Translations under genes and position numbers: made by a program
IMG/VR virus record: IMGVR_UViG_3300042525_000901
Location: 1 to 64,000 of that record
Length of the DNA stretch: 64,000 bases
DNA from: a virus
Direction: 5' to 3' (one strand)
Shown: positions 1-64,000 of the stretch, piece by piece
How positions within the stretch are numbered: position 1 is the first letter of the stretch
How the letters are laid out: each line of letters begins with the position of its first letter
The notes under the pieces: model-generated
The model's database searches: none
What the model was told of the DNA's origin: nothing
What the model saw: the letters and a program-made list of their open reading frames with translations, nothing else

Positions 1-2
1 TG

Positions 3-599
3 CGCTGGACGCAACAGGAGCGTCCTGATTTATGGTCAGCATTCCTGCTGGTGTCCGGTGTTGCCTTCGGTGGTTTCGCCGCCGCCTTCGGATTCCAAGG
101 CTCCTACACAGGTGTTGCTTGGGGTGTATTTGGGTGCGCTGCGTGTGGTGTCATCAATAGCCTTCACGGGGTCATCGCCCGCCTAAAGCGTCAGGATGAT
201 TTTGCAGGCACACCGCGATCGCGACGCCTTCAACGTGTTTCGGAATACTGGCTAATCGGGATTGTCGTGTTGGGGGCGGTTCTATTTTTTCAGATGGAAA
301 TGTCAGGTCAGACGCTTGCTCAGGGTTTGGCGGTGTTGGCCGGTGTCGGCACGTCCGCCACTAAAGCGTGGGATACCTACTCAAAGATTCGGGCGCTAGG
401 TGAGAAAGATACCGAACCAGCAACGTTGCAGGCGCTATCCACTGGCTGTGCTGAAACGCAGGCACTCATCGACATCAACAGCTCACTGCAATCCGAAAAC
501 CACTTTCTTTCCGAAGAGGTTGAGCGATTGCGCGAAACGATCGATCAGATGCGTAAGCAACTGCCGCATGACGAAAACACAGAGCTACCATTTTCCTAA
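3..599 (+). CDS. Membrane protein with C-terminal coiled coil (5' end outside window)
   Basis: The frame is open to the left edge of the window, so the gene starts upstream; the first start inside the window is a GTG at 51. The visible part has two hydrophobic stretches rich in Gly, Ala and Phe near its beginning, a basic loop, a third hydrophobic segment around codons 85-105, and a charged C-terminal region with a heptad-like pattern. This arrangement suggests a small multi-pass inner-membrane protein with a cytoplasmic coiled coil. A holin or a membrane-anchored phage protein is possible, but I do not recognise the family. It precedes the GGDEF-EAL gene by about 55 bp on the same strand. 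Confidence 0.55.
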   Translation, partial: RWTQQERPDLWSAFLLVSGVAFGGFAAAFGFQGSYTGVAWGVFGCAACGVINSLHGVIARLKRQDDFAGTPRSRRLQRVSEYWLIGIVVLGAVLFFQMEMSGQTLAQGLAVLAGVGTSATKAWDTYSKIRALGEKDTEPATLQALSTGCAETQALIDINSSLQSENHFLSEEVERLRETIDQMRKQLPHDENTELPFS

Positions 600-654
600 C
601 ATCAGGAAAATGGATTGATCGCGGCTCACACTTTCCCGCCCCAAGGACAACCCT

Positions 655-2337
655 ATGTTTGATTTTCTATACGCCAGTCGAACTCTTAAGCGGCTGCTCA
701 ACTCAATCCCGATCGGTGTCGCGATCGCCGATCTTGTCGGTGACGACTTGCGGTGGCGAACAGTCTCGGCTTACGGAAAAGAAAACCTAGGGTTTAATCC
801 CGTCGGCACGTTCTTTCGGCAATCTCACTCAACAGCCTGGGAAAGTCGCGTCCCTCGGATGATTTCGGTGCTGGAAAGCGGTGTCCCAATATTACGCGAG
901 CCTTCCGTGTACATCGACGCACAGACTGGTGTTGAGCGACATTACCTATTCAGCTTCGTTCGTATTACTCGCACCGCAGGGCTATTAACGTGGATCGATG
1001 TCACGATCGAGGCGGCCAACGCCCAGCGGTTACAATCTGCCCAAAACTTGCTACAGCACGAAATCAGCACCGATCCACTGACGGGCGCGGGTAGCCGAGC
1101 CAAGCTGCAAACCCTTTCTGCTACAACGCCCGCCGGAACAATTTATGTAGACCTGAACAAGTTCAAAACGGTCAATGATGGTCTTGGGCATCGTGCCGGG
1201 GATTTGCTTCTGTGTGCCGTAGCGGATCGGTTGCAGTCGCGATTAAGTGAGGCCGAGTCGTTGTTTCGGCCTGCTGGTGATGAGTTTGTCGTATTGCTCG
1301 AGTCGCCATTAGTCGCGGACGAGTTGCTAGCCCGCGCCCGATCAATCGCGCGATCGCTGGACGAACCGTTCTGGCTGGATCGTCACGAGGTGCGGATATC
1401 GGCGGCTATTGGCGTGGCGGATCACAGCGCTGGAAATTTAGATGATCAATTGGTCGCAGCGGATCAAGCAATGTATGCCGCAAAATCCTACGCACGAGGT
1501 CGCACCGAGGTAAACCTCTGGTCTCAGGATCAAGTCGATGAAAATCGCCATAAACAGCAGGTCTCGCTAGAGCTGCGCCGTGCGGTTCGTAACTTGTCCC
1601 TAGAAGACGATCACCCGTCAGAATTTGCGCTTCACTACCAACCCATCGTCCAGATCGACAACCATTCAACGATTGGATATGAGGCGCTGTTACGCTGGAA
1701 TTCTCCTGTGCTAGGTAGCGTCCCGCCTGGGCTGTTCATCCCCCTAGCTGAGGTCGGTAGTGAGATTTACGAGATCAGCCAATGGGTACTAGAGACAGCG
1801 GCTCGCCAACTGAAAGAATGGCCAGAGGCCGAAATTGCGGTAAATCTGTCACCGTGGGATCTGGAGCGTGCCGGATTCCGCGATCGTTTACTGCGGCTAT
1901 GCGATCGCCTTCAAATAGATCCGTGGCGTCTGTCCCTCGAAATCACAGAGCGGGCTGTTGATTCGGATTTGTCCCACTTTGAGCAAGTTCTAGCGGATCT
2001 AGCTGAGTGCAAAATCAGACTGTCGATCGACGATTTCGGGACAGGAGATTCAGGACTGTTGCGAGTTGCTCAGGCGATCGACTGGTACGAGGTCAAAGTT
2101 GACCGATCGCTTCTCCCCTCAGACATGACCGACAGCCGACGGCAAAAGATTTGCGGAGGGATTGTCGCCCTTTGCCGTCGGCTCGATATTCACGTATTGG
2201 CAGAGGGAATCGAGACCAAAGAACAGCTTGAAGTGTGTCGGGCGTTGGGGTTTGAACATGCCCAAGGCTACTACTTCGCGAAGCCGCTACCACCAAACCT
2301 GATCACGACTAGAGCGACGGTGAGCAGTCAATCATAA
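655..2337 (+). CDS. GGDEF-EAL cyclic-di-GMP turnover protein
   Basis: A 560-residue soluble protein. An N-terminal PAS-like region (about 1-135) precedes a GGDEF domain (about 140-300) with a DPLTGAGSR start and the signature as AGDEF at residues 206-210, one residue off consensus. The C-terminal EAL domain (about 320-555) keeps all the usual motifs: EALLRW, a NLS stretch, EITE, DDFGTG, KVDR, AEGIE and GYYFAKP. It is therefore expected to be an active c-di-GMP phosphodiesterase; cyclase activity is uncertain, and the GGDEF may only bind GTP. No transmembrane segment or signal peptide is seen. It stands with phage genes, so it may alter a host second-messenger pool or remove a defence signal (inference). 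Confidence 0.92.
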   Translation: MFDFLYASRTLKRLLNSIPIGVAIADLVGDDLRWRTVSAYGKENLGFNPVGTFFRQSHSTAWESRVPRMISVLESGVPILREPSVYIDAQTGVERHYLFSFVRITRTAGLLTWIDVTIEAANAQRLQSAQNLLQHEISTDPLTGAGSRAKLQTLSATTPAGTIYVDLNKFKTVNDGLGHRAGDLLLCAVADRLQSRLSEAESLFRPAGDEFVVLLESPLVADELLARARSIARSLDEPFWLDRHEVRISAAIGVADHSAGNLDDQLVAADQAMYAAKSYARGRTEVNLWSQDQVDENRHKQQVSLELRRAVRNLSLEDDHPSEFALHYQPIVQIDNHSTIGYEALLRWNSPVLGSVPPGLFIPLAEVGSEIYEISQWVLETAARQLKEWPEAEIAVNLSPWDLERAGFRDRLLRLCDRLQIDPWRLSLEITERAVDSDLSHFEQVLADLAECKIRLSIDDFGTGDSGLLRVAQAIDWYEVKVDRSLLPSDMTDSRRQKICGGIVALCRRLDIHVLAEGIETKEQLEVCRALGFEHAQGYYFAKPLPPNLITTRATVSSQS

Positions 2338-2345
2338 TACCTTGC

Positions 2346-2374
2346 TTGCGTTAATTGTGCTATGCGCGTATAGT
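2346..2374 (+). promoter_or_regulatory. Sigma70-type promoter for the small gene at 2404
   Basis: TTGCGT and TATAGT are separated by 17 bp, just after the GGDEF-EAL stop codon and 30 bp before the 40-codon ORF. With the terminator at 2552 it makes a self-contained transcription unit. Confidence 0.5.
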
Positions 2375-2403
2375 TTGAGGTGGTCTATTCCTTGGTCGCT
2401 TCC

Positions 2404-2526
2404 ATGCCGCATTCACAGCACCCTATTTGTCAACTCGTCAACGATTTGCTAGCCCCCATTTTTGAGGAATGGCGAGAAGGCAAGCGAGAAGACGAGGACG
2501 ATGTTTATGACGAATTGAGAGTGTGA
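2404..2526 (+). CDS. Small acidic protein (40 aa)
   Basis: An ATG-started ORF of 40 codons between a good sigma70-like promoter and a strong terminator. The product has a short hydrophobic middle (LVNDLLAPIF) and a very acidic C-terminus containing REDEDDVYDE. I see no clear ribosome binding site. Small acidic proteins with their own promoter are common among phage host-takeover or anti-defence genes, but nothing here identifies the function. The isolated unit argues for a real gene or a small regulatory RNA. Confidence 0.4.
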   Translation: MPHSQHPICQLVNDLLAPIFEEWREGKREDEDDVYDELRV

Positions 2527-2551
2527 GCCGATCCAAGCTCCGCACCCCACG

Positions 2552-2578
2552 ACGACCCCTAGCCGGGTCGTTTTTTTT
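2552..2578 (+). terminator. Rho-independent terminator
   Basis: ACGACCC and GGGTCGT form a perfect 7-bp stem with a 6-nt loop, followed by a run of eight T. It ends the small unit begun at 2346. Confidence 0.85.
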
Positions 2579-2584
2579 GTGCCC

Positions 2585-3268
2585 TCACAGCCACCCAAAC
2601 TTGACCTCTAGCAAATTGCCTCGAAACGAGTGCGACAACGAAGCCGACGCGCCATCGGGCTTAGACATGGAAAACTCCTTGTAGCAGCCACAGCGGGCGC
2701 GACAATCGCACTGAGATCCAGGTGTGGGCAATGTCCCGATCTTTTGCCATCCGCGTCCCTCGTACTCAACACACTGTCGGCACGATTCCGATAGCGTTCG
2801 GTGTCGTCGTTCCCACTCGTACCCCTGGGAATCGTGCGACAGTTCGCGAGATTCGTGATAGCTAGAGGTCGTGTTGTCGAGGTAAAGTTCGACCCGCGAT
2901 CGAAACATCGCGCTGCTCATTCCCTCGCTAATGTCGCGGCTGAAACCATGCAGAAATTCAAACTCCTTAACCAGCTTTTGAGAAAGTCTCGCAATATCAC
3001 GATCACGCATTTGAGGGTAGCCGCCCACTCCCAACAGCCATGACCACGAGTGAAGCATCTTAAGTTCGCTTCCCATCGCCAACGTCCAGTCGGCCAGACT
3101 TAGCACGCCTGCCTCAAGATCGTCGGCCAATTTCAGCACGACAGATCGACGTGAGGCGATCGCCGTGTTTAAGAGAGATCTCACCTGCGTTGCCGATGCA
3201 AATCGTTTTGTGTCTTTGAACCGAAAACGCTGTGATCTTGCATCCCACTCGATGTCTATTTCGCTCAT
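2585..3268 (-). CDS. Mu gpF-like minor head protein
   Basis: 227 residues. The C-terminal half carries the cysteine pattern of the phage Mu F / SPP1 gp7 head-morphogenesis family: ESCRQCVEYEGRGW, then IGTLPTPGSQCDC, then CRARCGC. The HRTL-S segment just before it fits the same family. Such proteins sit at the portal vertex and help DNA packaging or injection. It is on the minus strand, away from the portal gene at 47 kb, which is unusual for a head protein. A copy of the nine-member repeat element lies immediately upstream and may supply its control region. Confidence 0.6.
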   Translation of the reverse strand: MSEIDIEWDARSQRFRFKDTKRFASATQVRSLLNTAIASRRSVVLKLADDLEAGVLSLADWTLAMGSELKMLHSWSWLLGVGGYPQMRDRDIARLSQKLVKEFEFLHGFSRDISEGMSSAMFRSRVELYLDNTTSSYHESRELSHDSQGYEWERRHRTLSESCRQCVEYEGRGWQKIGTLPTPGSQCDCRARCGCYKEFSMSKPDGASASLSHSFRGNLLEVKFGWL

Positions 3269-3307
3269 ATTCCTAGGTGATTATTTGGCGGCAGGGTGAG
3301 ACTCAGA

Positions 3308-3410
3308 AAAACGGCTGTAGCGTTTGCCCTGTAAATGTTTGGGCTGTTTTGAAAGCGTGCCACGTGATGGCATTACCCCTATAAAAGAAGATTACATGGT
3401 GCACGTGGTA
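3308..3410 (-). repeat. CACGTG repeat element, copy 1
   Basis: Minus-strand copy of the nine-member element. The right arm CACGTGGCAC lies at 3358-3367 and the ACAGCCG box at 3308-3318, exactly 38 bp apart. The far arm at about 3401-3410 is degenerate. It fills the gap between the 3416-4261 gene and the start of the 2585-3268 gene. Confidence 0.85.
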
Positions 3411-3415
3411 GAGAG

Positions 3416-4261
3416 TTATGAGGCGACTGCCTGATTTCCGGTTGTGAGAGTTGGGACAAAATCAACTCCGTCGTACGTTCCCAAAATTGCCCCGTCATCG
3501 GTGGCGACAGATCCAGATGCCGGGTCAACGGCTAGGGTTAGCGACCCGGTACGAGCGAGATCCGCGATCGCCTCTGGTAACGTCCCGAGGTTTTCGTTTA
3601 CCCACGCAAGCGCTACTTTCTCAGCATCAACCTGTTGACGTTCGGTTAGGGGTTCACCCTCGGGCGGTAAGTCCGGGGCGGCGGCATCCGCAATCAAGTC
3701 GGGAGGCGGTAGCTGTAGCAGCGTCATTGACAAATCAGCATCGGCCACCTCGCCGCCCCGCCACGCGATTTCGTTTACGCTGACCTCGGACAGCACAACA
3801 GGCGATAGCGTACGTCTCCCCATGACGAATGACAACGCAGGGGGCGCAAATCGACCATTAACCGGATCGGCCTCTGTGAGCGCCTGCAACGCCTTGATCG
3901 CACCCTCAAGCGACACGCCTGCCAACCAACCCCGCAACTTTACGCCTGAGAGCGAATATGAGCGGCTAGCGGAATGTTGAAACTGTACCGAAGGGTATCG
4001 GCTCGCAAGCGGAGCGGCTTCGGTGTATTTCGCGCCAAATGGTGACGAGATGGATTCAGGGTTGACGAGGAACACCCACGGAGTGATAGTCGAGCCTGGT
4101 GCGGGTTCAAACTCAATCAAACGCGCCTCTGCCTTGTCTTTGCTCGCAGTGGGATAATCAGCCCACGCTCCCTTGTTTGTCCAGCTTGGGAATTTTGGCA
4201 GGGATAGCGCGTTGCGGCTAGGGTCGATTTCCTTCGGTGGCTTATCGAAAGCAAATGTCAT
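3416..4261 (-). CDS. Probable tail tube / baseplate hub-associated protein
   Basis: 281 residues. The central part (about 60-205) alternates beta-type segments around motifs resembling a tail-tube or tube-initiator fold: a VNPESISSPFG turn, a YSLSGVKL strand, FVMGRRT and a WRGGEVADADLSMTL strand. The region after about 210 is acidic and proline-rich. The general pattern recalls gpU-like or LysM-associated proteins of contractile tails, but the match is weak. Its start overlaps the stop of the 4261-4545 gene (TAATG), so the two are translationally coupled. The next gene downstream is the Mu gpF-like head protein. Confidence 0.4.
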   Translation of the reverse strand: MTFAFDKPPKEIDPSRNALSLPKFPSWTNKGAWADYPTASKDKAEARLIEFEPAPGSTITPWVFLVNPESISSPFGAKYTEAAPLASRYPSVQFQHSASRSYSLSGVKLRGWLAGVSLEGAIKALQALTEADPVNGRFAPPALSFVMGRRTLSPVVLSEVSVNEIAWRGGEVADADLSMTLLQLPPPDLIADAAAPDLPPEGEPLTERQQVDAEKVALAWVNENLGTLPEAIADLARTGSLTLAVDPASGSVATDDGAILGTYDGVDFVPTLTTGNQAVAS

Positions 4262-4545
4262 TATGTCTCGATGGTTTCGGCTTGCAGTACGAACTTGAAT
4301 TTCGGGTTAGGAGGCTTGCGTTCCCATTCGGCGATCGCCTCCTGTAGGTAGTCTCGCGTCACGTCGGCTAGTTCGTTAAGCGCTTCAATGCTGAGTAGTT
4401 CCGAGCCGATCAAGTCTTCCATGTTGGTCGTCCTCAAGATGTCTTCATTGTCGTTGCCAGGACGCCACAACACCGACAGGTCACAACGTTGGCGCGATCG
4501 CTTGGACAATGGATGTATTGCAATCTCGGGATATTCCAATGGCAC
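4261..4545 (-). CDS. Conserved-looking protein of unknown function
   Basis: 94 residues with a GTG start at 4545. A ten-residue proline-containing N-terminus is followed by a basic segment and a C-terminal helical region rich in Leu and Glu. The stop codon overlaps the start of the next minus-strand gene, which supports a real gene. Its first bases overlap the start of the divergent plus-strand gene at 4539, so the promoters of both must lie inside each other's coding DNA. I do not recognise the family; a tail chaperone or connector role is only a guess from position. Confidence 0.45.
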   Translation of the reverse strand: MPLEYPEIAIHPLSKRSRQRCDLSVLWRPGNDNEDILRTTNMEDLIGSELLSIEALNELADVTRDYLQEAIAEWERKPPNPKFKFVLQAETIET

Positions 4546-4763
4546 AATTTATTAACGACGGCTCCCCTGCGGACACGATCATCATCGGCATTCAAGGCCA
4601 AACGGGTCAGCGCGTAGAAGCGGCTCGCGTCGATATTTTTGCGATCGATTCCGACGGCACAGCCGATGGTACAGCGACAATCACCGTGACCGCGATCGGG
4701 ACAGATTCCGCCGTCTCCGCTGGGCCTGTTACCGTCACGTACACTGATCCGCTGTTCTCGTAA
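4539..4763 (+). CDS. Small beta-rich protein ahead of terminase
   Basis: ATG at 4539 gives 74 residues; an in-frame ATG at 4509 would add ten. The product is almost entirely predicted beta strand, with Thr, Val and Ile alternating (ADGTATITVTAIGTDSAVSA) and no Cys. This looks like a virion decoration or Ig-like surface protein rather than an enzyme. Its stop codon overlaps the start of the small-terminase candidate (TAATG), so it belongs to the packaging operon. Confidence 0.5.
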   Translation: MAQFINDGSPADTIIIGIQGQTGQRVEAARVDIFAIDSDGTADGTATITVTAIGTDSAVSAGPVTVTYTDPLFS

Positions 4764-5224
4764 TGCCTCAAAAACGCCCTGAGAATCCAGACCTGCAACA
4801 GGCGGCGCGTGCCTTAGCCTATGCCGAACTGTACGACGATCGCGCGGCTACGACGGCGTGCGGATGCGATCGCGCGTCGCTGACCCGGTGGCGTGCTAAG
4901 TACCAGCTTGAGCAGGCGGGCGGGTCGGAATTCTCAGAGGCGTTTTACCATTGGCAGCAGCAATTCTCATCACCGGGCGAGACGGTCAAACGAGCGACGA
5001 TCGCCACCAATAAGTTACTCGACACGATCGCCGCGTTTGCTGATCGGGTACAGGGTGACCCTGAATCAGTGCCAGCCGAGATGATGGTCGCGTGTGGTCG
5101 GACACTGGATTACGTGCGGGCAACCGAACGTCAAGCCTCGCAGACAGCGGCATTGGAGCCGCTACGACGCAAGGTGATTACGAAGCAATTAGAATTAGAG
5201 CTGACCATCAGTGGCGATTCGTGA
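4763..5224 (+). CDS. Putative terminase small subunit
   Basis: 153 residues. The N-terminal third holds a helix-turn-helix-like segment (ALAYAELYDDRAATTACGCD then SLTRWRAKY), followed by helices that could oligomerise. Length, position directly before the large terminase and a 14-bp overlap with it all fit a small terminase that recognises the packaging site. The family match is inferred from context; sequence alone would only say DNA-binding helical protein. Confidence 0.55.
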   Translation: MPQKRPENPDLQQAARALAYAELYDDRAATTACGCDRASLTRWRAKYQLEQAGGSEFSEAFYHWQQQFSSPGETVKRATIATNKLLDTIAAFADRVQGDPESVPAEMMVACGRTLDYVRATERQASQTAALEPLRRKVITKQLELELTISGDS

Positions 5225-6212
5225 GTATGGCGATCTCCTGAAGGATGTCCTACCCGATCGCGAGTTCCGGGAACTGGTAGACGCGATCATGGCAGAAGCC
5301 GACGCGGTTGAAGCGGATCGATTTCAGGTTGAACCGGAACCCATTGACGTTCCCGATAACTGGGTGGACTTTGCGCGATCGTGCGTCGTGCGTTCAGGTC
5401 ATGGCACGGTTGGCTTTGATCCGTTCCCGTTCCAAATTGCCTTGGTGGATACCTTTACCAAAAACCGAGGCACGGTGGTGTTGAAGACCCGACAACAGGG
5501 CATCTCCGAAACGTGCTGGATTTGGTTTCTGTGGAAGGCGTGTCGATTCCCCGGCTACACGGCGGCGCTGTTCTCGAAACGGAAGGAAGACACCAGCGAC
5601 TTGGCGCGACGGGTTCGGCTTGCATTGGCGGGCTTGGGCGTGCAATTGGCGTCGGACAACCTCATGACGATCGAGTTGCCCAACCGCTCAAAGCTATTGT
5701 TTCGGACTGCCCGCAAATCAGACGGGCGGGGTATTGCCTCGGTATGGGATCTCCTGTTTGATGAGGCGGCGTTTGTGCCGGATATCGAAGAAATTTATGG
5801 CGGTGCGGTTCCGTCGCAATCGATGCTGGGCGATCGCGCTCGTACGTTGGTTGTGTCAACTCCCGATAGCCCGTCGGGTTGGTATTACGATTTGCTCAAC
5901 ACCGGCAATGGCGATCGCGAAATCGAGGCGGTGTGCCAACAAATCCGCAATCAGGCAGTTGAGCCGTTCCAAGTCTGGACAGACGAGAACGGGTGGGGGA
6001 AGGCGATATTGCATTGGCGAGCGCATCCCATCTACGGAAAGCAAGACGACTACCTGGAACGTGTGGCAAGAAATATGCGCTTGCCAATGTCAACGGTGCG
6101 GCGTGAGTACGACTTGGACTTTGGGCAGTCTGACCGATCGGTGTTTGGCGTTGACCTCGTGAAGCGGGCGCTCGTGATGGATGGCGACGCTGTTGAGTTT
6201 GATGAGTGGTAG
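5211..6212 (+). CDS. terL: Terminase large subunit, ATPase half
   Basis: GTG start at 5211. The 333 residues include the packaging ATPase domain: adenine-binding region near FQIALVDTF, Walker A variant KTRQQGIS around residues 93-100, Walker B LLFDEA around 181-186, and the C-motif VVSTPDSPSG. It stops at DAVEFDEW, just where a normal large terminase would continue into its nuclease domain. The nuclease half is a separate ORF at 8081. The stop codon TAG at 6210-6212 is also the first half of the -10 box TAGAAT of the inserted KilA-N cassette. Either two polypeptides assemble, or the insertion disabled the gene. Confidence 0.9.
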   Translation: MAIREYGDLLKDVLPDREFRELVDAIMAEADAVEADRFQVEPEPIDVPDNWVDFARSCVVRSGHGTVGFDPFPFQIALVDTFTKNRGTVVLKTRQQGISETCWIWFLWKACRFPGYTAALFSKRKEDTSDLARRVRLALAGLGVQLASDNLMTIELPNRSKLLFRTARKSDGRGIASVWDLLFDEAAFVPDIEEIYGGAVPSQSMLGDRARTLVVSTPDSPSGWYYDLLNTGNGDREIEAVCQQIRNQAVEPFQVWTDENGWGKAILHWRAHPIYGKQDDYLERVARNMRLPMSTVRREYDLDFGQSDRSVFGVDLVKRALVMDGDAVEFDEW

Positions 6213-6302
6213 AATGGGGATACTAAAAAGCCCGGTCGCATGGGGACGTTAGCGCGTCCGACCATCACCGGGGGTATCTCGCTCTACCGGGGCGAAACAC
6301 AC
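6210..6302 (+). promoter_or_regulatory. Extended -10 promoter and structured leader, cassette 1
   Basis: TGGTAGAAT is an extended -10 with TAGAAT at 6210-6215. The transcript would begin almost directly with nested stems: GATAC 6219-6223 with GTATC 6274-6278, CCCGGT 6231-6236 with ACCGGG 6267-6272, and an inner hairpin GGACG 6244-6248 with CGTCC 6255-6259 around a 6-nt loop. The leader ends at the KilA-N start. Three other accessory genes have the same architecture with different sequence. Confidence 0.65.
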
Positions 6303-7007
6303 ATGAATTCTAGCAAATCACTGTCGCACAATCTATGCGGGGTTGCTGTTTCCCAAAGCTTTGGAGATGGTTACGTCAATGTGACTCAACTCAGCAAGGC
6401 TTATTTTGAATCGACGGGCAAACGCCGTCAGCCAAATGACTGGCTGCGATTAGAGCGAACGAAAGAGACCTTGGAGCATCTTTCCTCCGTTACGGGGATT
6501 CCCGTAACGGCGCTAGTACGGACGGTTCAGGGTGGTAACGACCTGTCTGCACAGGGAACCTACTTACACCCACGGCTATCGATCCGTTTCGGAATCTGGC
6601 TGTCGGATGAGTTCGGCTTTGCGGTTGAACAGTTTATCTCGCAATGGTCGTCAGAGTTTGGCGACTTTATCCAGACTCGTGACAAAGGCAAGCTGATCCG
6701 CCGATCAACTACCGACGCAATCCAAAACGCGGGCTTTACGGAGCATTATCATTACATCAACGCAACCCAAGTTGTTTACCGATCTCTCTTTGGAAAGACG
6801 GCGAAGGAACTGAAGAAAGACTTAGGCTTGAGCGATCGCGAAAGCTTGCGTGACTCAATGGACGCTCATGATTTACGAATGGTTGAAATGATGGAGTATC
6901 GCCTAGAGAAAGAGCTGGCAAAGGGCGTCCATAAAACGTACTCGGATTTTCATGCAGCCGCGAAACTCATTGGCGAAAATATCAAGACTGCAATGACGAT
7001 TGATTAA
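6303..7007 (+). CDS. KilA-N domain protein
   Basis: 234 residues from the ATG at 6303; an upstream ATG at 6240 falls inside the leader hairpin and is less likely. The N-terminal 110 residues are a KilA-N DNA-binding domain: GDGYVNVTQLSKAYFESTGK, WLRLERTKE, VQGGNDLSAQGTYLHPRLSI and IWLSDEFGFAVEQFI. The C-terminal region (about 120-230) resembles the helical domain often attached to phage antirepressors. Such proteins regulate phage genes or act as antirepressors. It splits the terminase gene, has its own promoter and leader, and ends in a terminator. A 24-bp palindrome lies in the coding sequence at 6487-6510. Confidence 0.85.
   Translation: MNSSKSLSHNLCGVAVSQSFGDGYVNVTQLSKAYFESTGKRRQPNDWLRLERTKETLEHLSSVTGIPVTALVRTVQGGNDLSAQGTYLHPRLSIRFGIWLSDEFGFAVEQFISQWSSEFGDFIQTRDKGKLIRRSTTDAIQNAGFTEHYHYINATQVVYRSLFGKTAKELKKDLGLSDRESLRDSMDAHDLRMVEMMEYRLEKELAKGVHKTYSDFHAAAKLIGENIKTAMTID
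6487..6510. promoter_or_regulatory. Conserved palindrome inside the KilA-N gene
   Basis: CCGTTACGGG and CCCGTAACGG are perfect 10-bp inverted arms around GATT. The homologous place in the second KilA-N gene (57070-57093) is also palindromic, with compensated base changes. It may be a binding site or an RNA hairpin. Confidence 0.6.
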
Positions 7008-7034
7008 TTAGGCGATCGCTCTGATGTAGTTTAT

Positions 7035-7057
7035 GCCCCGTCATTTTGGCGGGGTTT
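7035..7057 (+). terminator. Hairpin terminator after KilA-N gene
   Basis: CCCCG and CGGGG pair around TCATTTTGG and are followed by TTTC. The T run is short. The hairpin sits between the KilA-N stop and the next gene's start. Confidence 0.6.
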
Positions 7058-7065
7058 CAAAAGAA

Positions 7066-7971
7066 ATGTCCAAACAGAAGAAAAATACCCTTCGTCTTGT
7101 GGCAAAAGAGGCTAGCGCGATTGCAAATCGCAACGAGCTTCAAGTAAAACCTTTTCACCGTAAATACGAAACGCTTCGCAAAGCCTTTGTTTCTAATCAA
7201 GGCAACATAAAAATGCAAGCTCCAAACGGGCAAGGTGTACGCATCCTCTCTCGATTCCATTTCAAAGAAACACCTTTAAATTTTGCGTCGCATTTTGAGC
7301 CTTTTTTTCTTTTACTTGCGCTTGCTTATGACATCAGAGAAAAACCTAACTGTGTTCTTGTCGGAGACGAAGCTGACTGTTACCGAGCCATAGAGGTGGT
7401 GGCTCAAGATTGCCTGGAGATAGGCATGTCTTCCCCCTCTTATGCCCGTCCATTGACAACACCAACGATAGGAATTGATCAAACTACAGCAGATCTTTTA
7501 TTTCAAACAGACTTGCCACGGGATTTTTCGAGAACAAAAATCCCGTGGGAATATGGGATTATTTTTTTTGATAAACGGTGTCATAATAGCCGATTTCAAG
7601 ACTTTCCTTGCTGGATTGCGTTTTCTGCTACGGGGAAAAACCTTATTGCCTACAATGAGCTAACCTCTCAATCTGTTGTTATTGATTACCAAAAATCAGG
7701 GCGGAACCGACCTCTGACAATACTAGCCCCTAGCCTTGATGGTGAAATACTTTTTGCTAATGCAGACATAGAAACATCAAGTCCTGATGATCTCAACTGT
7801 GGCAAAAGTAAGCCTGTCGTTACGCTTGAGGATGAATATTTCCTGTTTTGTCGTCGGCTACTAGGCAACGTTTTTGCTATGGCTAACGCATACCCTACGG
7901 ATAAGTCCGCATCACCAACCTCCTTAATATCTTTCAATCTCAGTTCCAAACAAAGTCAACTCAATGGATAA
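7066..7971 (+). CDS. Unknown accessory protein, AT-rich
   Basis: 301 residues from the ATG at 7066. I recognise no domain. The N-terminus is basic (SKQKKNTLRLVAKEAS). The middle has alternating hydrophobic strands (NCVLVGDEADCYRAIEVVAQDC, WEYGIIFFDKR, CWIAFSATGKN), suggesting an alpha/beta fold. Base composition is clearly more AT-rich than the surrounding phage genes and it contains almost no GCGATCGC sites, both signs of recent acquisition. It lies with the KilA-N gene between the two terminase halves, a typical place for a moron. A defence or host-interaction role is possible but unproven. Confidence 0.6.
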   Translation: MSKQKKNTLRLVAKEASAIANRNELQVKPFHRKYETLRKAFVSNQGNIKMQAPNGQGVRILSRFHFKETPLNFASHFEPFFLLLALAYDIREKPNCVLVGDEADCYRAIEVVAQDCLEIGMSSPSYARPLTTPTIGIDQTTADLLFQTDLPRDFSRTKIPWEYGIIFFDKRCHNSRFQDFPCWIAFSATGKNLIAYNELTSQSVVIDYQKSGRNRPLTILAPSLDGEILFANADIETSSPDDLNCGKSKPVVTLEDEYFLFCRRLLGNVFAMANAYPTDKSASPTSLISFNLSSKQSQLNG

Positions 7972-8080
7972 CGGACTCTTTAACCCCTACCCTCAATCAC
8001 ATGATGGATAGTCGCGCCCGCCTAGCGGGGTATGGCTGCTAGTTCGAGGCTGACGCAGTTTATCCCCTGTTTTTAACCCC

Positions 8081-8680
8081 ATGCCCACCGAAACGATCGC
8101 CTCACTCGACTGTGCCACCAGCGGCGCGGACTACCTCGTGTTCCTGGTAGGCCGCGTCACCAGCGAAGGCGTCAAAGTCATCGCCAAATTCAGACGCCAA
8201 AAGGTCACGATGACCGAGGCGATCGCGACGATCGCAGCGATGACAGCCCGCTACGAAATTTCGCGCATCGTCGTCGAAACCACCGGTGGCGTAGGCGAAC
8301 TCTACCGCCAACAGCTCATCGAACGCAGCGATATTCGTGCCGGTATCATCGGCTTCAACACCACGGCACAATCCAAGCCGATCGCGATCGAGCGGCTAGC
8401 CCTCTTCCTAGAGCGCGGTTGGCTGCAAATCTCCGACCCGCAAATCGCCGATGAGCTAAAGGCATTCCAGCGAAACGGACGCAAGCTTGAGGCCGCGTCG
8501 GGTAAGCACGACGACACGGTCATGGCGCTCGCGTTCCTCGTGTCGATTGTGGAGATCGACCGGCTTCAGTATGGCGATCGTGATCCGACGTCCCTTCGGT
8601 TTTTCGCGACCGAACCCAAGCGATACGAGTCCGTGCCCGAGGCTCGCAACGAATTTCGCAGCATGTTTGGAGGCGATTAA
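8081..8680 (+). CDS. terL: Terminase large subunit, nuclease half
   Basis: 199 residues forming an RNase H-like terminase nuclease. The first acidic strand is IASLDCATSG (Asp10), a second acidic position follows IVVET around residue 68, and the third site is the HDDTVMALAF motif around 143-152. A normal large terminase carries this after the ATPase domain; here the ATPase half ends at 6212 and 1868 bp of inserted DNA separate them. The reading frame upstream of the ATG is open for only about a dozen codons. The catalytic residues are intact, so the split protein may still work in trans. Confidence 0.88.
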   Translation: MPTETIASLDCATSGADYLVFLVGRVTSEGVKVIAKFRRQKVTMTEAIATIAAMTARYEISRIVVETTGGVGELYRQQLIERSDIRAGIIGFNTTAQSKPIAIERLALFLERGWLQISDPQIADELKAFQRNGRKLEAASGKHDDTVMALAFLVSIVEIDRLQYGDRDPTSLRFFATEPKRYESVPEARNEFRSMFGGD

Positions 8681-8697
8681 TTCCCAACCAAAATCAC

Positions 8698-8739
8698 ACC
8701 GCTACGGTTTTAAGCTAGGTTCGATTCCTGGCTGCGGTA
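8698..8739 (+). other. tRNA-like T-arm and acceptor fragment
   Basis: CTAGG and CCTGG pair around TTCGATT (8715-8731), a standard T arm. CTGCGGT then A follows, and ACCGC at 8698-8702 can pair with GCGGT. There is no D arm or anticodon arm; only about 12 nt separate the acceptor-like strand from the T arm. This is not a functional tRNA gene. It could be a tRNA remnant, an old attachment site or a chance hairpin ahead of the gene at 8781. Confidence 0.35.
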
Positions 8740-8780
8740 TTCCGCATTGGATGGTGCGGGTTCGTATTACGGAGAAAATC

Positions 8781-9074
8781 ATGTCAGCATATTTGAGCCA
8801 ACCCCAAGACATTGACCTAGAACCGTTCACCGATAGCCCGGACTTGCCGGAGGGTCATCTGATCGTCGGCGGCGTCAAATTCTTTCAGTTGTTCCCGGAT
8901 ATGAGCGAGATCGTCATTCACGTTCCGGGTGACTGGAATGTGAATGACGACCCAATTTACTACCACAAAACAGCACAAGGCGGTCACATTATTTTGTACA
9001 ACGACATCACGGAGCAAGCCATCTTTGTAGGGCATCCCGCCCAGCCAGACACGACTCAGCAGAATCGTCCATAA
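8781..9074 (+). CDS. Small unknown phage protein
   Basis: 97 residues, ATG at 8781 preceded by GGAGAAAATC, which contains a good GGAG ribosome binding site. The protein is acidic, with mostly beta-type segments (HLIVGGVKFFQLF, SEIVIHVPGDW, GGHIILYNDI) and no Cys. It follows the terminase nuclease half and converges on the hub-lysin gene 17 bp later. It might be a virion or tail accessory protein; the family is not recognised. Confidence 0.6.
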   Translation: MSAYLSQPQDIDLEPFTDSPDLPEGHLIVGGVKFFQLFPDMSEIVIHVPGDWNVNDDPIYYHKTAQGGHIILYNDITEQAIFVGHPAQPDTTQQNRP

Positions 9075-9091
9075 ATCCAGCCCAGATCGCC

Positions 9092-11590
9092 CTAGTCCAC
9101 CCGCTGTAATCGAAACACAGCGGCGGGGTAGGGCGTTCCCTCGAAGGAAATATCTTTGCTGTCGTAGAAGTTGTCGAACTCGATGTTTGAGTCCCACACA
9201 AAAGACGTGCGTGACGAGCTGTTTGAAATCACGCGACCATTGCCGGTAGCAATCCCAATATGATACGCACCATGCGAAAACACGATGTCGCCCGGTTGCG
9301 CTTCGCTTAGGGGAATTTGCACAGCGTTTCCGGGCTGCAAACACCAGTTATAAACAGTCGGGCAATGCACTGGATTAGCGGAGCCAATAACACCGCCGCC
9401 GGTCGCGTTGGCGATGATAGCGTTCACTGACCACGCGCACGCATTGGTTCCACCATCAGGCCCCGAACTCGTGTCAGTTCCGATATATGCCTGAGCCGCT
9501 GCGTAGATGGCCGCGTTTAGGTCGGACGGTACATTGGTCGCTCCTGTCGTTGCTGCCCCCGTAGCGCCCGCGCTAGCCGCTGCTACCGCCTGTTCAGGCG
9601 CGGCTTTCTGTGGCGTATAAAACTCGATCGTCGTGACCGCATGACCGCCACCAATCTTGTGGCCGACGCGACCCACACGATACTCACGGGCGAACGCACG
9701 GCGGGCGTAGTCGTTGTTAAACAGTGCGGGGTCAAGGCCAAAAATTGAGCCGGGAACCAATGTCAAGACGGGGTAGGTCGTAAGCAGTTCCAGCGACCCG
9801 GTAACGCCCTTAACCCGGCGCGATTCGTTCGGGATTGCCTCCGCTGTGGCCGTGCCGTCGTCCGCTAAATCAGCCGCGCCAATCTTCTGGTTAGGCAGTC
9901 CTGTGATCGATGTATCGAGTACCGGCGGCGGAACCTCAAGGATTAACTCAGCAGCCGATCGCGTTTCGGCTTGCGTCGGGGTTGGTTCGGCCTGGGGCGT
10001 GCCGTGCACTGGCAAAGATTGCGAGCCCGTAGTAAATGTGCGAACTGCGTTACCCGTTCCCGTGGGGTCGTCTGTTTCGAGTACAACAATCTCAGAGGTT
10101 AGCGGGTTGATAGCTGCGCTTGCTTTCCCGGCTTCCGAGTCAGGCTCGCTTTCCGTTTCGAGTTGAGCGTCAGAAGTAACAGCGCCCGATCGCCGTTCGG
10201 TGATGGCCGAATCTGACCACGAAGCCGATATCAAAATGTCAGGCGTGACGACGAAGTTGGTGAAATGCGGAACCCACGGTTCAATCGTCAGCACCGCGCC
10301 ATCATCCACAACACGCAAACCATGAGCGCGACATTCTCTCAGGAGCAGTCGTAGATCGCTAATTCCGTCTTGAGATAGATAAGCGTACGTTGTCCCGTCG
10401 AATGGTTCACCGTTGGCGTCAACCATGTTGAGCGTCAGCCCGTGAGCTGCGCAAATGTTTTCAGCAAGCTGACGTAACGTGATGTTCTCGTAGGCCGTGT
10501 TTTTCTTTCGGCGATCAAGCAACCATCGAATTGACTGACCTTTGATCGTCAGCACGTCAGGTCGCATCGCCACGTCCAAGCCGGTATGAATGAAGTGATA
10601 GGAGATCGTTTGCTCTGCACTCTCAAAGCCCAGCTCTACGATGATTTCAGTACCAACATCGGCGGTTGGCGTTTCTATCGTTTCTGGGGGCGTTTCTGTG
10701 GCTGTGGTGGTATCTTCCGTTGTGGGTTCGGGTGTCGTTGGCGGCGGTGCAGCTGTGGTCGCTCCCGTGAGAGCTGACGCAAGGTCTCCTGATTGCAAGC
10801 GAGATAGGTAGTCGTCTGCATAGCCTGCGATCATCCCGCCATTAAGAGCAACGTCGCCATTGACGATCGCACGCGCCCCAACAAAATCAGCGCGCCCGCC
10901 TCCGATGTAGTCGCTTAGGCCAACGCCCGTGTAAGTGCCGTTGGCCATCCCGTGAACCAGGACATAGGCGCTCATGCTTGCGTTTGTGGCAAGTTGCTCA
11001 GGGTTGCCAATCAGGTCAACGCCTAGCAGGTCGGAATAACGCTGGTAGTTGATTCGCCCGGTTAGCTGCACATAGCCGCGTCCTTTGAAGCGCACGCCGT
11101 CACCGGGCTGTGTGTTGCCAAGGTCGCTACGCCCCTCGTACGCTTCACCGCTAGCGTATTCTTCAAGCGTATTGAATCGGTCGGACTCGTGGTAGGCGGT
11201 CGCCAAAATGTAGGCAATTTGGTTAACGTCACTCACTCCCTGACGGAGACATTCAGCGATGATCGCCAATTCGTTCGACGCTTGCCCCTGCGTAAATCCA
11301 GACGAACCGGGTGCGCCTACCGTTGCTTCACCCGTTCCGGCTGTTGCTGCTGGGGGTTGTGGATCTTGTAACAGCTCAGGGCTAACGATGATTCCGCCTT
11401 GAGCTTCGATCTCGACAAACTTTTCTCCCGAATACACCAGCCCCGGATCGTTTACCTCAATCGTGCAGGTAGCCGATCGCTTGTCTTCCCCCAAATCAAC
11501 CGAGACGGACAAGAGGCGTTCGTCGCCAGTTTGGAGAACGTTCTGCCCAAACGTGACGCGAGTAAAAGTGACGCGCTCGTAATAACCCAC
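9092..11590 (-). CDS. Tail hub protein with built-in GH19 and NlpC/P60 lysin domains
   Basis: 832 residues. The N-terminal 75 residues and the segment around 320-460 look like a gpD/gp27-type tail hub. Inserted near 95-270 is a GH19 chitinase/lysozyme-like domain with catalytic-type YHES (Glu135), TLEEYASGEAYEGR and FKGRGYVQLTGR. A Thr/Pro-rich linker (270-320) follows. The C-terminal 130 residues resemble an NlpC/P60 or CHAP amidase, with Cys in TNACAW around 717 and His in HGAYHIGIA. The protein would sit at the tail tip and open peptidoglycan during DNA entry. Carrying two different wall hydrolases in one hub is unusual. Confidence 0.8.
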   Translation of the reverse strand: MGYYERVTFTRVTFGQNVLQTGDERLLSVSVDLGEDKRSATCTIEVNDPGLVYSGEKFVEIEAQGGIIVSPELLQDPQPPAATAGTGEATVGAPGSSGFTQGQASNELAIIAECLRQGVSDVNQIAYILATAYHESDRFNTLEEYASGEAYEGRSDLGNTQPGDGVRFKGRGYVQLTGRINYQRYSDLLGVDLIGNPEQLATNASMSAYVLVHGMANGTYTGVGLSDYIGGGRADFVGARAIVNGDVALNGGMIAGYADDYLSRLQSGDLASALTGATTAAPPPTTPEPTTEDTTTATETPPETIETPTADVGTEIIVELGFESAEQTISYHFIHTGLDVAMRPDVLTIKGQSIRWLLDRRKKNTAYENITLRQLAENICAAHGLTLNMVDANGEPFDGTTYAYLSQDGISDLRLLLRECRAHGLRVVDDGAVLTIEPWVPHFTNFVVTPDILISASWSDSAITERRSGAVTSDAQLETESEPDSEAGKASAAINPLTSEIVVLETDDPTGTGNAVRTFTTGSQSLPVHGTPQAEPTPTQAETRSAAELILEVPPPVLDTSITGLPNQKIGAADLADDGTATAEAIPNESRRVKGVTGSLELLTTYPVLTLVPGSIFGLDPALFNNDYARRAFAREYRVGRVGHKIGGGHAVTTIEFYTPQKAAPEQAVAAASAGATGAATTGATNVPSDLNAAIYAAAQAYIGTDTSSGPDGGTNACAWSVNAIIANATGGGVIGSANPVHCPTVYNWCLQPGNAVQIPLSEAQPGDIVFSHGAYHIGIATGNGRVISNSSSRTSFVWDSNIEFDNFYDSKDISFEGTPYPAAVFRLQRVD

Positions 11591-11672
11591 CTATCGATCC
11601 TCGTGCCACATCTTTCAACCCCTGAGAGAACTGAAGTGCGTTGTTATGATCCTACCTCGAAAAGATCTAGCT

Positions 11673-11777
11673 GTGCCACGTGCACCACATAATATCTTTT
11701 ATATAAGGGTAAGGTCATCACGTGGCACGACGCCAAAAACGCCCAATCCTTTACCATTCATTCGTTACAGCCGTTTT
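11673..11777 (+). repeat. CACGTG repeat element, copy 2
   Basis: The most perfect arms of the family: GTGCCACGTG (11673-11682) and CACGTGGCAC (11719-11728), 36 bp apart, then 38 bp, then ACAGCCGTTTT at 11767. It lies between the start of the hub gene and the end of the next minus-strand gene, whose stop codon it overlaps. Confidence 0.9.
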
Positions 11778-12294
11778 AGATGACGGTGAAGCGTCCCGAG
11801 TCGAGGCGGCGCTTTTGACCTTGAAAAGCGATGAAAACTTCGTATTCGATTGACCGCGTTCCTGGTTCAAGCGACGGAACCAGCGTGCTGAAATCGACGA
11901 TCGCTTGGAACTCCAATCGCGATCGATCCAGGTGCAAGATCGACAAATCGTAATCATCGGTCGTAGAGTCGTTGTCCCACGTTCCTAGCAAAACACGCGG
12001 CTGTGTCGTGGCCTCGTACAGAGAAAGGGTGACAATCGCGTTGGTGAGATCCTGGCTGCGATCGGCTGCGGTAGCCGACAAAATCATCGCAGGGATTTCG
12101 GTACGGAGAAACGACGAATTACAGAGGGGAGCCATAGTACACAGATTGATTCGGAATGAGGGGACGGGAACGGTAGCGCAATCGCCACGCGGCGATCGGT
12201 GGGTGACGGAGCAAGCCATAGTGGTCGGATTGTATTTGCTTCTATCATCCCCGTGGCTGACTTGAATTGAGTACAGGTCATAAATTTGGGACAT
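11776..12294 (-). CDS. Probable baseplate or tail accessory protein
   Basis: 172 residues. Most of it is beta-rich with regularly spaced hydrophobic strands (MILSATAADRS, AIVTLSLYEAT, RLEFQAIVDFSTLVP, SIEYEVFIAFQGQKRR) and ends SGRFTVI, a pattern seen in immunoglobulin-like or BppU-like baseplate proteins. Eight Cys are absent, so no metal cluster is suggested. It is upstream of the hub gene on the same strand, with repeat copy 2 between. Identification is by fold impression and context only. Confidence 0.4.
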   Translation of the reverse strand: MSQIYDLYSIQVSHGDDRSKYNPTTMACSVTHRSPRGDCATVPVPSFRINLCTMAPLCNSSFLRTEIPAMILSATAADRSQDLTNAIVTLSLYEATTQPRVLLGTWDNDSTTDDYDLSILHLDRSRLEFQAIVDFSTLVPSLEPGTRSIEYEVFIAFQGQKRRLDSGRFTVI

Positions 12295-12392
12295 AGTCAG
12301 GGATAGTAAAACTGGGCGATAACCTACCCTGTCTTGTGTTTGTTCCGTCTGGCTCGTGTTTCATGTTTCGCGGGTCAGACTTCCCTAAATCA

Positions 12393-12692
12393 ATGCTGAC
12401 AATTTACCCACACCGTCTATCTCGCCTCACCGACCTAATTCAAGATCCTGACCGATCGCGTGTTTGGGTCAGGTTGCAACGCGGGCTAACCCAGGCCGAT
12501 CAAAGCAAGTACGATCGCGCTCGGTGGTTCTTTGACCGGGCGCTAGAGATTTGCACAACCGAGCGAGAAACAGACATCGTCACAACCGCTATTGAATTTG
12601 TGGACTTGATAACAAGCTCACCCGAAGCAGACCGACTCGCGATCGCGGTTCAAAAGTTTTCCGTCATTAGACAATACTTTGCAGGAGCCTAG
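12393..12692 (+). CDS. Small helical protein before gp25
   Basis: 99 residues from the ATG at 12393; the frame stays open upstream, with other possible starts at 12336 and 12363, and no convincing ribosome binding site decides between them. The product is mainly alpha-helical with a TPR-like stretch (YDRARWFFDRALEICTTERET). It is followed by the gp25-like gene after 5 bp, so it belongs to the baseplate operon. Function unknown. Confidence 0.5.
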   Translation: MLTIYPHRLSRLTDLIQDPDRSRVWVRLQRGLTQADQSKYDRARWFFDRALEICTTERETDIVTTAIEFVDLITSSPEADRLAIAVQKFSVIRQYFAGA

Positions 12693-12697
12693 GCTAA

Positions 12698-13069
12698 ATG
12701 GCGCTACAACAGCCGACGTCGATTTCTTACCCACTCGCTATCGTTGACGGTGATTTGGCGCTGTCACGCGGCACGCAATGCGTCTATGATGCGATGCGCT
12801 CGGTTATCGAAACCATCCCATTAGAGCGTGCATTTCGGCCTCGATACGGCACGCCTGATCCGCTGTTTAAAGCCGTGCAAGATCCAGCGACAATCGCGCA
12901 AGTGTATCGCAATGCGCTCCTGACCCAAGTTGAGGCGCTGCGAGACGTGAGTATCGAGACCGACTTTGACGAAGCTAATGGCGTCCTGCTTCTTACCGTG
13001 ACGCCAGACATTAACCCCACGTCAGGGTTTGGCGTAACTCGTGATTCGTTCCAATTTGCATTGAGTTAG
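12698..13069 (+). CDS. Baseplate wedge protein, gp25/gpW family
   Basis: 123 residues, matching the usual length of T4 gp25 and P2 gpW proteins. Diagnostic features are the N-terminal SISYPLAIVDGDLALS, the helix leading to RGTQCVYDAMRSVIETIPLERAFRPRYG and the following GTPDPLFK. These proteins join the sheath to the baseplate wedge and prime sheath assembly. It lies in a run of baseplate genes and its stop is 4 bp from the next start. Confidence 0.85.
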   Translation: MALQQPTSISYPLAIVDGDLALSRGTQCVYDAMRSVIETIPLERAFRPRYGTPDPLFKAVQDPATIAQVYRNALLTQVEALRDVSIETDFDEANGVLLLTVTPDINPTSGFGVTRDSFQFALS

Positions 13070-13073
13070 GCCC

Positions 13074-13514
13074 ATGCTGAAAATCACCGAGACCGGAGGC
13101 GATCGCGTTCGATTCAAAATCAACACAATGGCCGCGCGTGCCAAAAACCTGACCCCGGCTTACAAAACTTTTGGTGAGTATCGCGCCCGCCGCCATACGG
13201 CGATCTTCAACTCGCAGCGATCGCCCTACGATGAAAAGTGGACAGCGCTACAACCTGCCACGATCGCGAAGAAACGCAAGAAAGGATCTGACCCTCGCAT
13301 CCTTCATGACTCGCTAAAGATGCGAGGGTCGTTCTACACGAAGCCCACGGCACGCAAAATCGAATGGGGTTATTCAGTGCCCTACATCCGGTATCACGTC
13401 AAAGGGACAAGACGCCTCCCCATTCGATCGCCGCTTGAGGATAAACGCGGGTTAGCGCCTCGCGACATGAAGCGCTACAAGAAACTTTTGGCAGAGTATT
13501 TGCTGAACGACTAA
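13074..13514 (+). CDS. Virion morphogenesis protein (Mu gpG / P2 gpS-like)
   Basis: 146 residues, basic. The core has the family pattern: an early GEYRARRHTAIFNSQRSP segment, then WTALQPATIAKKRKKG, LHDSLKMRGSF, and WGYSVPYIRYHVKGTRRLPIR. In Mu and P2 these proteins act in tail completion or head-tail joining. The C-terminus is a lysine-rich helix. It is encoded directly after gp25 and followed by repeat copy 3, which separates it from the spike gene. Confidence 0.7.
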   Translation: MLKITETGGDRVRFKINTMAARAKNLTPAYKTFGEYRARRHTAIFNSQRSPYDEKWTALQPATIAKKRKKGSDPRILHDSLKMRGSFYTKPTARKIEWGYSVPYIRYHVKGTRRLPIRSPLEDKRGLAPRDMKRYKKLLAEYLLND

Positions 13515-13515
13515 T

Positions 13516-13619
13516 CTGCCACGTGCACCATGTAATCTTCTTTTATAGGGGTAATGCCATCACGTGGCACGCTTCCAAAATCCCCGCACATTCGACCCCG
13601 TAAACGTTACAGCCATTCT
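13516..13619 (+). repeat. CACGTG repeat element, copy 3
   Basis: CTGCCACGTG (13516-13525) and CACGTGGCAC (13561-13570), 35 bp apart, then 38 bp, then ACAGCCATTC at 13609. It lies in the gap before the spike gene at 13631. Confidence 0.9.
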
Positions 13620-13630
13620 CACCCCAAAAC

Positions 13631-14425
13631 ATGAGCGCAATTTTTAACGCACTGAATTCCGCCGAAACAACAGCCAAATCAAGCCAAGATCAAGGCGAGA
13701 TCGGACGGGTCGCATCTGTCAGGATGGGGGTCGTTGTTGACAATGCAGATCCTCAAGGCTTACGTCGTGTTCGGGCGACCGAGGCAAGCACCGGGGGCAC
13801 GGTGACGACCGATTGGTTGTGGCGAGTCGTTGACGCCTACGACGATCCGCCACTACCCAAGCGCAACATGCTAATCGAGGTGATTTCGTTTGAGGGGAAC
13901 CCACACGCACGCGCCTACCGGGTGATGTGCAACGCGCAAAACCGCCCGCTTGCCAAAGGCGATATCGTCAATGATTGGTATCGGATTGTTCCCGGCGATC
14001 GCGATATGGACATCGGCAAAAACGAACACACCCGGATTGGTGGTGAAGAGTTCCGGGAGGTTGGCGGCGATCGCACGGTCACGATTGAAGCGGATGACCT
14101 GAAGCAAATTGGCGATAGTTGGAAAGTTGAAGCAGGAAAGGATATCGAGTTTGTGGCAACTGGCAACATCAAGATCTCAACCAAAGGCGGTGCGGCGATC
14201 GTTCTCACCGCGTCAGGCAATGCCTATATTGAATGCGCTGCTGGTTATCGCTTGACACTGGGCGGTTCGAGTTCGACGGCGATCGGCACAGACTTGGGAA
14301 TGAACCTGGCAGGCGGCGTCTTTCGATTCGACAACCCTCAAGACGTGATCATCGATAGCAAGTCGGTGACGACGATCGGGGCGGTGGATAGCCGTGGCGA
14401 TGCGCTCGTGACGCGGGGGTGGTAA
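13631..14425 (+). CDS. Baseplate spike protein, gpV type
   Basis: 264 residues. The N-terminal OB-fold segment (GRVASVRMGVVVDNADPQGLRR through LIEVISFEG) matches gpV/VgrG-like spike heads. A central repeating beta-helix follows (NEHTRIGGEEFREVGGDRTVTIEADDLKQIGDSWKVEAGKDI is represented by several short hexad-like strands), then a C-terminal tip region. The trimeric spike would cap the tail tube and pierce the outer membrane. It stands alone behind repeat copy 3 and ahead of the AIPR-like cassette. Confidence 0.85.
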   Translation: MSAIFNALNSAETTAKSSQDQGEIGRVASVRMGVVVDNADPQGLRRVRATEASTGGTVTTDWLWRVVDAYDDPPLPKRNMLIEVISFEGNPHARAYRVMCNAQNRPLAKGDIVNDWYRIVPGDRDMDIGKNEHTRIGGEEFREVGGDRTVTIEADDLKQIGDSWKVEAGKDIEFVATGNIKISTKGGAAIVLTASGNAYIECAAGYRLTLGGSSSTAIGTDLGMNLAGGVFRFDNPQDVIIDSKSVTTIGAVDSRGDALVTRGW

Positions 14426-14444
14426 AAAGCTGGATTGTTGCTGC

Positions 14445-14546
14445 TAGAATATTAGGGTATTTTGATCGCCGCGCCGAATGGTGGAACATTCGGCATTATC
14501 AGCGGTAATCAAAAGGAACTCTCGATCCCATACATAGATTTTACCA
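14445..14546 (+). promoter_or_regulatory. Extended -10 promoter and structured leader, cassette 2
   Basis: TGCTAGAAT gives TAGAAT at 14445-14450. The outer stem TTTTGAT 14460-14466 pairs with ATCAAAA 14508-14514. The inner hairpin is CCGAATG 14474-14480 with CATTCGG 14487-14493 and a 6-nt loop, followed by CATTA as in cassettes 3 and 4. Confidence 0.65.
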
Positions 14547-15743
14547 ATGGCTGACTTATTTTTCCCGTGTTCGGAACCACTGCGCCACGACTCTGGGCGC
14601 AGTGGTGTCATGCTGATTCAAACAACAGCGGATTGGGTCGTCAAAGCTCATCGCAAATTGGACTTGATTTCGGCTAACTTGCGGACTCAATGCCTGAATA
14701 AAACGGTTCGAGAGATTATTGATACGTTGATCCGAGAGCCTGAGATGTTCATCTTCAAAGCTGACCCGATCAAGCTCTCGATCGAAACAGCGGTGTACAG
14801 TTATGCAAAAGGCGGGCTGGAATGCGTGGCTTTGCCGTCGCAAGGTCAAGGCTTCAACAATGGGGGCGGTCGTATTCGCGCCTTTTGCTTGGCTGTTGAG
14901 CAATCCGATTCTGTTGACCTATCAAAGATCCCGGTTTTCCTCCATATCGCTTACGGCTTAAGCGACGAAAAACAGGTAGATGTGTGCGTAGCTTCAAACA
15001 CATCTACGAACGTTGGGGCTGCATCAATCCTAAATAAACGCGGGATCTTTGACCCCATCAAGGAGCGCTGGGGTGACAAGTTCCCCTGGTGCGTCTATCA
15101 CGAGGGACAGCACACGGCGGATCTGGGAGAGGCGCATTCGTTCTCCTCGTCAGTGTCTGTCGTTCTTTTGATCAACCTGATGCTATGTGTCAGCCCTTCC
15201 TACAACTATGAGCTAGGGAAGCATCCATCCTCCATTGTTTCTGGCAGCGGCGTTTTGTCCGCCCCTCGGCTGGCCGAGATTAGTATCAAACACCGACTAC
15301 ACTTGCTTGGAGATTTGTACGATATTTGGTTTTACGGGATGGAAGCTATAAAGGCGTACGTTGATCGCTATGGGTGGGTAAGTCAGGAGACCGGGCGTCC
15401 CTTTTTCCCTAGCACAAAGAATAGCCCAAAAAAAGCTACTCATTTCATGCATACGCCTCTCAAGTGGCCTGGGCTAATCAGCAAAGACATTCCGGTTCCA
15501 GTCGTCGCTGCTTGCCGTGTTTTTCTTCGCGACAATGACTGGGGCGTGACCCGTTCCTGGTTGATGAAAGTAGCCGTTCCCGCGCTTTGGAAACAGTACC
15601 AGATTTCGCTAGTCAAAAGTGCCAAGATACAGAAATACACCAACCTTCGCGCCGCGCTAGGTCATGAGTCCATGTGGTCGAGTTTGGTCATCAAAGCGCA
15701 AAGCCTGCTGAACGAATATAACGAACAGAAGCGATCAGCTTAG
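14547..15743 (+). CDS. AIPR-like abortive-infection protein
   Basis: 398 residues. The segment NNGGGRIRAFCLA around residues 109-121, followed by IPVFLHIAYG and VCVASNTSTNVGAASIL, resembles the central motif of AIPR (abortive infection phage resistance) proteins, in which a NGxQR-type motif is followed by an atNtq motif. No membrane segment is seen. AIPR proteins are implicated in phage exclusion, but the mechanism is not shown by the sequence. It has its own promoter, structured leader and a long hairpin downstream, so it is an inserted moron between the spike and head-completion genes. Confidence 0.55.
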   Translation: MADLFFPCSEPLRHDSGRSGVMLIQTTADWVVKAHRKLDLISANLRTQCLNKTVREIIDTLIREPEMFIFKADPIKLSIETAVYSYAKGGLECVALPSQGQGFNNGGGRIRAFCLAVEQSDSVDLSKIPVFLHIAYGLSDEKQVDVCVASNTSTNVGAASILNKRGIFDPIKERWGDKFPWCVYHEGQHTADLGEAHSFSSSVSVVLLINLMLCVSPSYNYELGKHPSSIVSGSGVLSAPRLAEISIKHRLHLLGDLYDIWFYGMEAIKAYVDRYGWVSQETGRPFFPSTKNSPKKATHFMHTPLKWPGLISKDIPVPVVAACRVFLRDNDWGVTRSWLMKVAVPALWKQYQISLVKSAKIQKYTNLRAALGHESMWSSLVIKAQSLLNEYNEQKRSA

Positions 15744-15753
15744 CCCTGTTTCT

Positions 15754-15810
15754 TACCACAGCGAAAACACCCGGATCTTGTAGGACGATCCGGGTATTTT
15801 CGCTGTGGTA
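15754..15810. terminator. Long inverted repeat, terminator overlapping the next promoter
   Basis: A 24-bp arm at 15754-15777 and its complement at 15787-15810 differ at one position and are separated by 9 bp. The core is ACCCGGATC with GATCCGGGT, bounded by AAAA and TTTT. The right arm contains the TGG of the next extended -10 box. It can end transcription of the AIPR-like gene. Confidence 0.75.
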
Positions 15811-15903
15811 AAATGATGGAGTATTTTGATCGCCTAGCCAGGTGCTACCAACACCCGGCATTACCAAGACGATCTTCCTGCGTGAACACACCACGCAATC
15901 AAC
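15807..15903 (+). promoter_or_regulatory. Extended -10 promoter and structured leader, cassette 3
   Basis: TGGTAAAAT with TAAAAT at 15809-15814. The outer stem GATCGCC 15828-15834 pairs with GACGATC 15868-15874 with one mismatch. The inner hairpin is CCAGGTG 15838-15844 with CACCCGG 15852-15858. GCATTACCAA separates the two stems, as in cassette 4. Confidence 0.7.
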
Positions 15904-16419
15904 ATGAGTATATCAAAATCGCAGCGCGAAACCGTCCGGTTCTTTGACGGACTTTCTATCGATGGCTACATGATGCCAGATGGAAGCTTTCGAGTTTCCA
16001 TGAGTGGGGCGAGCATCTTGATGGGTTTCGCTCCAAACTGGCTTGGACGATTAATAAGCCGGGGTGGTACAAACCTCAAAGCCTTACAGGGTTTAGGTTT
16101 CAGCGGACAAACCGAGGAAACTGGTACATTTGCAGGAAAACCAGCTCAGACCATTAGCCTTAAGGATTTTCAGCGACTTCTCTTGTTTGGAGTGCAAGCG
16201 GGTAAGCCCCAAGCGATCGCCCTTCAAATGGCGCTGTCTGATATGGCGCTTGGGGATTTCTTTCGAGACGCTTTCGGGTTGCGTGCGCTATCAATCGAAG
16301 AAAAACGAGCGAAGTTTTACCAGGCATTCGCCGCAACACTCACTCGTCAAGATTGGCTCGACTGGGATCGTGGTGACGTTGAAGAGCTGGAAGACCATGC
16401 TCGCTTTTTAGGAGCCTAG
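15904..16419 (+). CDS. Phage regulatory or antirepressor-like protein
   Basis: 171 residues. The layout is an N-terminal VRFFDGLSIDGYMMPDGSFR strand region, a helix with GASILMGFAPNWLGR, a glycine-rich LQGLGFSG turn, and a helical part with SLKDFQRLLLFG and LGDFFRDAFG. This pattern resembles a family of cyanobacterial hypothetical proteins and phage antirepressors that I know only by general appearance. Its leader is almost the same as that of the second KilA-N gene, pointing to shared regulation. The next gene starts 4 bp after its stop, so the two form an operon. Confidence 0.6.
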   Translation: MSISKSQRETVRFFDGLSIDGYMMPDGSFRVSMSGASILMGFAPNWLGRLISRGGTNLKALQGLGFSGQTEETGTFAGKPAQTISLKDFQRLLLFGVQAGKPQAIALQMALSDMALGDFFRDAFGLRALSIEEKRAKFYQAFAATLTRQDWLDWDRGDVEELEDHARFLGA

Positions 16420-16422
16420 CTC

Positions 16423-16623
16423 ATGAAATTGACTCACGAATCAGGCCGTCCGTTGTCGTTGCTCGAACTACGCGCGATCGCTATTCCCTTAATCTTAGGT
16501 GGGCATACAGCGACAAGCATCATAGGACAATTCGACGTGACCAAGCGGACGGCAGAGCGCTGGATCGCAAAAACTACGGAATCCAGCAATACTGCAACCG
16601 AGATCCTTTCCCCCAGAATGTAG
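16423..16623 (+). CDS. Small helix-turn-helix protein
   Basis: 66 residues. A helix-turn-helix is visible in IPLILGGHTATSIIGQFDVTKRTAERWIAKT, with VTKRTAERWI as the recognition helix. It begins 4 bp after the preceding gene and its last 50 bp overlap the 3' end of a gene on the opposite strand, so a truncated or misannotated end is possible. It may regulate the cassette or be a transposase-like remnant. Confidence 0.5.
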   Translation: MKLTHESGRPLSLLELRAIAIPLILGGHTATSIIGQFDVTKRTAERWIAKTTESSNTATEILSPRM

Positions 16624-17107
16624 CCGTCGGCGCAACATCAATCGCCAATCGAATCGGCGTTCCCGGCAACACAAACCCAACATTGGCTGATGGCCTTGTG
16701 TGATTTGTGTACGTGTACCGAACAATGCCGTCGGCTGCGATCTCAAGGAATCGGACACCACGGGGACGAATGGGCGTGTAAGCGATTCCTGTAAGCTCTA
16801 CCACGCGATGCTGATGCGCCGGGTCAGGGCGAAACCCGATCAATTCAGGAAACAGATCCTCCAGCCCGTAAGACGTTCCCAAGATTTGGTTTGCGGCATC
16901 CAGCATCGCTTTGCAGTCTTCAAGCCGTGCGCGGCGTTGCCCTCGGATCTGATTGGCGGTGTTGCTGCGATCAAGCCCGGTGATCTCAATTAGCCGCTTC
17001 ATAAACGGAGCCTCGCCAGAACTTAACGCTCCGTCAAAGTTCTCCATTACTCCGATCAAAGTTTCCATTTGCGTAAACGCGGGATTGGGATTGCGAGACA
17101 GCGCCAT
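16574..17107 (-). CDS. Probable repressor-like regulator
   Basis: 177 residues using the ATG at 17107; an earlier in-frame start at 17137 would add ten. An N-terminal helical region with ITGLDRSNTANQIRGQRRARLEDCKAMLDAANQIL looks like a helix-turn-helix, followed by a domain with proline-bounded beta strands such as GVRFLEIAADGIVRY and VGFVLPGTPIRLAIDV, as in a repressor with a sensor or dimerisation domain. It is divergent from the head-completion operon, and a 6-bp-armed palindrome lies in the shared intergenic region. Assignment as the lysogeny or maintenance regulator is inference. Confidence 0.45.
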   Translation of the reverse strand: MALSRNPNPAFTQMETLIGVMENFDGALSSGEAPFMKRLIEITGLDRSNTANQIRGQRRARLEDCKAMLDAANQILGTSYGLEDLFPELIGFRPDPAHQHRVVELTGIAYTPIRPRGVRFLEIAADGIVRYTYTNHTRPSANVGFVLPGTPIRLAIDVAPTATFWGKGSRLQYCWIP

Positions 17108-17128
17108 AATCGACAAACCTAAACAGAT

Positions 17129-17145
17129 ACATATCACTAATATGT
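17129..17145. promoter_or_regulatory. Operator-like palindrome
   Basis: ACATAT and ATATGT are separated by 5 bp in the divergent region between the 16574-17107 and 17235-17696 genes. It is a possible binding site for the adjacent regulator. Confidence 0.45.
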
Positions 17146-17234
17146 CATATCGTACAGGTATCGCGACAGGTTTATCTAGACTCGCGCTAGTCTTGCAAAG
17201 TATGCGATTCTAGGGTATATGCGTTGGTCTTGGT

Positions 17235-17696
17235 ATGGCTTCTTATATTGATCGCAATGTGCTGAGAGTTCGGCTAGGTGAAATGGAGTTGCGGCAGTTA
17301 TCACAAGTTGGTGATGACTTTACCGACGTTGAACCGAATGACGTGCGAATGGACGCGGCGATCGCGGCTGCGTCGTCCGAAATTGACGCGGTGTTAGCGG
17401 CGTCGTTTTTCATCCCCCTTCCGTGCCCCGCTCCAATTGATATCCAAGATATCTGCTTTGCGTTGGCACGAGAGCGGCTTGATACGATTGATCGTCGCGA
17501 GGTAGTAGCTGCGGACGCGGCAATGGCACGGGAACGGTTGCGAGATTTTGCAGACGGAAGACGGGTGCTAGTTTCCAAAGGTAAGCGTGTCCCGCCGATT
17601 GCCCGTGCCGGTTTCACTTCGACCGGAGATCTGAAAACAGCCGTTTACCGTGACGACACTTACCTAGGGGATTCATGGGACAGCCGGAACTCCTGA
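17235..17696 (+). CDS. Head-tail connector, Mu gp36 (DUF1320)-like
   Basis: 153 residues. The pattern is that of DUF1320 proteins: an N-terminal Tyr-Ile-Asp start, RVRLGEMELRQL, a central MDAAIAAASSEIDAVLAASFFIPLP with the typical proline, then an alpha-helical C-terminal half (ICFALARERLD). These proteins occur between capsid and tail-terminator genes in Mu-like phages and form part of the head-tail joint. Its stop overlaps the next start by 22 bp. Confidence 0.65.
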   Translation: MASYIDRNVLRVRLGEMELRQLSQVGDDFTDVEPNDVRMDAAIAAASSEIDAVLAASFFIPLPCPAPIDIQDICFALARERLDTIDRREVVAADAAMARERLRDFADGRRVLVSKGKRVPPIARAGFTSTGDLKTAVYRDDTYLGDSWDSRNS

Positions 17697-18265
17697 ACGA
17701 GCTGGAACGCCGTCTTACAATTCGGGTGCAACGCGCAATCAACGAAGTGCCTGAAGTGCGAGGCCGGATTGCTGACGCGATCGGGTTAGAGTCTCGCGTG
17801 TCCAGGCCGACAAGCACGGCTAATGTCTATGTCGGCTATTCGTCATCGTCGTTTCGGCTTGATGATGAACAGTCAACCGAACGGATCGAAATGCATGTCC
17901 GCTCCGAAGTGCTTGGCCTAAAAAACAACCGACTATCGAAGCTGCTGTCTGACGCGATCATCGGCCATGTTTTATATTGGCGTCCCGGCCATCCCTGGAT
18001 CGGTCGGTTTGAAGCTGAATCACGATCTGAGATTGGCTACTCGGAAGACGCTTCGATGTGGGTGTGGGACGCCGCTTTCGGGATTGACTTTACCTGGAAT
18101 GGTTGGCCGATCGCTGATTGGATCGATCTTGATCCGTGTCTTCCGCCGATCGGTACGCCAACGGTCAAGGTTGGGCTATGGCGAGCCGATCACCCGGTTG
18201 ATGATGAGTCCGTAGCCAATGCCGAATTTGAAGCCACAATCGAGGTAGACCCGCCGCAACCATGA
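17675..18265 (+). CDS. Tail terminator-like protein (Mu gp37-like)
   Basis: 196 residues. The N-terminal helix (PELLNELERRLTIRVQRAIN) is followed by beta strands and a helix at NNRLSKLLSDAIIGHVLYWRPG, which gives the alpha/beta outline of tail terminator proteins such as Mu gp37. Position after DUF1320 and before the gpJ gene supports it. A tail terminator would cap the tube when sheath polymerisation is complete. The stop overlaps the next start by 4 bp (ATGA). Confidence 0.55.
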   Translation: MGQPELLNELERRLTIRVQRAINEVPEVRGRIADAIGLESRVSRPTSTANVYVGYSSSSFRLDDEQSTERIEMHVRSEVLGLKNNRLSKLLSDAIIGHVLYWRPGHPWIGRFEAESRSEIGYSEDASMWVWDAAFGIDFTWNGWPIADWIDLDPCLPPIGTPTVKVGLWRADHPVDDESVANAEFEATIEVDPPQP

Positions 18266-19422
18266 CAATAAAATTCACGCCACTACTCGCGCCTCAGTTG
18301 TCCGACTGGGATGAGCGGAAGATCGTCAGGATTGCCCTAGAACGCCTCAAGGCTGCATCTGGCAATCAAATCAACATCACCGACGCTCACAGCCCTGCTA
18401 CCGCATTTATCGAAGCCCAGGCACTTGCTAGTGCAGAATTGCTCTGGCAAGCGGACAAACTAGCCGAGCGATTCTCTGTCCTGTTTCTCCAAAACTACGG
18501 CATTCAGCAAAAGCTCGGTACGACCGCACTAGGCGAGGTGCGGTTTGAGCTAAAAAGTGCGCTTGCGTCTCCGTACACAATTCCAGCCGGTGTCATCGTC
18601 CTGAGCGGTGCTAACAAACGTTATCGCACTGTGGAGAATCTGACGTTTGCGCCTGCTGAGTTAGCGCGTACGGTTGGGGTTGAATCGGTTGAAGTTGGCA
18701 CTGCCTACAACGTTCCGGCAAACGCGATCGGGTCAATGCAGCAACCGCTAGCGTTTGTCTCACGAGTGTTCAACCCTGAACCTATCACGGGAGGAACCGA
18801 CGCGGAAACAATTGAACAAACTAAAATCCGAGCGTTTGAACGGTTGCGATCGCGTGGTTTAGTGCAAGCGGTTGATTGGGAGAACGAAGCCCGATCAGTT
18901 CTAGGTGGCGGCATCGCTGTAGCCATTCCCAACCTAGGCCCCGACGGTCAGCGTGAAGAGCAAGGCACGGTTCATCTATTTGTGGCGAACTCTGACGGAT
19001 CTCTACCATCGGATGAGCAGCGGGAAAGCTTAAGAGCGTACCTTGATGCAATGGCTCCGCTGACGATTGAGACAATCGTCAGTTCGTGCGATCCACAACC
19101 CGTCTATGTTGAGGTCATCGTCTCTGGAAACTCAGGATCAAATCCAACAACCATCGCCAACACGATCGCGTCTCGTCTCATGGCTTACCTGACGCCAGGG
19201 CGTTTCCCGTTTGGGCAGACTGTAATCCTAAACGAACTGGAATGGCAGTCTCGGGTCAACGGTGTTTCGTTTGTTCAGGGGGTGACGCTGGGAACGCAAC
19301 CCGGATTAACGGAAGCCAAAAACTTTGCCATGCGTTACCGCTGGTCAATCCCAATCCTTACCCGAATCGGTGTTCGTGTTGAGATTGATTCACGTCCGTT
19401 TGCCTACACATTCGAGTTTTAA
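18262..19422 (+). CDS. Baseplate wedge protein J (gp47-like)
   Basis: 386 residues, the size of baseplate J proteins. Typical features are the N-terminal helical region (IDPxx-like), the GTTALGEVRFEL and YTIPAGVIVLSG strands, AYNVPANAIG, EPITGGTDAETIEQTKIRAFERLRSRG and the DWENEARSV segment. J proteins form the wedge of P2- and Mu-like baseplates. It is translationally coupled with the preceding gene and leads directly into the tail-fibre gene 4 bp later. Confidence 0.85.
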   Translation: MTIKFTPLLAPQLSDWDERKIVRIALERLKAASGNQINITDAHSPATAFIEAQALASAELLWQADKLAERFSVLFLQNYGIQQKLGTTALGEVRFELKSALASPYTIPAGVIVLSGANKRYRTVENLTFAPAELARTVGVESVEVGTAYNVPANAIGSMQQPLAFVSRVFNPEPITGGTDAETIEQTKIRAFERLRSRGLVQAVDWENEARSVLGGGIAVAIPNLGPDGQREEQGTVHLFVANSDGSLPSDEQRESLRAYLDAMAPLTIETIVSSCDPQPVYVEVIVSGNSGSNPTTIANTIASRLMAYLTPGRFPFGQTVILNELEWQSRVNGVSFVQGVTLGTQPGLTEAKNFAMRYRWSIPILTRIGVRVEIDSRPFAYTFEF

Positions 19423-19426
19423 TCAC

Positions 19427-20329
19427 ATGGTTCAGATTGTTGGTCAGTTAGTCGATTCTGGTGTCAGAACAGTTCCCCTGGTTTTGCGCGTCACAGCCGA
19501 CGCTCCGATCCTCGATGCCTCGGTGTCGCCATCTCGCCTGCTCACAGAAATTCCACGTGAATGGGAGCTACCCACCGGCTCAATTAACATCACGCTGCCG
19601 GAGTCTGAATCGGCGAACGTCTCCTACCTATTCCAAGTGTTGCAGCGGGCTGAAATCCTGACGCTTTACACGAATGATGGTGAGGCGTATTACGGCCCAT
19701 ATCACGAAGAGAATGGCGAGTATTTTACCGGGTCGTCACCTTCGGACGAACAGATCTCGTTAAGCTCTCGCGTCCGAATACAGGACACAACCGTCCAAGC
19801 ATTTCGTGCGATCGTTCCGCCTTCCATCACCCCGATCAACTATGCCGACTTGCGACCCGTCGGCATTACTCGCGAGGTGATGGACGCAAACTTTATCCGC
19901 CTTGCCCAAATTCTCGCCACGGACACCGAACTCCAAACCGCGATTGTAAACAACCTCGCAAGCGCGGCGAACATTCCGTTTTCTCCTACCGGAGCTGTCT
20001 CTGCCACGGATGTGCAAGGGGCGATCGGGCAACTTGATACTCAGCGGCTACGCTCATCCCAAAACCTATCCGATCTCGCCAACGCAGCAACGGCACGCAC
20101 CAACCTCGGATTGGGGTCGATCTCGGTTGAAGCCGCGTCATCGTTCGCCGTCGCTGATCATGGTCACACGTCTGACGAGGTGGCCTATCCGGTTGCAACG
20201 TCGGGAGGAACAACCGTTCAACTAAAAAACGCACCGAATTCAATCAGTGCGCTTTCTAATCCTGATGCTTGGTGTGAAATCCAAGTTCAGGGTGTGATTT
20301 ATGTCTTTCCGGCGTGGCGGCTTTCGTAG
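19427..20329 (+). CDS. Tail fibre or receptor-binding protein
   Basis: 300 residues from the ATG at 19427. The N-terminal half has a baseplate-attaching beta domain (TGSINITLPESESANVSYLFQVL). The middle carries SAASNIPFSPTGAVSATDVQGAIGQLDTQ, typical of phage fibre repeats, then NLGLGSISVEAASSF and HGHTSDEV, a common fibre motif. The C-terminal region is short and ends VFPAWRLS, so the tip may be incomplete compared with longer fibres. It overlaps by about 31 bp with the convergent gene 20299-20604. Adhesion to the host surface is the likely role. Confidence 0.7.
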   Translation: MVQIVGQLVDSGVRTVPLVLRVTADAPILDASVSPSRLLTEIPREWELPTGSINITLPESESANVSYLFQVLQRAEILTLYTNDGEAYYGPYHEENGEYFTGSSPSDEQISLSSRVRIQDTTVQAFRAIVPPSITPINYADLRPVGITREVMDANFIRLAQILATDTELQTAIVNNLASAANIPFSPTGAVSATDVQGAIGQLDTQRLRSSQNLSDLANAATARTNLGLGSISVEAASSFAVADHGHTSDEVAYPVATSGGTTVQLKNAPNSISALSNPDAWCEIQVQGVIYVFPAWRLS

Positions 20330-20604
20330 CTAGCGATCCATTTTTCGGCATTGACTAGCGTATCAAATTTGCCTGCCCATTCTGCATCCCAGATGGCAGC
20401 ATCAGGAATGTTTTCTAATCGGGCTGCAATCTCGACTAGCTTGGCTCTTGAAATGTTGCGGAGCAACTCTAGGCCAATAGGCTCTAAGCCGTACCAAATC
20501 AAAGCAAAAACTCGCCCATACTTCTGGACTAACCAGTATGTCTTGTTGTCCTTAATGCCTTCGGAGTAATCTCGGCGTTTTTTGTGAAACAGTGTGCTAG
20601 TCAT
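20299..20604 (-). CDS. Unknown small protein, start of a coupled operon
   Basis: 101 residues. Basic N-terminus, central hydrophobic segment (YGRVFALIWYGLEPIGLELL) and acidic C-terminus. The ATG at 20604 overlaps the stop of the tiny upstream ORF, and AGGAGG lies inside that ORF, so the small genes between 20.6 and 21.3 kb form a coupled minus-strand operon. Its end overlaps the convergent fibre gene. Possible fibre-assembly or regulatory role; not recognised. Confidence 0.45.
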   Translation of the reverse strand: MTSTLFHKKRRDYSEGIKDNKTYWLVQKYGRVFALIWYGLEPIGLELLRNISRAKLVEIAARLENIPDAAIWDAEWAGKFDTLVNAEKWIASYESRHAGKT

Positions 20605-20677
20605 CGAAAGACCTCCTGTGCTTTGGCTTGCAGTTCTTTAAAGCTCGGCTGATTGTGAAAGTAATGGCCTTTGTCAT
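20597..20677 (-). CDS. Tiny coupled ORF (26 aa)
   Basis: 26 codons. Its ATG overlaps the stop of the upstream gene as ATGA (20674-20677), and its stop overlaps the start of the next gene; the next gene's AGGAGG lies within it. This chain of overlaps supports translation, but the product is a short basic peptide with no recognised role. It may only serve to couple the flanking genes. Confidence 0.35.
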   Translation of the reverse strand: MTKAITFTISRALKNCKPKHRRSFDD

Positions 20678-21021
20678 GAATACTCTCCGATCGCGCGTCG
20701 GACTTGGCGAGCTACTTCTAAACATGCCAAGGCGAGCAAGTAGCATCGTTTGTGGCGTGGGTCGGACATTTCAATCAAGAGCTTTTCGCCGCTAGGCCAT
20801 ACAAGGCGAACGGATCGACCATCAGGATCAACTCCATCAACGGTAACCGCGCCGTGTCGGAAGTTGCCCGCAATTGACCCAGGCGCGATCGCGTCCTTAG
20901 CCTTTGGTGTTGCGACCTCTGCTGTGAAAAACGCATAAGGGCGTTTCATATACTGTACGGTCGCCACATAAGGTGTCTCGGTTGCCGCTGTGATTGATTC
21001 GATATCTGCTGCCGTTATCAT
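20674..21021 (-). CDS. Unknown protein of the minus-strand operon
   Basis: 115 residues from the ATG at 21021, which has a strong GAGGAGG ribosome binding site 9 bp upstream; the longer frame to 21207 is rejected. A beta strand with VQYMKRPYAFFTAEVATPKA, then SIAGNFRHGAVTVDGVDPDGRSVRLVWPSGEKL, and a C-terminal helix. No domain recognised. The stop is coupled to the next tiny ORF. Confidence 0.6.
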   Translation of the reverse strand: MITAADIESITAATETPYVATVQYMKRPYAFFTAEVATPKAKDAIAPGSIAGNFRHGAVTVDGVDPDGRSVRLVWPSGEKLLIEMSDPRHKRCYLLALACLEVARQVRRAIGEYS

Positions 21022-21047
21022 TGAATTTTGCCTCCTCTGTTTGTGAG

Positions 21048-21344
21048 TTACAGGTTCCAACACCGTTCTAGGTGGCGTACGTTGGCACTCCCTGACGTGG
21101 AAGCTGCAACGTAGGCGATCCACGCATCGCACAAAATATCGATGCCTTGCTTTTGACTTACGACCCGTTGCGAGATCCGTGTATCCCAGAACGGATACGC
21201 GACCCATTCGCCGTTACCACCACGCCCAGGGGTGCGGACTAGGTAGCCAATCTGAGCGCCGTTTGAGATGACATCCCATGCGGCTTCAACCACCGATAGC
21301 CGGTGACCACTCCATCGGCTTTTTATCAAAAAAACTTTGTCCAT
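21048..21344 (-). CDS. Unknown small protein
   Basis: 98 residues, first gene of the minus-strand operon. It contains WSGHRLSVVEAAWDVISNGAQIGYLVRT and CDAWIAYVAAST, a mixture of short strands and a helix. AGGAGG lies just before the ATG. A promoter of the TTTGCGT-TGTATA type lies 20-40 bp upstream. Function not recognised. Confidence 0.55.
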   Translation of the reverse strand: MDKVFLIKSRWSGHRLSVVEAAWDVISNGAQIGYLVRTPGRGGNGEWVAYPFWDTRISQRVVSQKQGIDILCDAWIAYVAASTSGSANVRHLERCWNL

Positions 21345-21360
21345 AAACCTCCTGTCGATT

Positions 21361-21384
21361 CTCTATACATCATAAACGCAAATC
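21361..21384 (-). promoter_or_regulatory. Early-type promoter
   Basis: On the minus strand, TTTGCGT, then TGATGTATAGAG, with a TG-extended -10. It belongs to the promoter family described in the findings and drives the 21344 to 20299 operon. Confidence 0.5.
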
Positions 21385-21465
21385 AACAAAAACGATCATT
21401 TATTTTGCGACAGGTAGAGCCGACCTCTTTGGTTGAGCTAGCGTGAAAGAAAACGGGATTTGGGT

Positions 21466-23073
21466 ATGGCCAAGATTGAGCGGACGATTCCTTGGGGTAA
21501 CGGAAGCGACGTGGCGTGCGCTCCGATTTACGCGCGTCTCCCTGCGTACAACCGAGGCTACCGACGTTGGGGCGAAACGGAAGACGCCGATAATATCGCC
21601 AATGGTGAGGTGTCGCGATGGTTGACGATCGCAACGGATGAGCTTCTGTGCGAGCTGAAGGGCGATGTCACGGGGTTCTACGAAAACTATCTCGACCCGG
21701 AAACAGCTCGATCTGATGCACTCGATTGGCTTGCGATGCACCTCGGCTTCTCTGGTCAGTTTTGGCGTGCGGAATGGCCTGACGAAGTGAAGCGCGAAGT
21801 CCTAAAGCTGGGTGATGAGGCTTGGATCGGGCGTGGCTCCATCGACAAAATTGACACGCTGCTAGAAACCATCGGCGTCATCACCTGTGCCGATGTTTGG
21901 CCGCTTAATGATACGGGACATCGTTCATATCGGTTGCCGTGGTTACGAGCCGATTTAGGCACTGCTGATAACTATTGGCGAGCTGATAACACCCACTACT
22001 TTATTCGTCTGCCGCTGACGACGAAACGCGGTGATGAGACATGGCAGTACGCAAAATGGATCGTGGACGGGTTTACTCCGGTCGGTGCGGTTGGTGTGCC
22101 GTGCTTCTGCAACTTCTACCCGGACAAATCCCACGCTGACGATCCGATCTTCGATGAAGTGTGGGAACAATCACGACCGATGGTCGATACATTCTGGGAT
22201 GGTCGCGAGCCAAGCGATCGCCCTGACCTCGATTTTGCTGCGCTTCTAGAGTACCTAATCGCCGAGTTTGGTATCACCGCCCAGATTGTCACGCGAGAGC
22301 CGTTCCTGGCTGACGTGACGACCGCTGATAGCCGATTTGTTGATATTGGCTGGTGGGGACATCCGTTCCCTGAAAATGCGTCAGGCGCGATCGGGACTCG
22401 AACCAATTACGAACCGGCTCCCAACGTGTTCGTGGTATTTCCAACTTTGGTAACGTTTCGCGATGACACATGGGAAACAGTCAAGCGGTTAATCGAGCTG
22501 TACCGACCTTACGAGTATTTCGATCCGCTCGCCATGATCGGCCACGGCGTGTTCTTGCCTGAGTTGAGTCATGCTAACGCTCCGATGCTTTGGGATGAAC
22601 CGGCGGATGAACAGTTGTGGCAAGACGCTAACGACGCGGTGAAAGCGTACTGGCTTGCCAATCCATTTGAGGTGGGCGATCGTCAAGACCTCGCGTTCGG
22701 CTATCTCCTGAAGGCGGTGCTAACCGCGCTGGACTTGCCTGGACAAATCGCCGTCTACGACCCTGCGATATTTGAGACGGGATGGTCGGGGCATCCGGAT
22801 CAGGCGAACGCATCAGGGAGCGTTGGCACTCGATCCAATTACGAACCAGCTCCGAATGTGTTTGTGATTTTCCCCGAGGCGATCGCGGTCGGTGACGAAA
22901 CTTGGGAAAGCGTGAAGCAAATCGTCTACTGGTTCCGCCCTTACGACTTCTATCATCCCGACTACATGCTCGGATACGGAATCGAATATCCCGATCGCCT
23001 CACGCCTACGATGCCAGTCTTGACCACTGATCCGACCCTGGGTGACGTGCCGATTATCTCTTCCAACCCCTGA
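21466..23073 (+). CDS. Tail protein I-like with three internal repeats
   Basis: 535 residues from the ATG at 21466. The N-terminal 150 residues resemble P2 gpI / Mu gp48 tail-tip proteins (LDWLAMHLGFSGQFWRAEWPD). The rest contains three copies of a roughly 75-residue block, seen as YWRADNTHYF-type, then GHPFPENASGAIGTRTNYEP, and GHPDQANASGSVGTRSNYEP, each followed by VFVVFP or VFVIFP and ETWE or ESVK. The duplicated blocks share APNVFV. It could bind fibres or receptors. It ends just before repeat copy 4 and the iteron array. Confidence 0.7.
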   Translation: MAKIERTIPWGNGSDVACAPIYARLPAYNRGYRRWGETEDADNIANGEVSRWLTIATDELLCELKGDVTGFYENYLDPETARSDALDWLAMHLGFSGQFWRAEWPDEVKREVLKLGDEAWIGRGSIDKIDTLLETIGVITCADVWPLNDTGHRSYRLPWLRADLGTADNYWRADNTHYFIRLPLTTKRGDETWQYAKWIVDGFTPVGAVGVPCFCNFYPDKSHADDPIFDEVWEQSRPMVDTFWDGREPSDRPDLDFAALLEYLIAEFGITAQIVTREPFLADVTTADSRFVDIGWWGHPFPENASGAIGTRTNYEPAPNVFVVFPTLVTFRDDTWETVKRLIELYRPYEYFDPLAMIGHGVFLPELSHANAPMLWDEPADEQLWQDANDAVKAYWLANPFEVGDRQDLAFGYLLKAVLTALDLPGQIAVYDPAIFETGWSGHPDQANASGSVGTRSNYEPAPNVFVIFPEAIAVGDETWESVKQIVYWFRPYDFYHPDYMLGYGIEYPDRLTPTMPVLTTDPTLGDVPIISSNP

Positions 23074-23113
23074 GAGGATTGAAGTGTGTTGCCACAATCC
23101 TACTGCGATTATC

Positions 23114-23217
23114 TAGCCACGTGCACCATGTAATTCTTTTATATAGGGGTAATGCCATCACGTGGCACGCTTCCAAAATCGCCGGAACGCTTACAGTATA
23201 AAAGCTACAGCCGTTTG
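23114..23217 (+). repeat. CACGTG repeat element, copy 4
   Basis: TAGCCACGTG (23114-23123) and CACGTGGCAC (23159-23168), 35 bp apart, then 38 bp, then ACAGCCGTTT at 23207. It opens the gene-free block that contains iteron array A. Confidence 0.9.
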
Positions 23218-23280
23218 CCGGGTCGCACCGAGGCCGTTCCCTCTCGCCTGGGAAAACTGCCCAAATTTACCCCAAATAAT

Positions 23281-23520
23281 TGCAGGATTTTGCAGGATTT
23301 TTCCGGGAAATTTGCGCTTATCCTGCGCTGACGATTGCGCTTTGCCTGCGCCAACGATTGCGCCAAGCCTGCGATCAACTTGAGACAGCCCTGCACATTG
23401 ATTGCGCGATCGCTGCATCTTGCCTGCGATGTTGGTGCGCTCTGATTGCGCTTTCGGTTACGTTCACTATTGCGCGATCGTTTGCGCTTTAGAGATCCAG
23501 GGTTCGGCGATTTTGTCAAT
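23281..23520. repeat. Phased iteron array A
   Basis: Sixteen units from 23313 to 23492, most starting TGCG, at strict 11- or 12-bp spacing (5 of 15 steps are 12). Examples are TGCGCTTATCC, TGCGCTGACGAT, TGCGCTTTGCC and TGCGCGATCGC. Two TGCAGGATTT copies precede it (23281-23300). The end is TTTGCGCTTTAG, then GATCCAG and GATTTTGTCAAT near 23509-23520. The apparent ORFs over it have no coding character. Confidence 0.85.
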
Positions 23521-23525
23521 AGCCA

Positions 23526-23554
23526 CAAAAAAAACGCCGCTGGTGTTGCGGCGT
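23526..23554 (-). terminator. Minus-strand terminator
   Basis: GCGGCGT region and ACGCCGC form a 7-bp stem with a 7-nt loop; on the minus strand it is followed by eight T. It ends the operon that runs down from 24262 to 23577. Confidence 0.85.
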
Positions 23555-23576
23555 GGTGGAAGGATTTTGGCGTAAC

Positions 23577-23783
23577 TTAGACTGCGATTAGCGTGCCGTG
23601 ATGAACTCGGACACATGCGACTTGGTGGCGGGTTGTGATTTCCTTTACAGGCTGAATGTCATGGCAACTTGCTTCAATGACGCCTGATTGCTGGTGAACA
23701 TGGGGAGACAGTCCAAGTGATCGCAGTTCGTTTGCCACTTGACTAGCTACGGTGTCTCCATAAATGCGAATGTCTAAACTCAT
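23577..23783 (-). CDS. Small unknown protein
   Basis: 68 residues, starting MSLDIRIYGDTVASQVANELRSLGL. The compact alternating pattern of strand, helix and strand with a histidine-rich middle (SPHVHQQSGVI) suggests a small alpha/beta fold. Its start overlaps the stop of the preceding gene (ATGA), so it is translated from the same message. It is the last gene before terminator 23526. Family not recognised. Confidence 0.5.
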   Translation of the reverse strand: MSLDIRIYGDTVASQVANELRSLGLSPHVHQQSGVIEASCHDIQPVKEITTRHQVACVRVHHGTLIAV

Positions 23784-24262
23784 GGGATTATCCGGTCAAG
23801 CAAGCTTGCGACCTTGAGATCGCCATTCATGGCTTTCATGATCCGTGTGCCATAAACCTGACGAACGTTAACATCTTCATTGGACAGAATGGTGACGACG
23901 ATCCAGCACAGATCCTCGCGACCATTTTCTCGCAGATAGATCGTAAGCCGTTCCCCTGCTGCGCGTGCTTCTTGTGACAGGCTTGTGCGCTGAGTTTCTT
24001 CAGGCTCAAAAATAGAACACAATTTTAACTGGCACGCATTAAGCATCGCTCGCACACTTGCTGCATGGTGAGAAGGAAGCTTGTAGTGCTTGCTTTGCTG
24101 AGAGGCTAACAGTAGCTCCTCCATTTTTAGGCGAGCATTTTCCAGCTTGTACGGGTCGGACAAGACGCGATCGCAGATTTCGTCGTCAACAGGCAAGTCA
24201 AGCAACTGGCGACAGAGGTTGGCAACCTCGGCAATTAGTGGATACATCGGATCGGGCTTCAT
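23780..24262 (-). CDS. Unknown helical protein
   Basis: 160 residues, mostly helical with a PxxLxxEVANLCRQLLDLP start, two Cys residues, and a long middle helix (YKLENARLKMEELLLASQQS). The C-terminal part has GREDLCWIVVTILSN. No known domain was seen. It is coupled to the next gene by an ATGA overlap. The promoter region carries a copy of the TTGTGTTGTTTGCGTATA motif on the opposite strand (24276-24296). Confidence 0.5.
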   Translation of the reverse strand: MKPDPMYPLIAEVANLCRQLLDLPVDDEICDRVLSDPYKLENARLKMEELLLASQQSKHYKLPSHHAASVRAMLNACQLKLCSIFEPEETQRTSLSQEARAAGERLTIYLRENGREDLCWIVVTILSNEDVNVRQVYGTRIMKAMNGDLKVASLLDRIIP

Positions 24263-24308
24263 AGCTTTCGTGTCTTGTGTTGTTTGCGTATAACGATAAT
24301 ATCACGAC

Positions 24309-24974
24309 TCAAGGAAGTTCCATTATTTTTGTCGTGAGCGCCCGTGTTCGCCGGGCTTGGTCTGCTCTAAGCGCCGACAAGCTATTGCCAAATCCAGGCG
24401 CGTCTAATTTGCCTTCGTTGTAAAACGCACGCACGCGAGCATCGACAATGCCGTCGAAACCGCGTGCGCGATCGGCGGCTGTGTAACCTTCCTTGAAGGC
24501 TTTGGCCGCTAGTGGAGCCTGGACTAGCATATCGGCGTACACCCACGCCTCAAGCCGCGAAAACTGAGGCTTAGAAATGATGAGCTTTTCGAGTTCGGGT
24601 TGCAGTCGTTTTGCGAGAAGTTCAGCGTCGGCACGCTCGGGCGATCGCGACTGGCACGTTGACGGTTGGCACGAAAACGATCCGACGTTCGGCGCGGCGT
24701 TGCCGGGGTCGGTATGGCCTGCGTAGGCCGACGTGATACCGCCTTCAATCGTCCGCGTCCCTTCCGCCATGCCGATGGCGATCGCGCCTGGGCTGTTGGG
24801 CGTAGCGAAGTCATTGCGGATGGGTTCAAGAGAACCCGACGGCAATGGTCGAACGTTGGTTGATTGGGTTGGTGTTGGTGGCTGTGTGCCGATTGCGTCA
24901 CCGTCGATTGCCATTGCTCCTGACAGAACGATGAACGCGGCTAACCATGTGTTTTGGTTGGATAGAAATTTCAT
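24309..24974 (-). CDS. Secreted or membrane-anchored protein
   Basis: 221 residues with an N-terminal signal or anchor (TWLAAFIVLSGAMAIDGDA), then a proline- and threonine-rich linker and a C-terminal helical domain (PELEKLIISKPQFSRLEAWVYADML, then AAKAFKEGYTAADRARGFDG). This could be a periplasmic domain of a cell-envelope or transfer complex. Its start overlaps the stop of the M23 peptidase gene (ATGA). Part of the minus-strand cluster with an FtsK-like ATPase. Confidence 0.55.
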   Translation of the reverse strand: MKFLSNQNTWLAAFIVLSGAMAIDGDAIGTQPPTPTQSTNVRPLPSGSLEPIRNDFATPNSPGAIAIGMAEGTRTIEGGITSAYAGHTDPGNAAPNVGSFSCQPSTCQSRSPERADAELLAKRLQPELEKLIISKPQFSRLEAWVYADMLVQAPLAAKAFKEGYTAADRARGFDGIVDARVRAFYNEGKLDAPGFGNSLSALRADQARRTRALTTKIMELP

Positions 24975-25594
24975 CGCTTAAGCACGGGCGAGGGTTTACG
25001 TCCGGTCATTGTTTGCCAAACCAAGTCGGCAGGCGGTGCAACTTTTTTGCCATCCTGCAACAGTTCCAAATGGAGATGAGCGCCGGTAGACATACCGGTA
25101 TTGCCGGTGTTGGCGATCGCTTCACCAGCTCGGTATGTGCCGGGGATGCAACGCTTCAGGTGGGCAAGACGGATCTCGCTACCGTCCGGCAGTCGGTAAC
25201 TTCCCCACAAACCATAGCCGTCGGGTTCGTTTCCGCAAATCAGGTCAACGGTTTGACCTGCTTCGATTGCTGCGTAGAGTGGCGTACCTTCGGGTGTGGC
25301 GAGGTCAACACCGCTATGATGCTTTTGCTCGCCTGTTACCGGATGAGTACGCATCCCGAACGGAGACGATACCGTATAGCCTGCGATGCGATCGCCTACC
25401 ACAGGCGTTTTCGATAGCGACGGCGCAACGAATTCAGCGATCGCATTTTTGCGCTGCTCAGTTTCGGCGGCGACGGGTTTGGCGATCGTGCTGGTGGCGA
25501 GGACTCGCAGCGGTTCTCGGAACTCGCGAACGCCAACGATTAGGCAGTTTGCAATGATGACCGCTACTCTAATTTGCTTCAGTGAGGGTGACAT
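24971..25594 (-). CDS. M23 peptidase (LytM type)
   Basis: 207 residues. An N-terminal hydrophobic stretch (IRVAVIIANCLIVGV) likely anchors it in the membrane. The C-terminal half is an M23 domain with all zinc-binding features: HHSGVD (H-x3-D) around residue 113 and GAHLHLEL near the end. Such enzymes cut peptidoglycan cross-links. Encoded with the envelope proteins and the FtsK-like ATPase, it probably opens the wall locally rather than lysing the cell, although a lytic role is possible. Confidence 0.85.
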   Translation of the reverse strand: MSPSLKQIRVAVIIANCLIVGVREFREPLRVLATSTIAKPVAAETEQRKNAIAEFVAPSLSKTPVVGDRIAGYTVSSPFGMRTHPVTGEQKHHSGVDLATPEGTPLYAAIEAGQTVDLICGNEPDGYGLWGSYRLPDGSEIRLAHLKRCIPGTYRAGEAIANTGNTGMSTGAHLHLELLQDGKKVAPPADLVWQTMTGRKPSPVLKR

Positions 25595-26042
25595 CTTTCA
25601 CGACTCCTAATGTTGTATAGCGGATATCCAACACCCGCCGCTCTGTGTTGCCCTGGACTACTCGCCGCTCGGTTCCGGCAAACGTGTAGCAAAGCGGTTC
25701 GCCCAAGATCTCAGCAACTTGCGAGACGGTTTTGCCACTGCCAACTTGGCTAAACATCTGGTACTGAGCCAACGTAATCGGCTCCGGTCTGGGCTCTGTC
25801 TTAAGCGTGCAGGCGTCGATCGCGTCGGTTGCCCCGTAACCAAAATGCTCTTCGTTGATTCGGTCAACCTGGCTGGTGACGGTATCCAAGACGGACGGGA
25901 TAGATGTGACGACGTTTGCCACATCTTCAACCAAGCCAAAGTTAAACCCGTTAGGCTTGGGGGACGTGACGACGCCATGAAGCATTACCAGCGATGCCGC
26001 CAATAATGCGTTCTGGATTGCGTCGTCACGAGAGACTTGCAT
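25569..26042 (-). CDS. Membrane-linked protein of the envelope cluster
   Basis: 157 residues. The N-terminus has a hydrophobic stretch (AIQNALLAASLVMLHGVV). The C-terminal half resembles a small lipid- or protein-binding domain with SKAEILGEPLCYTFAGTERRV-like strands similar to the SmpA/BamE fold (SQVAEILGEPLCYTF). Its end overlaps the next gene by 26 bp. The fold resemblance is only impressionistic. Confidence 0.45.
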   Translation of the reverse strand: MQVSRDDAIQNALLAASLVMLHGVVTSPKPNGFNFGLVEDVANVVTSIPSVLDTVTSQVDRINEEHFGYGATDAIDACTLKTEPRPEPITLAQYQMFSQVGSGKTVSQVAEILGEPLCYTFAGTERRVVQGNTERRVLDIRYTTLGVVKDVTLTEAN

Positions 26043-26305
26043 TAGCGATCACCCCCAAACCACTCCATCTTTTTTAGCTCCTCACCACCTTCGTCACGAG
26101 CGGCAACAACCGCACCCCACGCAATACGACCCGTCGCCTGAGACAGACGAGAGACGGGATTGTCGAGAAATCCGCTCAACTCCTGAGCGCCAAACACGCC
26201 CGAAATTAACGGAAGTCCGACGATTACGAATGACAAAGCAACCCCGGTCGTTGTCCAGGGCTGCTCTTTGATCGCCTTTACGATTAGCGCGTCATCACGA
26301 CTCAT
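26042..26305 (-). CDS. Small transmembrane protein
   Basis: 87 residues with one clear membrane segment (WTTTGVALSFVIVGLPLISG) following a short charged N-terminus, and a helical tail containing ARDEGGEELKKMEW. The ATG has a GGAG ribosome binding site. It directly precedes the 25569 gene (TAATG-like junction) and follows a TTGTGTGTTTTATGTATAAT-type promoter. Confidence 0.55.
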   Translation of the reverse strand: MSRDDALIVKAIKEQPWTTTGVALSFVIVGLPLISGVFGAQELSGFLDNPVSRLSQATGRIAWGAVVAARDEGGEELKKMEWFGGDR

Positions 26306-26333
26306 TACTCAACTCCTGGCTTGTGTATGCCGC

Positions 26334-26356
26334 CATTATACATAAAACACACAAGT
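26334..26356 (-). promoter_or_regulatory. Early-type promoter
   Basis: Minus-strand TTGTGTGTTTTATG followed by TATAAT, about 30 bp upstream of the 26305 start codon. Same family as the other early promoters. Confidence 0.55.
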
Positions 26357-27537
26357 TAGGAAATGATAGGCAGTGCGCTATCAATGGTTGCTACGACGTT
26401 GGTAAAATCGGGCAGATACTCAACTTTCTCGGTCTGTACGTCCAGAATGACGGGAATTTGCTTATGGCGCTTGGGACTGTTCCATAGTTTTAGAAACCGG
26501 TACTCAATCTCTTGCTTGCGTTTGGTGGACTGGAACAACACCGATCGCTGTCCCAAAATTTCGTCAGCAATCATCGTTTTGTTTTCGTCTCGTGCCAGAC
26601 CGAACCACGAGAAACTTCGACGGGCTTGGCTGGTCAGCCCCATGTCTTCGCATAGTGCCGACTGCGTAATCAGGACAACATGAACGCCTGAGTGAGCGGC
26701 CATGTAAACGAGTTGCTGCAAAATCGTTTTGATTTTCTTCGCAAGAATCGTTTTGTTTTCGTCGTCGTATGCCTTAACCATTGCCAACATGGAAACCCAC
26801 TCATCAGCCACGATCAAAAGTTTCTTCTGGGATAACTCAGGGTTCTCCTGGCGCTGTCTTGCGAGAACTTGCATTGACTCCCAAAAGTCAACGACAGCAT
26901 CGGGATTGAACTTGTCATAGTTCCCCGGTCTCGTGACTTTTGCTAGCGGAGGCCATTCGGTATCTTTGGGGTCAATGATACGAATATCGGATTCCGGGAA
27001 TTGTTCCAGCATCGCAGCCAGGAACGCTTTGATCAGATAGGTTTTGCCCATGCGAGTTGCCGCCACGATCGCGACGTGCTTCGGCACGGTCGTGTCGGCC
27101 ATCGTCGCGATCGCGCTGCCATAGCGATCGGCTATCGTTGGCGTTTTGACTGGTTCGGGTGGTAGCGAAATAGGGGGCGGATCGTCGATGGGGGCTGGAA
27201 CGGAGATGGTTGGTGCACTCGCCACCGTTGGCGGGGCGAAATCAAAATCGTCATCATCGTCGTCGTCTGGCTCAATTACGCGCGATCGTCTAGGCGATTC
27301 GGATGGCTCATCCTCAATCTCATCATCGCCGTAGTCATCCCCGGCGGTTTTCATGAGCTGAAACGTTGCCCACGCCGATACTCCGCCCATGACTGCCAGG
27401 GGCAAATTTGGGCGAGACGTTGTGCGGTAGGTTGTGCCGTCCTCAACTCGGATTTCGGAATGCTCCTGAAATCCTGCAAGTACGGCGCAACCTGACGCGA
27501 TTAGGTTGAGCCAAAGTAATGATTTCGTTTTCGACAT
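26356..27537 (-). CDS. FtsK/HerA-like ATPase with membrane segment
   Basis: 393 residues. N-terminal hydrophobic segment (SLLWLNLIASGCAVLAGF), then a very acidic linker (about 75-110, EPDDDDDDDFDFAPP) and a C-terminal ATPase: Walker A AATRMGKTYL around residues 158-167, Walker B LLIVADEWVSM, and the sensor VHVVLITQS. The motor is of the FtsK/HerA superfamily used for DNA transfer or virion packaging. Here it is grouped with an M23 peptidase and membrane proteins. It is coupled to the next gene (27537). Confidence 0.75.
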   Translation of the reverse strand: MSKTKSLLWLNLIASGCAVLAGFQEHSEIRVEDGTTYRTTSRPNLPLAVMGGVSAWATFQLMKTAGDDYGDDEIEDEPSESPRRSRVIEPDDDDDDDFDFAPPTVASAPTISVPAPIDDPPPISLPPEPVKTPTIADRYGSAIATMADTTVPKHVAIVAATRMGKTYLIKAFLAAMLEQFPESDIRIIDPKDTEWPPLAKVTRPGNYDKFNPDAVVDFWESMQVLARQRQENPELSQKKLLIVADEWVSMLAMVKAYDDENKTILAKKIKTILQQLVYMAAHSGVHVVLITQSALCEDMGLTSQARRSFSWFGLARDENKTMIADEILGQRSVLFQSTKRKQEIEYRFLKLWNSPKRHKQIPVILDVQTEKVEYLPDFTNVVATIDSALPIIS

Positions 27538-28178
27538 CAGAAGTTCTCCCCATCACGAGCCATGCCCGCTTGTCGTTCGACAGTAAGCTGACGTTCCCAA
27601 AGGTCAGCCAAATTGCCAATCTGAACCGCTAACAATTCGGGACGCGCTCCGATGGTGCCTACCGTGTAATGACTGACCATCGCCTGCTGTGCCTCGGTTC
27701 GTGCGCCTTCCGGCGTGGCACGAGCGATCGCCAACATCAGCGCTTCTACCTCGATGCGTCGGATAGCTGATTCGCGCACGTCCCCCGTTGCCTTATCGTC
27801 AGCACGAGACGCGAGGAACGATTGGAGACAAACCGTCACGTCTTGCTGATAGCAGTCGGTGTAAGCTTTGTCGCCGCGAAATGAATCAGCGCGTAACGCA
27901 AACTCACGCGCGATCGTATCGATTTCTGCTCTTTGCTCTTCCTGTAGGAACGCCAACAAATTCGACTCAACCGCAGTCACTTCCGACGAACTCGCATTAA
28001 TCGCGAGCGCCGGATCAAATTCGACCTGTTCAGACTTGCTGCCCTCTTCTACCACCTCAACTTTTGATGGCGACATCGCTTGCACCGTAAACATGACAGC
28101 CGCAGCGCCCATCAGCAACTTAGGCCAATGCTCCATCATTAACGACTGAATATCTAGATCCCCCTCACGCTCTTTCAT
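27537..28178 (-). CDS. Transmembrane protein of the envelope cluster
   Basis: 213 residues. An N-terminal membrane helix (WPKLLMGAAAVMFTVQAM) follows a short charged segment, and the rest is predominantly helical (LLAFLQEEQRAEIDTIAREFA). It starts the minus-strand cluster and its stop overlaps the start of the FtsK-like gene. A scaffold or partner of the ATPase is plausible. Confidence 0.5.
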   Translation of the reverse strand: MKEREGDLDIQSLMMEHWPKLLMGAAAVMFTVQAMSPSKVEVVEEGSKSEQVEFDPALAINASSSEVTAVESNLLAFLQEEQRAEIDTIAREFALRADSFRGDKAYTDCYQQDVTVCLQSFLASRADDKATGDVRESAIRRIEVEALMLAIARATPEGARTEAQQAMVSHYTVGTIGARPELLAVQIGNLADLWERQLTVERQAGMARDGENF

Positions 28179-28197
28179 TTTTGCTATCTCCTATTGC

Positions 28198-28218
28198 TTG
28201 CGTTATTGATGTATAATC
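28198..28218 (+). promoter_or_regulatory. Early-type promoter
   Basis: TTGCGTTATTGATG is followed by TATAAT (28212-28217), TG-extended, 38 bp before the ATG at 28256. It is divergent from the envelope cluster. Confidence 0.6.
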
Positions 28219-28255
28219 TAGCATAGAAAACATTACGCAAGATACGCAAGTCCTC

Positions 28256-28597
28256 ATGAACGAAAAAATGACCGGCCAAGTTGAAGCGCTGCAATCTCAG
28301 ATTGGAGAGTTGCAGCGAGACATTGCAGACCTAATGGACACGATTACGTCCGCACGAAAGCTGGTGGAAAAGGCGTTTTCGTGGGATGCAATCCAGCCGC
28401 CGCCGCCCGGTTTTTCGCTTTCTCCGTCCGAGTATGCTGAATTAATCGGCTTGACCCCTAGTGCTATCCGCGCTCGCATTAAGTCCTCAAAGTGGAAGAA
28501 AGGTGTGCATTACGTGGATGTGCGAGCGCCTGGGGCGACGCGTCCTCGGTTCCTGATCAATCCCAAAGCTGTTGAGGCGGGTAGCGATGCTGCGTGA
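28256..28597 (+). CDS. DNA-binding protein, replication operon
   Basis: 113 residues: an N-terminal coiled coil (VEALQSQIGELQRDIADLMDTI) and a C-terminal winged-helix-like DNA-binding domain (SPSEYAELIGLTPSAIRARIKSSKWKKG then a VRAPGATRPRF strand). This resembles excisionase-type or primosomal DNA-binding proteins. Its stop overlaps the start of the helicase gene (28587), so they are translationally coupled. Confidence 0.55.
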   Translation: MNEKMTGQVEALQSQIGELQRDIADLMDTITSARKLVEKAFSWDAIQPPPPGFSLSPSEYAELIGLTPSAIRARIKSSKWKKGVHYVDVRAPGATRPRFLINPKAVEAGSDAA

Positions 28598-30230
28598 ATA
28601 TCAGCGCACGGCAATCGATAGCGTTTTTGGTCAAATGCGATCCGGTGTTTCTGACTCCCTGTTGGTTTCGCCTACCGGATCTGGCAAGACCGTGATCGCC
28701 GCCGATATTTGTCGGCAGGGTTACGAGCGCGGGCGGCGTATTTTATTCGTGGCGACGCGGCAACCGTTGATCGCACAGACAGCAAAAAAACTCTCAGCGT
28801 TTGGGGTAAGCCGCGAACACATTGGCTTAATCCAGGGCGCAAACTCGGAAACGCAATCCGCCCCGGTTCAGGTCGCCTCGCTCCAAACCTTAGCCCGTCG
28901 CAAGTGGTGGAAAGCAAAACCGTTTGACCTCATTATTTACGATGAGGCTCACGAGTCTCGTTTCCATAAGGCCGCGCAAACCGTTCGCGAGCTGTCACCG
29001 AACGGCAAAGTGCTTGGCTTAACTGCTACTCCCTATCGCACTAAGTCGTCAGAAACGCTAGGGAAGTTTTTTAACGGACTAGTCGTGACACGATTAGTTC
29101 GTGAACTTCAAGCTGATGGCTTTCTCGCCAAAGCGGACTACTACGCCGCTGGTGAAGAAACGGATGTTAGCACCGTTCGGATCGCTTCCGATGGTGATTA
29201 CAACCAAGACGACCTACAGCAGGCGTGCAACTCCCCTGAACTGATTGATGATGCGATCGCACATTGGCAAGCGCTAGCTGGGGGGAAACGAACTATTGTG
29301 TTTGCCACCGGCATTGCTCACGCTGACGCCATTCGCGATCGCTTTCAGTCTCTCGGTGTTCGTGCCGAGGTCGTGACGGGTGAGACACCAGAGAAGCGGC
29401 GAAACATTCTTTATAAGCGGATGCGTTCCGGTTCTATTCCTGTGCTGATTTCTGTCGGTGTCCTGACCACGGGCTTTGATGAACCGTCGGTAGAATGCTT
29501 GCTGCTACTTCGTAAGACGTTATCGCGATCGCTTCATGAACAAATGATCGGGCGGGGTCTGCGGATCTCGCCCGAGACTGGCAAAGAGAAATGCATCGTG
29601 ATTGACCAGGCTCGAAACTGCCTGGTTCATGGCGTGCCTGAATTGATCGATGGGTATGAACTCGACCCACCGAAGGATAAGAAAAAACGTGGCGAGGCTG
29701 ACCCACGGTTGAAAGTCTGCCCTGCCTGTTCCAACTACTCGACCGACCCCAAACGCTGCGATAATTGCGGTTACGAGTTTCCAATCCTCGATAGCCAAGT
29801 CGTTGAAATTGAGAATCCAATTTTAGGTTTCTCGAAAATCGCCATTCCAGAAGATCCAGCAGTGCGTCATCGTGCACAGTTTCGCAAGCTATGCGCCCAA
29901 GCATTCAAAAAAGGCTATCAGCCCATGTGGGTGCAAAAACGATGGGCAGAGGCCAAGCCCGACGGCTGCAAAGGTGTCGCGATGGAATGGTGGGATCGCG
30001 CGGCAACCGAGCACATCGAAGACACGTGGCAAGCGATTCATGCTTACAAATCACACCTCGAATTCCTCGCCAGAAAGCACAACAAAGCTAACCCCGGCAA
30101 CTGGGTTCATCATTACTTGTGTGTTGAGTTTGCTGAAGATATTGACCTTATTTCGGACTTAGAGGACTTTGACCAACTTGATGATCAGCCCGAGAGTTAT
30201 TACGCCAAAGAACCCACTCACAATATGTAA
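28587..30230 (+). CDS. RadD-like DEAD/DEAH helicase
   Basis: 547 residues from the ATG at 28587 (GAGGCGG just upstream). Motif I SPTGSGKT (about 30-37), motif II YDEAHES (about 118), motif III LGLTATPYR, motif VI IGRGLRIS. A C-terminal zinc ribbon, CPACSNYSTDPKRCDNCGYEFP (around 375-396), is typical of RadD/YejH-type repair helicases. It would remodel recombination or replication intermediates in the phage-plasmid. Confidence 0.85.
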   Translation: MLREYQRTAIDSVFGQMRSGVSDSLLVSPTGSGKTVIAADICRQGYERGRRILFVATRQPLIAQTAKKLSAFGVSREHIGLIQGANSETQSAPVQVASLQTLARRKWWKAKPFDLIIYDEAHESRFHKAAQTVRELSPNGKVLGLTATPYRTKSSETLGKFFNGLVVTRLVRELQADGFLAKADYYAAGEETDVSTVRIASDGDYNQDDLQQACNSPELIDDAIAHWQALAGGKRTIVFATGIAHADAIRDRFQSLGVRAEVVTGETPEKRRNILYKRMRSGSIPVLISVGVLTTGFDEPSVECLLLLRKTLSRSLHEQMIGRGLRISPETGKEKCIVIDQARNCLVHGVPELIDGYELDPPKDKKKRGEADPRLKVCPACSNYSTDPKRCDNCGYEFPILDSQVVEIENPILGFSKIAIPEDPAVRHRAQFRKLCAQAFKKGYQPMWVQKRWAEAKPDGCKGVAMEWWDRAATEHIEDTWQAIHAYKSHLEFLARKHNKANPGNWVHHYLCVEFAEDIDLISDLEDFDQLDDQPESYYAKEPTHNM

Positions 30231-30245
30231 GCAAGGGGAATCCTC

Positions 30246-30569
30246 ATGAAGCCACCCACAACACGAGACGGCCTGACGTGCCTGAGTGCCGTCGCAAAAT
30301 TCTACGAAGTCCCCACGGCCACCATTATTCAAAAAGTAGGGTCAAGCCACGCGTTTAACTGTGAGCGACCTCGTTACCTGACGAAGGAAGAGGCGATCTC
30401 GTTAGGTGTTGGCACAGCGTCAAAAATCAAATTGTTTCGGTGGGCAGATGACCATCACGAGCTTATCGTCACAGCACTGACCACCAAGCCCGAGCCAAGA
30501 CCACGACCTCAAATCGAGCCTCGCTACCCTCAGTCTACCAATTACACACCTGGAAAATTCCGACGATGA
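30246..30569 (+). CDS. Unknown protein in replication operon
   Basis: 107 residues, with an N-terminal helical part (LSAVAKFYEVPTATIIQKVGSS) that may be a helix-turn-helix, and a proline-rich basic C-terminus. Its stop overlaps the RuvC-like gene start (ATGA), so it belongs to the replication and recombination operon. No family recognised. Confidence 0.5.
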   Translation: MKPPTTRDGLTCLSAVAKFYEVPTATIIQKVGSSHAFNCERPRYLTKEEAISLGVGTASKIKLFRWADDHHELIVTALTTKPEPRPRPQIEPRYPQSTNYTPGKFRR

Positions 30570-31117
30570 TTGAGATCAAGCATTACATTATCGGGATTGA
30601 CCCTGGCACGTCAGGGGCGATCGCCGTCATCGCTCCTAGCAGTGGATTGATTGAAATTCACGATTGCCCTACCCGATCTGTTCGTGGCAGCAATGGCAAG
30701 CCAAAAGATATCTTGGACTTTAGTGGCGTCGCGAGCCTGTTGCGCTCGTACCGAGGAAACGCGATCGCCGTCATAGAAAAAGTCAGTGCGGGTCTTTTCC
30801 GCGCTGACGATGGCAAGTCTGGAGATAAACGCACAGCGATCGGGGCGGTTTCCGCTTCGACGTTTATGCAGAATTTCGGAGCGTGGCAACAGGCTTGTGC
30901 CTGCAACGACATTCCCACTCGCCTCGTAACGCCGTCCGTCTGGAAACGCACCGTGGGTCTTTCAAAGGATAAAGCCCGCTCAATTCGGGTAGCAGCGGAG
31001 CTATTCCCGCGTGCCGACATTTCCGACAGTCACGATCGAGCAGAGGCGCTGATGCTCGCCTACTATGGTTGGCTAGCCGATGCTGACGCTTTTCTCACCC
31101 CGCCCCCAAAACTTTAA
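30566..31117 (+). CDS. RuvC-like Holliday junction resolvase
   Basis: 183 residues with the RuvC/RNase H fold catalytic positions: GIDPGTSGA (about 10-18), an IEKVSAGLF strand (Glu about 72), and a C-terminal HDRAEALMLAYYG helix (Asp about 154). RuvC-type resolvases cut four-way junctions formed in recombination-dependent replication. It is coupled to the preceding gene and precedes the dCTP deaminase by 2 bp. Confidence 0.85.
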   Translation: MIEIKHYIIGIDPGTSGAIAVIAPSSGLIEIHDCPTRSVRGSNGKPKDILDFSGVASLLRSYRGNAIAVIEKVSAGLFRADDGKSGDKRTAIGAVSASTFMQNFGAWQQACACNDIPTRLVTPSVWKRTVGLSKDKARSIRVAAELFPRADISDSHDRAEALMLAYYGWLADADAFLTPPPKL

Positions 31118-31119
31118 TC

Positions 31120-31707
31120 ATGACTTTCTCTACTCCCAACACTGCTTTGCTGTCCCGCTCCGAGATTTCCCGTCGTGCCATCCTGGGGATGATTGATCCG
31201 TTCGTTTCGACCAAAGTTCGGGATGGTGGCATCAGCTACGGCCTGACCGAGACGGGCTATGATTTGCGGTTGTCCTCGATCGACTTCCGGCTCATCACCG
31301 GCAATCTCGATAAACCCATCGACCCGCTCAACTTTGATGCAGGCCGTGAAACGACGCGACTACCGCTTCAGGAGGACGACAACGGGCTGTACTTCGTAAT
31401 GCCTCCGCACTCCTATGCGCTAGGTGTAGCGGTTGAAAAGCTCGTCATGCCGAACGATGTTCTCGCGATCGCCGTCGGAAAATCGACCTATGCTCGCGTA
31501 GGTGTGATCGCAAACATTACCCCAATTGAACCCGGATGGCACGGATACCTGACGTTAGAATTCTGCAACGGTTCAAACGCTCCTGTACGCCTGTATGCCA
31601 ACAAAGGCATTGTGCAACTGCTCTTCTACCACTGCGAGACCGGAGTGGCGTACAATGGCAAATACCAAGGCCAAGCAAACCGTGTTACGCCCGCCTGTGG
31701 TGATTGA
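31120..31707 (+). CDS. dcd: dCTP deaminase
   Basis: 195 residues. Family signatures are GKSTYARVGVIANITPIEPGW (the GxSxxAR motif with active-site region), YLTLEFCNG with the catalytic Glu, and GKYQGQ near the C-terminus. It converts dCTP to dUTP, feeding dTTP synthesis and altering the nucleotide pool. It ends the plus-strand replication operon in front of a strong terminator. Confidence 0.9.
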   Translation: MTFSTPNTALLSRSEISRRAILGMIDPFVSTKVRDGGISYGLTETGYDLRLSSIDFRLITGNLDKPIDPLNFDAGRETTRLPLQEDDNGLYFVMPPHSYALGVAVEKLVMPNDVLAIAVGKSTYARVGVIANITPIEPGWHGYLTLEFCNGSNAPVRLYANKGIVQLLFYHCETGVAYNGKYQGQANRVTPACGD

Positions 31708-31723
31708 ACTGCTGTCTAGAACC

Positions 31724-31763
31724 AAAATACCCTCGTGACGAACAATCACGAGGGTATTTTTTT
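31724..31763. terminator. Strong bidirectional terminator
   Basis: A perfect 15-bp stem (arms 31724-31738 and 31746-31760) with a 7-nt loop, bounded by AAAA and TTTTTTT. It separates the plus-strand replication operon from the convergent minus-strand genes. Confidence 0.9.
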
Positions 31764-31772
31764 GAGTGGTCA

Positions 31773-32099
31773 TTAACGGTCAAAGTCGTGCTTTACCAGT
31801 TCCTCGATCGCCATTTGGGTGAGAATGTCGTCGTCCACGATTGCCTGTCGCCATCTTTTCCACGCTTGAAATGAGCTGCGAGACACCGCCTGGTATCTGT
31901 CTAGATGAGCTAGGTAGCGCTGCACACCGCCAAACACGACAGCCGAAACGAACGCGGCAACGTGCGTCGCCATTGAAATTGCGGCGGCAACGTCGGGAGG
32001 CCACGATAGCCGGTTGGATATGATTGCACCAGCTATCGTGGCGAGATAGGTGCTGATGAGGATAGCGGCGATCGTGTGCGGTGGGAACGGAGCTTTCAT
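31773..32099 (-). CDS. Small membrane protein
   Basis: 108 residues with two membrane segments (IAAILISTYLATIAGAII and ISMATHVAAFVSAVVF) and a helical, arginine-rich cytoplasmic tail. Its start overlaps the preceding 32096 gene (ATGA). A holin-type or membrane-perturbing role is possible but not shown. Confidence 0.5.
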   Translation of the reverse strand: MKAPFPPHTIAAILISTYLATIAGAIISNRLSWPPDVAAAISMATHVAAFVSAVVFGGVQRYLAHLDRYQAVSRSSFQAWKRWRQAIVDDDILTQMAIEELVKHDFDR

Positions 32100-32284
32100 G
32101 GTTTGTACTCTGCGTGAATGTATGTGCGTTTACTTGATGCTGAGGATTTTTGCGTAACTTCGATTCCGGTTCGTGCGAGTAAGGCGATCGCCTGGGGAAG
32201 AACTTCAACGGCTTCGTCTGGTATCAAAAAAAACTTGCGAACGCACTTGCCAGGATTGGCGGGCGCTCGCAAGTCGAACAGCAA
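32096..32284 (-). CDS. Small protein, possibly frameshifted
   Basis: 62 residues from a TTG at 32284. An alternative reading starts at the ATG at 32311 in another frame (MSHVDLAEQIAVRLASA) and would enter this frame at a run of eight T on the minus strand (32226-32233). The C-terminal part (LIPDEAVEVLPQAIALLARTG) looks like real protein in either case. A homopolymer error or a slippage site may thus join the two frames. Function unknown. Confidence 0.4.
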   Translation of the reverse strand: MLFDLRAPANPGKCVRKFFLIPDEAVEVLPQAIALLARTGIEVTQKSSASSKRTYIHAEYKP

Positions 32285-32308
32285 TTTGCTCGGCTAGATC
32301 TACGTGGC

Positions 32309-32578
32309 TCATTTTGATAAAGTCGCAGTGGATACCGTATGTTCAACATCCGGCGTCAAAATTTTGTAGGTAACACCTTCCCACCCTTTTGGAGAGGGGT
32401 GAGCGTCTTTACAGGTAAACGTCACCCCTTCGCTTTTTGTTGCCTTGGCGAGCAACGCTTGGAGCATTGCGTCTCCCATAGAATCCGCTTCGACTTCAAT
32501 ATCCCAGTGCTGTAAATCAGTGTCGCGGCACAGGCGACGAGAGAACCCGGAGGCAAGATATTTATGCATCGTAGTCAT
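32309..32578 (-). CDS. Small unknown protein
   Basis: 89 residues. No signal peptide; a mixture of helix and beta strand (HWDIEVEADSMGDAMLQALLAK, then VTFTCKDAH). Starts just inside the 3' end of the preceding gene, so the genes of this minus-strand group overlap. Family not recognised. Confidence 0.45.
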   Translation of the reverse strand: MTTMHKYLASGFSRRLCRDTDLQHWDIEVEADSMGDAMLQALLAKATKSEGVTFTCKDAHPSPKGWEGVTYKILTPDVEHTVSTATLSK

Positions 32579-32783
32579 ACGTTACGGGTAAAGCTGCACG
32601 TGTAGCTTGGATGATCGTTTCGTCAGCCTTGACGGTTCCGATAATGGAACCTACTAACGCACCAATCGAAGCAATCGCCGCTTTAGTAGAGAGGCTTGAC
32701 GGGATGACGAAACCCGACGCGGCCAGACCGAAGGCGGTAATGGCAAATGATTTGATTGCGTACTGTTGAACAATGGCTCTCAT
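32562..32783 (-). CDS. Small membrane protein
   Basis: 73 residues with two hydrophobic segments (IKSFAITAFGLAASGFVI and AAIASIGALVGSIIG) and a short charged tail. First gene of the group running to 31773. Could be a holin-like or membrane regulatory peptide. Confidence 0.45.
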   Translation of the reverse strand: MRAIVQQYAIKSFAITAFGLAASGFVIPSSLSTKAAIASIGALVGSIIGTVKADETIIQATRAALPVTYDYDA

Positions 32784-32833
32784 GGCTTGCTTTCGGGTTT
32801 CGTCTAGAGATTGATATCGATTATAAATTGCTT

Positions 32834-33364
32834 CTACATCAAGAACTGATTGAGGGAGTTGGCCGAACGTTGCCGACGCTCCATTACTTCCTTTCCCGCC
32901 GTACCAGCTTGGTCGCCAGAGCCGAACACTGAGCCGGTCAGCGACTCAAACGCCGTCTGCAATGCTGTCGCGTTTGAATCGAGCTGAGAAGCAAACGCAG
33001 CCGCATATTGAACAGCCACTTCGTCGGCTAACGCAGCGCCCGCCTCGCTAGCCGATACTCGCAAGTCGGCTGCCCCACGGCTTAGGGTTTCAGCTACTTG
33101 CGCCATTGCCCCTTTTGACGGGCTAGCGTCTTGAATTTCGATGGCATCATTGGCGCTCTCGGGCAATGCCATTGCGTTAGCACTAACGACTGACTGAGGC
33201 TCGCCTGCGAGAGACGTGATCGCCAATTCTAGTTCTTTGTCGGTACAGCTTTCGATATAGTTGGGAGCCACGCCTTGAATGCCTGCGAGCGCTTCTCGCA
33301 GCAAGTCCTCAGTGATCTCGGGATTGCTTTGAGTGGCTCGGGTGACGGCAGTTTTGATTTGCAT
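32834..33364 (-). CDS. Unknown coiled-coil protein
   Basis: 176 residues, predominantly helical, rich in Ala and Glu (AAGLRVSASEAGAALADEVAVQYAAAFASQL). No catalytic motif. A promoter of the early family lies directly upstream. It may be a scaffold, a regulatory protein or a DNA-associated protein; not recognised. Confidence 0.5.
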   Translation of the reverse strand: MQIKTAVTRATQSNPEITEDLLREALAGIQGVAPNYIESCTDKELELAITSLAGEPQSVVSANAMALPESANDAIEIQDASPSKGAMAQVAETLSRGAADLRVSASEAGAALADEVAVQYAAAFASQLDSNATALQTAFESLTGSVFGSGDQAGTAGKEVMERRQRSANSLNQFLM

Positions 33365-33405
33365 TTGCGAAACCCTCTTGGGGTGATTGATTTGCTTCTT
33401 TGTTC

Positions 33406-33432
33406 AGTATACACAAAACACGCGACACACAC
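33406..33432 (-). promoter_or_regulatory. Early-type promoter
   Basis: On the minus strand: TTTGTGTG, CGTGTTTTGTG, then TATACT with a TG extension, about 45 bp before the 33364 start. Confidence 0.55.
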
Positions 33433-33435
33433 AAA

Positions 33436-33867
33436 TTAAGTGATAGCTTCAAAGAGCGCGGGACGTGTTTCGAGTTTTTGGGCGAGTTGGCGATCACATA
33501 ACGACTTTGCCCATGCTTCGTAATTGCGCTGAAAACAGGAAAAGTTTAGCTTTTCGTCCGAACATCGCGAGATCGCGCGGGCATAGTCTGTCCAGCAAAA
33601 ATACTTTGAGCGCTCGCTTCGGACAGCATGTAGAACCCACATCGAGTAAGGGCAGAGGTTTCGCCGTTTAACGCGGGTGCGGGCGTTCACGTATGTTACG
33701 AACCGCCAATCGACCGGCAATGAATCAGCAAGTTGCTGCTCTGTTGTGGCAAGCGTGTTTTTGGCAACGCCGATTGTATTGGCGAACGTTTGGCGATCAG
33801 TTGCGCGATTTTCAGACAGCAAGCAATCGTGAATTGTCTTTGGCGGCTCCAAGGGCAAGATAATCAC
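33436..33867 (-). CDS. Unknown protein coupled to nuclease gene
   Basis: 143 residues from the GTG at 33867, which overlaps the stop of the nuclease gene (GTGA); the longer upstream frame is disfavoured. Two Cys-x-x-type pairs and basic helices (TYVNARTRVKRRNLCPYSMW). It may assist the nuclease. Not recognised. Confidence 0.5.
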   Translation of the reverse strand: MIILPLEPPKTIHDCLLSENRATDRQTFANTIGVAKNTLATTEQQLADSLPVDWRFVTYVNARTRVKRRNLCPYSMWVLHAVRSERSKYFCWTDYARAISRCSDEKLNFSCFQRNYEAWAKSLCDRQLAQKLETRPALFEAIT

Positions 33868-34517
33868 GACACTAGATCCCCATAGCGGTCGTACCACTGC
33901 ACGAGCCAATTTTCAAACAGCTCTAGCATTTGCTCGTAGGTTTCGTTCTTGGCGTCTACACGTTTCAGTCTCATGACGTGAGCGTTACCGTTGGGCAGGG
34001 CGAAAATGATTCGAGCTTCGTCGATTAGGTCGTCTCCGATCGCGTGCCAGTATGCGGCAATTTGACAAAGGTATCCAATACACTGAGCCGACGATCGGGC
34101 GCGGCGCGAGGCTGGGGCTTTCCAGTCGATTACGACTTTGATGGTTTGCCCTTTCTCTACGATCTCGCCGTAGAAATCGTATGACCCTGCATAACGCAAG
34201 CCGCGCAATTCCCCAATGATTTGCTGTTGGCGATCGTAAATGCGCTCAACCTTATCAAGCTCTGGCAGGACGGAAACAAGCCACGGACGATACTGCGGCT
34301 CAATTTCACACAGACCTGTGTCGAGGTAGCGGTCAATCGCCGCTTCTACTATGTTGCCTCGCCCCAAGTGGTCAACACCGGGCTTGGAATACGATTGAAT
34401 GATTGCATCTGTAATGTCGGGCTCACTGCATTTGGCAATCGTGGTGACGCCCGGTAGCAAGCCGATCGGTGTTTGATGTAGGCGTTGACCGCCTACTGTT
34501 TTGTGCGTTGCGAGCAT
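33864..34517 (-). CDS. PD-(D/E)XK nuclease (Cas4/RecB-like)
   Basis: 217 residues from the ATG at 34517, which has CAGGAAAC as ribosome binding site. Catalytic pattern: Asp in AGSYDFYG (about 125), Asp and Lys in VVIDWKAP (about 142-147), and a Q-x3-Y segment in QIAAYWHA (about 166). This is the fold of RecB-type and Cas4-type nucleases, and of phage recombination exonucleases. It would resect DNA ends for recombination. No Cys cluster for an iron-sulphur centre is seen. Confidence 0.75.
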   Translation of the reverse strand: MLATHKTVGGQRLHQTPIGLLPGVTTIAKCSEPDITDAIIQSYSKPGVDHLGRGNIVEAAIDRYLDTGLCEIEPQYRPWLVSVLPELDKVERIYDRQQQIIGELRGLRYAGSYDFYGEIVEKGQTIKVVIDWKAPASRRARSSAQCIGYLCQIAAYWHAIGDDLIDEARIIFALPNGNAHVMRLKRVDAKNETYEQMLELFENWLVQWYDRYGDLVS

Positions 34518-34549
34518 GTTTCCTGCTGTCTTGTCTTTCGTTCTTGCCG

Positions 34550-34577
34550 CATTATACCCCAATAGCGCAAACTCGCG
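34550..34577 (-). promoter_or_regulatory. Early-type promoter
   Basis: Minus-strand TTTGCGCTATTGGGG followed by TATAAT, 35 bp before the nuclease start codon. Slightly divergent member of the promoter family. Confidence 0.5.
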
Positions 34578-34594
34578 TTACTCGTGAAATTGAC

Positions 34595-34624
34595 AAAAAA
34601 AAGACCGCACGAGGTTGTGCGATC
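34595..34624 (-). terminator. Minus-strand terminator
   Basis: GATCGCAC and GTGCGGTC pair around a 6-nt loop and are followed by eight T on the minus strand. It ends the 34669-35250 gene. Confidence 0.85.
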
Positions 34625-34668
34625 AATGGGCTGTGTTTGTGAGCGGTTGAGTTGTGCCTGTTGGTTGA

Positions 34669-35250
34669 TTATGCGAGCTTAGAAAACGAGATTCGCTCCC
34701 ATGCCGGTCGCCCGAGGTCGTTAGGTTCAAGGCATGTTTTGCACGTAACGACGTTATCGCCCACGACTACGCTGACGCGACCTAGTGCATCAGGAACGTC
34801 TCTCAGGGCGGAAAGCAACTCTTGGCATTCGGAGTGCCACCGAATGTGTATTTCGCTCCAGTCGTAATCGATTGCGTCGGGCGGGATTTTGTACCCTGAC
34901 GCAATCAATTCGTTCGCTGTGTTGAGGACTTTTTCAGCTAAAGTTTGGAGGTGACTGGGTTTACTCATGACTGCATCCCGCGATTCTATCGACAGGTTCG
35001 ACTCGATGCGATTTACCGCGTCAAGGATAGCCACCACCTGCTCTTTGATGGAGTCGATAGAATCGGCGGGTCTGAGATCTTGGCCACCTTTAGCGAAGAG
35101 GACTTCGACGCCGTGCGCTAGCCCTACCCGAAGAACGTCAGCAAGGCTTAGATCTTTTTCTCGTGCAACTTTTTCGACGATACCCATCGTCGTCTTTGTT
35201 AAAGTTACGCTCAGTCGTTCGGTCTTAAGTTCGCGATTTCGGGCTGTCAT
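34669..35250 (-). CDS. Ribbon-helix-helix DNA-binding protein, candidate array binder
   Basis: 193 residues from the ATG at 35250 (AAGGAG ribosome binding site); the frame extends upstream but a start there lacks one. The N-terminal 55 residues look like a ribbon-helix-helix domain: a strand RLSVTLTKT, then helices IVEKVAREKDLSLADVLRVGLAHGVEVL. The C-terminal part has two helical regions and a strand with VVTCKTCLEP. Such proteins bind short tandem sites as dimers. It is a candidate binder of the 11-bp iterons, but only by family logic; no evidence of contact is in the sequence. Confidence 0.6.
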   Translation of the reverse strand: MTARNRELKTERLSVTLTKTTMGIVEKVAREKDLSLADVLRVGLAHGVEVLFAKGGQDLRPADSIDSIKEQVVAILDAVNRIESNLSIESRDAVMSKPSHLQTLAEKVLNTANELIASGYKIPPDAIDYDWSEIHIRWHSECQELLSALRDVPDALGRVSVVVGDNVVTCKTCLEPNDLGRPAWERISFSKLA

Positions 35251-35330
35251 TTGCCTTGACTCCTTAGTTGTTTTTTGAGGACACCCCAAGATTGTGCTGA
35301 GGTGTATTATTTTCGTTTGGCGTGAATTGT

Positions 35331-35365
35331 AGGCGATCGCTCGTAATGCGAGATCGCCTGTTTTG
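35331..35365 (-). terminator. Hairpin after the C5 methyltransferase gene
   Basis: AGGCGATC and GATCGCCT form an 8-bp stem with a short internal GC stem (CTCG with CGAG). It lies between the methyltransferase stop and the 35250 start. The T run is weak, so it may be an RNA structure rather than a classic terminator. Confidence 0.5.
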
Positions 35366-35373
35366 TGGTTGTC

Positions 35374-36378
35374 TTACGGGCTAAGATTTGCAATCTGCGA
35401 GATTAGCCCGTAGTACAGCGGAGGCGGGACACTGTACCCCACGATCGAGCCAGTGACGGCCAACGACTTGGGCATCTGATACCAATCAGGGAATCCACCC
35501 CATCGAGCAAGGCAACGTCCATCGGCTTGTCGTGCAATACCGTCGTCGGTGATGATGTCGATAAAGCGATTGCGATCGCTCATCTTGTCCTTTTCGCCGT
35601 TATGCCAGTCGCATGAGACGCGCCGTAAAATCGTCCACATCGGTTCATCTTTGGTGAGCACTCGTGGCGTCCCGTTGCGGTAGCCTGAACGCTCGATCAA
35701 GAGTGGCGTGGCAGAACCATGGGGCTTGATGGCATTTTTCTCTACAGGTAGCAGTGTCGTCTCCGGCAACTCATAGGCGAACGATTTGATCGCATCCCAC
35801 CAGCCAATCTTTACCCCTTGAGGTTGGATTTGAGGGGCGAACGCATGGCGAACGGCAATCCCGAAAAATCGGCGTCGGTCTTGTGGTGTGCCAAAGTCCG
35901 CAGCGTTGAAGACGGCTTCTTTCACCCAATAACCTTCCGACCAAAGGTAATCACGAATCATGTACCAGCTTTCAGATTTGCGATAGGCTGGAACGTTTTC
36001 GATTGTAACGATTCGCGGATGGACTGAGTTGATCGCTCGGGTGACGGCTTCCGCCATTTCCACGTCTAACGATCGCTCCCCTCGATCTCGCTTCGCCAGT
36101 GAGAAATTAGTACAGACGGGCGATGCGTGGAAGATGTCGGCACGGGGTAGCTCATCGGCGCAGTCTTGGATCGATCGGCGGATAACTTCATGGCCGTATT
36201 CAGCGAAGTTGAGGTCGTTGGCGTCAGCGAGGGCGGCACTAAGGTTCGGCATGGTCGGATCAAATTCGACGCTCGCGATCGGGCGAATTCCAGCCATCAC
36301 CGCACCGGCTTCGACGCCACCGCCACCGGCAAACGCGGTAACGATGGTTGGGGCGTCAGGGGGAAGGGTTGGTTTCAC
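35374..36378 (-). CDS. DNA cytosine-5 methyltransferase
   Basis: 334 residues from a GTG at 36378 with GGAGG upstream. Motif I TAFAGGGGVEAG (about 14-25), motif IV with the nucleophile Cys89 in SPVCTNFS, motif VI ENV (127-129), motif VIII QDRRRFF (166-172), motif X IVGYSVPPPLYYGL. Only one residue separates Pro and Cys, an unusual but still workable form of motif IV. It could protect the element from host restriction or set epigenetic state. Target sequence cannot be read from the sequence. Confidence 0.88.
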   Translation of the reverse strand: MKPTLPPDAPTIVTAFAGGGGVEAGAVMAGIRPIASVEFDPTMPNLSAALADANDLNFAEYGHEVIRRSIQDCADELPRADIFHASPVCTNFSLAKRDRGERSLDVEMAEAVTRAINSVHPRIVTIENVPAYRKSESWYMIRDYLWSEGYWVKEAVFNAADFGTPQDRRRFFGIAVRHAFAPQIQPQGVKIGWWDAIKSFAYELPETTLLPVEKNAIKPHGSATPLLIERSGYRNGTPRVLTKDEPMWTILRRVSCDWHNGEKDKMSDRNRFIDIITDDGIARQADGRCLARWGGFPDWYQMPKSLAVTGSIVGYSVPPPLYYGLISQIANLSP

Positions 36379-36456
36379 TCGGCCTCCAACAAAGACAGTT
36401 GACCTGACCGACGCTGATCAATCTCGACGTATTGATGGAACTGCCAAGCCCACCAC

Positions 36457-36867
36457 TCAGCAGGTCTTGATAAGTCTGTGGCATCCATCGTTACTGTGCC
36501 GAACAAAAACATCGCCAGACGGTGTAACAACGTAGCAGTAGGTCAGGTTTGCAAGACCTAGGTCTTCTGCCCAATCAAAAAGCAGCTTGTACTCGCCCCG
36601 ATCTTTGGCGACAGTGCCAAGCAAATCAGTCAAAATCTTTTCACACGTTAACTCTTGTCGCAATTCCCACGTAAGCAAGTAAGGTTCTGCAACGTATGCC
36701 GAAACTTTAACAATGACTCCATTTTCAATGTAATTATTTGCTTCCTTTTTAGCTCGTTCAATAGCGTGAGCCTCGCTTAGTCGCATATCGAACGCGAACT
36801 CAATTTGGTGAATTTCTTGGCTGTCATCAATCCACTCGACACGAACGAAACGATCTTGAATTTGCAT
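36457..36867 (-). CDS. Unknown small protein
   Basis: 136 residues. Mixed beta strand and helix (RFVRVEWIDDSQEIHQIEFAF, AHAIERAKKEANNYI). A DUF-like domain that I do not recognise. It lies between the clamp gene and the C5 methyltransferase on the same strand. Confidence 0.5.
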   Translation of the reverse strand: MQIQDRFVRVEWIDDSQEIHQIEFAFDMRLSEAHAIERAKKEANNYIENGVIVKVSAYVAEPYLLTWELRQELTCEKILTDLLGTVAKDRGEYKLLFDWAEDLGLANLTYCYVVTPSGDVFVRHSNDGCHRLIKTC

Positions 36868-36929
36868 TGCTTTTACAAAATAATGGTCAGTGATTGGGCA
36901 AGATCAGTTAGTACCTTGCCCCATAAGAA

Positions 36930-38069
36930 CTAATCCCGAATCTGTACCGGCATGACGAGGTGTGTCATTTTTGTGCCCCCGAGGGGGGTAATGATCACGG
37001 GTGAAGTGGGCGTATTGAACTGCATTTGCACCTCCGTTGATTGCAGGTTTCGCAGCGATTCCATCACGTATTTCACGTTGAAGGCGATCGTCAAGCCATT
37101 GCCAGTCAGTTGGATGTTGAGCGATTCTTTGCCACTGCCCACATCGGCAGCATCGACACTGAGGGCGAGGGTTTGGCTTTTCTCGTTGATCGTAAATTTG
37201 ACGATGTTGTTCTTGCGATCAGCAATTACCGCGATCCGTTCCAGGGTGCTGAGAAGCTGACGACGATCGACCGTCATCTGGGTGGCGAACTGTTGCGGGA
37301 TGAGCTGACGATAAGCCGGATACGTCCCGTCCAGCTTGCGGCTTGTAATCCGCTGATCATCCATCTCAAACACCACCTGACTATCGTCAAAGTGCAACTT
37401 AACCGCTTCGTCACCGTTCATCTTGGCCAAAGCCCGCTCTAGTTCCCGCAACGCATTCGCCGGGATGGTGACCGCCACATCCTTTAGCGACTCATCCGCC
37501 GCTGCATCATCATCGATCGTTTCCACCACCGCGAGACGATGCCCATCGGTTGCCGCAAACTCTAGGCCATGCTGACCCATCGACAAATGAACCCCGGTTA
37601 ACACCTGTTTTGTCTCGTCACTGCTGGCGGAGAACAATGCCCCGCGCAATCCTTCGGTTAACGTCTCCGCAGCGATCTCGATCGTCTTACCGTCCTCGAT
37701 CCATGGCAGTTCAGGGAATTCCTCCGAACTCATGCCGCGTAATTCGTAGTTACCGGTTAGGCAGGTGAGCGTCGTCAAGGTGGCGTCCGGCTCATTTTCC
37801 AGGGAGATCGGGCCGTCCGGCAGGCGGGATACGATATCGTTTAGCAGTTTCGCCGGGATAGCAATCTCGCCGCTTTCGTCTACCGTCGCGGCAAAGCTGG
37901 TACGAATTCCGAGGCTTAGGTTAAACCCAATTAGCGAGACTTGCTGCGTCGTGGAACAAGCCACAACACGAACGTTTGCCAATACCGGATGGGTCGGGCG
38001 GGATGGGACGGCACGAAGTGCAAAACTAACAGCATCAGCAAGTTGAGAGCGATTACAAGTAAATTTCAT
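36930..38069 (-). CDS. dnaN: DNA polymerase III beta sliding clamp
   Basis: 379 residues, the full length of a bacterial DnaN. Diagnostic features are the N-terminal MKFTCNRSQLADAV, NPVLANVRV-type strand, the LTCLTGNYELRGMSSEEFPELP segment (domain 2), the LTGVHLSMGQHGLEFAATDGHRLAVVE strand, and the C-terminal TPLGGTKMTHLVMPVQIRD with a methionine-proline-valine tail. The intact clamp suggests the element can run replication with partial independence from the host clamp. Its start overlaps the preceding small ORF. Confidence 0.92.
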   Translation of the reverse strand: MKFTCNRSQLADAVSFALRAVPSRPTHPVLANVRVVACSTTQQVSLIGFNLSLGIRTSFAATVDESGEIAIPAKLLNDIVSRLPDGPISLENEPDATLTTLTCLTGNYELRGMSSEEFPELPWIEDGKTIEIAAETLTEGLRGALFSASSDETKQVLTGVHLSMGQHGLEFAATDGHRLAVVETIDDDAAADESLKDVAVTIPANALRELERALAKMNGDEAVKLHFDDSQVVFEMDDQRITSRKLDGTYPAYRQLIPQQFATQMTVDRRQLLSTLERIAVIADRKNNIVKFTINEKSQTLALSVDAADVGSGKESLNIQLTGNGLTIAFNVKYVMESLRNLQSTEVQMQFNTPTSPVIITPLGGTKMTHLVMPVQIRD

Positions 38070-38188
38070 GTTTTGAGTTTTTGGATAGCTTGAGTGATTG
38101 CGTCAAAAGCAACAGAGCGGCATTCGGGGCTTAAGTTGAGGTAATCAAATGCGACCTCTGCTCGGTTGATCCGAAGCCGTTGGGTCAA
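38066..38188 (-). CDS. Small ORF before DnaN (40 aa)
   Basis: A TTG at 38188 gives 40 residues; the longer frame to 38284 overlaps the next gene by 90 bp and seems unlikely. The peptide contains INRAEVAFDYLNLSPECRSVAF and ends in lysine. It lies just after the stop of the 38194 gene and its own stop overlaps the DnaN start (ATGA), so it may function mainly in translational coupling. Confidence 0.4.
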   Translation of the reverse strand: MTQRLRINRAEVAFDYLNLSPECRSVAFDAITQAIQKLKT

Positions 38189-38193
38189 GGCGT

Positions 38194-38604
38194 TTACGTC
38201 TCCAAAGAGGTCAGCGCATCGACCGCGATCATTAGCAAGCGCTTGGCGTCCGAGAGAATCTGGCGGGTGCGCTTCTCCCCCCAAAGCTCGATCATGATCT
38301 TTTTTGCCTCACCAGCCTCGCCACATACGGCGAATTGAGCTACGGTCATGGCACTGTCAATCATTTGCAATTTCATATCAACCGGCTGCGGCTCAGGCGT
38401 TGGAGCAACTTGATCGCCTAGCGCGTCGCGAGCGTCTTGCAATTCCCAATCTGCTGGGAGGTTGGAAACAAATTGTGCTGGGCATTCGCTTGCCAGTAAC
38501 GCAGCCTTGATCTCACTTGCACCAGCCTCTCGGACGATCGCCATTGCGATCTCCCCAGACTTGCACATCCGCATTCGATTCTTGATTTTGCCTGACAGAG
38601 CCAT
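38194..38604 (-). CDS. Unknown helical protein before DnaN
   Basis: 136 residues from the ATG at 38604 (AGG upstream); the frame further upstream runs through the promoter. It contains EIAMAIVREAGASEIKAALLASE and a C-terminal helical region with ALTSLET. No recognised family. It is the first gene of a minus-strand operon with the clamp. Confidence 0.5.
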   Translation of the reverse strand: MALSGKIKNRMRMCKSGEIAMAIVREAGASEIKAALLASECPAQFVSNLPADWELQDARDALGDQVAPTPEPQPVDMKLQMIDSAMTVAQFAVCGEAGEAKKIMIELWGEKRTRQILSDAKRLLMIAVDALTSLET

Positions 38605-38629
38605 GCGCCTAACCTTTTGGTTTTGTTCT

Positions 38630-38656
38630 GACACCATTATACACAAAACACGCAAA
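38630..38656 (-). promoter_or_regulatory. Early-type promoter
   Basis: Minus-strand TTTGCGTGTTTTGTG followed by TATAAT (near 38635), TG-extended. It is the clearest member of the family and drives the clamp operon. Confidence 0.65.
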
Positions 38657-38701
38657 CTTGATTGATTACTTTGTCTGCGTGTTTTGCGATGGAATGCGGG
38701 G

Positions 38702-41700
38702 CTACATGGCGAACATGCGAACAGCGGACGAGACTTTGACTGGCTGGCCGTTCCCGTCTGTTAGCGTGCCTAGGTGAGGCCAGAACAATGCCGTCCCTAG
38801 CTGCATGGTTCCATCTTCGTGATGCGTGAATGTGCGCGTGTAATCAGCGTGTGGCGTTGATTCAGTCGGCAGGACGGTGCTGATGGTCGTTGCGAACTCG
38901 ATTATCTCGCCTTCCGGTGTGGTTAGTGTTCCGAGGTTCGCATCAGGATGAGCAATTTTCCATGATTTCGCCTTGTCGTCCCAAGCCCAAACCCAATCGA
39001 CATTAGCTAGCCATGCGATCCATGTAATACCTTTTATATAGGGGTAAGTGGTTGACGTGGCACGCTCTGCAATCGGCTGTGATTCACTTGCTGTAACCGT
39101 TTCAGCCGATCCAACTGGTTCGTCGTCGTTGGATTCGTCCGGGGTGATATATTCCTGGTAAGCAGCCTCAAAACGCTTCTGGATTGCGACAACGGTTTCC
39201 CCTTCAAATTTGTCTTCACTGAACCCGTACATCGTGGGTTCGCCTTTCTTCCCACGCGATTTGCGGGTGGGGTTGTAGCCCAGGAATCGAAGGCAAGCAT
39301 GAAGGAAACGAAGCGAATCACGGCGCACTGAAACACCAAAAGCGAGATCTACAAGGCTGCGTTGTTCGCGAGTTAGCGAGCCGTACCAAGCGTCAACATC
39401 GTCGCGAGTCCAGTCTTCCGATCTTTCAACCCATTGCATCAAATCAATCTCGGATAGCGCTTTGACTTTGAGGGTCATAAATCCCCAGTCAAACAAGAGG
39501 GTTTGCGATCGGTCGTAGGTTCGCAGGCGCTTGGCATCATTCACGAGAGCGTAAGACGGATTGAGAAACGCGACGCGCAATTCAATGCGACGTAGGTAAG
39601 CGCGATCGTCATGCCGCACCAAGCGGACGAACTCGGGTGTAATCTCGCGACCGGGAACACGATCTTGCAGTAGCGACTTTTGAGCGCTGTAACGCAATCC
39701 AGGATCAACGCAATCACGACGTAGAATCTCTAGTGCGTCTTCACGGTTAAGGCCGCCCGGTGCGTCCGCTTCACGCGCGGCCTCGGCATCAATAATTTCG
39801 TCTGCTACGGCTTGACGATCCTCTTCGATTTCGTCGTCCCGTTCGGCCATGATTTTGGTGATAGTTTTGCCGTCGGCTTCCAGCGATTCGTATAGGTTGC
39901 CTGCGAGATCAAACTTGGAGCAGTTGGCCGATGCCGTGTACTCACACCACGCCGTGAGCCACGGGTGAGAGTAGCGCTTCGTCACCGGATCAAACAGGCG
40001 CATCATGTTCGCTTGGTGGATTTCGTCAGGGCCTAGCCCGTGAGGTAGGCCATAGCGAGAATACTCAAGAATCGCGTGCAAGTTTTCGCGATTCACTTCC
40101 GACTGGCGCGACTCCAGTACGGACACAAACGGGCTGTGAGCCGCGTAGGTTTGGCCGCCGATCGCGTTGACAGCGATGAAGCGCTCAACCGGCACGCGGT
40201 AGCGACCGAGCATCTGTAGCGCGGCTTGGTGGGTTGTCTCGCCGCCCTGGAATAGGGCGTACACCCGATCAAAGTAGGGAACGGTGATCGACAATCCCGA
40301 CTCAACCGAGGGCGAGCACAAATAGAAATCGTAGTCGTGAGCCAGGATGAAAGCGTCAGGATCTTGGATGAACTTTTGGGCAAGTTCCTGTAGCTCTTTC
40401 CCGTGATCGCCACTCAATACTTTGGAGTCGATGCGTAAAGTTTTCGCGCCAAACGACTTGACTAAAAGCTCCTCAATTGAATGCAGCCAGATCCGTGATG
40501 ACGATTGAATCAGGCATTTTTTGCGATCAGCAGCGGCAGAGAGTAAGTGCGTTTGCAGTGCCTCGTCACAGCCGGTACGAGTTGCTTTCCCGTTCGAGCC
40601 GATTGACCCATCAAACCAGGTGACGGGATAAGCGATCGCGGTGTCGTATTTATTGACGTGCGCGTGAGCCTTGAACTCCTGAGAGGCGATCGCACGCACG
40701 GTGCGGACTGATTTTGATGACGCGGCTGCATCAGCAAGAATGATGTGACGATTGCCTCGAAACAGCTCGCCCATCAATCCAAGGATTTCGCAACGGTCAT
40801 TGGCGTTGATGGTTCCGCCCAGCAGTGCGTGGGGGAACACCGACTCGCATTCGTCAATGAAGACGATTGTGTTTTCGTGACTGCTACCGTCCCACCACGG
40901 CATTTCCAATTTTTTTAGGGAATCAGCGCAGAGGAACATGACGCGAGAGTTTCGCATCTGATCCAAACTGGCATCAGCTAAAACAGTCGAGCCAAACTCT
41001 GATAGACGCTCAACCGTTTGGCGGCCAAGAGCGTTGCGGTATCCGATGACTAGCACTCGCAGTGTTGAGTCTTCTCGTAACCACTGAGCAAGCAATTCTG
41101 TCTTGCCTGTCCCCATCGGAGACTTGACTACGGTAACGCCCTTTTGACGCGGTAGGGCGATCGCACTTGACGAAAGGTAGCGGAGTTCGTGCTCGGTTGT
41201 AGGGATATCATCAAGCCCGTCTAGTCGCCGCATTTCGCGCTTGACCTTTTCTGTGAGAATTCGCTTGCGAACATCGCGTCGGGTTTGCCCTGGTTCCCGA
41301 CGCGATTCAACGTCATCAGCATCCAACACGCAGTTGGCGAACCACGTGTCTACGTCAACGAACTTGATTGAGCTTTTGGCCGCCGGGGTCTGATTCAGGA
41401 GATCGTCATAATCAAAGCGAGATTTGTCATACCCGTGACCCCAATCGGCGATCGTGACCTCTTCCGATGCTGCATCCAGAATCGTCAGCGTCTTCCAGTC
41501 CCGCTTGGCAACCCCCGAGTTAACGAGCGAACCCGCGTCTGGGTAAAACACGACTGGTAGCTTTTGCCCCGCCATTTTGCGGATCTCTTCAATCTCGCTC
41601 ATCAGCCATGCAGGGCTGTTGAAGAACTGGCCACCGAAGCAGCCGACGAACACTGTCTCACCATCGAGATGGGCTGAGTAAAACGGTTTCCCTGTGCCTT

Positions 41701-42433
41701 CGATTAGACCAATACGCTTGACGCGCGATCGGTCAGCAGGCCAGCACACCGTCAGCGGTTGCTCACCTGTTTCCTTGAGGTGCGGTGTCGGTGCGTTCGG
41801 GCGTTTCTTCGTGGTGCTGGAAAGGTGCTTGTACTTGCCCCCGCGCTTGTCGTTCATCGCAATCTCGAACGCGAGGATTTGACCTCGTGCGGAGAGCTTG
41901 GGCAGGATGTAGCCCGAGCCGGGAGTGATTAGGCAATCACCGTCGATCGAGACTCCGGGCAAATTCGGATTTGTCGGGCGCACCTTTTGCCATTGAGCCA
42001 CGGTGCGGAACCCAGCCTGAAATGCGATTTCCCAGGAAATACCACGACGCTTCATTTCGTCGCGATGCGCTTGCGACAATTGCAGATTGGCAATGATGTC
42101 ACGGTAAAGCGAATCGCGTTCTGAAGTCGGCAGGGCGATCGCCTGACGCGCGGATTCTGTTTCCAGTACTTTTTCTCGGTTCTGGCGTCGCGATTCCGCC
42201 CAGTCGCGTTTGCGTTGCTCAATCTCTTCAGGAGATAGTGCGTTTTCATCTTTGAGCAGAACGCGAGTGATGCCAGTTGTGTCCTCACAGTCCCAACACA
42301 TGAAACCGCCTTGCCCAACGGTTAGCTTGCCATCGCACAACGGGCAGTGGTATGCGTGCTTCAGCCCCCGTGGGTGAGACTCCGAGACGTAGGGTTGCAG
42401 CTCAACCAGTCGATCTGATAGAATATTAGACAT
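38702..42433 (-). CDS. CyRepA1-like plasmid replication protein
   Basis: 1243 residues. N-terminal zinc finger (Cys30, Cys33, Cys46, Cys49: CPLCDGKLTV and FMCWDC). A toprim-like DUF3854-type part has VVFYPDAGSLVNSGV around 290-310. A central helicase has Walker A SPMGTGKTELL around residue 437, the acidic motif FIDECESVF around 527 and ILADAA around 565. Resemblance to the CyRepA1 family of cyanobacterial plasmid Rep proteins is by overall layout; I cannot run a search. The C-terminal 140 residues include the repeat element inside the frame (39008-39112). Ribosome binding site AGGAGG. Confidence 0.75.
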   Translation of the reverse strand: MSNILSDRLVELQPYVSESHPRGLKHAYHCPLCDGKLTVGQGGFMCWDCEDTTGITRVLLKDENALSPEEIEQRKRDWAESRRQNREKVLETESARQAIALPTSERDSLYRDIIANLQLSQAHRDEMKRRGISWEIAFQAGFRTVAQWQKVRPTNPNLPGVSIDGDCLITPGSGYILPKLSARGQILAFEIAMNDKRGGKYKHLSSTTKKRPNAPTPHLKETGEQPLTVCWPADRSRVKRIGLIEGTGKPFYSAHLDGETVFVGCFGGQFFNSPAWLMSEIEEIRKMAGQKLPVVFYPDAGSLVNSGVAKRDWKTLTILDAASEEVTIADWGHGYDKSRFDYDDLLNQTPAAKSSIKFVDVDTWFANCVLDADDVESRREPGQTRRDVRKRILTEKVKREMRRLDGLDDIPTTEHELRYLSSSAIALPRQKGVTVVKSPMGTGKTELLAQWLREDSTLRVLVIGYRNALGRQTVERLSEFGSTVLADASLDQMRNSRVMFLCADSLKKLEMPWWDGSSHENTIVFIDECESVFPHALLGGTINANDRCEILGLMGELFRGNRHIILADAAASSKSVRTVRAIASQEFKAHAHVNKYDTAIAYPVTWFDGSIGSNGKATRTGCDEALQTHLLSAAADRKKCLIQSSSRIWLHSIEELLVKSFGAKTLRIDSKVLSGDHGKELQELAQKFIQDPDAFILAHDYDFYLCSPSVESGLSITVPYFDRVYALFQGGETTHQAALQMLGRYRVPVERFIAVNAIGGQTYAAHSPFVSVLESRQSEVNRENLHAILEYSRYGLPHGLGPDEIHQANMMRLFDPVTKRYSHPWLTAWCEYTASANCSKFDLAGNLYESLEADGKTITKIMAERDDEIEEDRQAVADEIIDAEAAREADAPGGLNREDALEILRRDCVDPGLRYSAQKSLLQDRVPGREITPEFVRLVRHDDRAYLRRIELRVAFLNPSYALVNDAKRLRTYDRSQTLLFDWGFMTLKVKALSEIDLMQWVERSEDWTRDDVDAWYGSLTREQRSLVDLAFGVSVRRDSLRFLHACLRFLGYNPTRKSRGKKGEPTMYGFSEDKFEGETVVAIQKRFEAAYQEYITPDESNDDEPVGSAETVTASESQPIAERATSTTYPYIKGITWIAWLANVDWVWAWDDKAKSWKIAHPDANLGTLTTPEGEIIEFATTISTVLPTESTPHADYTRTFTHHEDGTMQLGTALFWPHLGTLTDGNGQPVKVSSAVRMFAM
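39008..39112 (+). repeat. CACGTG repeat element, copy 5, inside the Rep gene
   Basis: The element lies in a coding frame on the opposite strand. The left arm is degenerate (TAGCCATGCG at 39008-39017); the right arm GACGTGGCAC is at 39054-39063, 36 bp away; then 38 bp, then TCAGCCG at 39102. It encodes Rep residues of about 1107-1142 (RATSTTYPYIKGITWIAW region) without stop codons. Confidence 0.75.
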
Positions 42434-42644
42434 TAGATAACCTCCTGTAACGCGATTCCCCGACGTAACACAACCTTCCCCGGTTGATCTTGGTTGTCCT
42501 TCACACTCTTACTTCTGAAATGACCCGCCGTTTCCTCCGGTGGGTCATTTTGTTTTTGTGAATTTGTTCGTGATTTTGATGGGTTCATCCCACTCGCCTC
42601 AACCAGGGTTCCCCCATCTTACCCTGATATTCTCAAACTCAAAC
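42434..42644. promoter_or_regulatory. Rep gene leader with conserved hairpin
   Basis: The region holds AGGAGG before the Rep start, a hairpin with arms AAATGACCC (42518-42526) and GGGTCATTT (42542-42550), followed on the plus strand by T-rich sequence, and on the minus strand by an A-rich tract. It could be a terminator of the Rep-distal side or an attenuator in the Rep leader. No iterons were visible here. Confidence 0.45.
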
Positions 42645-42673
42645 AAAAAAACGCTGACGATTTTGTCAACGTT
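42645..42673 (-). terminator. Minus-strand terminator after Dda-like gene
   Basis: AACGTTGAC and GTCAGCGTT pair with one wobble around a 6-nt loop, then seven T on the minus strand. It ends the gene at 42706. Confidence 0.9.
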
Positions 42674-42705
42674 TAAAAGTGTCACTTTTTGAGAATCAAT
42701 GAGAA

Positions 42706-44199
42706 TCAAATCGAGCGGCTGATGATGTAGGCCGTTTCACGAGCGCGGGTGATCGCCGTGTAGCGTAGTCGGTTTCGGGTAGGGAGTTTTGCCCCTTGAA
42801 AATCATCGTCAATGACAAAAACCTTGTCAAAAGTTTGGCCGGTGGCCTTGTGTGTGGTTGATGCGTACCCATAAGAGATCGGGTCATGCATGTCTTTGAA
42901 GCGGTACAAATCTGACCAGGCGAACCGGCGATCTTGCTTGTTTTTGATGCCCTTGATCACGTCGGTGATTTCTTTGATTGAGCGGTAGTACCAGGCCATT
43001 AAATCGTCAGGCAACTGGGTCAAGACGACCTCCTCTCCGTTCGACTTACGTCCGGTGATGTAAAAGACTTTGTTCCAGGCCATCCATTCTTTGATACGCG
43101 CGTCTTCGATAAGGGCGATCGTTTGTGGGTTCCATCGCTGTTCGCCAACCCGACGATTTATCACGCGAAACATCGTACCGTTTTGCGCGGCAAAATAGGC
43201 TTGATTGATCAGGCTGTCCCAGCGACGAATGGGTTTGTTGGCGAGTAGGATTTCCCCCACACAGTAAGGCTCGGTGAAGCCTAGAAGCTTTGTGCGGACG
43301 AATTCGTTGGTTCGCTTCACTGTCGCGTTTGTCCACGCCACAACGCGAGCCGCGCGTGGGTGTGTGGCGCTTAGGAAGGCATCGCGCATCGTGTCGAGGA
43401 TGTCTTCGCTGCGAACAAATTTGAGCGTATCGTCACCACGGAACATCACCGACAAAGTGGCCGCATTCGTTTGCGCGTTTCGTAAATCACTGCGAATATG
43501 AGTGGCGATCGCCAATGCCGCGCCTGAGTAGCGGACAACTTCGGTTAGCGTGTATGACCATGAGATTGAAGGCGAAGCGAATGCCGATGGTTCAATCTCG
43601 CCAACCGGCGCGGGCTGTGCCGGATCGCCCATGAATAAGATGCGAGTGTGTGGTAGGGCTTGCTCTTCCAAAAAACGAACGATCTGACGGTTGAGCATCC
43701 CGCTTTCATCTGAGATCACCAAGTCAAACAACCCGATATCTGGCACGGTTTCGGGGTCGCGTTCGCAGCGCTCGTCACCGTTGTCATCGATTTCGATTTT
43801 GAACGCGCACGCCGCCTGGATGGTGCGGAATGTGCAATAACGCGAGACGCCCGCTTGACTTGCGGTATCTCGCAAAACGTCTAATGCTGCGTGGGTTGGC
43901 GCTGCTAGCAAGATTCGGATCTCGTTTCGTTCCTCCGCACGTTTCTCGCCCGTGTGAGGGTCAAGGATGGGGATTGAATACGCCTTGAAGTTGGTAGCAG
44001 CATACTCAATCATCTGCATCGAGCATGTGGTCTTACCAGTTCCGGCGTAACCCTGTAACGCTGCGCGTTGTCCCTTGGTGGTGTCATCGTCCCACCAGTC
44101 ACGAAAGCGATCAAAGACTACCTGCTGATCCGGTGTCAGCGTGATTTTGCTTTCGGCTGCGGTGGCGTCAACGGTGATAGTGTGCGTCATGTCGGTCAT
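42706..44199 (-). CDS. Dda/RecD-like SF1 helicase
   Basis: 497 residues. Motif I GYAGTGKTT (50-58), motif II VISDESGM, motif III GDPAQPAPVGE, motif IV-like YASTTHKATGQTFD, motif VI YTAITRARE at the C-terminus. Dda-type helicases clear proteins from DNA and help start replication forks. It is a separate unit after an attenuator-like hairpin. Confidence 0.88.
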   Translation of the reverse strand: MTDMTHTITVDATAAESKITLTPDQQVVFDRFRDWWDDDTTKGQRAALQGYAGTGKTTCSMQMIEYAATNFKAYSIPILDPHTGEKRAEERNEIRILLAAPTHAALDVLRDTASQAGVSRYCTFRTIQAACAFKIEIDDNGDERCERDPETVPDIGLFDLVISDESGMLNRQIVRFLEEQALPHTRILFMGDPAQPAPVGEIEPSAFASPSISWSYTLTEVVRYSGAALAIATHIRSDLRNAQTNAATLSVMFRGDDTLKFVRSEDILDTMRDAFLSATHPRAARVVAWTNATVKRTNEFVRTKLLGFTEPYCVGEILLANKPIRRWDSLINQAYFAAQNGTMFRVINRRVGEQRWNPQTIALIEDARIKEWMAWNKVFYITGRKSNGEEVVLTQLPDDLMAWYYRSIKEITDVIKGIKNKQDRRFAWSDLYRFKDMHDPISYGYASTTHKATGQTFDKVFVIDDDFQGAKLPTRNRLRYTAITRARETAYIISRSI

Positions 44200-44212
44200 T
44201 GTGCTGTCTCCC

Positions 44213-44250
44213 TAAAAAGAGGCCAGGATTGACAATTAGATCAACCCTGG
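44213..44250 (-). terminator. Hairpin between the 44279 gene and the helicase
   Basis: CCAGGGTTGA and TCAATCCTGG form a 10-bp stem with a wobble and an 8-nt loop, followed by CCTCTTTTTA on the minus strand. It either ends the 45367 operon or attenuates the helicase. Confidence 0.7.
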
Positions 44251-44278
44251 CAATGGTCATTGTTGCGTGAAGGCTAGG

Positions 44279-45367
44279 CTAGAACGGTAGGGACTGCTCT
44301 ACCACTTCCGGCACAACGGCTGTGATTGCTTCAACGGAAACAGGAGCAGACTCGACACTGGCAGACGCGATCGCCTTGACCGTGACAGGTTGCTTTTGAT
44401 CAGGAAGCATTGAAAACCCATCGAAGTTAGGCAAAGGGTTCTCGCTGATATTGCCTTTAACTTTTGTGCGGATAGACTTATCCGTACGACTTTCGTACTC
44501 TTCCAAGCCAAGGATATTGAGATAAACTGGACGCGATCGATCTTTGAGTTTCCAGCCATCGTCGGTACGAACGGCTAGCGCTTCACGACCGTTTACGGGT
44601 TGCCAGCGACGGCGCAAAACTTGAGTTTCGAGCGTGCCATCCATCCAGACTTGGTCTCCGGTTGAGAGAATGCCGATCGCGCGTGGGTATTTGCCATTCT
44701 TGCCGTTGCACATGATGAACTTCATTCCGACAAGCGGAAACGTTCCTAGCCCCAATTCCGCAGCGTTATACGTGTTTCCGAACGACATTGGAGCACGCAA
44801 GAACTTGACGGCCAGTTCGTTCGACTTTAACGCACTGGCAAGCATCGGTTTCGTGTGAGGTTCGCGTGAGTTCACGAGAACTGGAATCTCCAGGGAGACT
44901 GACTCACCATTGATCACGACAAACGACTCGGCCTTGGCAGGGTAAAACTCGTACTCAACATCACCCAGCGTCGTAGTCTTTGTTTCGGAATCAACGATGA
45001 TCGAGAACGTAACATCTCCCACAACAACACCAGCGGGCGTACACGTCGCAGGAAACTCGTTACCACCCGACACGACGGCGGGCTGACCATCTTTGCCCAA
45101 CCCTAAACCAGCAGCCAGGATTTTCTCAACCAAACCGCAGTCGTCGGTGACAACGTTAAACAAATGCTCAACGTTGATCTCCATGTCGGTATCACCGGCC
45201 AGTAGGCCGAATGCTTGACCGATCGCGTCAGCATCCAAATCGCTTAAATCATCAATCCCAATGGGGAGGTTCTTTTTGCTGGGGGCGTAAACCTTGGACA
45301 TTACCGAACTGAGTCGGTCAAAAATGTTTGCGCTTTGCTCAATCGCATTCGTGCTTGCGTCAGTCAT
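44279..45367 (-). CDS. Unknown protein with SSB-like C-terminus
   Basis: 362 residues, mostly beta-type, without a recognised domain. Strands such as VTFSIIVDSETKTTTLGDVEYEFYP and GDQVWMDGTLETQVLRRRW suggest an OB-like or beta-sandwich core. The last residues are EQSLPF, similar in ending to the acidic-PF tails of SSB proteins that recruit repair enzymes. The gene is in a replication operon. An SSB-like role is inference only. Confidence 0.5.
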   Translation of the reverse strand: MTDASTNAIEQSANIFDRLSSVMSKVYAPSKKNLPIGIDDLSDLDADAIGQAFGLLAGDTDMEINVEHLFNVVTDDCGLVEKILAAGLGLGKDGQPAVVSGGNEFPATCTPAGVVVGDVTFSIIVDSETKTTTLGDVEYEFYPAKAESFVVINGESVSLEIPVLVNSREPHTKPMLASALKSNELAVKFLRAPMSFGNTYNAAELGLGTFPLVGMKFIMCNGKNGKYPRAIGILSTGDQVWMDGTLETQVLRRRWQPVNGREALAVRTDDGWKLKDRSRPVYLNILGLEEYESRTDKSIRTKVKGNISENPLPNFDGFSMLPDQKQPVTVKAIASASVESAPVSVEAITAVVPEVVEQSLPF

Positions 45368-45416
45368 CTTGCTTAAGTTCTTGCATTAGTAGTGCCGATT
45401 TATTTCGGCTGTGATA

Positions 45417-45443
45417 CCACTATACACAAACGACGCAAATAAC
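45417..45443 (-). promoter_or_regulatory. Early-type promoter
   Basis: Minus-strand TTGCGTTATTTGCGT, CGTTTGTG, then TATAGT, about 50 bp before 45367. Two TTTGCGT-type boxes lie next to each other. Confidence 0.55.
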
Positions 45444-45451
45444 GCAACTAC

Positions 45452-45913
45452 TTAAGCTGACTGCTGGATAGCTTTTGCCGTGTGGCTTTGAAGGTCTCGT
45501 AGGGAGTAGGTTGTAACAGCGGAGCGCATTTGAAGTGTTGCCCATTTCTTGATAGGCATTCCGCCGATAGTCTCGCACGATCTGAAAGCAAACCGTAGTA
45601 GCGCATCGTTTCGACACGTCCATCGCGGGGCGGGAACATGCGCGGAAACCATCGCCTCAATGGGCGTTTCGTCAAACAACTTGGCAATATCGTCGGGTAG
45701 CAGCGCCGTTGTCGATTTGGTTTTGTGGGGAATCGTTAGGACTGGCGCAAACAGTCCCGTGCCGGGGTCTGTTAATTTGCCTCGTTCAAAATCTTCGATC
45801 CACTCTTCAAACGCAAGACCTAACGCCTGAGTTCGGCTCAAGTCTCCGTACTTTAAGAGTGTTGCTCTTGCGAAAACTTTTAGGGTTGGGCTTGCGACTC
45901 GGATCAGCTTCAT
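45452..45913 (-). CDS. Unknown protein
   Basis: 153 residues starting MKLIRVASPTLKVFARATLLKYGDLSRTQALGLA. No transmembrane segment or domain recognised; the middle is basic and Thr-rich. It lies at the end of the replication block, downstream of 45913 promoter-like TTTGCGTTATAC. Function unknown. Confidence 0.45.
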   Translation of the reverse strand: MKLIRVASPTLKVFARATLLKYGDLSRTQALGLAFEEWIEDFERGKLTDPGTGLFAPVLTIPHKTKSTTALLPDDIAKLFDETPIEAMVSAHVPAPRWTCRNDALLRFAFRSCETIGGMPIKKWATLQMRSAVTTYSLRDLQSHTAKAIQQSA

Positions 45914-45972
45914 GGGGTCAGGATAAGTAATGGGCTTCTCCTGAATAACCTATCGTGCATGTATAACGCAAA

Positions 45973-46734
45973 TCACCCCATCGGCATAGTTGGGATTTTG
46001 AGCGTTGAGATCATCTGCTCAGTGATGATCGATGCCGCCGGTAACATGCCTGCCCACACTAGGCTAACTTCTGAGCTTGCGTACAGCCCCCGGTAAGTTG
46101 AGTAAGGCTGAATTGAGAACCCGGCCTCATTCCACATCTCTCGGACGGACGAATCTTTCATTGACGGGTGAAACGGCACGTGGCCTTTCTCGGCGCAGCC
46201 TTGGGCGTGATACGACGTGCCACACTCAGGGCATTCAAGATGTTCAATGCGGAACCCGCCCAAGCTAACCTTTTGGACTCCGTAGCGCATCGCCTCAAGT
46301 AGTGGCGAATTCGAGGGAAGAAACGCACTCGCGAGGCATCCCCACGCCCCGCCCTCGGCACGGACGATCGCGCGGTTTTGTTCGCCATAGCCCGCCAAGT
46401 CAAGGTACGGCGTCGGGTCGATTTGAATCGCGATCGCGTGAAAGATGATTCCGTGAATCGCTTCGACTTCCCACTCGTGATCAATCATGAATCGATTGCC
46501 GACTACGAGCTTTGCCATTTTCTCAATTTCGGTTCTATCCCATCGTTCGGCGTTGTGATTAAGCAGAGTATCCGCCACCAGAATCGGCACGATCGCGACG
46601 TCACTTGCTCCGTACGGTTCAGCATTAATCGGGCGGTATTGATTGATGAGCGCCAACGCCTCCTGACTAACTGCGTCAGAAGTTTCGTCATCTTCACTAA
46701 CTCGACTTTCGGGGAATGGCTGCAAGGTGGGCAT
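45973..46734 (-). CDS. Prohead-protease-like protein with zinc motif
   Basis: 253 residues. Features of a capsid maturation protease or prohead core protein: a LVVGNRFMIDHEWEVEAIHG segment (His-containing), the KVSLGGFRIEH strand followed by CPECGTSYHAQGC, and a C-terminal ASSEVSLVWAGMLPAASII resembling the E-S-x-V-x-x-P-A region of prohead proteases. It is divergent from the portal and lies next to repeat copy 6. Head assembly is the likely role, though the family match is not certain. Confidence 0.5.
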   Translation of the reverse strand: MPTLQPFPESRVSEDDETSDAVSQEALALINQYRPINAEPYGASDVAIVPILVADTLLNHNAERWDRTEIEKMAKLVVGNRFMIDHEWEVEAIHGIIFHAIAIQIDPTPYLDLAGYGEQNRAIVRAEGGAWGCLASAFLPSNSPLLEAMRYGVQKVSLGGFRIEHLECPECGTSYHAQGCAEKGHVPFHPSMKDSSVREMWNEAGFSIQPYSTYRGLYASSEVSLVWAGMLPAASIITEQMISTLKIPTMPMG

Positions 46735-46878
46735 GGCGACAAGCTCTCATGGTTCCACCAAATTATCATCGTTTTGACGGTGACGTGATGACCTGTCGCG
46801 AGGGCGATCGCCGCTAACCTAAACTACAATCAGCCGCCAAAATTAAGCGATCGCCCAGAACCGTCGGACGTGAGCCCA

Positions 46879-46980
46879 AAAAACGTTAGACAGCTTGAGG
46901 CGTAAGCAGCGCAGCCATTTTAGCTTTGTGCCACGTGAACCACTTACCCTTATATAAAGGTATATACGTGTCATGGCAGA
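46879..46980 (-). repeat. CACGTG repeat element, copy 6
   Basis: Minus-strand copy. GTGCCACGTG on the plus strand (46928-46937) is the conserved arm; 38 bp away is a diverged ACAGCCG-like box (CTAACGTTTT on the minus strand). The other arm is degenerate near 46966-46980. It sits between two divergent genes, 46734 and 47011. Confidence 0.75.
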
Positions 46981-47010
46981 AAACCACTCCGGATCAAAAG
47001 GACTAAGACC

Positions 47011-48225
47011 GTGCCGATTTCCCGATCGTGGGCGAACCTATTCAAGAAAATCGCGAATCGAATTCGGGGCGCAAAACCGAGCAATATTGATCCGCCCGGA
47101 ACACAGCGACCTGCGCGGAAGGAACGTTGGCACGATACGACGGTTCCGTCCGGGCGGGATTACGATAACGAAATTGACGACATTCCGGTGCGGTCGCCGG
47201 ACTACGCGATCGCCGTGATGGACTTGTGCCGCAATTGTCCCGAGGCGGCAGCGGCGATCGATACAATCGTCCACGCAACCTTGACCGATCCGACTGGTGA
47301 TGAGGTCGGCTTCACCGCTACCGCTGACGAGGGATACAGCAACATCCAAGCAATCCTGGATCGGGTCATGAATGACGCTGTGGGTGGCCTTAAGTCACAG
47401 CAAGCACTGTTTGACCTGCTAGAGGGTGGTAACGCCTTTGCGACGCCATTATTAGAGGTTGCACCAAACGAGACGGGCTACCGATTGCGCGGCCTATCGT
47501 TTCGGCCACCGTGGGAGATGTTCCGGATTGAGGATAAGCACGGGAACTTGCAGGGCTTTGAGCAGCGAGCTTATACGCACGACACCGACGCGGAATTCTA
47601 CCACCCGCTTGCCTGCATTCATTGGCGGTTCCGTCAACGCAAGCTTTATGGGCGATCGCTCTTCCACGAATCGATCCAAGATTGGGCAGATCTAAAAGAA
47701 GTGAAAACAGACTTGATTCGAGGCGCTAGAGCGGTCGGCCTGAATCCGATGGTTCACACGATGCCAGAGGGTTCTGGATCGTTTTACCGTGAAGAGTACC
47801 AAAAAGCGCACCAGGCCAGCTTACGGACGGGTGCGGTCGCTCATATCTACCTCGATTACGGCGCGACGGTTGGGCGGGTAAACACGTCCGACCCAGACCT
47901 TGAGGCGCTGCAATCGACGATGGAGATTTTGCAACGACGAATCATCCTCAAGTCGCACGTGCCTCCGTACTTGATGGGAATGATGCAAGCAGGAGCGCAG
48001 GATCTTGCGACCCAACCCGCCCACCAATTCGCCCGCTTTATCTCAAATTTGCGAATGTGTTTTTCGCAGGGCATCCGGCAGGCGATCGATCTTGAGTTGG
48101 CGCTACACGGAGTACCGCGTGAGCAATGGAAATATCAGCTACAGTTTCCAAAGACGGTGATCAACCCGTACGAACCGCAGAGCGATCTCAATAATCCTCA
48201 GCTACTCGACACGCAGCCGGATTAG
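47011..48225 (+). CDS. Portal protein
   Basis: 404 residues, a typical size for a portal. Conserved landmarks are the N-terminal basic region, then VRSPDYAIAVMDLCRNCPEAAAAIDTI, a central WEMFRIEDKHGNLQGFEQRAYTHD, the stretch WADLKEVKTDLIRGARAVGLNPMV, and the C-terminal PPYLMGMMQAGAQDLATQPAHQFARFI. It forms the twelve-part ring through which DNA is packaged, and leads the head gene group. No head-completion genes follow directly; three small genes come first. Confidence 0.88.
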   Translation: MPISRSWANLFKKIANRIRGAKPSNIDPPGTQRPARKERWHDTTVPSGRDYDNEIDDIPVRSPDYAIAVMDLCRNCPEAAAAIDTIVHATLTDPTGDEVGFTATADEGYSNIQAILDRVMNDAVGGLKSQQALFDLLEGGNAFATPLLEVAPNETGYRLRGLSFRPPWEMFRIEDKHGNLQGFEQRAYTHDTDAEFYHPLACIHWRFRQRKLYGRSLFHESIQDWADLKEVKTDLIRGARAVGLNPMVHTMPEGSGSFYREEYQKAHQASLRTGAVAHIYLDYGATVGRVNTSDPDLEALQSTMEILQRRIILKSHVPPYLMGMMQAGAQDLATQPAHQFARFISNLRMCFSQGIRQAIDLELALHGVPREQWKYQLQFPKTVINPYEPQSDLNNPQLLDTQPD

Positions 48226-48521
48226 GGGTAGACTGGAATACAAAGGCACGAACAAACATTCGTGTGTGGTTCGCCTCTCTGACGTTCCCGGAAAGAAAAG
48301 ACAGAGAGGCTAAGTTATAAAATTCGACTCGCTCCTGCGTTGCCCGAGACACTTGCTCTCAGGTTTTGACGTTTCAGGGGCGTTTCGACTTTTAGGCATT
48401 TTTGTCAGTATCACGTATGATTGACGCATCTCAAAGAGAACCCCGATCGCTCGACCCCAAGTCACAGGATCGCCGGAACCCGCCCCGAATTCGTTCGGGG
48501 TTTGCCGTGTAGGGAGACAGT
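48226..48521 (+). promoter_or_regulatory. Structured gene-free interval after portal
   Basis: It holds TAGACT at 48229-48234, a small hairpin ACGAA 48248-48252 with TTCGT 48259-48263, and a larger stem GCCTCTCT 48273-48280 with AGAGAGGC 48303-48310. A terminator hairpin CCCCGAA with TTCGGGG lies at 48483-48500, followed by TTT. The layout recalls the leader cassettes, but no regulatory gene follows immediately. Confidence 0.5.
48483..48503 (+). terminator. Terminator-like hairpin
   Basis: CCCCGAA and TTCGGGG form a 7-bp stem with a TTCG tetraloop, followed by TTTG. Short T run. It is upstream of the gene at 48522. Confidence 0.6.
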
Positions 48522-48737
48522 ATGGAAACGCCTGGACATTACCAACACTCACGCTCAACACCGTTCGAGACCTTCCTGAATCACTACGGCGCTGATGCAA
48601 CGATCGCCGCGTGCCGATTTAATGTATGGAAATACCTAGACCGATTTCAGCACAAAGGGACGCCGATCGAAGATCTCAAAAAGGCTCGCCACTACATCGA
48701 CTTGCTCATTCAAATCACCGAAAATAATGGCGACTGA
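48522..48737 (+). CDS. Small unknown protein
   Basis: 71 residues. The ATG has AGGGAGA just upstream. Sequence features are mainly helical (PFETFLNHYGADATIAACRFNVWKYLDRF), with a C-terminal LDLLIQ-like helix. Not recognised; it overlaps the next gene by 11 bp, so the two are coupled. Confidence 0.5.
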   Translation: METPGHYQHSRSTPFETFLNHYGADATIAACRFNVWKYLDRFQHKGTPIEDLKKARHYIDLLIQITENNGD

Positions 48738-49008
48738 TCTGATGACGACTGCGTTAAGCGTGAGTGTGCCGCTTTACATTCAGCGTTTTTGCGATCGCGG
48801 TTACCCACCCACGCCGAGCGAAATCAGCCGAGTGCAAGATGAAGTATTGCCGATTATCATGGCGGCAGATAGCGAGCTGATGTACAAATCTAAAAGCACA
48901 CCGTCGGGACGTATCGCTAACAACTTCAACCGCTTGGCCGAGGCGATCGCAATTCTTGCTCATCAACCGGGCGGAATCCATATCTTTGATCACCACTGGC
49001 AGGCATGA
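48727..49008 (+). CDS. Small unknown protein
   Basis: 93 residues, starting MATDLMTTALSVSVPL; another start at 48742 is possible. Helical with a central YPPTPSEISRVQDEVLPIIMAADSE segment. It overlaps both neighbours' ends and is translated from the same message. Function not recognised. Confidence 0.45.
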   Translation: MATDLMTTALSVSVPLYIQRFCDRGYPPTPSEISRVQDEVLPIIMAADSELMYKSKSTPSGRIANNFNRLAEAIAILAHQPGGIHIFDHHWQA

Positions 49009-49009
49009 A

Positions 49010-49186
49010 ATGATACTCCCAAAACTTGACCTAACGTTGAGCATTGAAACTCAGCTCATGGTCGAACAGCAAAAACGCCAAATTGAGAATGCCGACCCGG
49101 AAGCCCTGCGAGAAATTTGCAAGTCACTGGTCATTCAAAACGCCACGCTGATGACCGCAGTTCGATCGTTGATGAAACCGGATTGA
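49010..49186 (+). CDS. Small unknown protein
   Basis: 58 residues from the ATG at 49010; GGCAGG lies upstream. Mostly helical with QKRQIENADPEALREICKSL. It ends just before a plus-strand terminator. It may help capsid or portal assembly, but nothing in it is diagnostic. Confidence 0.45.
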   Translation: MILPKLDLTLSIETQLMVEQQKRQIENADPEALREICKSLVIQNATLMTAVRSLMKPD

Positions 49187-49194
49187 ACAGCACC

Positions 49195-49224
49195 AAAAAG
49201 CCCGCCAATTACGACGGGCTTTTT
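49195..49224 (+). terminator. Terminator between convergent genes
   Basis: AAAAAGCCCG and CGGGCTTTTT pair around a 6-nt loop with two internal mismatches. It ends the three small plus-strand genes and, with a flanking A run, may also serve the convergent gene at 49230. Confidence 0.85.
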
Positions 49225-49229
49225 GGTGG

Positions 49230-49631
49230 TTATAGGTTAAACAATGAGAGCTGTTCTTTTTGTCCTGCGGTGCGTTTTAGCGCTTCATCAGCTTGGCGTT
49301 TTGCTTTGCTTTGGCGCTGTTTGATTTCCTTTTGTCTGGCTTCTAAGTTTTTTCGCTCAATCGTCCAACGCTTTTCAATCGCTTTGTCTAAATCAGGGTA
49401 TCGTTTAGCCAGAAAGCTTGGGATGCCAAACAGGGCAAAACCTAGCTGAGTTCGTCGTGTTGGGTAGTCGAGTCCTTCCCAATGCATTCCGACGTTCATT
49501 CCCGCCTGACTTCTTATCATCAGTGTCCCCGATTCCTCAAGCGATACGTTCATCCCGAGGGATGAAAGTTTATCAAGTATTTCGCCGCTTTCTTCCGTGA
49601 AGATTAGGTCGAGAAATTCGTCTTGTGTCAT
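49230..49631 (-). CDS. Unknown protein near RNR
   Basis: 133 residues. Acidic N-terminus (LIFTEESGEILDKLSSL) and a basic, Gln-rich helical C-terminus (EARQKEIKQRQSKAKRQADEALKR). It follows the 71-residue gene at a one-base gap and converges on terminator 49195. Not recognised. Confidence 0.45.
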   Translation of the reverse strand: MTQDEFLDLIFTEESGEILDKLSSLGMNVSLEESGTLMIRSQAGMNVGMHWEGLDYPTRRTQLGFALFGIPSFLAKRYPDLDKAIEKRWTIERKNLEARQKEIKQRQSKAKRQADEALKRTAGQKEQLSLFNL

Positions 49632-49632
49632 G

Positions 49633-49848
49633 CTAGTACATCGCCTGTAGCACGCGCTCGGCTACCTCCGGATCATTCCCAAGACAATCGCCTTCGTCGT
49701 GAAAATAGCGCGGTTCCTCAGGTATTGCCCAGAATGCTTTCCCGCGTTTTTCAATAATGAAGGGCATATGATCGGGTTTGTCCGCTGCGAGCTGATCCGC
49801 GATCGCCTGTAGCTGTTCTAATTGGCTTGTCATTAAATTTCGTCCCAT
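49633..49848 (-). CDS. Small unknown protein
   Basis: 71 residues with an N-terminal helix (TSQLEQLQAIADQLAADKPDHMP) and a C-terminal helix. Its start overlaps the RNR stop by 16 bp, so it belongs to the RNR operon. Not recognised. Confidence 0.45.
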   Translation of the reverse strand: MGRNLMTSQLEQLQAIADQLAADKPDHMPFIIEKRGKAFWAIPEEPRYFHDEGDCLGNDPEVAERVLQAMY

Positions 49849-50879
49849 CCTGTGACGCTGCTGCTCATCATGTAGCTGGTAACTTGTGCCTCAAAAAAGT
49901 TCGCTTTGGTTGACCCGTCGGCCTTCGTGTCTGCGAATTTTTCGAGATGAGAATACGGGTTTTTGGTGAACACCTCATCAGCGTAAAGCGGCTGTAGCCC
50001 GATCGCCCGTAGCCGTTGGTTTGCTAAGTACTTGGTGTATTGTTCCGTGCTTTCTGATGTGATACCGAGAATGTCGTCTCCGATAATGTGGTTCGACCAC
50101 AAGCATTCGTGTTGCACCGCAGCATCAAACATTTCGTAAACGCGATCAACCGAATGAGTGAATGTTTGCATCGCCTCCGGGAGCATTTTCTGATACAGCC
50201 GAACGTGACTCAATTCGTCACGATTGATCATCTTAAAAATGTCGGCACTCCCTGGCATAAGCTGACGACTTGCCAGGTTGTAGTAAAAGCAAAATCCATT
50301 GTAGAAGTACAAGCCTTCTAGCAAGTAGTCCGCTACCAAAGCAGTAAAGTAATTCTCTTGCGTTGGGCTGTCAATGTACGCTTGGTACATCCCCGCAATA
50401 AACTTGCATCGATCGCGCAATACCGTATCTGTCCGCCAAAAGTCGTAAACATTTGATCGGCGATCGGAAGGAACGATCGTTTCAATCATGTACTGATATG
50501 ACTGATTATGCATCCCCTCTTGGCTGATTTGTTCTGCCATACACAGCGAAACTTCGGGAGCAGTAACGCTACTTTTAAGATGAGGAATGTTGCAAGTTTG
50601 AACTGAATCGAGAAACGTTAGGTAGCTAAGAATCCCGTCAAATGCACGGCGTTCTTTCGGCGTCAGATTGACGTAATCCGTCACGTCCGAGGTTAGGTCA
50701 AGCTTTTCGGGAATCCAAAAGTTCTGACGCATTTGCTTGTACAGCCCGACCGCCCAATTGTATCGAACATCGTTGAGCTGCATTAGGTTTGTTGTTTCAC
50801 CAAACCAGATTGTTCGGTGAATTGTATCGTCGTTTCCGTCTGGGTTGAAAATGAGATTGGGATGCATTGATTCAATCAT
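49833..50879 (-). CDS. Ribonucleotide reductase beta subunit (class I)
   Basis: 348 residues. The di-iron ligands are all in place: Asp91 in LDSVQ, Glu121 and His124 in EGMHNQSY, Glu188 in DYLLEGLY, and Glu222 and His225 in RDELSH. Tyr128 sits seven residues after Glu121, the place of the radical tyrosine. A complete beta subunit would make radicals for dNTP synthesis. No alpha subunit (NrdA) is in the window; it may lie elsewhere in the element or be supplied by the host. Confidence 0.9.
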   Translation of the reverse strand: MIESMHPNLIFNPDGNDDTIHRTIWFGETTNLMQLNDVRYNWAVGLYKQMRQNFWIPEKLDLTSDVTDYVNLTPKERRAFDGILSYLTFLDSVQTCNIPHLKSSVTAPEVSLCMAEQISQEGMHNQSYQYMIETIVPSDRRSNVYDFWRTDTVLRDRCKFIAGMYQAYIDSPTQENYFTALVADYLLEGLYFYNGFCFYYNLASRQLMPGSADIFKMINRDELSHVRLYQKMLPEAMQTFTHSVDRVYEMFDAAVQHECLWSNHIIGDDILGITSESTEQYTKYLANQRLRAIGLQPLYADEVFTKNPYSHLEKFADTKADGSTKANFFEAQVTSYMMSSSVTGWDEI

Positions 50880-50921
50880 TAAACTTCTGGGGAATGAGTG
50901 TGTACCTGCCAGACTTGTTGC

Positions 50922-51503
50922 TTAGGATATTTTCTGCCAACGATAACCCGCACATTTGTAGCCATACCGAAAGCTTCTCGCTAATGTTGATTTATGAACA
51001 TAAACATCTTTGGCCGCCTCCGCAATGGTTGGGTACACTTTTCCTGTGTCCAAGTTCTTTACGGGAGTTCTGCGAGGGGACTGATCTAAGACGTATTGCA
51101 CGTAATTTTCGCCCAAAAAAGCTGCGACAGCTTCTCGGTCTGCTCCGCACAGCAGAAAAGGATTTCGCTTCGCCACTCTGCGAACTGCTGTTGTTGAAAC
51201 GCCCTTGTCATAGCCCAGCTCTGCTCGGGATGTGTAGCGCTGCAATGCGTGGTAAGCCTGGTTTCGGCTTACCCCAAGAATTCGCGACCACTGAGCGACG
51301 GAAAACCGATCAATCTGCGGACACACAACACGGACATCCTCAGCTTTTGAGACTACCTGAGTGAGCGTCCGATCGTGCCCATCGCGATCGGGGTTTTTCT
51401 TTTGCCATTGCAGAAACAATCTCACGGCCTCCTGCGTGCCGTGGTAGCACACAAGGTCGTATATTTTATCCACCTCATCGGCTGTCCAACGCTTTCGAGC
51501 CAT
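50922..51503 (-). CDS. DNA-binding protein with NUMOD-like C-terminus
   Basis: 193 residues from the ATG at 51503 (TTG at 51518 is a weaker option). An N-terminal helical segment (ADEVDKIYDLVCYHGTQEAV), a helix-turn-helix-like part (FSVAQWSRILGVSRNQAYHALQRY), and a C-terminal NUMOD1-like repeat region (VKNLDTGKVYPTIAEAAKDVYVHKSTLARSFRYG). NUMOD domains occur with homing endonucleases, but no catalytic HNH or GIY-YIG motif is visible. It is a standalone transcription regulator or an endonuclease remnant. Confidence 0.65.
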   Translation of the reverse strand: MARKRWTADEVDKIYDLVCYHGTQEAVRLFLQWQKKNPDRDGHDRTLTQVVSKAEDVRVVCPQIDRFSVAQWSRILGVSRNQAYHALQRYTSRAELGYDKGVSTTAVRRVAKRNPFLLCGADREAVAAFLGENYVQYVLDQSPRRTPVKNLDTGKVYPTIAEAAKDVYVHKSTLARSFRYGYKCAGYRWQKIS

Positions 51504-51527
51504 CCTGCTTAACCCCAAAAGGGCGAA

Positions 51528-51550
51528 ATATACACAACAAACACATTGTA
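51528..51550 (-). promoter_or_regulatory. Early-type promoter
   Basis: Minus-strand TGTGTTTGTTGTG, then TATATT, 30 bp ahead of the 51503 start. A weaker member of the promoter family. Confidence 0.45.
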
Positions 51551-51676
51551 CGTTAATGCGCGTCGGGAGTGCTGAAATAAGTGCTGGACGTTGCCGTAGT
51601 TGAGTTGTGATGACAGGTCAAAGCATTCCAGGCGATTGCGTCAATATATAGATATCAAACATTTCAACGTGAGTAG

Positions 51677-53590
51677 ATGACAGCACGTAACGTATTGAGT
51701 GAGCTTCGATCGCTCTACGCAGACGCGGCGAAAAGCGCGGAAACCCCGATCGCCGATTCAAGCGCTGTGGCCGAAGCTCGGCTCAGTGCCATGTCTGTCG
51801 AAGCTCCTGCTTCCCCCCAACCTTTAACGCATTCGGATACCGTAATGGCAAAAGAACCGACAGCACCCCAGGCCGAAGCGGTCGATCCGGGTGCGACAAC
51901 TGAACCACTGAAGCACGACGCGCCTAGCGGCCTCGATACCGCTAATGATGACGAGATCGTCGTCAGCGCTGAGAACCTGCAAGCGATGGTGAACCTCAAA
52001 GCCTCGCAAGCGTTGGCATCGCACAAAGCCCAGATGGATGCTGAGAAAGAACGAATCGAGCGCGAAAAACAGGAGGCGATCAAAGCCGCTGAGTCGCTGT
52101 CTCACGCTGTTACCGAAGCCGAGAAACGCGCGGCAAAAGCTGAGAAAAACGCAATGCAACTCGGTCGCGTGTTTGAGGCCATGTCGCACGGTCAAGGCGT
52201 GCCGATCGGTGCGCTTGGACATGGGTTCGTTCCTGATGGTCACGGCCCCGTGATCAAAACCGATTCAGTCCCGGCCTACCATGCCGACGGTTTGGCTCGC
52301 GATTTCAAAAACCTGTTTGAGAACTCTCGAACGGTGATGGTTCCTGATCGCCTCTCGAACCGCACCTATTCCACTCGTGATACCGCCCAGCTTCGTGAAT
52401 TTGTCAGCACGACCGATCGCCACGCCCTCCGCTTGGGAATGGAGAAGATGATGGCTCGTGACGGCTTGCTGACCGGCGGTGCTCGCAAGCATGACATTAC
52501 CGCCCCGGTTGACGTTCCTCACCTTTATCGCGAGTTCATCTCGTCTGAGCTGCGTGAAACGTTTAACCCGCAACGAATCTTTCACCAGTTCGTCAAGCCG
52601 TACTCGCGACCTGACGCCGCCCCCGGCCAAACGGTAACGATTCCACGTATCCATCGCACGACCGCTGCTACAACCGCCTCGGCATGGAAGGCGACCTATC
52701 GCGGCGCGGTCAACACAAACCGTCAGCCGATCGAATCATCTAGCGTCATCATCCCGATCGAGATGTGGATGATGGGTACGGAGAACGTAGCCCCGATCGC
52801 CGTTTCCGAATTCGTGTTTGCCTCGTCGCTGACCGAGCTGTTGTCGGCAGTGAACGAAAACCTCAATCACAACTACCGTGATTGGGAAGACATGGTGATT
52901 CGTGAGATTTACTTTAGCTCCACTCGTAAGCTGTACAGCAATGACGGCGCGGTTGTGGATGCACCGGGCAGCGTGACCGCCGGTGGCACATTCACTTACG
53001 AGTTCCTGGTCAATCTGTGCGCTCGCATGGCAGAGGAGGGCGTGCCTCCGTACACCGCTGATGGTAAGTACATCCTCTGGGTGTCTCCGAAGCAGTTGGC
53101 GCAACTGAAGCTTTCGATCCAAGAAAGCCGCGCACCGAAGGATGACGTAGACATCAAAGCTCTGAGCGAGATGCTCATGCCGTCGATGAGCCTACCGAAC
53201 CAGTACACGCTGTCGGGTTACTCCGGTTCGTTCGCTGGTTTCCACATCTTCTCGTCTAACGCGGTTGGCGTTGCTGATTCCGGCACGGCTGGCGATATTG
53301 CAGTTCAAACTGAAACGACCGGCGCTGGCGCGAAACTCACCCGATCAGCGTTGGCCTTTGGTGGCGCTCCGGTTGGCAAAGTTGATGCCATGCCGTTCGA
53401 GATTGTTGAAGACGACTACCACCGCTTCAATAGCGAGCGTTCCTACATCTGGCGTTCTGCGTGCGGTGTTGCCGGTATCGACGTTGACCCCATCCGCACC
53501 CCGATCGCGGAAACCGAAGGCACTACGAGCCGCGCATCTGAGCAAGTAGGCGTTTACCGCGTCCATACCACCGACCTACCCGTCGCATAG
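51677..53590 (+). CDS. Major capsid protein with N-terminal scaffold domain
   Basis: 637 residues. The first 190 are charged and coiled-coil (DAEKERIEREKQEAIKAAESLSH), like a scaffold delta domain. The capsid part begins near 290: FISSELRETFNPQRIFHQFVKPYSRPD, then a HK97-type core with VTIPRIHRTTAATTASAWKATYRGAV, NENLNHNYRDWEDMVIREIYF, and a C-terminal AFGGAPVGKVDAMPFEIVEDDYHRF. A fused scaffold domain means no separate scaffold gene is needed. The upstream 173 bp (51504-51676) hold no further gene. Confidence 0.88.
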   Translation: MTARNVLSELRSLYADAAKSAETPIADSSAVAEARLSAMSVEAPASPQPLTHSDTVMAKEPTAPQAEAVDPGATTEPLKHDAPSGLDTANDDEIVVSAENLQAMVNLKASQALASHKAQMDAEKERIEREKQEAIKAAESLSHAVTEAEKRAAKAEKNAMQLGRVFEAMSHGQGVPIGALGHGFVPDGHGPVIKTDSVPAYHADGLARDFKNLFENSRTVMVPDRLSNRTYSTRDTAQLREFVSTTDRHALRLGMEKMMARDGLLTGGARKHDITAPVDVPHLYREFISSELRETFNPQRIFHQFVKPYSRPDAAPGQTVTIPRIHRTTAATTASAWKATYRGAVNTNRQPIESSSVIIPIEMWMMGTENVAPIAVSEFVFASSLTELLSAVNENLNHNYRDWEDMVIREIYFSSTRKLYSNDGAVVDAPGSVTAGGTFTYEFLVNLCARMAEEGVPPYTADGKYILWVSPKQLAQLKLSIQESRAPKDDVDIKALSEMLMPSMSLPNQYTLSGYSGSFAGFHIFSSNAVGVADSGTAGDIAVQTETTGAGAKLTRSALAFGGAPVGKVDAMPFEIVEDDYHRFNSERSYIWRSACGVAGIDVDPIRTPIAETEGTTSRASEQVGVYRVHTTDLPVA

Positions 53591-53593
53591 GCC

Positions 53594-53950
53594 ATGACTT
53601 ACACCCGAACCGAACTAGCCAATATGAGCGCTAACGAGGTTCGGGAACTAGCGTTAATGCTTGACCTTGAGTACGTCAACAAGACGGAAGCGATCGAACT
53701 GATCCTTGCGTCAGAATCGACGGAGCCAACAGAAGATCCGCTAGTTCTCGAACCCGAGCCAATCCCAAACTCCGAGCCCGCTTGCGAAATCAAGCCGGTT
53801 GCCTCGCAGTCACAATACCCTACGGAACTCCTGATCCGACTAGGTCAGCCGCTTTGCCGTACTTGTGGCGCTCCGAAGGCGACCGATCGCTACGGCCAAA
53901 TCGTTTGCGCGGCTGGAAATTCCGACACGTCCCAATGTCTCTTTAAGTAG
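53594..53950 (+). CDS. Head protein with SAP-like motif and zinc ribbon
   Basis: 118 residues. N-terminal SAP/HeH-like helices (LANMSANEVRELALMLDLEYVNKTEAIELIL), a proline- and glutamate-rich linker, and a C-terminal Cys pattern (LCRTCGAP, then CAAG and CLFK) that could bind zinc. It is 3 bp after the capsid gene. Capsid decoration or DNA contact is possible. Confidence 0.5.
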   Translation: MTYTRTELANMSANEVRELALMLDLEYVNKTEAIELILASESTEPTEDPLVLEPEPIPNSEPACEIKPVASQSQYPTELLIRLGQPLCRTCGAPKATDRYGQIVCAAGNSDTSQCLFK

Positions 53951-53956
53951 AACCTC

Positions 53957-55468
53957 ATGGCAGTCTCTATTACATTTGGCAAGCCGCCCGGTGTCTACGT
54001 CAGTGAAGGCGCTAGCGGTTTAATTCCCTCCGAATTTGCACGACAAGACCGGCTCTATCTTCTCGGTAGCGGCGCTGGCCCGATCGACGAAGCCGACCCG
54101 GATTTGTTCGCAACCCCAACTCAGGTCGTCAGCCTTGACGACGCTCAAGCTCGCTTTGGTGTTGGCAGTGCCTCAACGACCGGGCTATCGATCGGGCTGA
54201 TCTTCGATATCTTCGCAGCGGCGATCGTTCAGTTTGTCCGCGTTCCCGTTGGTCAGACGATCACGGTGACACCGACTGAAATCCATAACGGTGGCGTTGT
54301 CACTATTACGGTGTCTGGCGTTGTGTTCACCTATAACGTGAACACTGTTCACCATGCAAGCGTGTCGTCGTTCATCACTCAGCTTGTAGCAGCGATCAAC
54401 GACGAAGGCAGTTCGATCAACGGGTTGGTTGTTGCTTACGGCGCAACCGCTACCGACTTCTCCCTGCGATGGGTTGACCCGTCCGCACCGGGAACCGTCA
54501 CCATTACGGCCACCGGCAACACGGAGATCACCGCCACTGTTGACGCAACAGCCTCAGCGCCTTCGCTAGCCGATTATCTCTGGACAATCGAGAACGCTTT
54601 TGATCGAGATGAGCATAGCCAAGGATTCCTAGCTGCCCCTGAAGCGTTCGCCACGCTAGAAGCGAGCGATCGCACAGCACTCCGAATCGCGATGGAAGCT
54701 CATTGTGCCGAGGAAGGTTTCGATTGGTGTGCGCTAATCGACGCAGGCGATACGGACATCGCGACGGCTGCGAGTGAATCGGCTGGTTATGCCTCACCCC
54801 AAGGTCATAGCACCTTGCCGTTTTATCCGTACTTCGTCACCTTGTCCGGAGGCAATGTTCCGCAATCGGCGGCGGTTGCTGCTACCGCGTTTCGTCGGTG
54901 GCGTGAGCAAGGCTTCATCGAGCCGCCTGCTGGTGGTCAGTACCCCGTCCCGGTCGCCGGTCTCACCCGTCGCGTCACGTTTAACGAGTTCTCGGCTCAT
55001 TACGAATCGCTCAACGTTGCCCGCACCCTGCCGACGATCGGTACGGTGATCTACGGTTCCCGCACCCGCGCAACCGACCCGCGTTTCCTCTGGCTAAATG
55101 GCCGGATCATCGCCAATACAATCATCGGCACGCTACGTCGTCCCGCGTTGTGGAACTCGGTTGTATTCAGCGCGATCGACGGACGTGGTGCGCTTTTCCT
55201 TCGCATCCGTCAGACGATCGAGAATCTGCTTTATCGTCTCTGGCAAGCGGGCGGGCTGTATGGCGCAAACCCATCAGCGGCATATCTCGTGAATGTCTCC
55301 GCATCGAATAATCCCGATTTTGATATCCAGAATGGCGCGGTCAATGCTGACGTATATGTTGCGATTTCGCCCACGCTGGAAAAACTGGGAATCAACCTGA
55401 TCCGCACCGCGATCGGGCAAGTTCAGGCCGTTGCAGCATCTCTCGATACCAGTCGTTCTAACCTGTAG
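53957..55468 (+). CDS. Contractile tail sheath protein
   Basis: 503 residues. N-terminal PPGVYVSEGASGLIPSEF is the usual sheath start; the central inserted domain has Ig-like repeats (VTITATGNTEITATV); the C-terminal region (RQTIENLLYRLWQAGGLYG, YVNVSASNN-like, and ISPTLEKLGINLIRTAIGQVQAV) forms the conserved core that contracts. Presence of a sheath makes the particle a myovirus. Followed 5 bp later by the tube gene. Confidence 0.88.
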   Translation: MAVSITFGKPPGVYVSEGASGLIPSEFARQDRLYLLGSGAGPIDEADPDLFATPTQVVSLDDAQARFGVGSASTTGLSIGLIFDIFAAAIVQFVRVPVGQTITVTPTEIHNGGVVTITVSGVVFTYNVNTVHHASVSSFITQLVAAINDEGSSINGLVVAYGATATDFSLRWVDPSAPGTVTITATGNTEITATVDATASAPSLADYLWTIENAFDRDEHSQGFLAAPEAFATLEASDRTALRIAMEAHCAEEGFDWCALIDAGDTDIATAASESAGYASPQGHSTLPFYPYFVTLSGGNVPQSAAVAATAFRRWREQGFIEPPAGGQYPVPVAGLTRRVTFNEFSAHYESLNVARTLPTIGTVIYGSRTRATDPRFLWLNGRIIANTIIGTLRRPALWNSVVFSAIDGRGALFLRIRQTIENLLYRLWQAGGLYGANPSAAYLVNVSASNNPDFDIQNGAVNADVYVAISPTLEKLGINLIRTAIGQVQAVAASLDTSRSNL

Positions 55469-55473
55469 CCACC

Positions 55474-55929
55474 ATGCCTAGACCCCAAAACGCACGAACC
55501 GAATCCATGTTCGTTGTGACGATCTCCGGTATTCCGGGCTATGCCGAATACTGGCAAACCTGCGAAGGATTGGAAGACGAGGCCGACTCGGGAGACACCT
55601 ACAGCGACGGCCTGAATCGCACACTCAAGAATCTACCTGGCCCGCGCAAAGTAGCAAACTGTACGCTAACCAAAGCGTACGATCATGTTGCCGATCGCGC
55701 GGTGATGTCTTGGTACGATGTCTGGTGCGAAGGTGATGTCCCTCCGGTCACCGTCACGGTTCAGCCCGTCCGGTACTGCAACGAAGCACCCGAGCTTGAC
55801 GGTGAACCCATCGTCCTGCAAGGTTGCCGACCGACAAAGCTGACCCTCCCAAATATCGACAAAAAGTCATCGAACATCGCTATGCTGGGATTGGACTTGA
55901 CCGTTGAGCGTATCCAGTTTCCCCGCTAA
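55474..55929 (+). CDS. Tail tube protein
   Basis: 151 residues. It matches the general tube-protein layout: N-terminal FVVTISGIPGYAEYWQTCEG, a central DGLNRTLKNLPGPRKVANCTLTK, then WYDVWCEGDVPPVTVTV and a C-terminal PTKLTLPNIDKKSSNIAMLGLDLTVERIQF. Two Cys pairs are present. It builds the inner tube around the tape measure. Position after sheath is typical. Confidence 0.75.
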   Translation: MPRPQNARTESMFVVTISGIPGYAEYWQTCEGLEDEADSGDTYSDGLNRTLKNLPGPRKVANCTLTKAYDHVADRAVMSWYDVWCEGDVPPVTVTVQPVRYCNEAPELDGEPIVLQGCRPTKLTLPNIDKKSSNIAMLGLDLTVERIQFPR

Positions 55930-55948
55930 TCTCACCCGATAACACAAG

Positions 55949-56407
55949 ATGCCCATTCAACCTTTACCGACTGCTGTTGCGCCTGAGAACGTCGCCATGA
56001 ACGGCGCTCTTTCATGCGTAACCGAAATCCCGATCGCCACGGTGATCGCAGACGAGAAACGATACCGCCATTGCGAATTAGCTGATTGGTCGCACCTTGT
56101 CGAATTTAAGCTAGACGACCGATCGCGCACTCGCCCCAATTTGCTGCATAAGATTTGGTTCCGGGAGCTAACCGGGAAAGACTTCTTTGAGATGGCAAAT
56201 GGCGACGGCAGCGCGATCGACAAAACCCAATTTGTGATCGCCCGCCTCGCCACTCGCTTTGAGGGGAACTTCCCTGATTTTGGCGAGGTCAACCCGAACG
56301 CCCCCACTGAGTACGACATCAAGGGCATTCTGAATCGTATTCCGGCATGGCAAATCACGGCGATCTCAAAGGTCGTCGCGACGTTTCTTGACGCAGATTC
56401 CGAGTAA
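55949..56407 (+). CDS. Tail assembly chaperone, first frame
   Basis: 152 residues. Size, position after the tube and motif (IWFRELTGKDFFEMANG) fit tail assembly chaperones. Its 3' end overlaps a second frame (56334-56567) that could be reached by a shift of +1 or -2, the classic arrangement for these proteins. Slip sites could be TTTCTT at 56385-56390 or the codon before the stop at 56399. Confidence 0.65.
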   Translation: MPIQPLPTAVAPENVAMNGALSCVTEIPIATVIADEKRYRHCELADWSHLVEFKLDDRSRTRPNLLHKIWFRELTGKDFFEMANGDGSAIDKTQFVIARLATRFEGNFPDFGEVNPNAPTEYDIKGILNRIPAWQITAISKVVATFLDADSE

Positions 56408-56567
56408 CTTTGACGAGCTGTTTTTCGCTCGCGCAACCTACGCTATGAACGGCGGTAGCTTTTGCGGATTGCGAGAATATGAATCGATGCCTGTGTCGAA
56501 ATGGTTGCAGCTTTTGGGCATCCACAACGACGCGGTAGAAGAACAAAAACGGGCGGCTAAGGGATGA
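56388..56567 (+). CDS. Tail assembly chaperone, shifted-frame extension
   Basis: The frame is open from 56334 to the stop at 56565-56567, in the +1/-2 phase relative to the main gene. It encodes PSNFDELFFARATYAMNG and then GSFCGLREYESMPVSKWLQ, and has no ribosome binding site of its own. A frameshift fusion would give a longer chaperone of about 205 residues. It ends inside a terminator hairpin. Confidence 0.5.
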   Translation: MTQIPSNFDELFFARATYAMNGGSFCGLREYESMPVSKWLQLLGIHNDAVEEQKRAAKG

Positions 56568-56579
56568 GCCGCCCGTTTT
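56549..56579 (+). terminator. Terminator at the end of the head-tail operon
   Basis: ACGGGCGGCT and AGCCGCCCGT form a perfect 10-bp stem with an 8-nt loop, followed by TTT. It overlaps the shifted-frame stop. Confidence 0.85.
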
Positions 56580-56599
56580 CTTGTGTTGAGATTTAGAGG

Positions 56600-56734
56600 C
56601 TATTCACAAACGCCTAGCCACTCGCATTTCTCTTCAGGCGTGGGTTCTTCGGTACTGGTGGAAACGACCGCTAAAAAGAGCGTGTGGAGCGCGACTAGGG
56701 CGGTTAGGGCGAACAGGGCGATTAAGTATTTCAT
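56600..56734 (-). CDS. Small transmembrane peptide (44 aa)
   Basis: 44 residues from the ATG at 56734: one strongly hydrophobic N-terminal segment (LIALFALTALVALHTLFL) and an acidic Cys-containing tail. No obvious ribosome binding site. It is the distal gene of the KilA-N minus-strand cassette and could be a holin-like, toxin-like or sensor peptide. Confidence 0.4.
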   Translation of the reverse strand: MKYLIALFALTALVALHTLFLAVVSTSTEEPTPEEKCEWLGVCE

Positions 56735-56776
56735 GGGCTGACTAGGGTAAGGAATTCGGAAACAACGGCGCTAGGA

Positions 56777-57256
56777 TCAATCGTATGGAGTCACGTCATC
56801 CATTGCCGCGTCCCATGAGTTTTGGCGATGCCAAAGCATATCCCGGCGCAGTTCGTCGCGATTGTACTCGGATTGATTGAGCGCGTGCTTGAGTGAAGAC
56901 AACTCTTCCTGTAGTTCGACTTTGCCTTGGGTTAGCAGTTTCTCGATCATGGAGTAAACCCAAACCTCGAACGCAGCATTAAGCCACGCAGCCAGTTTTA
57001 AGGCGACTCGCGGATGAACCCATGTACCTTGCAGTTGCGGCGTACCACCTTGAACTTGCTGGATCAATTCCGTTATGGGAATTCCCATAACGGGCGAAAG
57101 TGCCTCTAGGTAAGCCTTTGTGGATTTCAATCGAAGAAAGTCAGCAAACAATCGACCATGACGCTGACACATTTCTGTTGCGTTCCAGTACCCATCAGAA
57201 CGAATGGTGATGGGTTTGCCGCTGTCGAAATACTCGCGAAAAACTGATAAACTCAT
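56777..57256 (-). CDS. Second KilA-N domain protein
   Basis: 159 residues. The KilA-N core is clear: ITIRSDGYWNATEMCQRHGRLFADFLRL, TKAYLEALSPVMGIPITEL, then QLQGTWVHPRVALKLAAWL. A C-terminal coiled coil (VELQEELSSLKHALNQSEYN) may dimerise it. It shares the IQQVQGGTPQ/VQGG motif and the internal palindrome with the 6303 gene, so the two are related. It lies in a minus-strand insertion between tail chaperone and tape measure. Confidence 0.85.
   Translation of the reverse strand: MSLSVFREYFDSGKPITIRSDGYWNATEMCQRHGRLFADFLRLKSTKAYLEALSPVMGIPITELIQQVQGGTPQLQGTWVHPRVALKLAAWLNAAFEVWVYSMIEKLLTQGKVELQEELSSLKHALNQSEYNRDELRRDMLWHRQNSWDAAMDDVTPYD
57070..57093. promoter_or_regulatory. Conserved palindrome inside the second KilA-N gene
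   Basis: CCGTTATGGG and CCCATAACGG are perfect inverted arms around AATT. Compared with the first KilA-N gene, the C-G pair is a T-A pair in both arms. Confidence 0.6.
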
Positions 57257-57352
57257 ATTGATTGCGTGGTTGGTACACGCATGACGATCGCCTTGGTAAT
57301 GCCGGATGCTGTCAACATCTGGCTAGGCGATCAAATACTTCATAATTTTACC
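57257..57352 (-). promoter_or_regulatory. Extended -10 promoter and structured leader, cassette 4
   Basis: On the minus strand TGGTAAAAT gives TAAAAT at 57345-57350. Outer stem GATCGCC with GGCGATC is perfect; inner hairpin is CCAGATG with CATCCGG. GCATTACCAA separates them as in cassette 3. Confidence 0.7.
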
Positions 57353-57408
57353 ACGACTTCCAGCAGGGTAAAACCCTATCTAGCTTGGGCAGAAGATTCC
57401 CCATATTT

Positions 57409-57440
57409 CAAAAAACAAACCCCACCGGGCTAGGGCGGGG
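57409..57440 (-). terminator. Minus-strand terminator
   Basis: CCCCGCC and GGTGGGG form a stem on the minus strand with one or two wobbles and a loop of about 7 nt, followed by TTTGTTTTTT. It ends the 57469-57798 gene. Confidence 0.8.
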
Positions 57441-57468
57441 TCTTCGCTGAATGGGCTGAGGGCGATCG

Positions 57469-57798
57469 CTAACTCTGACTTTCTGCGAGCATTTCCTTAA
57501 AACGCTTCGACAACGCCGCCTCAATATCGGTTCTGAGGATCAGGAGCTTGTCCACATCTTCCGAGGCTTGAATCACAAGTTCCTGGGCGATCGCGCTGTC
57601 GTTGCCTGAGAGCAAGTCCGCAATCATCAAAATAGGGTTAGGGTTCCCCGTATTGAGGATAGCGGCTTGCACGATATTAGCGGCAAACGCGCCTGACGAT
57701 ATACCGCCGTCGGCTGTGCCGTCCTCTAACTCAATGGGGATTGGTCGTTCTGACAGCCACGGGTCAAGCGCAGTTAGTACGGTTTCAGCAGTAAGCAT
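57469..57798 (-). CDS. Unknown small protein beside a methyltransferase
   Basis: 109 residues, mostly helical with DVDKLLILRTDIEAALSKRFKEML at the C-terminus. The stop of the methyltransferase is 2 bp upstream of its start, so the two are an operon. A partner or regulator of the methyltransferase is possible. Not recognised. Confidence 0.5.
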   Translation of the reverse strand: MLTAETVLTALDPWLSERPIPIELEDGTADGGISSGAFAANIVQAAILNTGNPNPILMIADLLSGNDSAIAQELVIQASEDVDKLLILRTDIEAALSKRFKEMLAESQS

Positions 57799-57800
57799 AA

Positions 57801-58394
57801 TTAATCCAGCAATCCAAGTTGACGATGTTGATGATCAGGCGACGACGTTTCGTGAGGGTACGCGACCAGGCAACCGTTCACCCGTGAACCGCTGCCGGTT
57901 GGGGATTTGAGGCGAGAAAATGTGTAAGCAAACAACCCCGTGGCTTCAGCACCCCAGTCGCAATCACTCCCGCACCAAAGCGCAAACAGGGCGTCACGCG
58001 GGTTTGAGTCTCCATTGTTTTCGTAATTGATACGCCCGCACGGGAACGCAATTGCATGGCAATAAGCAGAGGAAAACATCCACGCTGACGATTTATTGTG
58101 CAGCAGTCCGGGCAGGGTTAGCGTGATAGCCACGTCAACGACGCCCAAGTCCAAATACTTCCAAAGCTCATCGACAAAGGTTGACCCTTTGCTATATGGC
58201 GGGTTCATGAACACTGTATCTGACTCGCTTAGATACGGAGTCCAGTCTGTTGTGAATGTGTTTTGTTCCTGAGTGATTTCGCTATAGGCGATCAAACCCT
58301 GCCCGTTTCCAGTGGGGTCAAGCGCGATATCGCCTACCACTTCCTTTACCGCATTGACCACCCACGTCGGGGTGTAACTTTCGTCTCGCGCCAT
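57801..58394 (-). CDS. Phage N6-adenine DNA methyltransferase
   Basis: 197 residues from the ATG at 58394, with GAGGT seven bases upstream; the frame extends five codons further. Features of the phage Dam-type family: SYTPTWVVNAVKEVVGDIALDP at the start, the catalytic MNPPYSKGSTFVDELWKY around residues 62-80, and a central IALTLPGLLHN-like strand. It would methylate adenine and protect or mark phage DNA. Lies in the minus-strand accessory cassette. Confidence 0.8.
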   Translation of the reverse strand: MARDESYTPTWVVNAVKEVVGDIALDPTGNGQGLIAYSEITQEQNTFTTDWTPYLSESDTVFMNPPYSKGSTFVDELWKYLDLGVVDVAITLTLPGLLHNKSSAWMFSSAYCHAIAFPCGRINYENNGDSNPRDALFALWCGSDCDWGAEATGLFAYTFSRLKSPTGSGSRVNGCLVAYPHETSSPDHQHRQLGLLD

Positions 58395-58420
58395 TTCAAA
58401 ACCTCGCATTGTTTCCCTTA

Positions 58421-58443
58421 ATTATACACAAACAACACAAATG
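58421..58443 (-). promoter_or_regulatory. Early-type promoter
   Basis: Minus-strand TTTGTGTTGTTTGTG followed by TATAAT, 30 bp before the methyltransferase start. Clear member of the promoter family. Confidence 0.6.
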
Positions 58444-58504
58444 GTTTTGATTGAAATTCGGGGTGATTTTTAGGGGTCGCGCCAGTTGTGCTGAAAATCC
58501 CAGA

Positions 58505-58608
58505 GGATCGGCCAGGACGTTTGCTGCGTAAATGCTTGAGCGATTTCGAGGGTGTGCCACGTGAACCCTTTACCCCTATATAAAAGAATTACATGGTGCA
58601 TGTGGCAA
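58505..58608 (-). repeat. CACGTG repeat element, copy 7
   Basis: GTGCCACGTG on the plus strand (58554-58563) and CATGTGGCAA (58599-58608), 35 bp apart; 38 bp beyond the first arm lies a diverged ACAGCCG-like box (CTGGCCG on the minus strand). It separates the divergent genes 58394 and 58649. Confidence 0.8.
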
Positions 58609-58648
58609 ATATAATGGGGTAAGACAAGAACACAAAAACAGGTAAAGC

Positions 58649-59077
58649 ATGAGAAGACTTTTGGTTGGGGTGACGAGTTTGGCGCTACTGGCGATCGCGG
58701 GGTGCGACATGGTAGGCGAGCCACGGCAAAGCGCCTCTGATGTGGAATTGCATCGCGTTCGACATCACGCCCTGAAAGTTCCGGTGATGGTTGAGTATGC
58801 CGAATTATTGGCAAGCGTTCAGGAGGCAGGAGGCGTAACGCAATGTCAGCGTCATTTGCCAATCTTGCGAAGCGCGATCGTCTCGTCCTATCGCGAGGTT
58901 TCTCAACTGCCTAGCTCGTGGCAACAGCGACGGGTGCAAACCATTTACTCAGTGATGACGCTATGCGTTCCCGACTCGTGTGCAAGCGACGTGAACTTAA
59001 ATCGGTGCGCTGATGCTCTAGCAGATCTGACCTATTTGTTCGGCGAAGACCCTCGGTTTGATCAAGGGGATGTATGA
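58649..59077 (+). CDS. Lipoprotein
   Basis: 142 residues with a standard lipoprotein signal: MRRLLVGVTSLALLAIAGC, the lipobox LAIAGC ending at Cys19. After cleavage a 124-residue helical domain with several Cys remains (CVPDSCASDVNLNRCADAL). It lies behind repeat copy 7, at the start of the tape-measure operon, coupled to the next gene. Surface lipoproteins of phages often act in superinfection exclusion, but a spanin role is also possible. Confidence 0.6.
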   Translation: MRRLLVGVTSLALLAIAGCDMVGEPRQSASDVELHRVRHHALKVPVMVEYAELLASVQEAGGVTQCQRHLPILRSAIVSSYREVSQLPSSWQQRRVQTIYSVMTLCVPDSCASDVNLNRCADALADLTYLFGEDPRFDQGDV

Positions 59078-59397
59078 GCGAAGTCGAATCAGTAATATTT
59101 GCCAAGCTGTCGCGTGAGGCTTTGCCGTTTTCCGTCACGACCGGGCGATCGCTATCCAACCTCGAATTTGCTCGCCACGCGGTCGCTCAGTGTTACATCG
59201 AGGGACAGCTAAAGCCCATCTTTCTAGAATTGTCAGGAGTCATCACGGACGACGAAGTTCAAGTAAACGAATTGCGCGATCGCGTCATCGCTGGACTCAG
59301 TGATCCGCAAATTATCCTTAATTTTGTCTCGCAAGTGAAGGCAAAACTGGACAGCGTTCACCCTAGTTGTGAGTGGAGTCCACTGATCATCGATTGA
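59074..59397 (+). CDS. Unknown small protein before the tape measure
   Basis: 107 residues, mainly helical (NLEFARHAVAQCYIEGQLKPIFLEL, then ELRDRVIAGL). It starts inside the stop of the lipoprotein (ATGA). It could be a minor tail protein. Not recognised. Confidence 0.45.
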   Translation: MSEVESVIFAKLSREALPFSVTTGRSLSNLEFARHAVAQCYIEGQLKPIFLELSGVITDDEVQVNELRDRVIAGLSDPQIILNFVSQVKAKLDSVHPSCEWSPLIID

Positions 59398-59415
59398 TTC
59401 GTGGCCACAAATTCA

Positions 59416-59519
59416 AAAACGGCTGTGACGTAATCACCCAAAGCGTCACAGCCGTTTTCTATGCCTGCCACGTGACCTCATTACCCTTATATAAAAGAAT
59501 TACATGGTGCATGTGGATC
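59416..59519 (-). repeat. CACGTG repeat element, copy 8, with extra hairpin
   Basis: CTGCCACGTG (59465-59474) and CATGTGGATC (59510-59519), 35 bp apart; AAAACGGCTGT lies at 59416-59426, exactly 38 bp from the first arm. A second inverted copy of the ACAGCCG box (59448-59456) makes a hairpin in the 38-bp spacer that could act as a terminator. Confidence 0.85.
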
Positions 59520-59594
59520 TCGATTGGCCGACTCTCGCGACAGGTCAGATCAACCCAGCGAAGCGAGTGAAGATGTAATCACCAACCTTGATCG

Positions 59595-62500
59595 GTGATC
59601 CGTGTGGCTGAAACTCAGAGCTTTATTCTTGAGGCAATAGATCGAGCGTCCGCACCTTTGCGACGGGTGAGCGAAGCGTTCGGTCGCGTGAGCGCAGCCG
59701 CCGAACAAATGGGCGCTCGTGCGGGGCGGGCTGCTAGCGGGGTGGGCAAGACGTTCGACGAGATGGCAGACGCGGCACAGCGATCGGGCGCAAGGATGCG
59801 AGATGTTGGTGCAAGCCTGACGTTAGGGCTGACCGCGCCGTTAGTTGGGGCGGGCGCGTTGGCGGTTAAAGCTTTTGCGGATTACGAACATTCGCTAGCA
59901 TCGCTCTCTAAGGCCACAGGGTTAACCGGGGCTGACCTAGACACGATGGGTCAAAAGTTCCGGGAGATCGCGTCTAGCGACCTCCCAGTAGCCGCTAATG
60001 ACCTACTAGCGATCGCGACTGAGGGGGCAAAGATGGGGATTGCGAGTACCGAGCTAGAGCGCTTCACTCGCCTAACCGCAACAATGGCGACGGCGTTTGA
60101 TATTTCAGCTCAGGACGTGACCGGCCAAACAGCCAAAGTTGCCAACCAATTTAAGATCCTTAACGCGGCAACAGGCGAGCTTGATTTCGCTCGAATGGAG
60201 ACGTTTGGGGATGCGGTCAACAATATGGCCGACAATATGGCGACTTCGGAGGCAAAAATCCTCGAAGCTGTTTCTCGGATGGCAGGTATCACACAACCAT
60301 TAGGCTTTGACGAAAACCAAACGGCGGCGTTGGCTGCGGGCTTCACTGCGTTAGGGATGGAGGCGGACGTGGCTAGCCGCGCGGTAAACAGCTCCATGCA
60401 ACGACTAGCAAATGCCCCGGCGTTGACGGAAGACGCGGTCGCCGCATTGGAAGAGATGGGCTATTCCGCAGAGGATTTACAAAAGCAGTTTTTGGACGGT
60501 AAGGGGCCAGAGGCTTATATTGGATTCCTTCAGAAAATTTCAGGCATGGGCTCAAAAGCTATCCCATTGCTGACGGAGATTTTCGGGACTGGGTTTTCCG
60601 ACGAGATGGCACGCGGCGGCGTTGGCATCGAGCAATTCTCGAAAGCGTTTGGCCTGATGGAAGAGTCGATCTCGGGTGGCGGTGCAACGATGCAAAAAAG
60701 CCTAGAAATTATGGGCGGCACAAGCCAAGCTGAATTCCAGAAACTCAAAAGCGCCGCGCTAGACGTTTTGGTCGTGTTCGGTCGGCTCCTAGCAGAAGCC
60801 GTCCTCCCCCTAGCAAAAGGTTTGCGCCAAGCGTTGATCGCGATGTCAGAATTTGGGCAAACAAACCCCGGTCTCGCCAAAGTCATTGTTTCGATTTTGG
60901 CGATCGCCGCTGCGATCGGCCCCGTCGTTTTCGCCATTGGTACGGTGCAAGGTGCGTTTGCCGCGCTAGGTGTGTTTCTGTCCGGTGGGTTTGGAGCGGC
61001 GCTGGTAGGTGTTGTCACGTCATTGACTGGCACACTAGCCGTAGGGCTGACAATGTTTGCTCAGTTTTCAGCGGGGGCGATCGCGGCGATTTTAAGGTTC
61101 ACTGTGACGGGGGCGGCTCACGTCTTGGGATTTGCGATCAAAGCAACAACCGCGATCGCCCAGTTTGCAATCAAAGCGACGACTTCGCTAATTCAGTTTG
61201 CGGCACAGGGCGTCGCCGCGATCGCGCGGTTTGCCGCTTCGTCTATCGTTAGCCTTGCCCAATTCGCGCTTCGGGGGGTAGCCTCCGTCGCAAGCTTCGT
61301 GGTTAGTGCGTTAGCTCAACTGGGAACTTTTGTCGTGCAGGGAATCCTTGGGATTAGCCGCTTCGCTACTCAGGGGGCTATCGCATTAGTTCAGTTTGCC
61401 GCCAAAGGCGCGGCGGCGATCGGGTGGTTTGTGGTTGATTCCGCCTTGGCGATCGCAGAATTCGTGCTTACCGGGCTAGTAGAGATTGGAAAGTTTGTCG
61501 CTCAATCTCTCGTAAGCCTTGGGAAATTTGCGGTGCAAGGTGCAATAGCGCTAGGCAAGTTTGCGATCAATGGCGTCCTCGCGATAGCCCGCTTTGTTGC
61601 TACTTCCACAATAAGCCTTGCTTCGTTTGCGGCACAGGGGGCAATATCAATTGCAAAGTTTGTAGCATCAGGAACTTTGAGCCTTGTCAAATTTGCGGCA
61701 CAAGCGGCTATTACGTTCGCCCCGCTACTCCTGGGCGCAGCAGCTTTGGCGGCGGCTGGTTATCTTGTTTACAAAAACTGGGATGGGATTTCAGAGGTAC
61801 TATCACGGGCTGAACTACCGAAGGCAGACTCAGCCAAACTCTCGGCCAAGATTGGTATCGAGGTCGAGAATAGCGCCGATATCGTAGAGGCATTATTCCA
61901 AAAGCCATTGCAAACGATTGGAGCCATATCTAGCGCTTACCTTGGAGCGTTCTCTGATATCTGGAATGGCTTTTGGTCGAACCTCACCAGCTCAATTCAG
62001 ATGATTGGACTTAACATCCAATTTCAGCTTACCTCCTGGGGCGTGGCGTTTTCGGCGTTTGTTGCCGGAGTAGCAAGCTGGGTCACAAGTCTAGGCGCAT
62101 CGATCACTGCGGTCTTTGCTGGGATTGTGGCGGCGTTTGCGGCGCTGCAATCATCAGCGATCGCCAAGGCTTCTGAGATAACTACAACGGTCGTAAATGC
62201 TTTCGAGGGAATACGCGCAACGTTCGACGGACTGCGGGAAGGCGCGATCGCCAAAGTTGCCGAAATTCGCGACGCCATTACAAACGCCTTTGACGGCGTG
62301 AAGTCTCAAATCCAGTCGGCACTATCATCAATCCCCAACCCATTCGCTAACCTACGAATACCCTCGTTCTCGCGGGGTGGAAGCGTCGGAAACAGCGCTC
62401 AAGGTAATATCCCTCAAAGTGTCGCCGGATTGCTGTCAGCAGCTCAAAGAGAGGCGCGTGCTATGCCTGCTGGATCAGCGCTAACCGTGGCCAACACTTC

Positions 62501-62723
62501 AGAGCTAATTCTGAACCGCGCCCAATACGGTAGCCTTCTAAGTCAACGCGCCCGACCGATCGCGATCGCGCAACGCGAAAACCAGATCGCCTTCGCTACG
62601 TTTGCACCGACCATCAACCTGAATGTTGCTCAAACCGGCCAGGTTGATCCTCGCCAAATCGCAAAACAGGTGATGGCCGAATTAGATCGGGAGTACCGCC
62701 AATGGTCAGCGGGCATGGCCTAA
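59595..62723 (+). CDS. Tail tape measure protein with hendecad repeat
   Basis: 1042 residues from the GTG at 59595. The N-terminal half is charged and helical, with a characteristic GASLTLGLTAPLVGAGALAVKAF (about 75-97). The middle (491-710) is twenty 11-residue units beginning Phe (for example FAIKATTAIAQ and FVVQGILGISR), giving a hydrophobic hendecad. The C-terminal half has FWSNLTSSIQMIGLNIQFQL and returns to charged helices. Tape measure proteins set tail length and can aid DNA entry across membranes. It is coupled to the downstream repeat copy 9. Confidence 0.85.
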   Translation: MIRVAETQSFILEAIDRASAPLRRVSEAFGRVSAAAEQMGARAGRAASGVGKTFDEMADAAQRSGARMRDVGASLTLGLTAPLVGAGALAVKAFADYEHSLASLSKATGLTGADLDTMGQKFREIASSDLPVAANDLLAIATEGAKMGIASTELERFTRLTATMATAFDISAQDVTGQTAKVANQFKILNAATGELDFARMETFGDAVNNMADNMATSEAKILEAVSRMAGITQPLGFDENQTAALAAGFTALGMEADVASRAVNSSMQRLANAPALTEDAVAALEEMGYSAEDLQKQFLDGKGPEAYIGFLQKISGMGSKAIPLLTEIFGTGFSDEMARGGVGIEQFSKAFGLMEESISGGGATMQKSLEIMGGTSQAEFQKLKSAALDVLVVFGRLLAEAVLPLAKGLRQALIAMSEFGQTNPGLAKVIVSILAIAAAIGPVVFAIGTVQGAFAALGVFLSGGFGAALVGVVTSLTGTLAVGLTMFAQFSAGAIAAILRFTVTGAAHVLGFAIKATTAIAQFAIKATTSLIQFAAQGVAAIARFAASSIVSLAQFALRGVASVASFVVSALAQLGTFVVQGILGISRFATQGAIALVQFAAKGAAAIGWFVVDSALAIAEFVLTGLVEIGKFVAQSLVSLGKFAVQGAIALGKFAINGVLAIARFVATSTISLASFAAQGAISIAKFVASGTLSLVKFAAQAAITFAPLLLGAAALAAAGYLVYKNWDGISEVLSRAELPKADSAKLSAKIGIEVENSADIVEALFQKPLQTIGAISSAYLGAFSDIWNGFWSNLTSSIQMIGLNIQFQLTSWGVAFSAFVAGVASWVTSLGASITAVFAGIVAAFAALQSSAIAKASEITTTVVNAFEGIRATFDGLREGAIAKVAEIRDAITNAFDGVKSQIQSALSSIPNPFANLRIPSFSRGGSVGNSAQGNIPQSVAGLLSAAQREARAMPAGSALTVANTSELILNRAQYGSLLSQRARPIAIAQRENQIAFATFAPTINLNVAQTGQVDPRQIAKQVMAELDREYRQWSAGMA

Positions 62724-62727
62724 CTTT

Positions 62728-62831
62728 CTGCCACGTGCACCATGTAATCTTCTTTTATAGGGGGAAAGGCATCACGTGGCACGCTTCCAAAATCGCTCAA
62801 AGATTCACGCTACAAACGTTACAGCCGTTTC
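62728..62831 (+). repeat. CACGTG repeat element, copy 9
   Basis: CTGCCACGTG (62728-62737) and CACGTGGCAC (62773-62782), 35 bp apart, then 38 bp, then ACAGCCGTTT at 62821. As with copy 4, it opens a gene-free block with an iteron array. Confidence 0.9.
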
Positions 62832-62893
62832 GCCACACATCGGAAGATGCCCAGAGTCAAACCGCTAAGTTCGCCGCAAATCTCGCCTACTTT

Positions 62894-63105
62894 TGGGCAT
62901 ATCTTGAGATCCGGGTTGCGCTTTCCCCGCGATCTCGTTTGCGCTTTGGGTGCGTTTTGGCTGCGCTCATCTTGCGATCTGATTGCGCGATCGCCGCGAA
63001 CGAGTTGCGCTTGTCCTGCGTTTTTGTTGCGCGATCGGTTGCGTTCACCATTGCGTGATTGTTTGCGCTTTAGCGATCCAGCCTGTCGCCATTTTGTCAA
63101 TCCCA
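62894..63105. repeat. Phased iteron array B
   Basis: Fourteen units from 62917 to 63074, with two degenerate ones before (62894, 62905), at 11- or 12-bp spacing. Examples are TGCGCTTTGGG, TGCGTTTTGGC, TGCGCGATCGC and TGCGCTTTAGC. The last three steps before the final unit are 12 bp, as in array A. It ends in GATCCAG, CGCCATTTTGTCAAT. No coding character. Confidence 0.85.
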
Positions 63106-63115
63106 ATCAAAAACC

Positions 63116-63577
63116 ATGACTCAACTTTTCCCAGAACCCGGCAGAACAATCCACGACATCGCCGCGATCGCCGGTATCGATTGGCGAGTCATCGCGGAAC
63201 AAAACGATTTGGATTTGTTCGCAGAACTGCCGATCAATTCCGAAATCCCTCTTGATGTACCGTCGGTGTTGGAGGCGATCACGCCTGCGTTACCGGTGCT
63301 TTCAAGTGTGGGTAACACAGTGCGGACGGTGTCGAGCCAAGCCAAAGGTATTTTGTCCCGAGTGTCGGGTGTGGCAAACCAAATCGCTGATGTGTTGCCA
63401 CCTAGCTTGAAGGGGTACGTTTCGCCCGCGCTGGATGCGATCGCGTCAGTCAACGGAGTCATTGACAACGTGACTAGCGATATTGATTCGTTTTTGTCAG
63501 GAGGTGGCGCAAACCAAAACAGCCGCACGTACAATGGTGCGGCTGTGAGATTAATTGATTGGATGTTTAGTCGCTAG
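63116..63577 (+). CDS. LysM-like tail or baseplate protein
   Basis: 153 residues. The N-terminal 50 resemble a LysM domain (TIHDIAAIAGIDWRVIAEQNDLD), often found in tail hub or baseplate proteins. The rest is low-complexity helical, and the last part is Gly-Asn rich. It follows the tape measure and would form the tail tip or bind the wall. A hairpin at its 3' end (63521-63544) lies in coding DNA and may act as terminator for the opposite gene. Confidence 0.55.
   Translation: MTQLFPEPGRTIHDIAAIAGIDWRVIAEQNDLDLFAELPINSEIPLDVPSVLEAITPALPVLSSVGNTVRTVSSQAKGILSRVSGVANQIADVLPPSLKGYVSPALDAIASVNGVIDNVTSDIDSFLSGGGANQNSRTYNGAAVRLIDWMFSR
63516..63546 (-). terminator. Minus-strand hairpin at the end of gene 63574
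   Basis: AGCCGCAC and GTGCGGCT form an 8-bp stem with an 8-nt loop; on the minus strand it is followed by GTTTTGG. It overlaps the 3' end of the plus-strand gene. Confidence 0.65.
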
Positions 63578-63906
63578 GCGAGTGATTCGCCACGCTCCTG
63601 AAGCTCATTAACGGCCTCCACCTGCTCTTGTCCCAGCAGATCTAGCCAACACTTGAGGTTGCCTTGAATCTCGACTCGCGAGACAAATCCGGGGATGTAC
63701 TCAGTGTCGTCGATTCCTGGCTTAATCCGGGCGATGATGCCATTGAGAGCATTGAGGCGATCGCGCAAATCGTTCGTCTTGGTATCTTCACCCCATAGCC
63801 CTGACGCATCGTGGTAGCAGGTTTGCGCGTCCTGAATCAAATCCAACAACTCGTTTTCGGTATCGGTAACTTCAATCACGTCGGGTTCGTAGTAATCAAT
63901 AATCAT
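63574..63906 (-). CDS. Unknown acidic protein
   Basis: 110 residues with an acidic N-terminus (DYYEPDVIEVTDTENELLDLIQ) and a mainly helical body; contains CYHDASGLWGEDTKTNDLRDRL. It converges on the LysM-like gene with a 4-bp overlap. Not recognised. The remaining 94 bp of the window show no further gene. Confidence 0.5.
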   Translation of the reverse strand: MIIDYYEPDVIEVTDTENELLDLIQDAQTCYHDASGLWGEDTKTNDLRDRLNALNGIIARIKPGIDDTEYIPGFVSRVEIQGNLKCWLDLLGQEQVEAVNELQERGESLA

Positions 63907-64000
63907 GACGGTGTCTCGGTTTGGTGTGCAAAAAGCTTGGCAGGCTAGGCGTGAGCAAACACGCGGGATTGGGACAGATTCCGAATCCAGTTGTCCACCG

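Follow-up and report, generated by a model that had tools for sequence, protein, structure and literature searches.

Can the large terminase (TerL) of a tailed phage, the motor that packages its genome, work when its ATPase and nuclease are encoded apart? The question is raised by an uncultured phage in the IMG/VR collection (record IMGVR_UViG_3300042525_000901), in which the two domains of TerL lie in separate open reading frames (ORFs) with other DNA between them. The window analysed here comprises the first 64,000 bases of this 65,707-nt record; identical ends were looked for in the virus record and none were found. The window carries the gene set of a contractile-tailed phage (myovirus), including sheath, tube, tape measure, baseplate and helicases, together with genes for a polymerase processivity factor, the small subunit of ribonucleotide reductase (RNR) and an endolysin-like protein; the portal gene gives a weak match only, and none of the ORFs tested was recognisable as a major capsid protein. 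The host is probably a cyanobacterium, as judged from the 77 copies of GCGATCGC in the window and from the nearest terminase relatives, which belong to cyanobacterial phages and genomes. Two further genes lie on the minus strand: 26356–27537 encodes a HerA/FtsK-like ATPase with an additional match to a PHROG terminase profile, and 9092–11590 encodes an 832-residue protein in which chitinase-like/endolysin and gp44-like baseplate hub parts are combined with an NlpC/P60-like end. Additionally, repeats of ~50–110 nt, flanked by CACGTG and with TATATAA inside, occur in both orientations at 3309–3418, 11676–11776, 13515–13618, 23112–23216, 46918–46979, 58540–58606, 59417–59516 and 62721–62830; these are probably phage promoters or some other control site.

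The ATPase half of TerL (positions 5211–6212, plus strand) begins with GTG and encodes 333 residues, ending with DGDAVEFDEW directly before a TAG stop codon. The nuclease half (8081–8680, plus strand) has its own ATG and encodes an RNase H-like protein of 199 residues, the gap between the two ORFs being 1,868 nt. The halves match Terminase_6N and Terminase_6C, respectively, and both match PHROG TerL profiles; the original prediction, that the gene is split between ATPase and nuclease, is borne out with exact coordinates, the junction falling in the interdomain linker. It had also held that both halves keep their catalytic motifs, and all of the residues concerned are indeed present: the ATPase half retains a deviant P-loop (KTRQQGIS), Walker B (LLFDE) and the coupling motif (STP), each aligned with those of the relatives, and in the nuclease half D10, E66 and D144/D145 occupy invariant alignment columns. 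An AlphaFold2 model of the nuclease half alone has a mean pLDDT of 83, with values above 90 over the first ten residues, and finds its best match among solved structures in T4 gp17 (3cpe; E 6e-10); it is a confident prediction of a complete RNase H-like domain, from the first residues on. Both the ATPase and the nuclease domain of a TerL are, therefore, present, but in two ORFs rather than in one polypeptide as in the relatives, and we class the protein as a split TerL, not as a standard one. The whole 65,707-nt record holds a single match to the ATPase half, and thus no second TerL ATPase.

Directly 5' of the ATPase half, and overlapping its start by 14 nt, lies a probable small terminase gene (4763–5224, plus strand; 153 residues), judged from this position and from the HTH-like predicted protein, which has weak matches to HTH_23 and HTH_Tnp_1 that lie under the curated cut-off. 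At the other end of the locus, neither a promoter nor a Shine–Dalgarno sequence was recognised before the nuclease ORF at 8081. The missing Shine–Dalgarno sequence means little, because just 9 of the 33 genes checked have one (it is absent from the other 24); given that no promoter of its own is recognised, expression of the nuclease gene would rely on readthrough.

When the two halves are concatenated, they align over their full length with unsplit TerLs of ~490 residues, from Nodularia and Cylindrospermopsis phages and from many metagenome contigs, with no block missing; the ATPase half corresponds to the N-terminal two thirds of these proteins. The junction (DAVEFDEW / MPTE) sits in the variable linker between ATPase and nuclease, which is here about as long as in the relatives or slightly longer; hence, no recognisable motor sequence has been lost. 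The unsplit relative demanded by the original prediction was found many times over, and places the junction in the linker: in 38 of the 57 relatives retrieved via the ATPase half (many of the 38 being near-duplicates of each other) the nuclease follows in the same uninterrupted frame, and nearly all of the remainder show either a TerL-length open frame or a contig edge. The 26 relatives checked via the nuclease half are, likewise, single long ORFs or reach contig edges. The lone exception is a distant ATPase-only TerL-like ORF of 341 residues (contig L092, 5947–6972), with no nuclease recognised among the ORFs listed after it. The split is, therefore, derived. What this search did not yield is a close relative with an empty insertion site: the closest relatives of both halves are the TerL of Nodularia phage vB_NpeS-2AV2 and those of contigs L049, L050, L104 and L105, at ~30–45% identity. 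The same alignment contains two full-length TerLs (L053, 5875–7362; L057, 5878–7383) in which the first nuclease Asp is missing and Lys occupies the position of the second acidic residue (VLKRADG); the nucleases of these two proteins may be inactive.

What, then, divides the gene? A KilA-N cassette and an AT-rich gene do lie between the halves as predicted, but the start of the former is better placed at 6303 than at 6240. The KilA-N gene (6303–7007, plus strand; Pfam KilA-N, E 2e-19) is related to genes on plasmids of Nostoc, Trichormus and Calothrix, and homology to the Nostoc plasmid genes makes 6303 the most likely start, within a frame that is open from 6240. The C-terminal part of its product resembles the PADLOC family PDC-S13 (E 1.4e-10), and this likeness to candidate defence proteins fits a cargo gene. 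Upstream of the gene (6207–6302, plus strand) lie a promoter-like element, TGGTAGAAT, and a structured 5' leader whose hairpin has a minimum free energy (MFE) of −40.6 (z −3.0). The TAG that ends the ATPase half (6210–6212) falls within the −10-like TAGAAT of TGGTAGAAT; a consensus scan found no −35 match for it, and its activity as a promoter is presumed. The ORF open from 6240 is in frame with the ATPase half and continues into the KilA-N gene, which raises the possibility of readthrough of the TAG; this continuity was judged a matter of chance, because the start given by homology is 6303 and the intervening stretch forms the leader hairpin.

The same arrangement recurs before three other genes of the phage: the ORFs at 14547 (leader 14442–14546, plus strand) and 15904 (leader 15806–15903, plus strand), and a second KilA-N gene at 57256 (leader 57257–57353, minus strand). 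The family thus comprises four genes, two of them KilA-N, which share TGNTARAAT, then a folded leader (z ~−3), and an ATG 97–105 nt further on; the leader often carries GTATTTTGATCGCC after TGNTARAAT, followed by the hairpin and CATTACC. TGGTA[AGT]AAT occurs six times against 0.7 expected, and three of the six stand in this promoter/leader layout. Elsewhere, exact-pattern scans returned the sister contigs described below and chance matches in unrelated DNA, and otherwise nothing. Given the recurrence of the layout, the proposal that the TAG stop codon lies within the −10 box of the KilA-N unit is well supported as a matter of anatomy. Near one of these leaders, an inverted repeat with 47-nt arms (15731–15833), terminator-like in appearance, continues straight into TGTGGTAAAAT, the promoter-like element of the next unit.

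The remainder of the insert is less easily described. Reading of the sequence 3' of the KilA-N gene reveals a terminator-like hairpin (7034–7056, plus strand; CCCCGTCA-TTT-TGGCGGGG-TTT) with a short T run; it is absent from the results of a terminator scan, and is, therefore, a weak candidate. The AT-rich ORF follows (7066–7971, plus strand; 42% GC), probably starting at 7066 (301 residues) as opposed to 7033 (312 residues). It is an orphan: no relatives were found in Pfam, PHROGs, PADLOC, NCBIfam, 386 genomes of the phylum, phages or plasmids, and a single-sequence AlphaFold2 model has a mean pLDDT of 32. The GC content of the insert is ~42–53%, compared with 56–60% in the flanks, and neither the KilA-N gene nor the orphan ORF matches any endonuclease family. 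The best reading of these features is that the insert is a moron-like cassette that landed in the TerL hinge. Its two components, the KilA-N unit and the AT-rich ORF, could have arrived in separate events, so that the gene may or may not have been ended by a single insertion as originally predicted. The split is real, derived and lossless, and was probably made at the hinge by a moron-like insert. It also has the marks of a gene in pieces, since the insertion divides a gene that is single in its relatives and leaves both parts intact.

We propose that an ancestral phage, whose TerL was an ordinary single chain, received, in the DNA coding for the linker and with no loss of coding sequence, a moron-like transcription unit made up of the promoter/leader and the KilA-N gene, and that the AT-rich ORF arrived either with this unit or separately. 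The −10-like TAGAAT of the insert would now end the ATPase chain, and the ATG at 8081 would begin the nuclease chain. The two domains would most likely be synthesised as two polypeptides and come together at the portal, where the ATPase chain would act as the engine, and the nuclease chain, docked via the interdomain surface, would guide and cut the DNA. We lean modestly towards the view that the cassette entered the linker without loss and that TerL now consists of two polypeptides acting in trans. That both starts are used, that the chains assemble in trans and that they can package DNA is inferred, and the chances seem evenly poised that a tailed phage here packages its genome with a natural two-chain large terminase after a cargo cassette hit the hinge.

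Such a motor would contradict what is known of T4. When gp17 is cut at the linker, ATPase and nuclease activities remain, but translocation is abolished, and in the leading T4 model the ATPase–nuclease linker is part of the power stroke (PMC3012670). Either the domains are coupled non-covalently in the present phage, or one of the rival explanations is true, and it is this that makes the locus worth testing.

The T4 result is also an argument that the phage, or its lineage, is defective, the insertion having killed packaging and the halves having yet to decay. Moreover, the locus is identical in all three of the contigs that carry it, so long persistence is not evident. However, both ORFs are intact with their catalytic residues kept, other phage functions look present, and the contigs with the identical locus bear different sample identifiers. 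Decay is not favoured because both halves are open and complete, and we regard a defective phage as unlikely: the intact ORFs, the confidently predicted nuclease fold and the rich myovirus gene set lead us to favour a working motor.

Splicing is the first alternative to come to mind for such an arrangement, because introns in terL are known from several phages: an unrecognised self-splicing intron containing the two ORFs would allow a continuous TerL to be made from spliced RNA. Such introns are documented in ICP1 (PMC10448857) and in Bacillus phages (PMC11878797), and the split is lossless and frame-neutral, as expected of an intron. Against this, Rfam searches of 4700–9400, 6180–8110 and the whole window revealed neither a group I nor a group II intron, the insert giving no match even at E 10, whereas the same search detects the proven terL intron of ICP1 (E 3.7e-9) as a positive control. 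Additionally, non-coding DNA makes up just ~260 nt of the insert, and neither of its ORFs has a homing endonuclease domain; we, therefore, consider an intron rather improbable. An intein or split intein was excluded on other grounds, as there is no space for one within the boundaries of the ORFs: the ATPase half stops at the linker, the nuclease half begins four residues before its first strand, and there is no extra domain.

It is also possible that the nuclease half has been replaced, having been acquired from another phage while the ATPase came from a different source, but we give this only a slim chance. The halves differ in their synonymous C/G use (Fisher p 0.0004, the lowest value among 20 genes tested), although the C-rich stretch does not extend over the final third of the nuclease ORF. 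The ATPase half is nearest to L049, L050 and L104, and the nuclease half to L105 and L051; nonetheless, a shared placement is not rejected by tree tests that compare the same relatives (AU p 0.07–0.46), the one strongly rejected set being uninformative in that it omits L105 from its own clade. The branch leading to the nuclease half is the longer (1.96 versus 0.91 for the ATPase half), but by pairwise identity its excess divergence is mild. The longer branch and the differing synonymous composition could reflect either relaxed constraint or a different origin. Lastly, misjoins do occur in metagenome contigs, but an assembly artefact that joined unrelated DNA within terL is exceedingly improbable here, as two other IMG/VR contigs, from separate sample identifiers (albeit samples that are perhaps not independent), are 100% identical base for base across the locus over 8.8–10.9 kb, and the stop codon at the junction is part of the inserted gene's leader.

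Were the proposed two-chain motor to function, the covalent coupling at the hinge, which is required in T4, would be dispensable and not universally needed, and the nuclease would come under separate expression control. A naturally cut linker offers a ready test of the T4 model, in that the domains would be coupled non-covalently, the break repaired somehow, or packaging lost. Functional genes in pieces would, moreover, extend from enzymes of nucleotide and DNA synthesis to a molecular motor, broken not by a homing endonuclease but by a moron-like cargo unit. A literature search for split terminases returned none, the related reports consulted concerning introns, inteins or a split DNA polymerase.

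The split TerL is a variant of the genes-in-pieces arrangement, of which phage NrdA and DNA polymerase are known examples, in this instance affecting the packaging motor. In Aeromonas phage Aeh1, where mobE is inserted into NrdA, and in gp43 of Aeromonas phage 25, the split enzymes are reported to work as two chains (PMC2988022). As in those cases, an insertion divides an essential phage gene into two ORFs; there, however, the inserted gene encodes a homing endonuclease, whereas the present insert consists of a KilA-N gene, preceded by a leader of its own, and an orphan ORF, and the broken gene is that of a packaging motor whose two-chain function is predicted. ICP1 and the Bacillus phages SIOphi and phiAGATE similarly have terL in two frames separated by other DNA (PMC10448857, PMC11878797), but theirs are rejoined by RNA splicing, and no intron was detected here. 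The TerL of the Microcystis phage Mic1 is another cyanophage TerL interrupted by foreign sequence (PMC7156551), but as one open frame with inteins within the domains, in contrast to separate ORFs cut between the domains. In the related Nodularia phage vB_NpeS-2AV2, terL is uninterrupted, and a KilA-N gene is found outside it, at a distance of a few genes. The closest parallel in the position of the break is the laboratory-cut gp17 of T4, with the ATPase and nuclease as separate chains divided at the same place (PMC3012670); that cut was engineered and packaging was lost, whereas the split described here is natural.

Follow-up and report, generated by a model that had tools for sequence, protein, structure and literature searches.

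The question raised by this locus is whether several accessory genes of one virus are headed by the same kind of promoter and structured RNA leader, as the initial annotation proposed for four cassettes, referred to here as W1 (the cassette at 6210) to W4. The window, i.e., the whole stretch of DNA analysed, covers 64 kb out of a 65.7 kb IMG/VR virus record. The nearest matches of its terminase are from Nodularia and other cyanophages, and the virus is therefore taken to be a cyanophage; the presence of tail sheath and baseplate genes likewise indicates a contractile tail. A search of IMG/VR by DNA pattern for close relatives retrieved only two contigs, near-identical where compared, the remainder being chance matches. 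All of the strings quoted in the initial annotation are present in the window.

Leaders W2 (14442-14546, plus strand), W3 (15806-15903, plus strand), and W4 (57353-57257, minus strand) are one family. They have in common TGnTARAAT, GTATTT(T)GATCGCC, an inner stem of 7-8 pairs, GGCATTA, and a gene close downstream, and in each the extended -10 is followed by the outer and inner stem, the kept GGCATTA, and the gene. W3 and W4 match at 85% over 91 nt (15825-15915 vs. 57245-57335). The features of the three cassettes are as follows.

14442-14450, plus strand: extended -10 promoter of W2, TGCTAGAAT, without a -35 match
14460-14514, plus strand: W2 leader structure, outer stem TTTTGATCGCCGC/GCGGTAATCAAAA, inner stem GCCGAATG/CATTCGGC (14473-14480/14487-14494), loop GTGGAA, kept tail ATTATCA, fold z -3.5
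14547-15743, plus strand: W2 cassette gene, 398 aa, no family
15806-15814, plus strand: extended -10 of W3, TGGTAAAAT
15828-15874, plus strand: W3 hairpin 1, outer stem GATCGCC/GACGATC, loop CTACCAA, tail ATTACCA, z -2.8
15837-15844/15852-15859, plus strand: W3 inner stem, GCCAGGTG/CACCCGGC, with an A.C mismatch
15879-15897, plus strand: W3 hairpin 2, TGCGTG/CACGCA, immediately 5' of the start codon
15904-16419, plus strand: W3 cassette gene, phrog_32599, predicted Bro-N/antirepressor fold
57345-57353, minus strand: extended -10 of W4, TGGTAAAAT
57286-57332, minus strand: W4 hairpin 1, outer stem GATCGCC/GGCGATC, inner stem GCCAGATG/CATCCGGC, loop TTGACAG, tail ATTACCA, z -4.1
57263-57281, minus strand: W4 hairpin 2, TGCGTG/CACGCA, immediately 5' of the start codon
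56777-57256, minus strand: W4 cassette gene, KilA-N (E 7.5e-20)

The predicted RNA folds of W1 to W4 are all more stable than those of shuffled sequences (z -2.8 to -4.1). A structural descriptor consisting of an extended -10, P1, a 1-3/1 internal loop, P2, and a tail matches exactly W2, W3, and W4 in the window, while 300 dinucleotide shuffles gave a mean of 0.05 matches (maximum 1) and 106 kb of control DNA gave none; as the descriptor had been loosened to cover these three leaders, its count is a gauge of rarity and not a blind test. The initial annotation had further argued that base pairs change together. This holds for 2 of 15 pairs in W2-W4, a number that 63 of 500 shuffles reach and that is not significant, and two of the three inner stems contain an A.C mismatch. 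The covariation argument from the window pointed in the right direction and was too thin by itself.

Of the genes in these cassettes, the 398-aa gene of W2 had been called AIPR-like, a reading that found no support: PF10592 scores 16.7 bits vs. a cut-off of 25 (Pfam E = 0.006), PHROGs, PADLOC, and NCBIfam gave nothing, and a structure predicted from the single sequence was uninformative (pLDDT 33). For the W3 protein, the best named BFVD matches of the predicted structure (pLDDT 80) are Bro-N/antirepressor proteins (E 2e-4 to 2e-3); against the PDB, no match fell under 0.001. An inverted repeat with 47 nt arms (77%) lies at 15731-15833, between the W2 gene and the W3 promoter, and is perhaps a two-way terminator. 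Two other repeat families were seen in the window. One, about 100 nt long and mostly intergenic (11676, 13518, 23116, 39031, and 62730 on the plus strand; 3309-3418, 46904, 58517, and 59417 on the minus strand), carries CCACGTGCACCATGTAAT-TCTTTTATATAGGGGTAATGCCATCACGTGG with an imperfect CACGTG dyad around TATATAGGGG and may be a phage promoter class. The other, ATTATACACAAAACACGC, is found near minus-strand gene starts (26316, 33387, 34551, 38617, 45400, and 58421) and may be another.

The proposal of a paired RNA leader is borne out mainly outside the window. Homologues of the W3 gene were found in the Planktothrix phage PaV-LD and in viral contigs, and upstream of them the same order recurs: promoter, hairpin, tail, and start codon. 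Seven of these upstream leaders, none from the window, were the seed of a first covariance model, which was matched 28 times, in 11 of 16 records; PaV-LD accounts for five of these matches. A second model gave matches in 18 of 22 records, with up to six per phage, standing ahead of different genes, for a total of 70, of which 40 are distinct. Across the 40 distinct leaders, 10 of 10 base pairs show double-sided changes and 99.2% of cells are paired, which none of 500 shuffles matched, and all measures collapse when the partner is slid by 1-3 columns. The alignment of the 40 leaders was fitted to the covariance model; a MAFFT alignment of the seven seed leaders gives the same picture, with double-sided changes at 7 of 10 pairs. 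Within PaV-LD alone, the P1 arms vary among copies and complementarity is kept. We also looked for broken stems in homologous leaders, and the stems hold. Pairing of hairpin 1 as RNA is well supported by these comparisons and, as judged from sequence, this is an undescribed RNA leader family in cyanophages whose stems are maintained by compensatory change. No leader scores at the curated cut-off in Rfam release 15, and permissive searches gave chance matches only. An origin from host genomes was rejected, as strict filters left only two weak matches among 386 cyanobacterial genomes. The other isolates LMM01, MaMV-DC, CL131, Pam2, and 2AV2 gave no leader match, and two weak matches in CrV-01T were set aside as identical repeat copies with no gene downstream.

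Most copies have an extended -10, mostly TGATATAAT, just upstream. An A/T-rich start then leads into P1 of about six pairs (19 arm combinations), an internal loop with CGC on the 5' side in 36 of 40 leaders and an opposite single C in 38 of 40, P2 (GRTG/CAYC) with an apical loop of mostly 6-7 nt, and the tail GUNAACC. The apical loops are of 24 kinds, and this variety led us to reject a conserved loop as the target of an antisense RNA. The loop ends are C..A in 25 leaders and U..G in 11, and Watson-Crick closure was seen once vs. 15.6 expected (by distinct loops, Fisher P 4e-5). Loop inversion, with CTGAAA in one leader and TTTCAG in another that is otherwise identical, was seen in two pairs (L121:2164-2220/L101:1669-1725 and L109:4524-4579/L104:3608-3663); the C.A/U.G closure may stem from such inversion and is therefore no independent proof of an isosteric pair. 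The tail pairs better with its own ribosome-binding region than in swapped leaders (P 0.0011; 0.0024-0.025 after clustering), so that a second hairpin is suggested. This hairpin is clear in L077 and weak in a number of copies, PaV-LD ORF068 among them, and predicted pairing of the ribosome-binding region is only about half. In the window copies the tail sits within the outer stem and hairpin 2 is built from other sequence; W1, W3, and W4 have a second hairpin of different sequence ahead of the start codon.

Neither covariance model scores any window leader, and with filters off only W3 gave a match, to P2. Compared with the modelled leaders, W2-W4 have a shorter P1 (GCC/GGC), A/C where CGC/C stands, and an extra outer stem. 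The W3 gene (15904) is 62% identical to the gene behind the model-positive leader L034, and the two leaders occupy the same position. All of W2-W4 run through extended -10, P1, internal loop, P2, 6-7 nt loop, C, P1', T-A-C tail, and gene, and the shared strings GATGTTGnnAGCATCC...GGCA-TTA have a P of 0.025-0.08 per leader. Because of the orthologous gene pair, the shared strings, and the order captured by the descriptor (three found, 0.05 expected), we regard W2-W4 as very probable relatives of the modelled cyanophage leaders.

The fourth cassette, W1, lies inside a split terminase gene.

5211-6212: terminase large subunit, ATPase half
6207-6302, plus strand: leader W1, with its -10, TGGTAGAAT, overlapping the stop codon of the N-half of the terminase; z -3.1
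6207-6302, plus strand: W1 stems, GATAC/GTATC enclosing CCCGGT-CGC-ATGG...CCAT-C-ACCGGG, plus an additional hairpin at the apex; a second hairpin precedes the ATG
6303-7007, plus strand: KilA-N gene of the W1 cassette, flanked by the two terminase halves
8081-8680: terminase large subunit, nuclease half

W1 has the promoter, the stems, and, on inspection, the CGC/C internal loop found in the leaders of the relatives. The GGCATTA tail is absent from W1, its sequence similarity to the W2-W4 family is not significant (P = 0.28), and it does not show the order of elements found in W2-W4. W1 keeps the architecture and is the weakest of the four cases; on whether it is related to the leader family we consider the odds even. 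The terminase halves abut on an intact Nodularia protein (residues about 337 and 335), and in the window they are separated by the KilA-N cassette and a 312-aa ORF of no family (7033-7971). This looks like a mobile cassette insertion in the terminase, each half having its own start and stop. A self-splicing intron was rejected, since no Rfam match was obtained and both halves have a start and a stop of their own. The split-terminase stretch is identical in two further contigs; a search for a relative with the empty site found none.

That the leader is common to KilA-N and regulatory genes, as first annotated, is confirmed, and its range is wider still. Behind the leaders are KilA-N genes, KilA-N joined to MUG113/T5orf172, Bro-N genes, and GIY-YIG/SegE/NUMOD3 nucleases, together with a weak MSV199 match, PAPS-reductase-like, DnaA_N-like, and unassigned genes. 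Most leader-borne genes belong, by their predicted products, to one functional class, that of shuffled viral DNA-binding regulators and homing nucleases. In L103:5676-5731 we observed a chimeric leader with a hairpin like that of L108, a ribosome-binding hairpin like that of L109, and a gene like that of L108; this is module exchange, and the predicted promoter-leader unit exchanges between copies as a module. Elsewhere, L066:1419-1476 and L070:1501-1556 are the same leader without and with the asymmetric internal loop, the former being a perfect palindrome, as if from template-switch repair. No ORF was found close downstream of the leaders L087:10981-11035 and L093:8349-8403, possibly orphan leaders or decayed cassettes.

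Our main reading, to which we give a probability of roughly 0.55, is that of a family of cis-acting structured two-hairpin leaders, each with its own extended -10, in front of KilA-N, Bro-N/antirepressor, or GIY-YIG genes. The extended -10 would drive each copy, and the transcript would begin with hairpin 1 (P1, usually the CGC/C internal loop, P2, and a 6-7 nt loop closed by C.A or U.G) and continue with the GUNAACC tail, which would form hairpin 2 by pairing with the ribosome-binding region. Hairpin 2 may hold down translation of potentially harmful DNA-binding or DNA-cutting proteins, and a phage or host protein that recognises hairpin 1 may set the level of translation. From its position, hairpin 1 likely acts in cis on expression; that hairpin 2 mediates an effect on translation is a hypothesis to which the statistics lend modest support. 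We would put forward only tentatively the further idea that a common trans-acting factor co-regulates the unrelated KilA-N, Bro-N-type, antirepressor, and GIY-YIG genes through this one class of cis-acting RNA, with the flipping loop as part of the control.

A generic 5'-end hairpin with no specific partner, which would protect the mRNA from 5'-end-dependent decay or shield the start site from read-through, would account for the hairpin lying close behind the -10 in most copies and for the 19 kinds of freely varying P1 arms, but we think it unlikely, as a plain stabiliser needs no asymmetric CGC/C loop, non-Watson-Crick closure, or GUNAACC tail. The same region could instead be read as double-stranded DNA, P2 being a short dyad (GRTG-N6/7-CAYC) that adjoins the promoter just 3' of the -10, where a phage repressor might bind; loop inversions that spare the dyad are tolerated, and the genes encode DNA-binding proteins. 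Such an operator is improbable in view of the P1 arms, which differ between copies in one phage yet remain complementary, of the internal loop that interrupts the dyad, and of the double-sided changes at every pair. We give little credence to a recombination joint resembling PeSL elements, kept only for module exchange and with covariation arising from template-switch repair of an imperfect palindrome. The loop flips in otherwise identical leaders, the identical hairpins preceding different genes or none, the combined parts in L103, and the now perfect palindrome of L066 all fit it; palindrome repair, however, would remove the asymmetric internal loop, a feature that 36 of 40 leaders retain, and the conserved tail lies outside the palindrome. 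Despite the GC-rich hairpin, a transcription terminator or attenuator is very improbable, since no T run was found 3' of the stem and none of the leaders was called as a terminator.

Known phage systems resemble the two-hairpin leaders in part. The C4 antisense RNA (Rfam RF01695) controls antirepressor genes of P1/P7-type phages. The leaders are C4-like as candidates for RNA control of antirepressor/KilA-class phage genes, but differ from C4 in having no Rfam match and in forming one cis hairpin upstream of each gene. In phages T4 and Aeh1, hairpins at homing endonuclease genes (I-TevI, segB, mobE) sequester the ribosome-binding site, and in a further likeness to our leaders seg43(25) has a hairpin upstream of a free ribosome-binding site (PMC2988022). 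Shared with these is an RNA hairpin and own promoter upstream of mobile nuclease genes, and mobE of Aeh1 sits within a host gene much as the 6210 cassette lies between terminase halves. In T4, late-promoter transcripts are too short for the hairpin (PMC2988022), whereas here the hairpin is downstream of the promoter; a promoter inside or past the hairpin, giving hairpin-free transcripts of the T4 type, was not found, the extended -10 being upstream of hairpin 1. PMC2988022 describes the T4/Aeh1 hairpins neither as a single sequence or structure family nor as an element that KilA-N/Bro-N genes have in common with them. PeSL elements of T4-type phages (Arbiol 2010; Comeau 2014), as outlined in PMC4503421, place a promoter and stem-loop before accessory genes and are linked to module shuffling, and our leaders likewise have a promoter and stem-loop before exchangeable accessory genes. 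The title of the 2014 paper speaks of promoter-terminator motifs, while here the stem is 3' of the promoter and has no T run, and in contrast to PeSLs as outlined there, our leaders have a conserved internal loop, tail, and covariation. In the open papers, the conserved core of these leaders was not found among T4/Aeh1 hairpins or PeSLs.

Few genes of DNA viruses are as widespread and as shuffled as those of the KilA-N, Bro-N, and GIY-YIG types, whose control in phages is little understood. PaV-LD with Planktothrix is an isolated phage system suited to testing the leader. A shared RNA leader, present in up to six copies per phage, would be a common control point for such genes.

Follow-up and report, generated by a model that had tools for sequence, protein, structure and literature searches.

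The window, i.e. the whole stretch of DNA that was analysed, comprises bases 1-64,000 of a viral record of 65,707 bp. Judged from its structural proteins, the virus groups with myophages of filamentous cyanobacteria: its sheath protein stands at about 32-40% to those of the Nostoc/Anabaena phages YongM, A-1(L), N1, Elbi and YongM2, and of Leptolyngbya phage Lbo402-yong5. By gene content, the nearest cellular contig is from Oculatella sp. LEGE 06141. The large terminase is encoded in two parts, at 5211-6212 (N-terminal) and 8081-8680 (C-terminal), and the insert that splits it (6240-7971) holds a KilA-N gene and a gene of no known function. A GGDEF-EAL (cyclic-di-GMP) protein is encoded at 655-2337, close to the record end. 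Two further repeats were seen: a 111-bp inverted repeat, 85% identical (15805-15915 and 57245-57354), whose copies lie where a short gene (15904) and a KilA-N gene (57256) begin, and an early-promoter-like motif found at 26316, 33387, 34551, 38617, 45400 and 58421, several minus-strand copies of which read TTGTGTATAAT.

The elements under study are two arrays of short repeats, A and B, with their surroundings:

23113..23216, plus strand: D1 dyad repeat (GCCACGTG...CTTTTATATAGGGGTAA...CACGTGGC), about 100 bp upstream of array A
23250..23325, no strand: A+T-rich stretch at the 5' edge of array A (60-62% AT, 98-99th percentile of the record)
23313..23493, plus strand: array A, 16 TGCG-type units spaced by 11 or 12 bp (mean 11.33)
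23494..23522, plus strand: 3' boundary of array A, GATCCAG...ATTTTGTCAAT, conserved in the A/B alignment
23534..23554, minus strand: hairpin resembling a terminator, for the early minus-strand transcript; array A lies beyond it
62727..62830, plus strand: D1 dyad repeat, about 75 bp upstream of array B
62905..63074, plus strand: array B, 15 TGCG-type units in steps of 12, 11, 12, eight times 11, 12, 12 and 12
63075..63103, plus strand: 3' boundary of array B, GATCCAG...ATTTTGTCAAT, conserved in the A/B alignment

Array A occupies a convergent gap between a tail gene (end at 23073) and early minus-strand genes, so placed that neither strand has an adjoining gene start. The tail gene directly upstream contains an internal duplication (22340-22442 and 22772-22874, 71% identical). 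ORFs overlapping the array are all short and without support; the sequence-only reading had described the array as gene-free. Units start at 23313, 23324, 23336, 23347, 23359, 23370, 23381, 23392, 23403, 23414, 23425, 23436, 23447, 23459, 23471 and 23483. Twelve of the 16 are exact TGCG, the others being TGCA (2), TGAG (1) and TACG (1), and the steps run 11, 12, 11, 12, eight times 11, 12, 12, 12. Our recount of ten 11s and five 12s, totalling 170 bp, agrees exactly with the earlier one. One contig of the same phage (3300035663_000126, 20,972 bp) stops within array A at 23334, which suggests either an assembly break or strain variation.

The shuffle check proposed with the first description gave a clear answer: when 200 bp were shuffled 5000 times at constant dinucleotide composition, with the same four motifs allowed, the longest chain counted 4 units, versus 16 in the real sequence. 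Among chains of any tetramer over the whole record, the best phased one was again TGCG, with 12 units (one missing unit allowed), versus at most 5 for any tetramer in 20 genomes generated by an order-4 Markov model.

When the record was queried with array A, a match was returned at 62980-63081. It belongs to array B, which the earlier reading had missed. Array B is carried by the same strand at a distance of 39.6 kb and sits in the leader of the gene at 63116, with the tape-measure gene on its other side. No further phased TGCG run of at least 3 units was found on either strand of the whole 65,707-bp record. The two arrays are in direct orientation and 66% identical overall. All 14 spacings of array B equal the final 14 spacings of array A. 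Compared unit by unit, the cores are identical at 53 of 60 positions (88%), against 57 of 110 (52%) for the spacers (Fisher p=9e-7). Spacers are near random except in the four 3'-end units and two others, while zero steps are altered. The resulting consensus is YTGCGH, followed by T-rich sequence. Since steps and cores are kept while spacers have diverged, selection appears to bear on protein contacts and on register, and we conclude from this comparison of sequences that core and register are under selection. The initial proposal that phase is conserved and the rest of the unit drifts is thereby borne out.

Could these arrays be a tandem duplication product, or chance, with no selected function? 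23-bp duplications are indeed present in the 5' half of array A, but the chain statistics and the retention of core and register over diverged spacers oppose this view, which we consider very improbable. A coding repeat was rejected as well (11 is not divisible by 3, and none of the ORFs has support), as was an RNA element (no Rfam match, and weak folding, with z of -1.1 and -2.0). With weak RNA folding and no supported gene in either array, selection acts on the DNA itself. Altogether, A and B are very probably sites for an oligomerising, sequence-specific DNA-binding protein, and the A/B comparison lends strong support to the general idea that protein-binding sites are arrayed here in phase. 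The idea that the units face one side of the helix needs qualification: the register is near-helical, but at 10.5 bp per turn a mean of 11.33 bp per unit rotates each site by +29 degrees relative to the previous one, i.e. by about 430 degrees across the array, so that one face is only an approximation. Given this drift, a spiral complex would be the better fit.

Whether relatives keep the phasing had been put forward as a decisive point. The paralogue B does keep it; across genomes, no array-bearing relative was found, neither by distant blastn of the region against phages and plasmids, which returned no array homologue, nor among the sheath-protein relatives. Apparent arrays in two loci (L104 and L102) turned out to be a repeat within coding sequence and a perfect tandem repeat, and the 78 contigs with a looser pattern, in which no D1 element was seen, are not relatives. 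In Nostoc-type phages we found a noncoding element of 0.4-0.7 kb, present in two inverted copies 96-100% identical, which has been noted without function in Elbi, A-1 and N-1 (PMC8297451). Its motif is GTTACA in A-1(L), YongM, Dfl-JY23 and Elbi, and CAAGAC in N1. In the 504-bp inverted repeats of Elbi, four TTTGTAACG follow each other at 12, 12 and 11 bp, a spacing met in 0 of 500 random placements; one relative thus has a phased array of another motif, and the other relatives do not clearly have one. Like arrays A and B, these elements are noncoding, rich in a short motif and present in two copies per genome. In contrast, the arrays studied here are direct, 66% identical, built on another motif and placed at another location.

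The D1 repeat forms a family of nine copies in the window, in both orientations, with the pattern GCCACGTG...CTTTTATATARGGGTAA...CACGTGGC and a TATA-like centre. Copies 4 and 9 are those listed above next to arrays A and B, and the seven others are the following:

3309-3412, minus strand: D1 copy 1
11673-11776, plus strand: D1 copy 2
13515-13618, plus strand: D1 copy 3
39003-39100, plus strand: D1 copy 5
46890-46975, minus strand: D1 copy 6
58502-58608, minus strand: D1 copy 7
59412-59519, minus strand: D1 copy 8

All are intergenic, bar one weak copy within the rep gene. Among viral contigs, the pattern occurs only in those 100% identical to this phage, and none was found in cellular genomes. 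D1 is possibly a late promoter or a regulator site. Array and upstream dyad might together act on late genes as an enhancer, an operator or a 'stoperator' to which a phage regulator binds. The D1 repeat that, with its TATA-like centre, precedes each array by some 75-100 bp, and the location of array B in the leader of gene 63116, would suit such a control of transcription; moreover, the relatives A-1 and N-1 have 43 and 21 intergenic motifs that have been discussed as promoters or stoperators (PMC4916379). However, only two of the nine D1 copies have an array downstream, array A has no gene start next to it, and fifteen phased sites would be a large number for an operator. We hold this reading to be rather unlikely.

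A further comparison was made with unrelated viruses. Viral contigs were scanned strictly for five TGCG at exactly 11 bp, which gave at least 80 loci, a sample. Among the matches listed, the array is spanned by an ORF of 100 to 700 aa at 67 of 80 loci. For the 80 ORFs from these 67 loci, the named families listed, counted by PHROG family over partly homologous loci, are primosomal, DnaD-like loader and O-like, all of replication initiation. BLAST clustering placed 36 of the 67 ORF-covered loci, among the matches listed, in one homologous initiator group, with a primosomal-type protein as its first member; as they largely form one homologous family, the viral initiator loci are not independent events. 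With a looser pattern, replication initiators were met at L006, L017, L047 and L074, and at L075 the array lies within a TerS-type gene. The 60 ORFs of this looser set include replication-initiation, primosomal and loader families with 2-4 members each, and head protein with 6. Among the 25 families listed for 60 control ORFs, which were taken at these same looser-pattern loci and hence come from a different scan than the strict one, there was no replication-initiator family. Among the loci of the strict scan, arrays of the TTTGCGATCG type, at 11/12 bp, were seen inside initiator genes of many unrelated viruses (L157, L177, L186, L190, L127 and others), and TGCG arrays in initiator genes may possibly be a general marker of viral origins.

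The arrays in O-like, DnaD-like and primosomal genes resemble A and B by their TGCG core, by their confinement to one strand and by their 11/12-bp spacing. They mostly count 5-9 units with variable spacers, e.g. TTTGCGATCGCTTTGCGATCCG, whereas the phage arrays are intergenic, 15-16 units long and present in two copies, and the TGCG-carrying initiator family was not found in this phage. Likewise, compared with iteron-type origins, repeated sites in helical register are present in A and B, and binding by an initiator would be presumed, but neither array is at or in an initiator gene. Among the functions first proposed for the array, an origin nevertheless has the most comparative support, owing to these viral arrays.

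The second argument for replication is a replication protein encoded by the phage itself. Two proteins are candidate partners of the arrays:

38702..42433, minus strand: CyRepA1-family replication protein, 1243 aa, with a Herpes_ori_bp-like helicase domain
34669..35250, minus strand: candidate RHH (CopG-like) protein, weakly indicated

The first matches NF042913 (E=4e-74, 250.5 bits for a cut-off of 200), and its helicase similarity is of the origin-binding type. It is a cyanobacterial plasmid-type Rep inside a tailed-phage genome. No integrase domain was found in the record, in a search whose controls matched, so that the phage is possibly an episome. Replication initiation leads because of the viral comparison and of this type of Rep, and we tentatively propose, on sequence grounds, that the array complex may serve initiation of phage DNA replication, giving this somewhat less than an even chance. 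The A+T-rich stretch flanking array A contains a 10-bp direct repeat, TTGCAGGATT, and is a possible candidate for an unwinding element. On the other hand, the A+T-rich flank is upstream in array A and downstream in array B, no DnaA box was found near the arrays, and GC skew gave no clear signal of an origin.

The replication reading is weakened by the distance from rep, which lies 15 and 20 kb from the arrays and adjoins neither, and by a scan of plasmids. Eight CyRepA1 plasmid regions were scanned blind, for any tetramer at 10-12 bp. Seven had no phased array, which indicates that such arrays are not a general feature of CyRepA1 origins. In pSYSA, with which the phage shares the Rep family, no phased iterons were detected around rep; its origin is upstream of CyRepA1 and involves two small RNAs (PMC9978351, PMC10899382), and the word 'iteron' is absent from both papers, which describe no phased iterons. 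In the eighth region, on Crinalium pCRI9333.04, CAGGA-type repeats at 10-11 bp (L118:27112-27180) lie directly upstream of parM and are likely parC, which shows that the blind scan was able to find parC-like sites.

This last case gives some comparative support to a partition centromere, another function suggested at the outset, in which an RHH-type adaptor on the 11/12-bp repeats of an episomal (phage-plasmid) prophage would build a ParR/parC-like solenoid, moved by a filament or motor. ParR is typically an RHH protein, and its sites are direct repeats, at least two of 11 bp in R1 and two of 10 bp in pB171 (PMC9426499). Several direct repeats at 10-11 bp, thought to seed a solenoid, are common to R1, pB171 and pCRI9333.04 and recall the phage arrays; that the sole phased array among the eight CyRepA1 plasmid regions scanned is a parC-like one, and that the phage combines a plasmid-type Rep with no integrase match and a CopG-like candidate, adds to the resemblance. 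In these systems, however, parC is upstream of parM, whereas A and B have a different motif and no adjoining par operon, their neighbours being tail and early phage genes. ParA and ParB domains were not detected in the record, which is possibly incomplete (controls matched), nor were homologues of the Crinalium plasmid ParM and ParR-position proteins in the phage; the ParM family search matched 0 controls. As to the RHH partner suggested by the sequence-only reading, the 34669 protein matched no RHH family in Pfam, PHROGs or NCBIfam, and RHH_1 gave nothing at E<=1. It remains plausible, its best PDB sequence match being CopG (E=0.48) and the top Foldseek match of its AlphaFold model (pLDDT 51) being CopG-DNA (E=0.3), but it is weak, and its gene is 11 kb from array A. 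We regard partition as doubtful.

Packaging was also considered, in the form of a pac-like recognition site on which a ring of small terminase assembles. HTH motifs are arranged in a circle on TerS rings, direct repeats occur in the pac site of SPP1 (PMC4737164), and one viral TGCG array, that of L075, lies within a TerS-type gene. Yet SPP1 pac is at terS, while the likely terS of this phage (4763-5224, by its position directly before the N-terminal part of TerL) is 18 kb from A and more than 7 kb from B. In addition, the DNA-binding domains of SF6 TerS are little sequence-specific (PMC4737164), and a single pac site would not be expected in two copies separated by 39.6 kb. Such a role appears improbable.

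We therefore retain replication as the working model. Arrays A and B would be two copies of a cis-acting multi-iteron site, on which a phage-encoded DNA-binding protein would touch YTGCGH cores at intervals of about one helix turn, 15-16 times running. Side-by-side assembly of this binder would yield a spiral nucleoprotein complex, acting as an origin or as a site for initiator loading and replication control. Its probable partner would be the CyRepA1, origin-binding-type Rep, or else an accessory binder, for example the RHH-like 34669 protein, and the two copies would provide two sites of initiation or handcuffing per genome. In a bolder version, to which we give a low probability, the two arrays, each preceded by its dyad, would be paired loading or handcuffing sites of a CyRepA1 phage-plasmid, a single spiral complex ensuring both replication control and segregation without known par genes; they would then represent a novel class of cyanophage site for maintenance or origin function.

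Phased iterons are already known as a kind of site. What is new here is the length of the array, its two paralogous copies of equal spacing, the association with a dyad repeat found at dispersed sites, and the occurrence in a cyanophage that encodes a CyRepA1 Rep. In phages of filamentous cyanobacteria, origins, segregation sites and packaging sites are poorly known. Paralogous arrays in which core and register are kept while the rest drifts offer a clean, testable model of a binding site, and TGCG at 11 bp, as a mark of replication-initiator genes in many unrelated viruses, would permit candidate viral origins to be spotted cheaply.

Follow-up and report, generated by a model that had tools for sequence, protein, structure and literature searches.

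The 64,000-nucleotide viral sequence analyzed here (the window) encodes at 38702-42433, on the minus strand, a 1,243-aa protein that is probably the replication initiator of the virus: a CyRepA1-family Rep of plasmid lineage that would start phage replication and recruit the host DNA polymerase III through a clamp encoded by the phage itself. The first-pass annotation, made from the sequence, gave the coordinates of the gene exactly, to which the strand can now be added, and described its product as a plasmid-type Rep inside a cyanobacterial myovirus. This description is supported by the CyRepA1 score, the alignment with plasmid proteins, the relatives of the tail genes, and the tree presented below. 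The further proposal that the virus is an extrachromosomal prophage fared less well and is weighed separately.

Identification of a CyRepA1-family Rep

The NCBIfam model for CyRepA1 (NF042913) matched residues 431-1054 of the protein with 250.5 bits (E 4.3e-74) against a curated cut-off of 200 bits, which excludes a chance match and confirms the family assignment proposed at first pass; a six-frame search with the same model gave 252.8 bits. Pfam Herpes_ori_bp was also recognized (28.6 bits, cut-off 20), and residues 426-582 matched solved structures of the HSV origin-binding protein (E 4e-4). When plasmids were searched with tblastn, the CyRepA1 proteins of Acaryochloris plasmids were found to align colinearly with residues 24-948 at 26% identity, and plasmids of Escherichia and Acinetobacter also matched, with 25-26% being the highest identity to any plasmid Rep. 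The predicted layout consists of a Cys cluster and toprim-like region (~25-361), an SF2 UL9-like helicase (~415-760) overlapping the CyRepA1 match, and a C-terminal tail. Within the helicase, Walker A (G441, G443-K444-T445), Walker B (D527-E528), and motif VI (Q740, R744, R746) are invariant among seven phage and plasmid Reps. At the level of the predicted protein, CyRepA1 membership and the integrity of the helicase motifs are thereby established.

In the N-terminal part, cysteines C30, C33, and C46 are conserved in an alignment with plasmid CyRepA1 proteins and other viral proteins, as are the toprim-like residues E245-G246 and D299-x-G301. Thus, of the zinc finger, toprim-like, and helicase arrangement first described, the Cys cluster and the helicase motifs stand, while the middle element is called toprim-like on the basis of motifs and colinearity only. 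A profile-profile comparison with DUF3854 domains was not significant, and a fold search from the AlphaFold model of residues 1-420 was dropped because the model was too poor (pLDDT 51). The expected match to Pfam DUF3854 (PF12965) did not materialize at E<=10, although the positive controls Slr7037 and Planktothrix scored 170 and 149 bits. However, under the same controls, members of its clade from Acaryochloris, Calothrix, and Nostoc C052 plasmids gave no DUF3854 match either. Since the nearest plasmid Reps behave in the same way, the protein appears to represent a divergent subgroup rather than one with a missing domain, and DUF3854 is not, judging by these profiles, a defining feature of this CyRepA1 subgroup. 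The N-terminal part (~72-361) also recurs in three further viral records (G001-G003), in proteins with no CyRepA1 match of their own, indicating that the parts are shuffled as modules. In the 71-kb record G001, the related domain is fused to a different P-loop protein (L006 9971-13354), and a protein encoded on a 71.6-kb contig of the cyanobacterial genome G052 shares 50% identity with this fusion. The same viral record also encodes a 487-aa serine recombinase.

Replication genes and a proposed mode of initiation

The clamp, helicases, and resolvase that had been said to accompany Rep are all present. The clamp is a full-length DnaN-type beta sliding clamp of 379 aa (36930-38069, minus strand; TIGR00663 320 bits, cut-off 137.65) with all three DnaN Pfam domains; it matches beta clamps in the PDB (E 5e-57) and has relatives in cyanophages. 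A Dda-like helicase is encoded at 42706-44199 (minus strand; phrog_325 E 3.4e-73) and a RadD-like SF2 helicase with BLAST relatives at 28587-30230 (plus strand; phrog_16 E 8.6e-92). The latter scored 175 bits with the RadD model, under that model's cut-off, and is common to N-1, YongM, G001, and the viral record G010. The Holliday-junction resolvase (30566-31117, plus strand; phrog_1770 at 30581-31072, E 1e-31) is followed by a dCTP deaminase-like protein (31120-31707, plus strand; Pfam DCD E 5e-26) that is ~50% identical to its N-1 and YongM relatives by BLAST. On the minus strand are an exonuclease-like protein (33864-34517; phrog_298 E 3.6e-9), a DNA methyltransferase (35374-36378; phrog_116 E 4.2e-38), and the small subunit of ribonucleotide reductase (49833-50879; phrog_86 E 4.1e-86), for which no large subunit was recognized in the record. 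Pfam or PHROGs scans of the incomplete contig revealed no DNA polymerase among ORFs of ~300 aa or longer, with a 637-aa ORF (51677-53590) and several ORFs of 312-377 aa left without a family. Elsewhere, a CyRepA1-like protein (150 bits) adjoins a relative of the phage's RadD-like helicase on a 25.6-kb contig of Picosynechococcus 7117 (G004 contig 4; L141, 12403-17068).

Rep most likely binds a phage origin, probably located within or close to the transcription unit of Rep itself, and its UL9-like SF2 helicase most likely melts this origin. The Cys cluster and toprim-like part would probably prime synthesis or aid priming. Because the phage encodes a beta clamp but no recognizable DNA polymerase, the host DNA polymerase III is most likely recruited through the phage clamp, and the Dda-like and RadD-like helicases would contribute to fork progression and recombination together with the resolvase. 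As for the family, the CyRepA1 protein Slr7037 is needed for pSYSA to stay a separate replicon, for which theta replication has been proposed (PMC9978351), and two cyanobacteria support replication of CyRepA1 vectors (PMC10899382).

Upstream of rep, a possible leader ORF of 51 aa (42433-42588, minus strand) overlaps the Rep start as TAATG. A strong hairpin within it (42516-42552; fold z-score -4.9) is terminator-like on the plus strand, and the ORF and hairpin may together exert leader control on Rep. The ORF was discarded as evidence for plasmid kinship, as it has no homology to plasmid leader ORFs. No iterons were detected around the Rep gene beyond chance-like two-copy matches, and no Rfam RNA families were found in the 64-kb window.

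The virus and its relatives

The window is taken from a 65,707-bp IMG/VR record that is linear, without terminal repeats, and whose right end falls within a collar/fibre gene with repeats; the genome is therefore incomplete. An exact-match search found no contigs bridging the ends of the record, and a single-protein scan found no close relatives in IMG/VR. All the same, an IMG/VR contig of 7,449 bp from metagenome 3300044855 (L055) is 99.3% identical over 5,058 bp (window 50957-56014), so a second dataset also yielded a virus that is almost the same.

That the virus is a myovirus is evident from its genes for baseplate J/wedge protein (18262-19422; phrog_6 E 5.8e-37), tail sheath (53957-55468; phrog_17610 E 7.5e-42; relatives in N-1, A-1, and yong5), tail tube (55507-55929; BLAST to the N-1 tail tube, E 2e-8), and tape measure protein (59595-62723; phrog_28 E 4e-47), all on the plus strand. 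These proteins, the endolysin, and other ORFs match N-1, YongM, and yong5 in BLAST searches, and by its predicted tail module the virus belongs with the Nostoc phages N-1/A-1(L) and the Leptolyngbya phage yong5. On the other hand, the portal-like protein (47011-48225, plus strand; phrog_9232 E 1e-6; 34% identical to a G001 protein) and some adjacent ORFs resemble G001 instead, so the genome is a mosaic.

Two further features of the left part of the window deserve mention. The large terminase gene is split (5211-8680, plus strand), with the ATPase half (5211-6212) and the nuclease half (8081-8680) parted by 1.87 kb of lower-GC DNA carrying a KilA-N ORF (6240-7007) and a 312-aa ORF (7033-7971). 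The gap yielded no Rfam intron or RNA family and has the look of an insertion, intron-like or of another kind. A gene close to the record's left end encodes a GGDEF-EAL (cyclic-di-GMP) protein (655-2337, plus strand; EAL 206 bits). Its matches in phage collections are mostly from unannotated or bacteria-like records, and its C-terminal part has a relative in the viral record G003. The gene may be an unusual one of the phage itself, or else the edge of the contig may consist of DNA derived from the host.

Persistence as an extrachromosomal prophage

Virion genes and a plasmid-type replication gene sit on one molecule here, as in a phage-plasmid. It is possible, if on balance unlikely, that the virus is maintained in cyanobacteria as a circular prophage outside the chromosome, with Rep replicating it, as proposed at first pass. 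The Rep family maintains cyanobacterial plasmids (PMC9978351), and CyRepA1-domain Reps above cut-off are known from VP882, a protelomerase phage, and from the phiKO2-like 48ST307. The claim that an integrase is lacking also held: a six-frame profile search of the incomplete 65,707-bp record found no tyrosine (PF00589) or serine (PF00239) recombinase. Another relative without a tyrosine integrase is G010 (69,128 bp, 127-bp direct terminal repeat, CyRepA1-like protein of 1,267 aa), which had no PF00589 match and none to the ParA set tested or to a serine recombinase, the latter check being against the single G001 enzyme only. However, because the record is linear, without a terminal repeat, and stops inside the fibre gene, the absence of an integrase is not final. 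Such an absence is in any case normal for the related phages N-1 and A-1, which have neither integrase nor partition genes and are reported to be lytic (PMC4916379).

The gene content of the phage and the distribution of its relatives also argue against extrachromosomal maintenance. Searches of the 65.7-kb record for ParA were negative, as were library scans for ParM, ParB, and toxin-antitoxin genes, whereas VP882 and 48ST307 have ParA. Partition genes are common among phage-plasmids, although some do without them. The sheath of this phage was found on no cyanobacterial plasmid in PLSDB; full-length relatives occur in 5 of 386 cyanobacterial genomes, three of them chromosomal and two on draft contigs of 46 and 50 kb, and in none of the five was a CyRepA1 protein present in the same region or contig. 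Conversely, the contigs carrying the nearest Reps in these genomes had no tail or structural genes of this phage in the stretches read. Provirus G012 was set aside as an extrachromosomal example, since the plasmid matches of its first 20 kb are mainly due to an IS66 transposase and the element resembles a prophage in decay.

The presence of a CyRepA1 domain above cut-off both in protelomerase phage-plasmids and in the integrase-bearing yong5 means that Rep does not settle the lifestyle. Ordinary lytic growth with this Rep is enough to explain all observations, none of which decides the lifestyle or shows that the virus lives as a plasmid. Published evidence that we found for cyanobacterial phage-plasmids is thin, consisting of ParABS in phage Mic1 (PMC7156551) and a phage-like Microcystis plasmid (PMC12510456). 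Vector assays of autonomous replication in cyanobacteria are available (PMC9978351, PMC10079941), and a Rep that proved functional in such a plasmid assay would provide a direct test of cyanobacterial phage-plasmids.

Plasmid or viral ancestry of Rep

A tree of 31 helicase domains, built from the helicase part only, groups Rep with the plasmid Reps of Rippkaea, Crinalium, Nostoc C052, Calothrix, and Acaryochloris (supports 96/94 and 97/93). The yong5/G012, VP882/phiHAP-1/48ST307, and T5 Reps branch apart from it, and the G010 protein branches with the pSYSA-type group. Descent of Rep from a cyanobacterial plasmid lineage is supported by this one tree, in which its placement is provisional because of the 25-26% identity and the long branch (1.67).

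The family name alone does not mean plasmid, since several phages match the CyRepA1 model: VP882 (505 bits), G012 (302), yong5 (292), and 48ST307 (257) score above the cut-off, with T5-like Sugarland (128) and G010 (113 and 83) below it. Rep might instead belong to a viral lineage of origin-binding helicases, as an ordinary phage Rep in the T5-like style, in which case plasmids would have obtained theirs from phages and "plasmid-type" would be a mere name. The matches to Sugarland, yong5, and VP882 fit this reading, as do those to Escherichia and Acinetobacter plasmids, but we regard it as unlikely, given that the tree places Rep inside the cyanobacterial plasmid Reps. AU tests of groupings of Rep with other phage Reps gave p values of 0.042 (all phages together), 0.030, and 0.029, a weak objection, as the constraints were picked after the tree was seen, the branches are long, and the rejection is only mild. 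Plasmid ancestry of Rep is retained, and the location of its nearest relatives on cyanobacterial plasmids points to replication genes having been swapped between viruses and plasmids.

A fuller scenario combines ancestry and lifestyle: a phage-plasmid that captured its Rep from cyanobacterial plasmids, uses its own DnaN to take over the host polymerase III, and dispenses with integrase and ParA-type partition, with the G010 lineage perhaps having independently captured a different plasmid Rep. As a whole, this scenario is doubtful. Least probable of the readings considered is an integrative temperate phage with its integrase beyond the assembled contig: the right end is indeed incomplete, yong5 combines a CyRepA1 domain with an integrase, and sheath relatives reside in chromosomes (G004/G007 of Picosynechococcus 7117, G055, and G351, with a tyrosine integrase in the G007 record), but complete relatives measure 65-69 kb, so that with 65.7 kb already assembled there is little space for further genes, and no repressor was recognized.

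Comparison with known systems

The closest counterparts of Rep are the plasmid CyRepA1 proteins (Slr7037 of pSYSA and those of Acaryochloris, Crinalium, and Nostoc plasmids), with which it shares a helicase domain above the family cut-off. The resemblance to the Acaryochloris proteins extends to length, domain order, the N-terminal Cys cluster, and the E..DxG motif. Unlike these plasmid proteins, to which it is only 25-26% identical, Rep resides in a virion-building genome with a clamp; it also has no DUF3854 match, a trait that it shares with its nearest plasmid kin. The RepA proteins of VP882 and phiHAP-1 and the phiKO2-like primase are similarly large and combine a CyRepA1-type helicase with a toprim region at the N terminus (Toprim_3 in VP882), but those phages have protelomerase and/or ParA and their Reps form a separate branch. 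The T5-like origin-binding protein of Sugarland shares a Herpes_ori_bp-type helicase, although its match falls below the CyRepA1 cut-off. The 740-aa helicase of Leptolyngbya phage Lbo402-yong5 exceeds that cut-off and comes from a myophage with related tail genes, yet it is without the N-terminal toprim region, and yong5 encodes a DNA polymerase of its own as well as an integrase.

Among phages, N-1, A-1(L), Anabaena phage Elbi, and Nostoc phage YongM share the tail, baseplate, endolysin, RadD-like helicase, and dCTP-deaminase genes as well as a genome size of ~65 kb. They differ in replicating with PolB and in having no CyRepA1 protein above cut-off; of the N-1 proteins encoded at 28-32.5 kb (the PolB region), only the helicase matches the window. 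In these related phages, it is PolB that is common to cyanobacterial plasmids (PMC4916379), whereas here the common part is the initiator. Taken together, these cases suggest a common pool of replication modules on which both freshwater cyanophages and plasmids rely.
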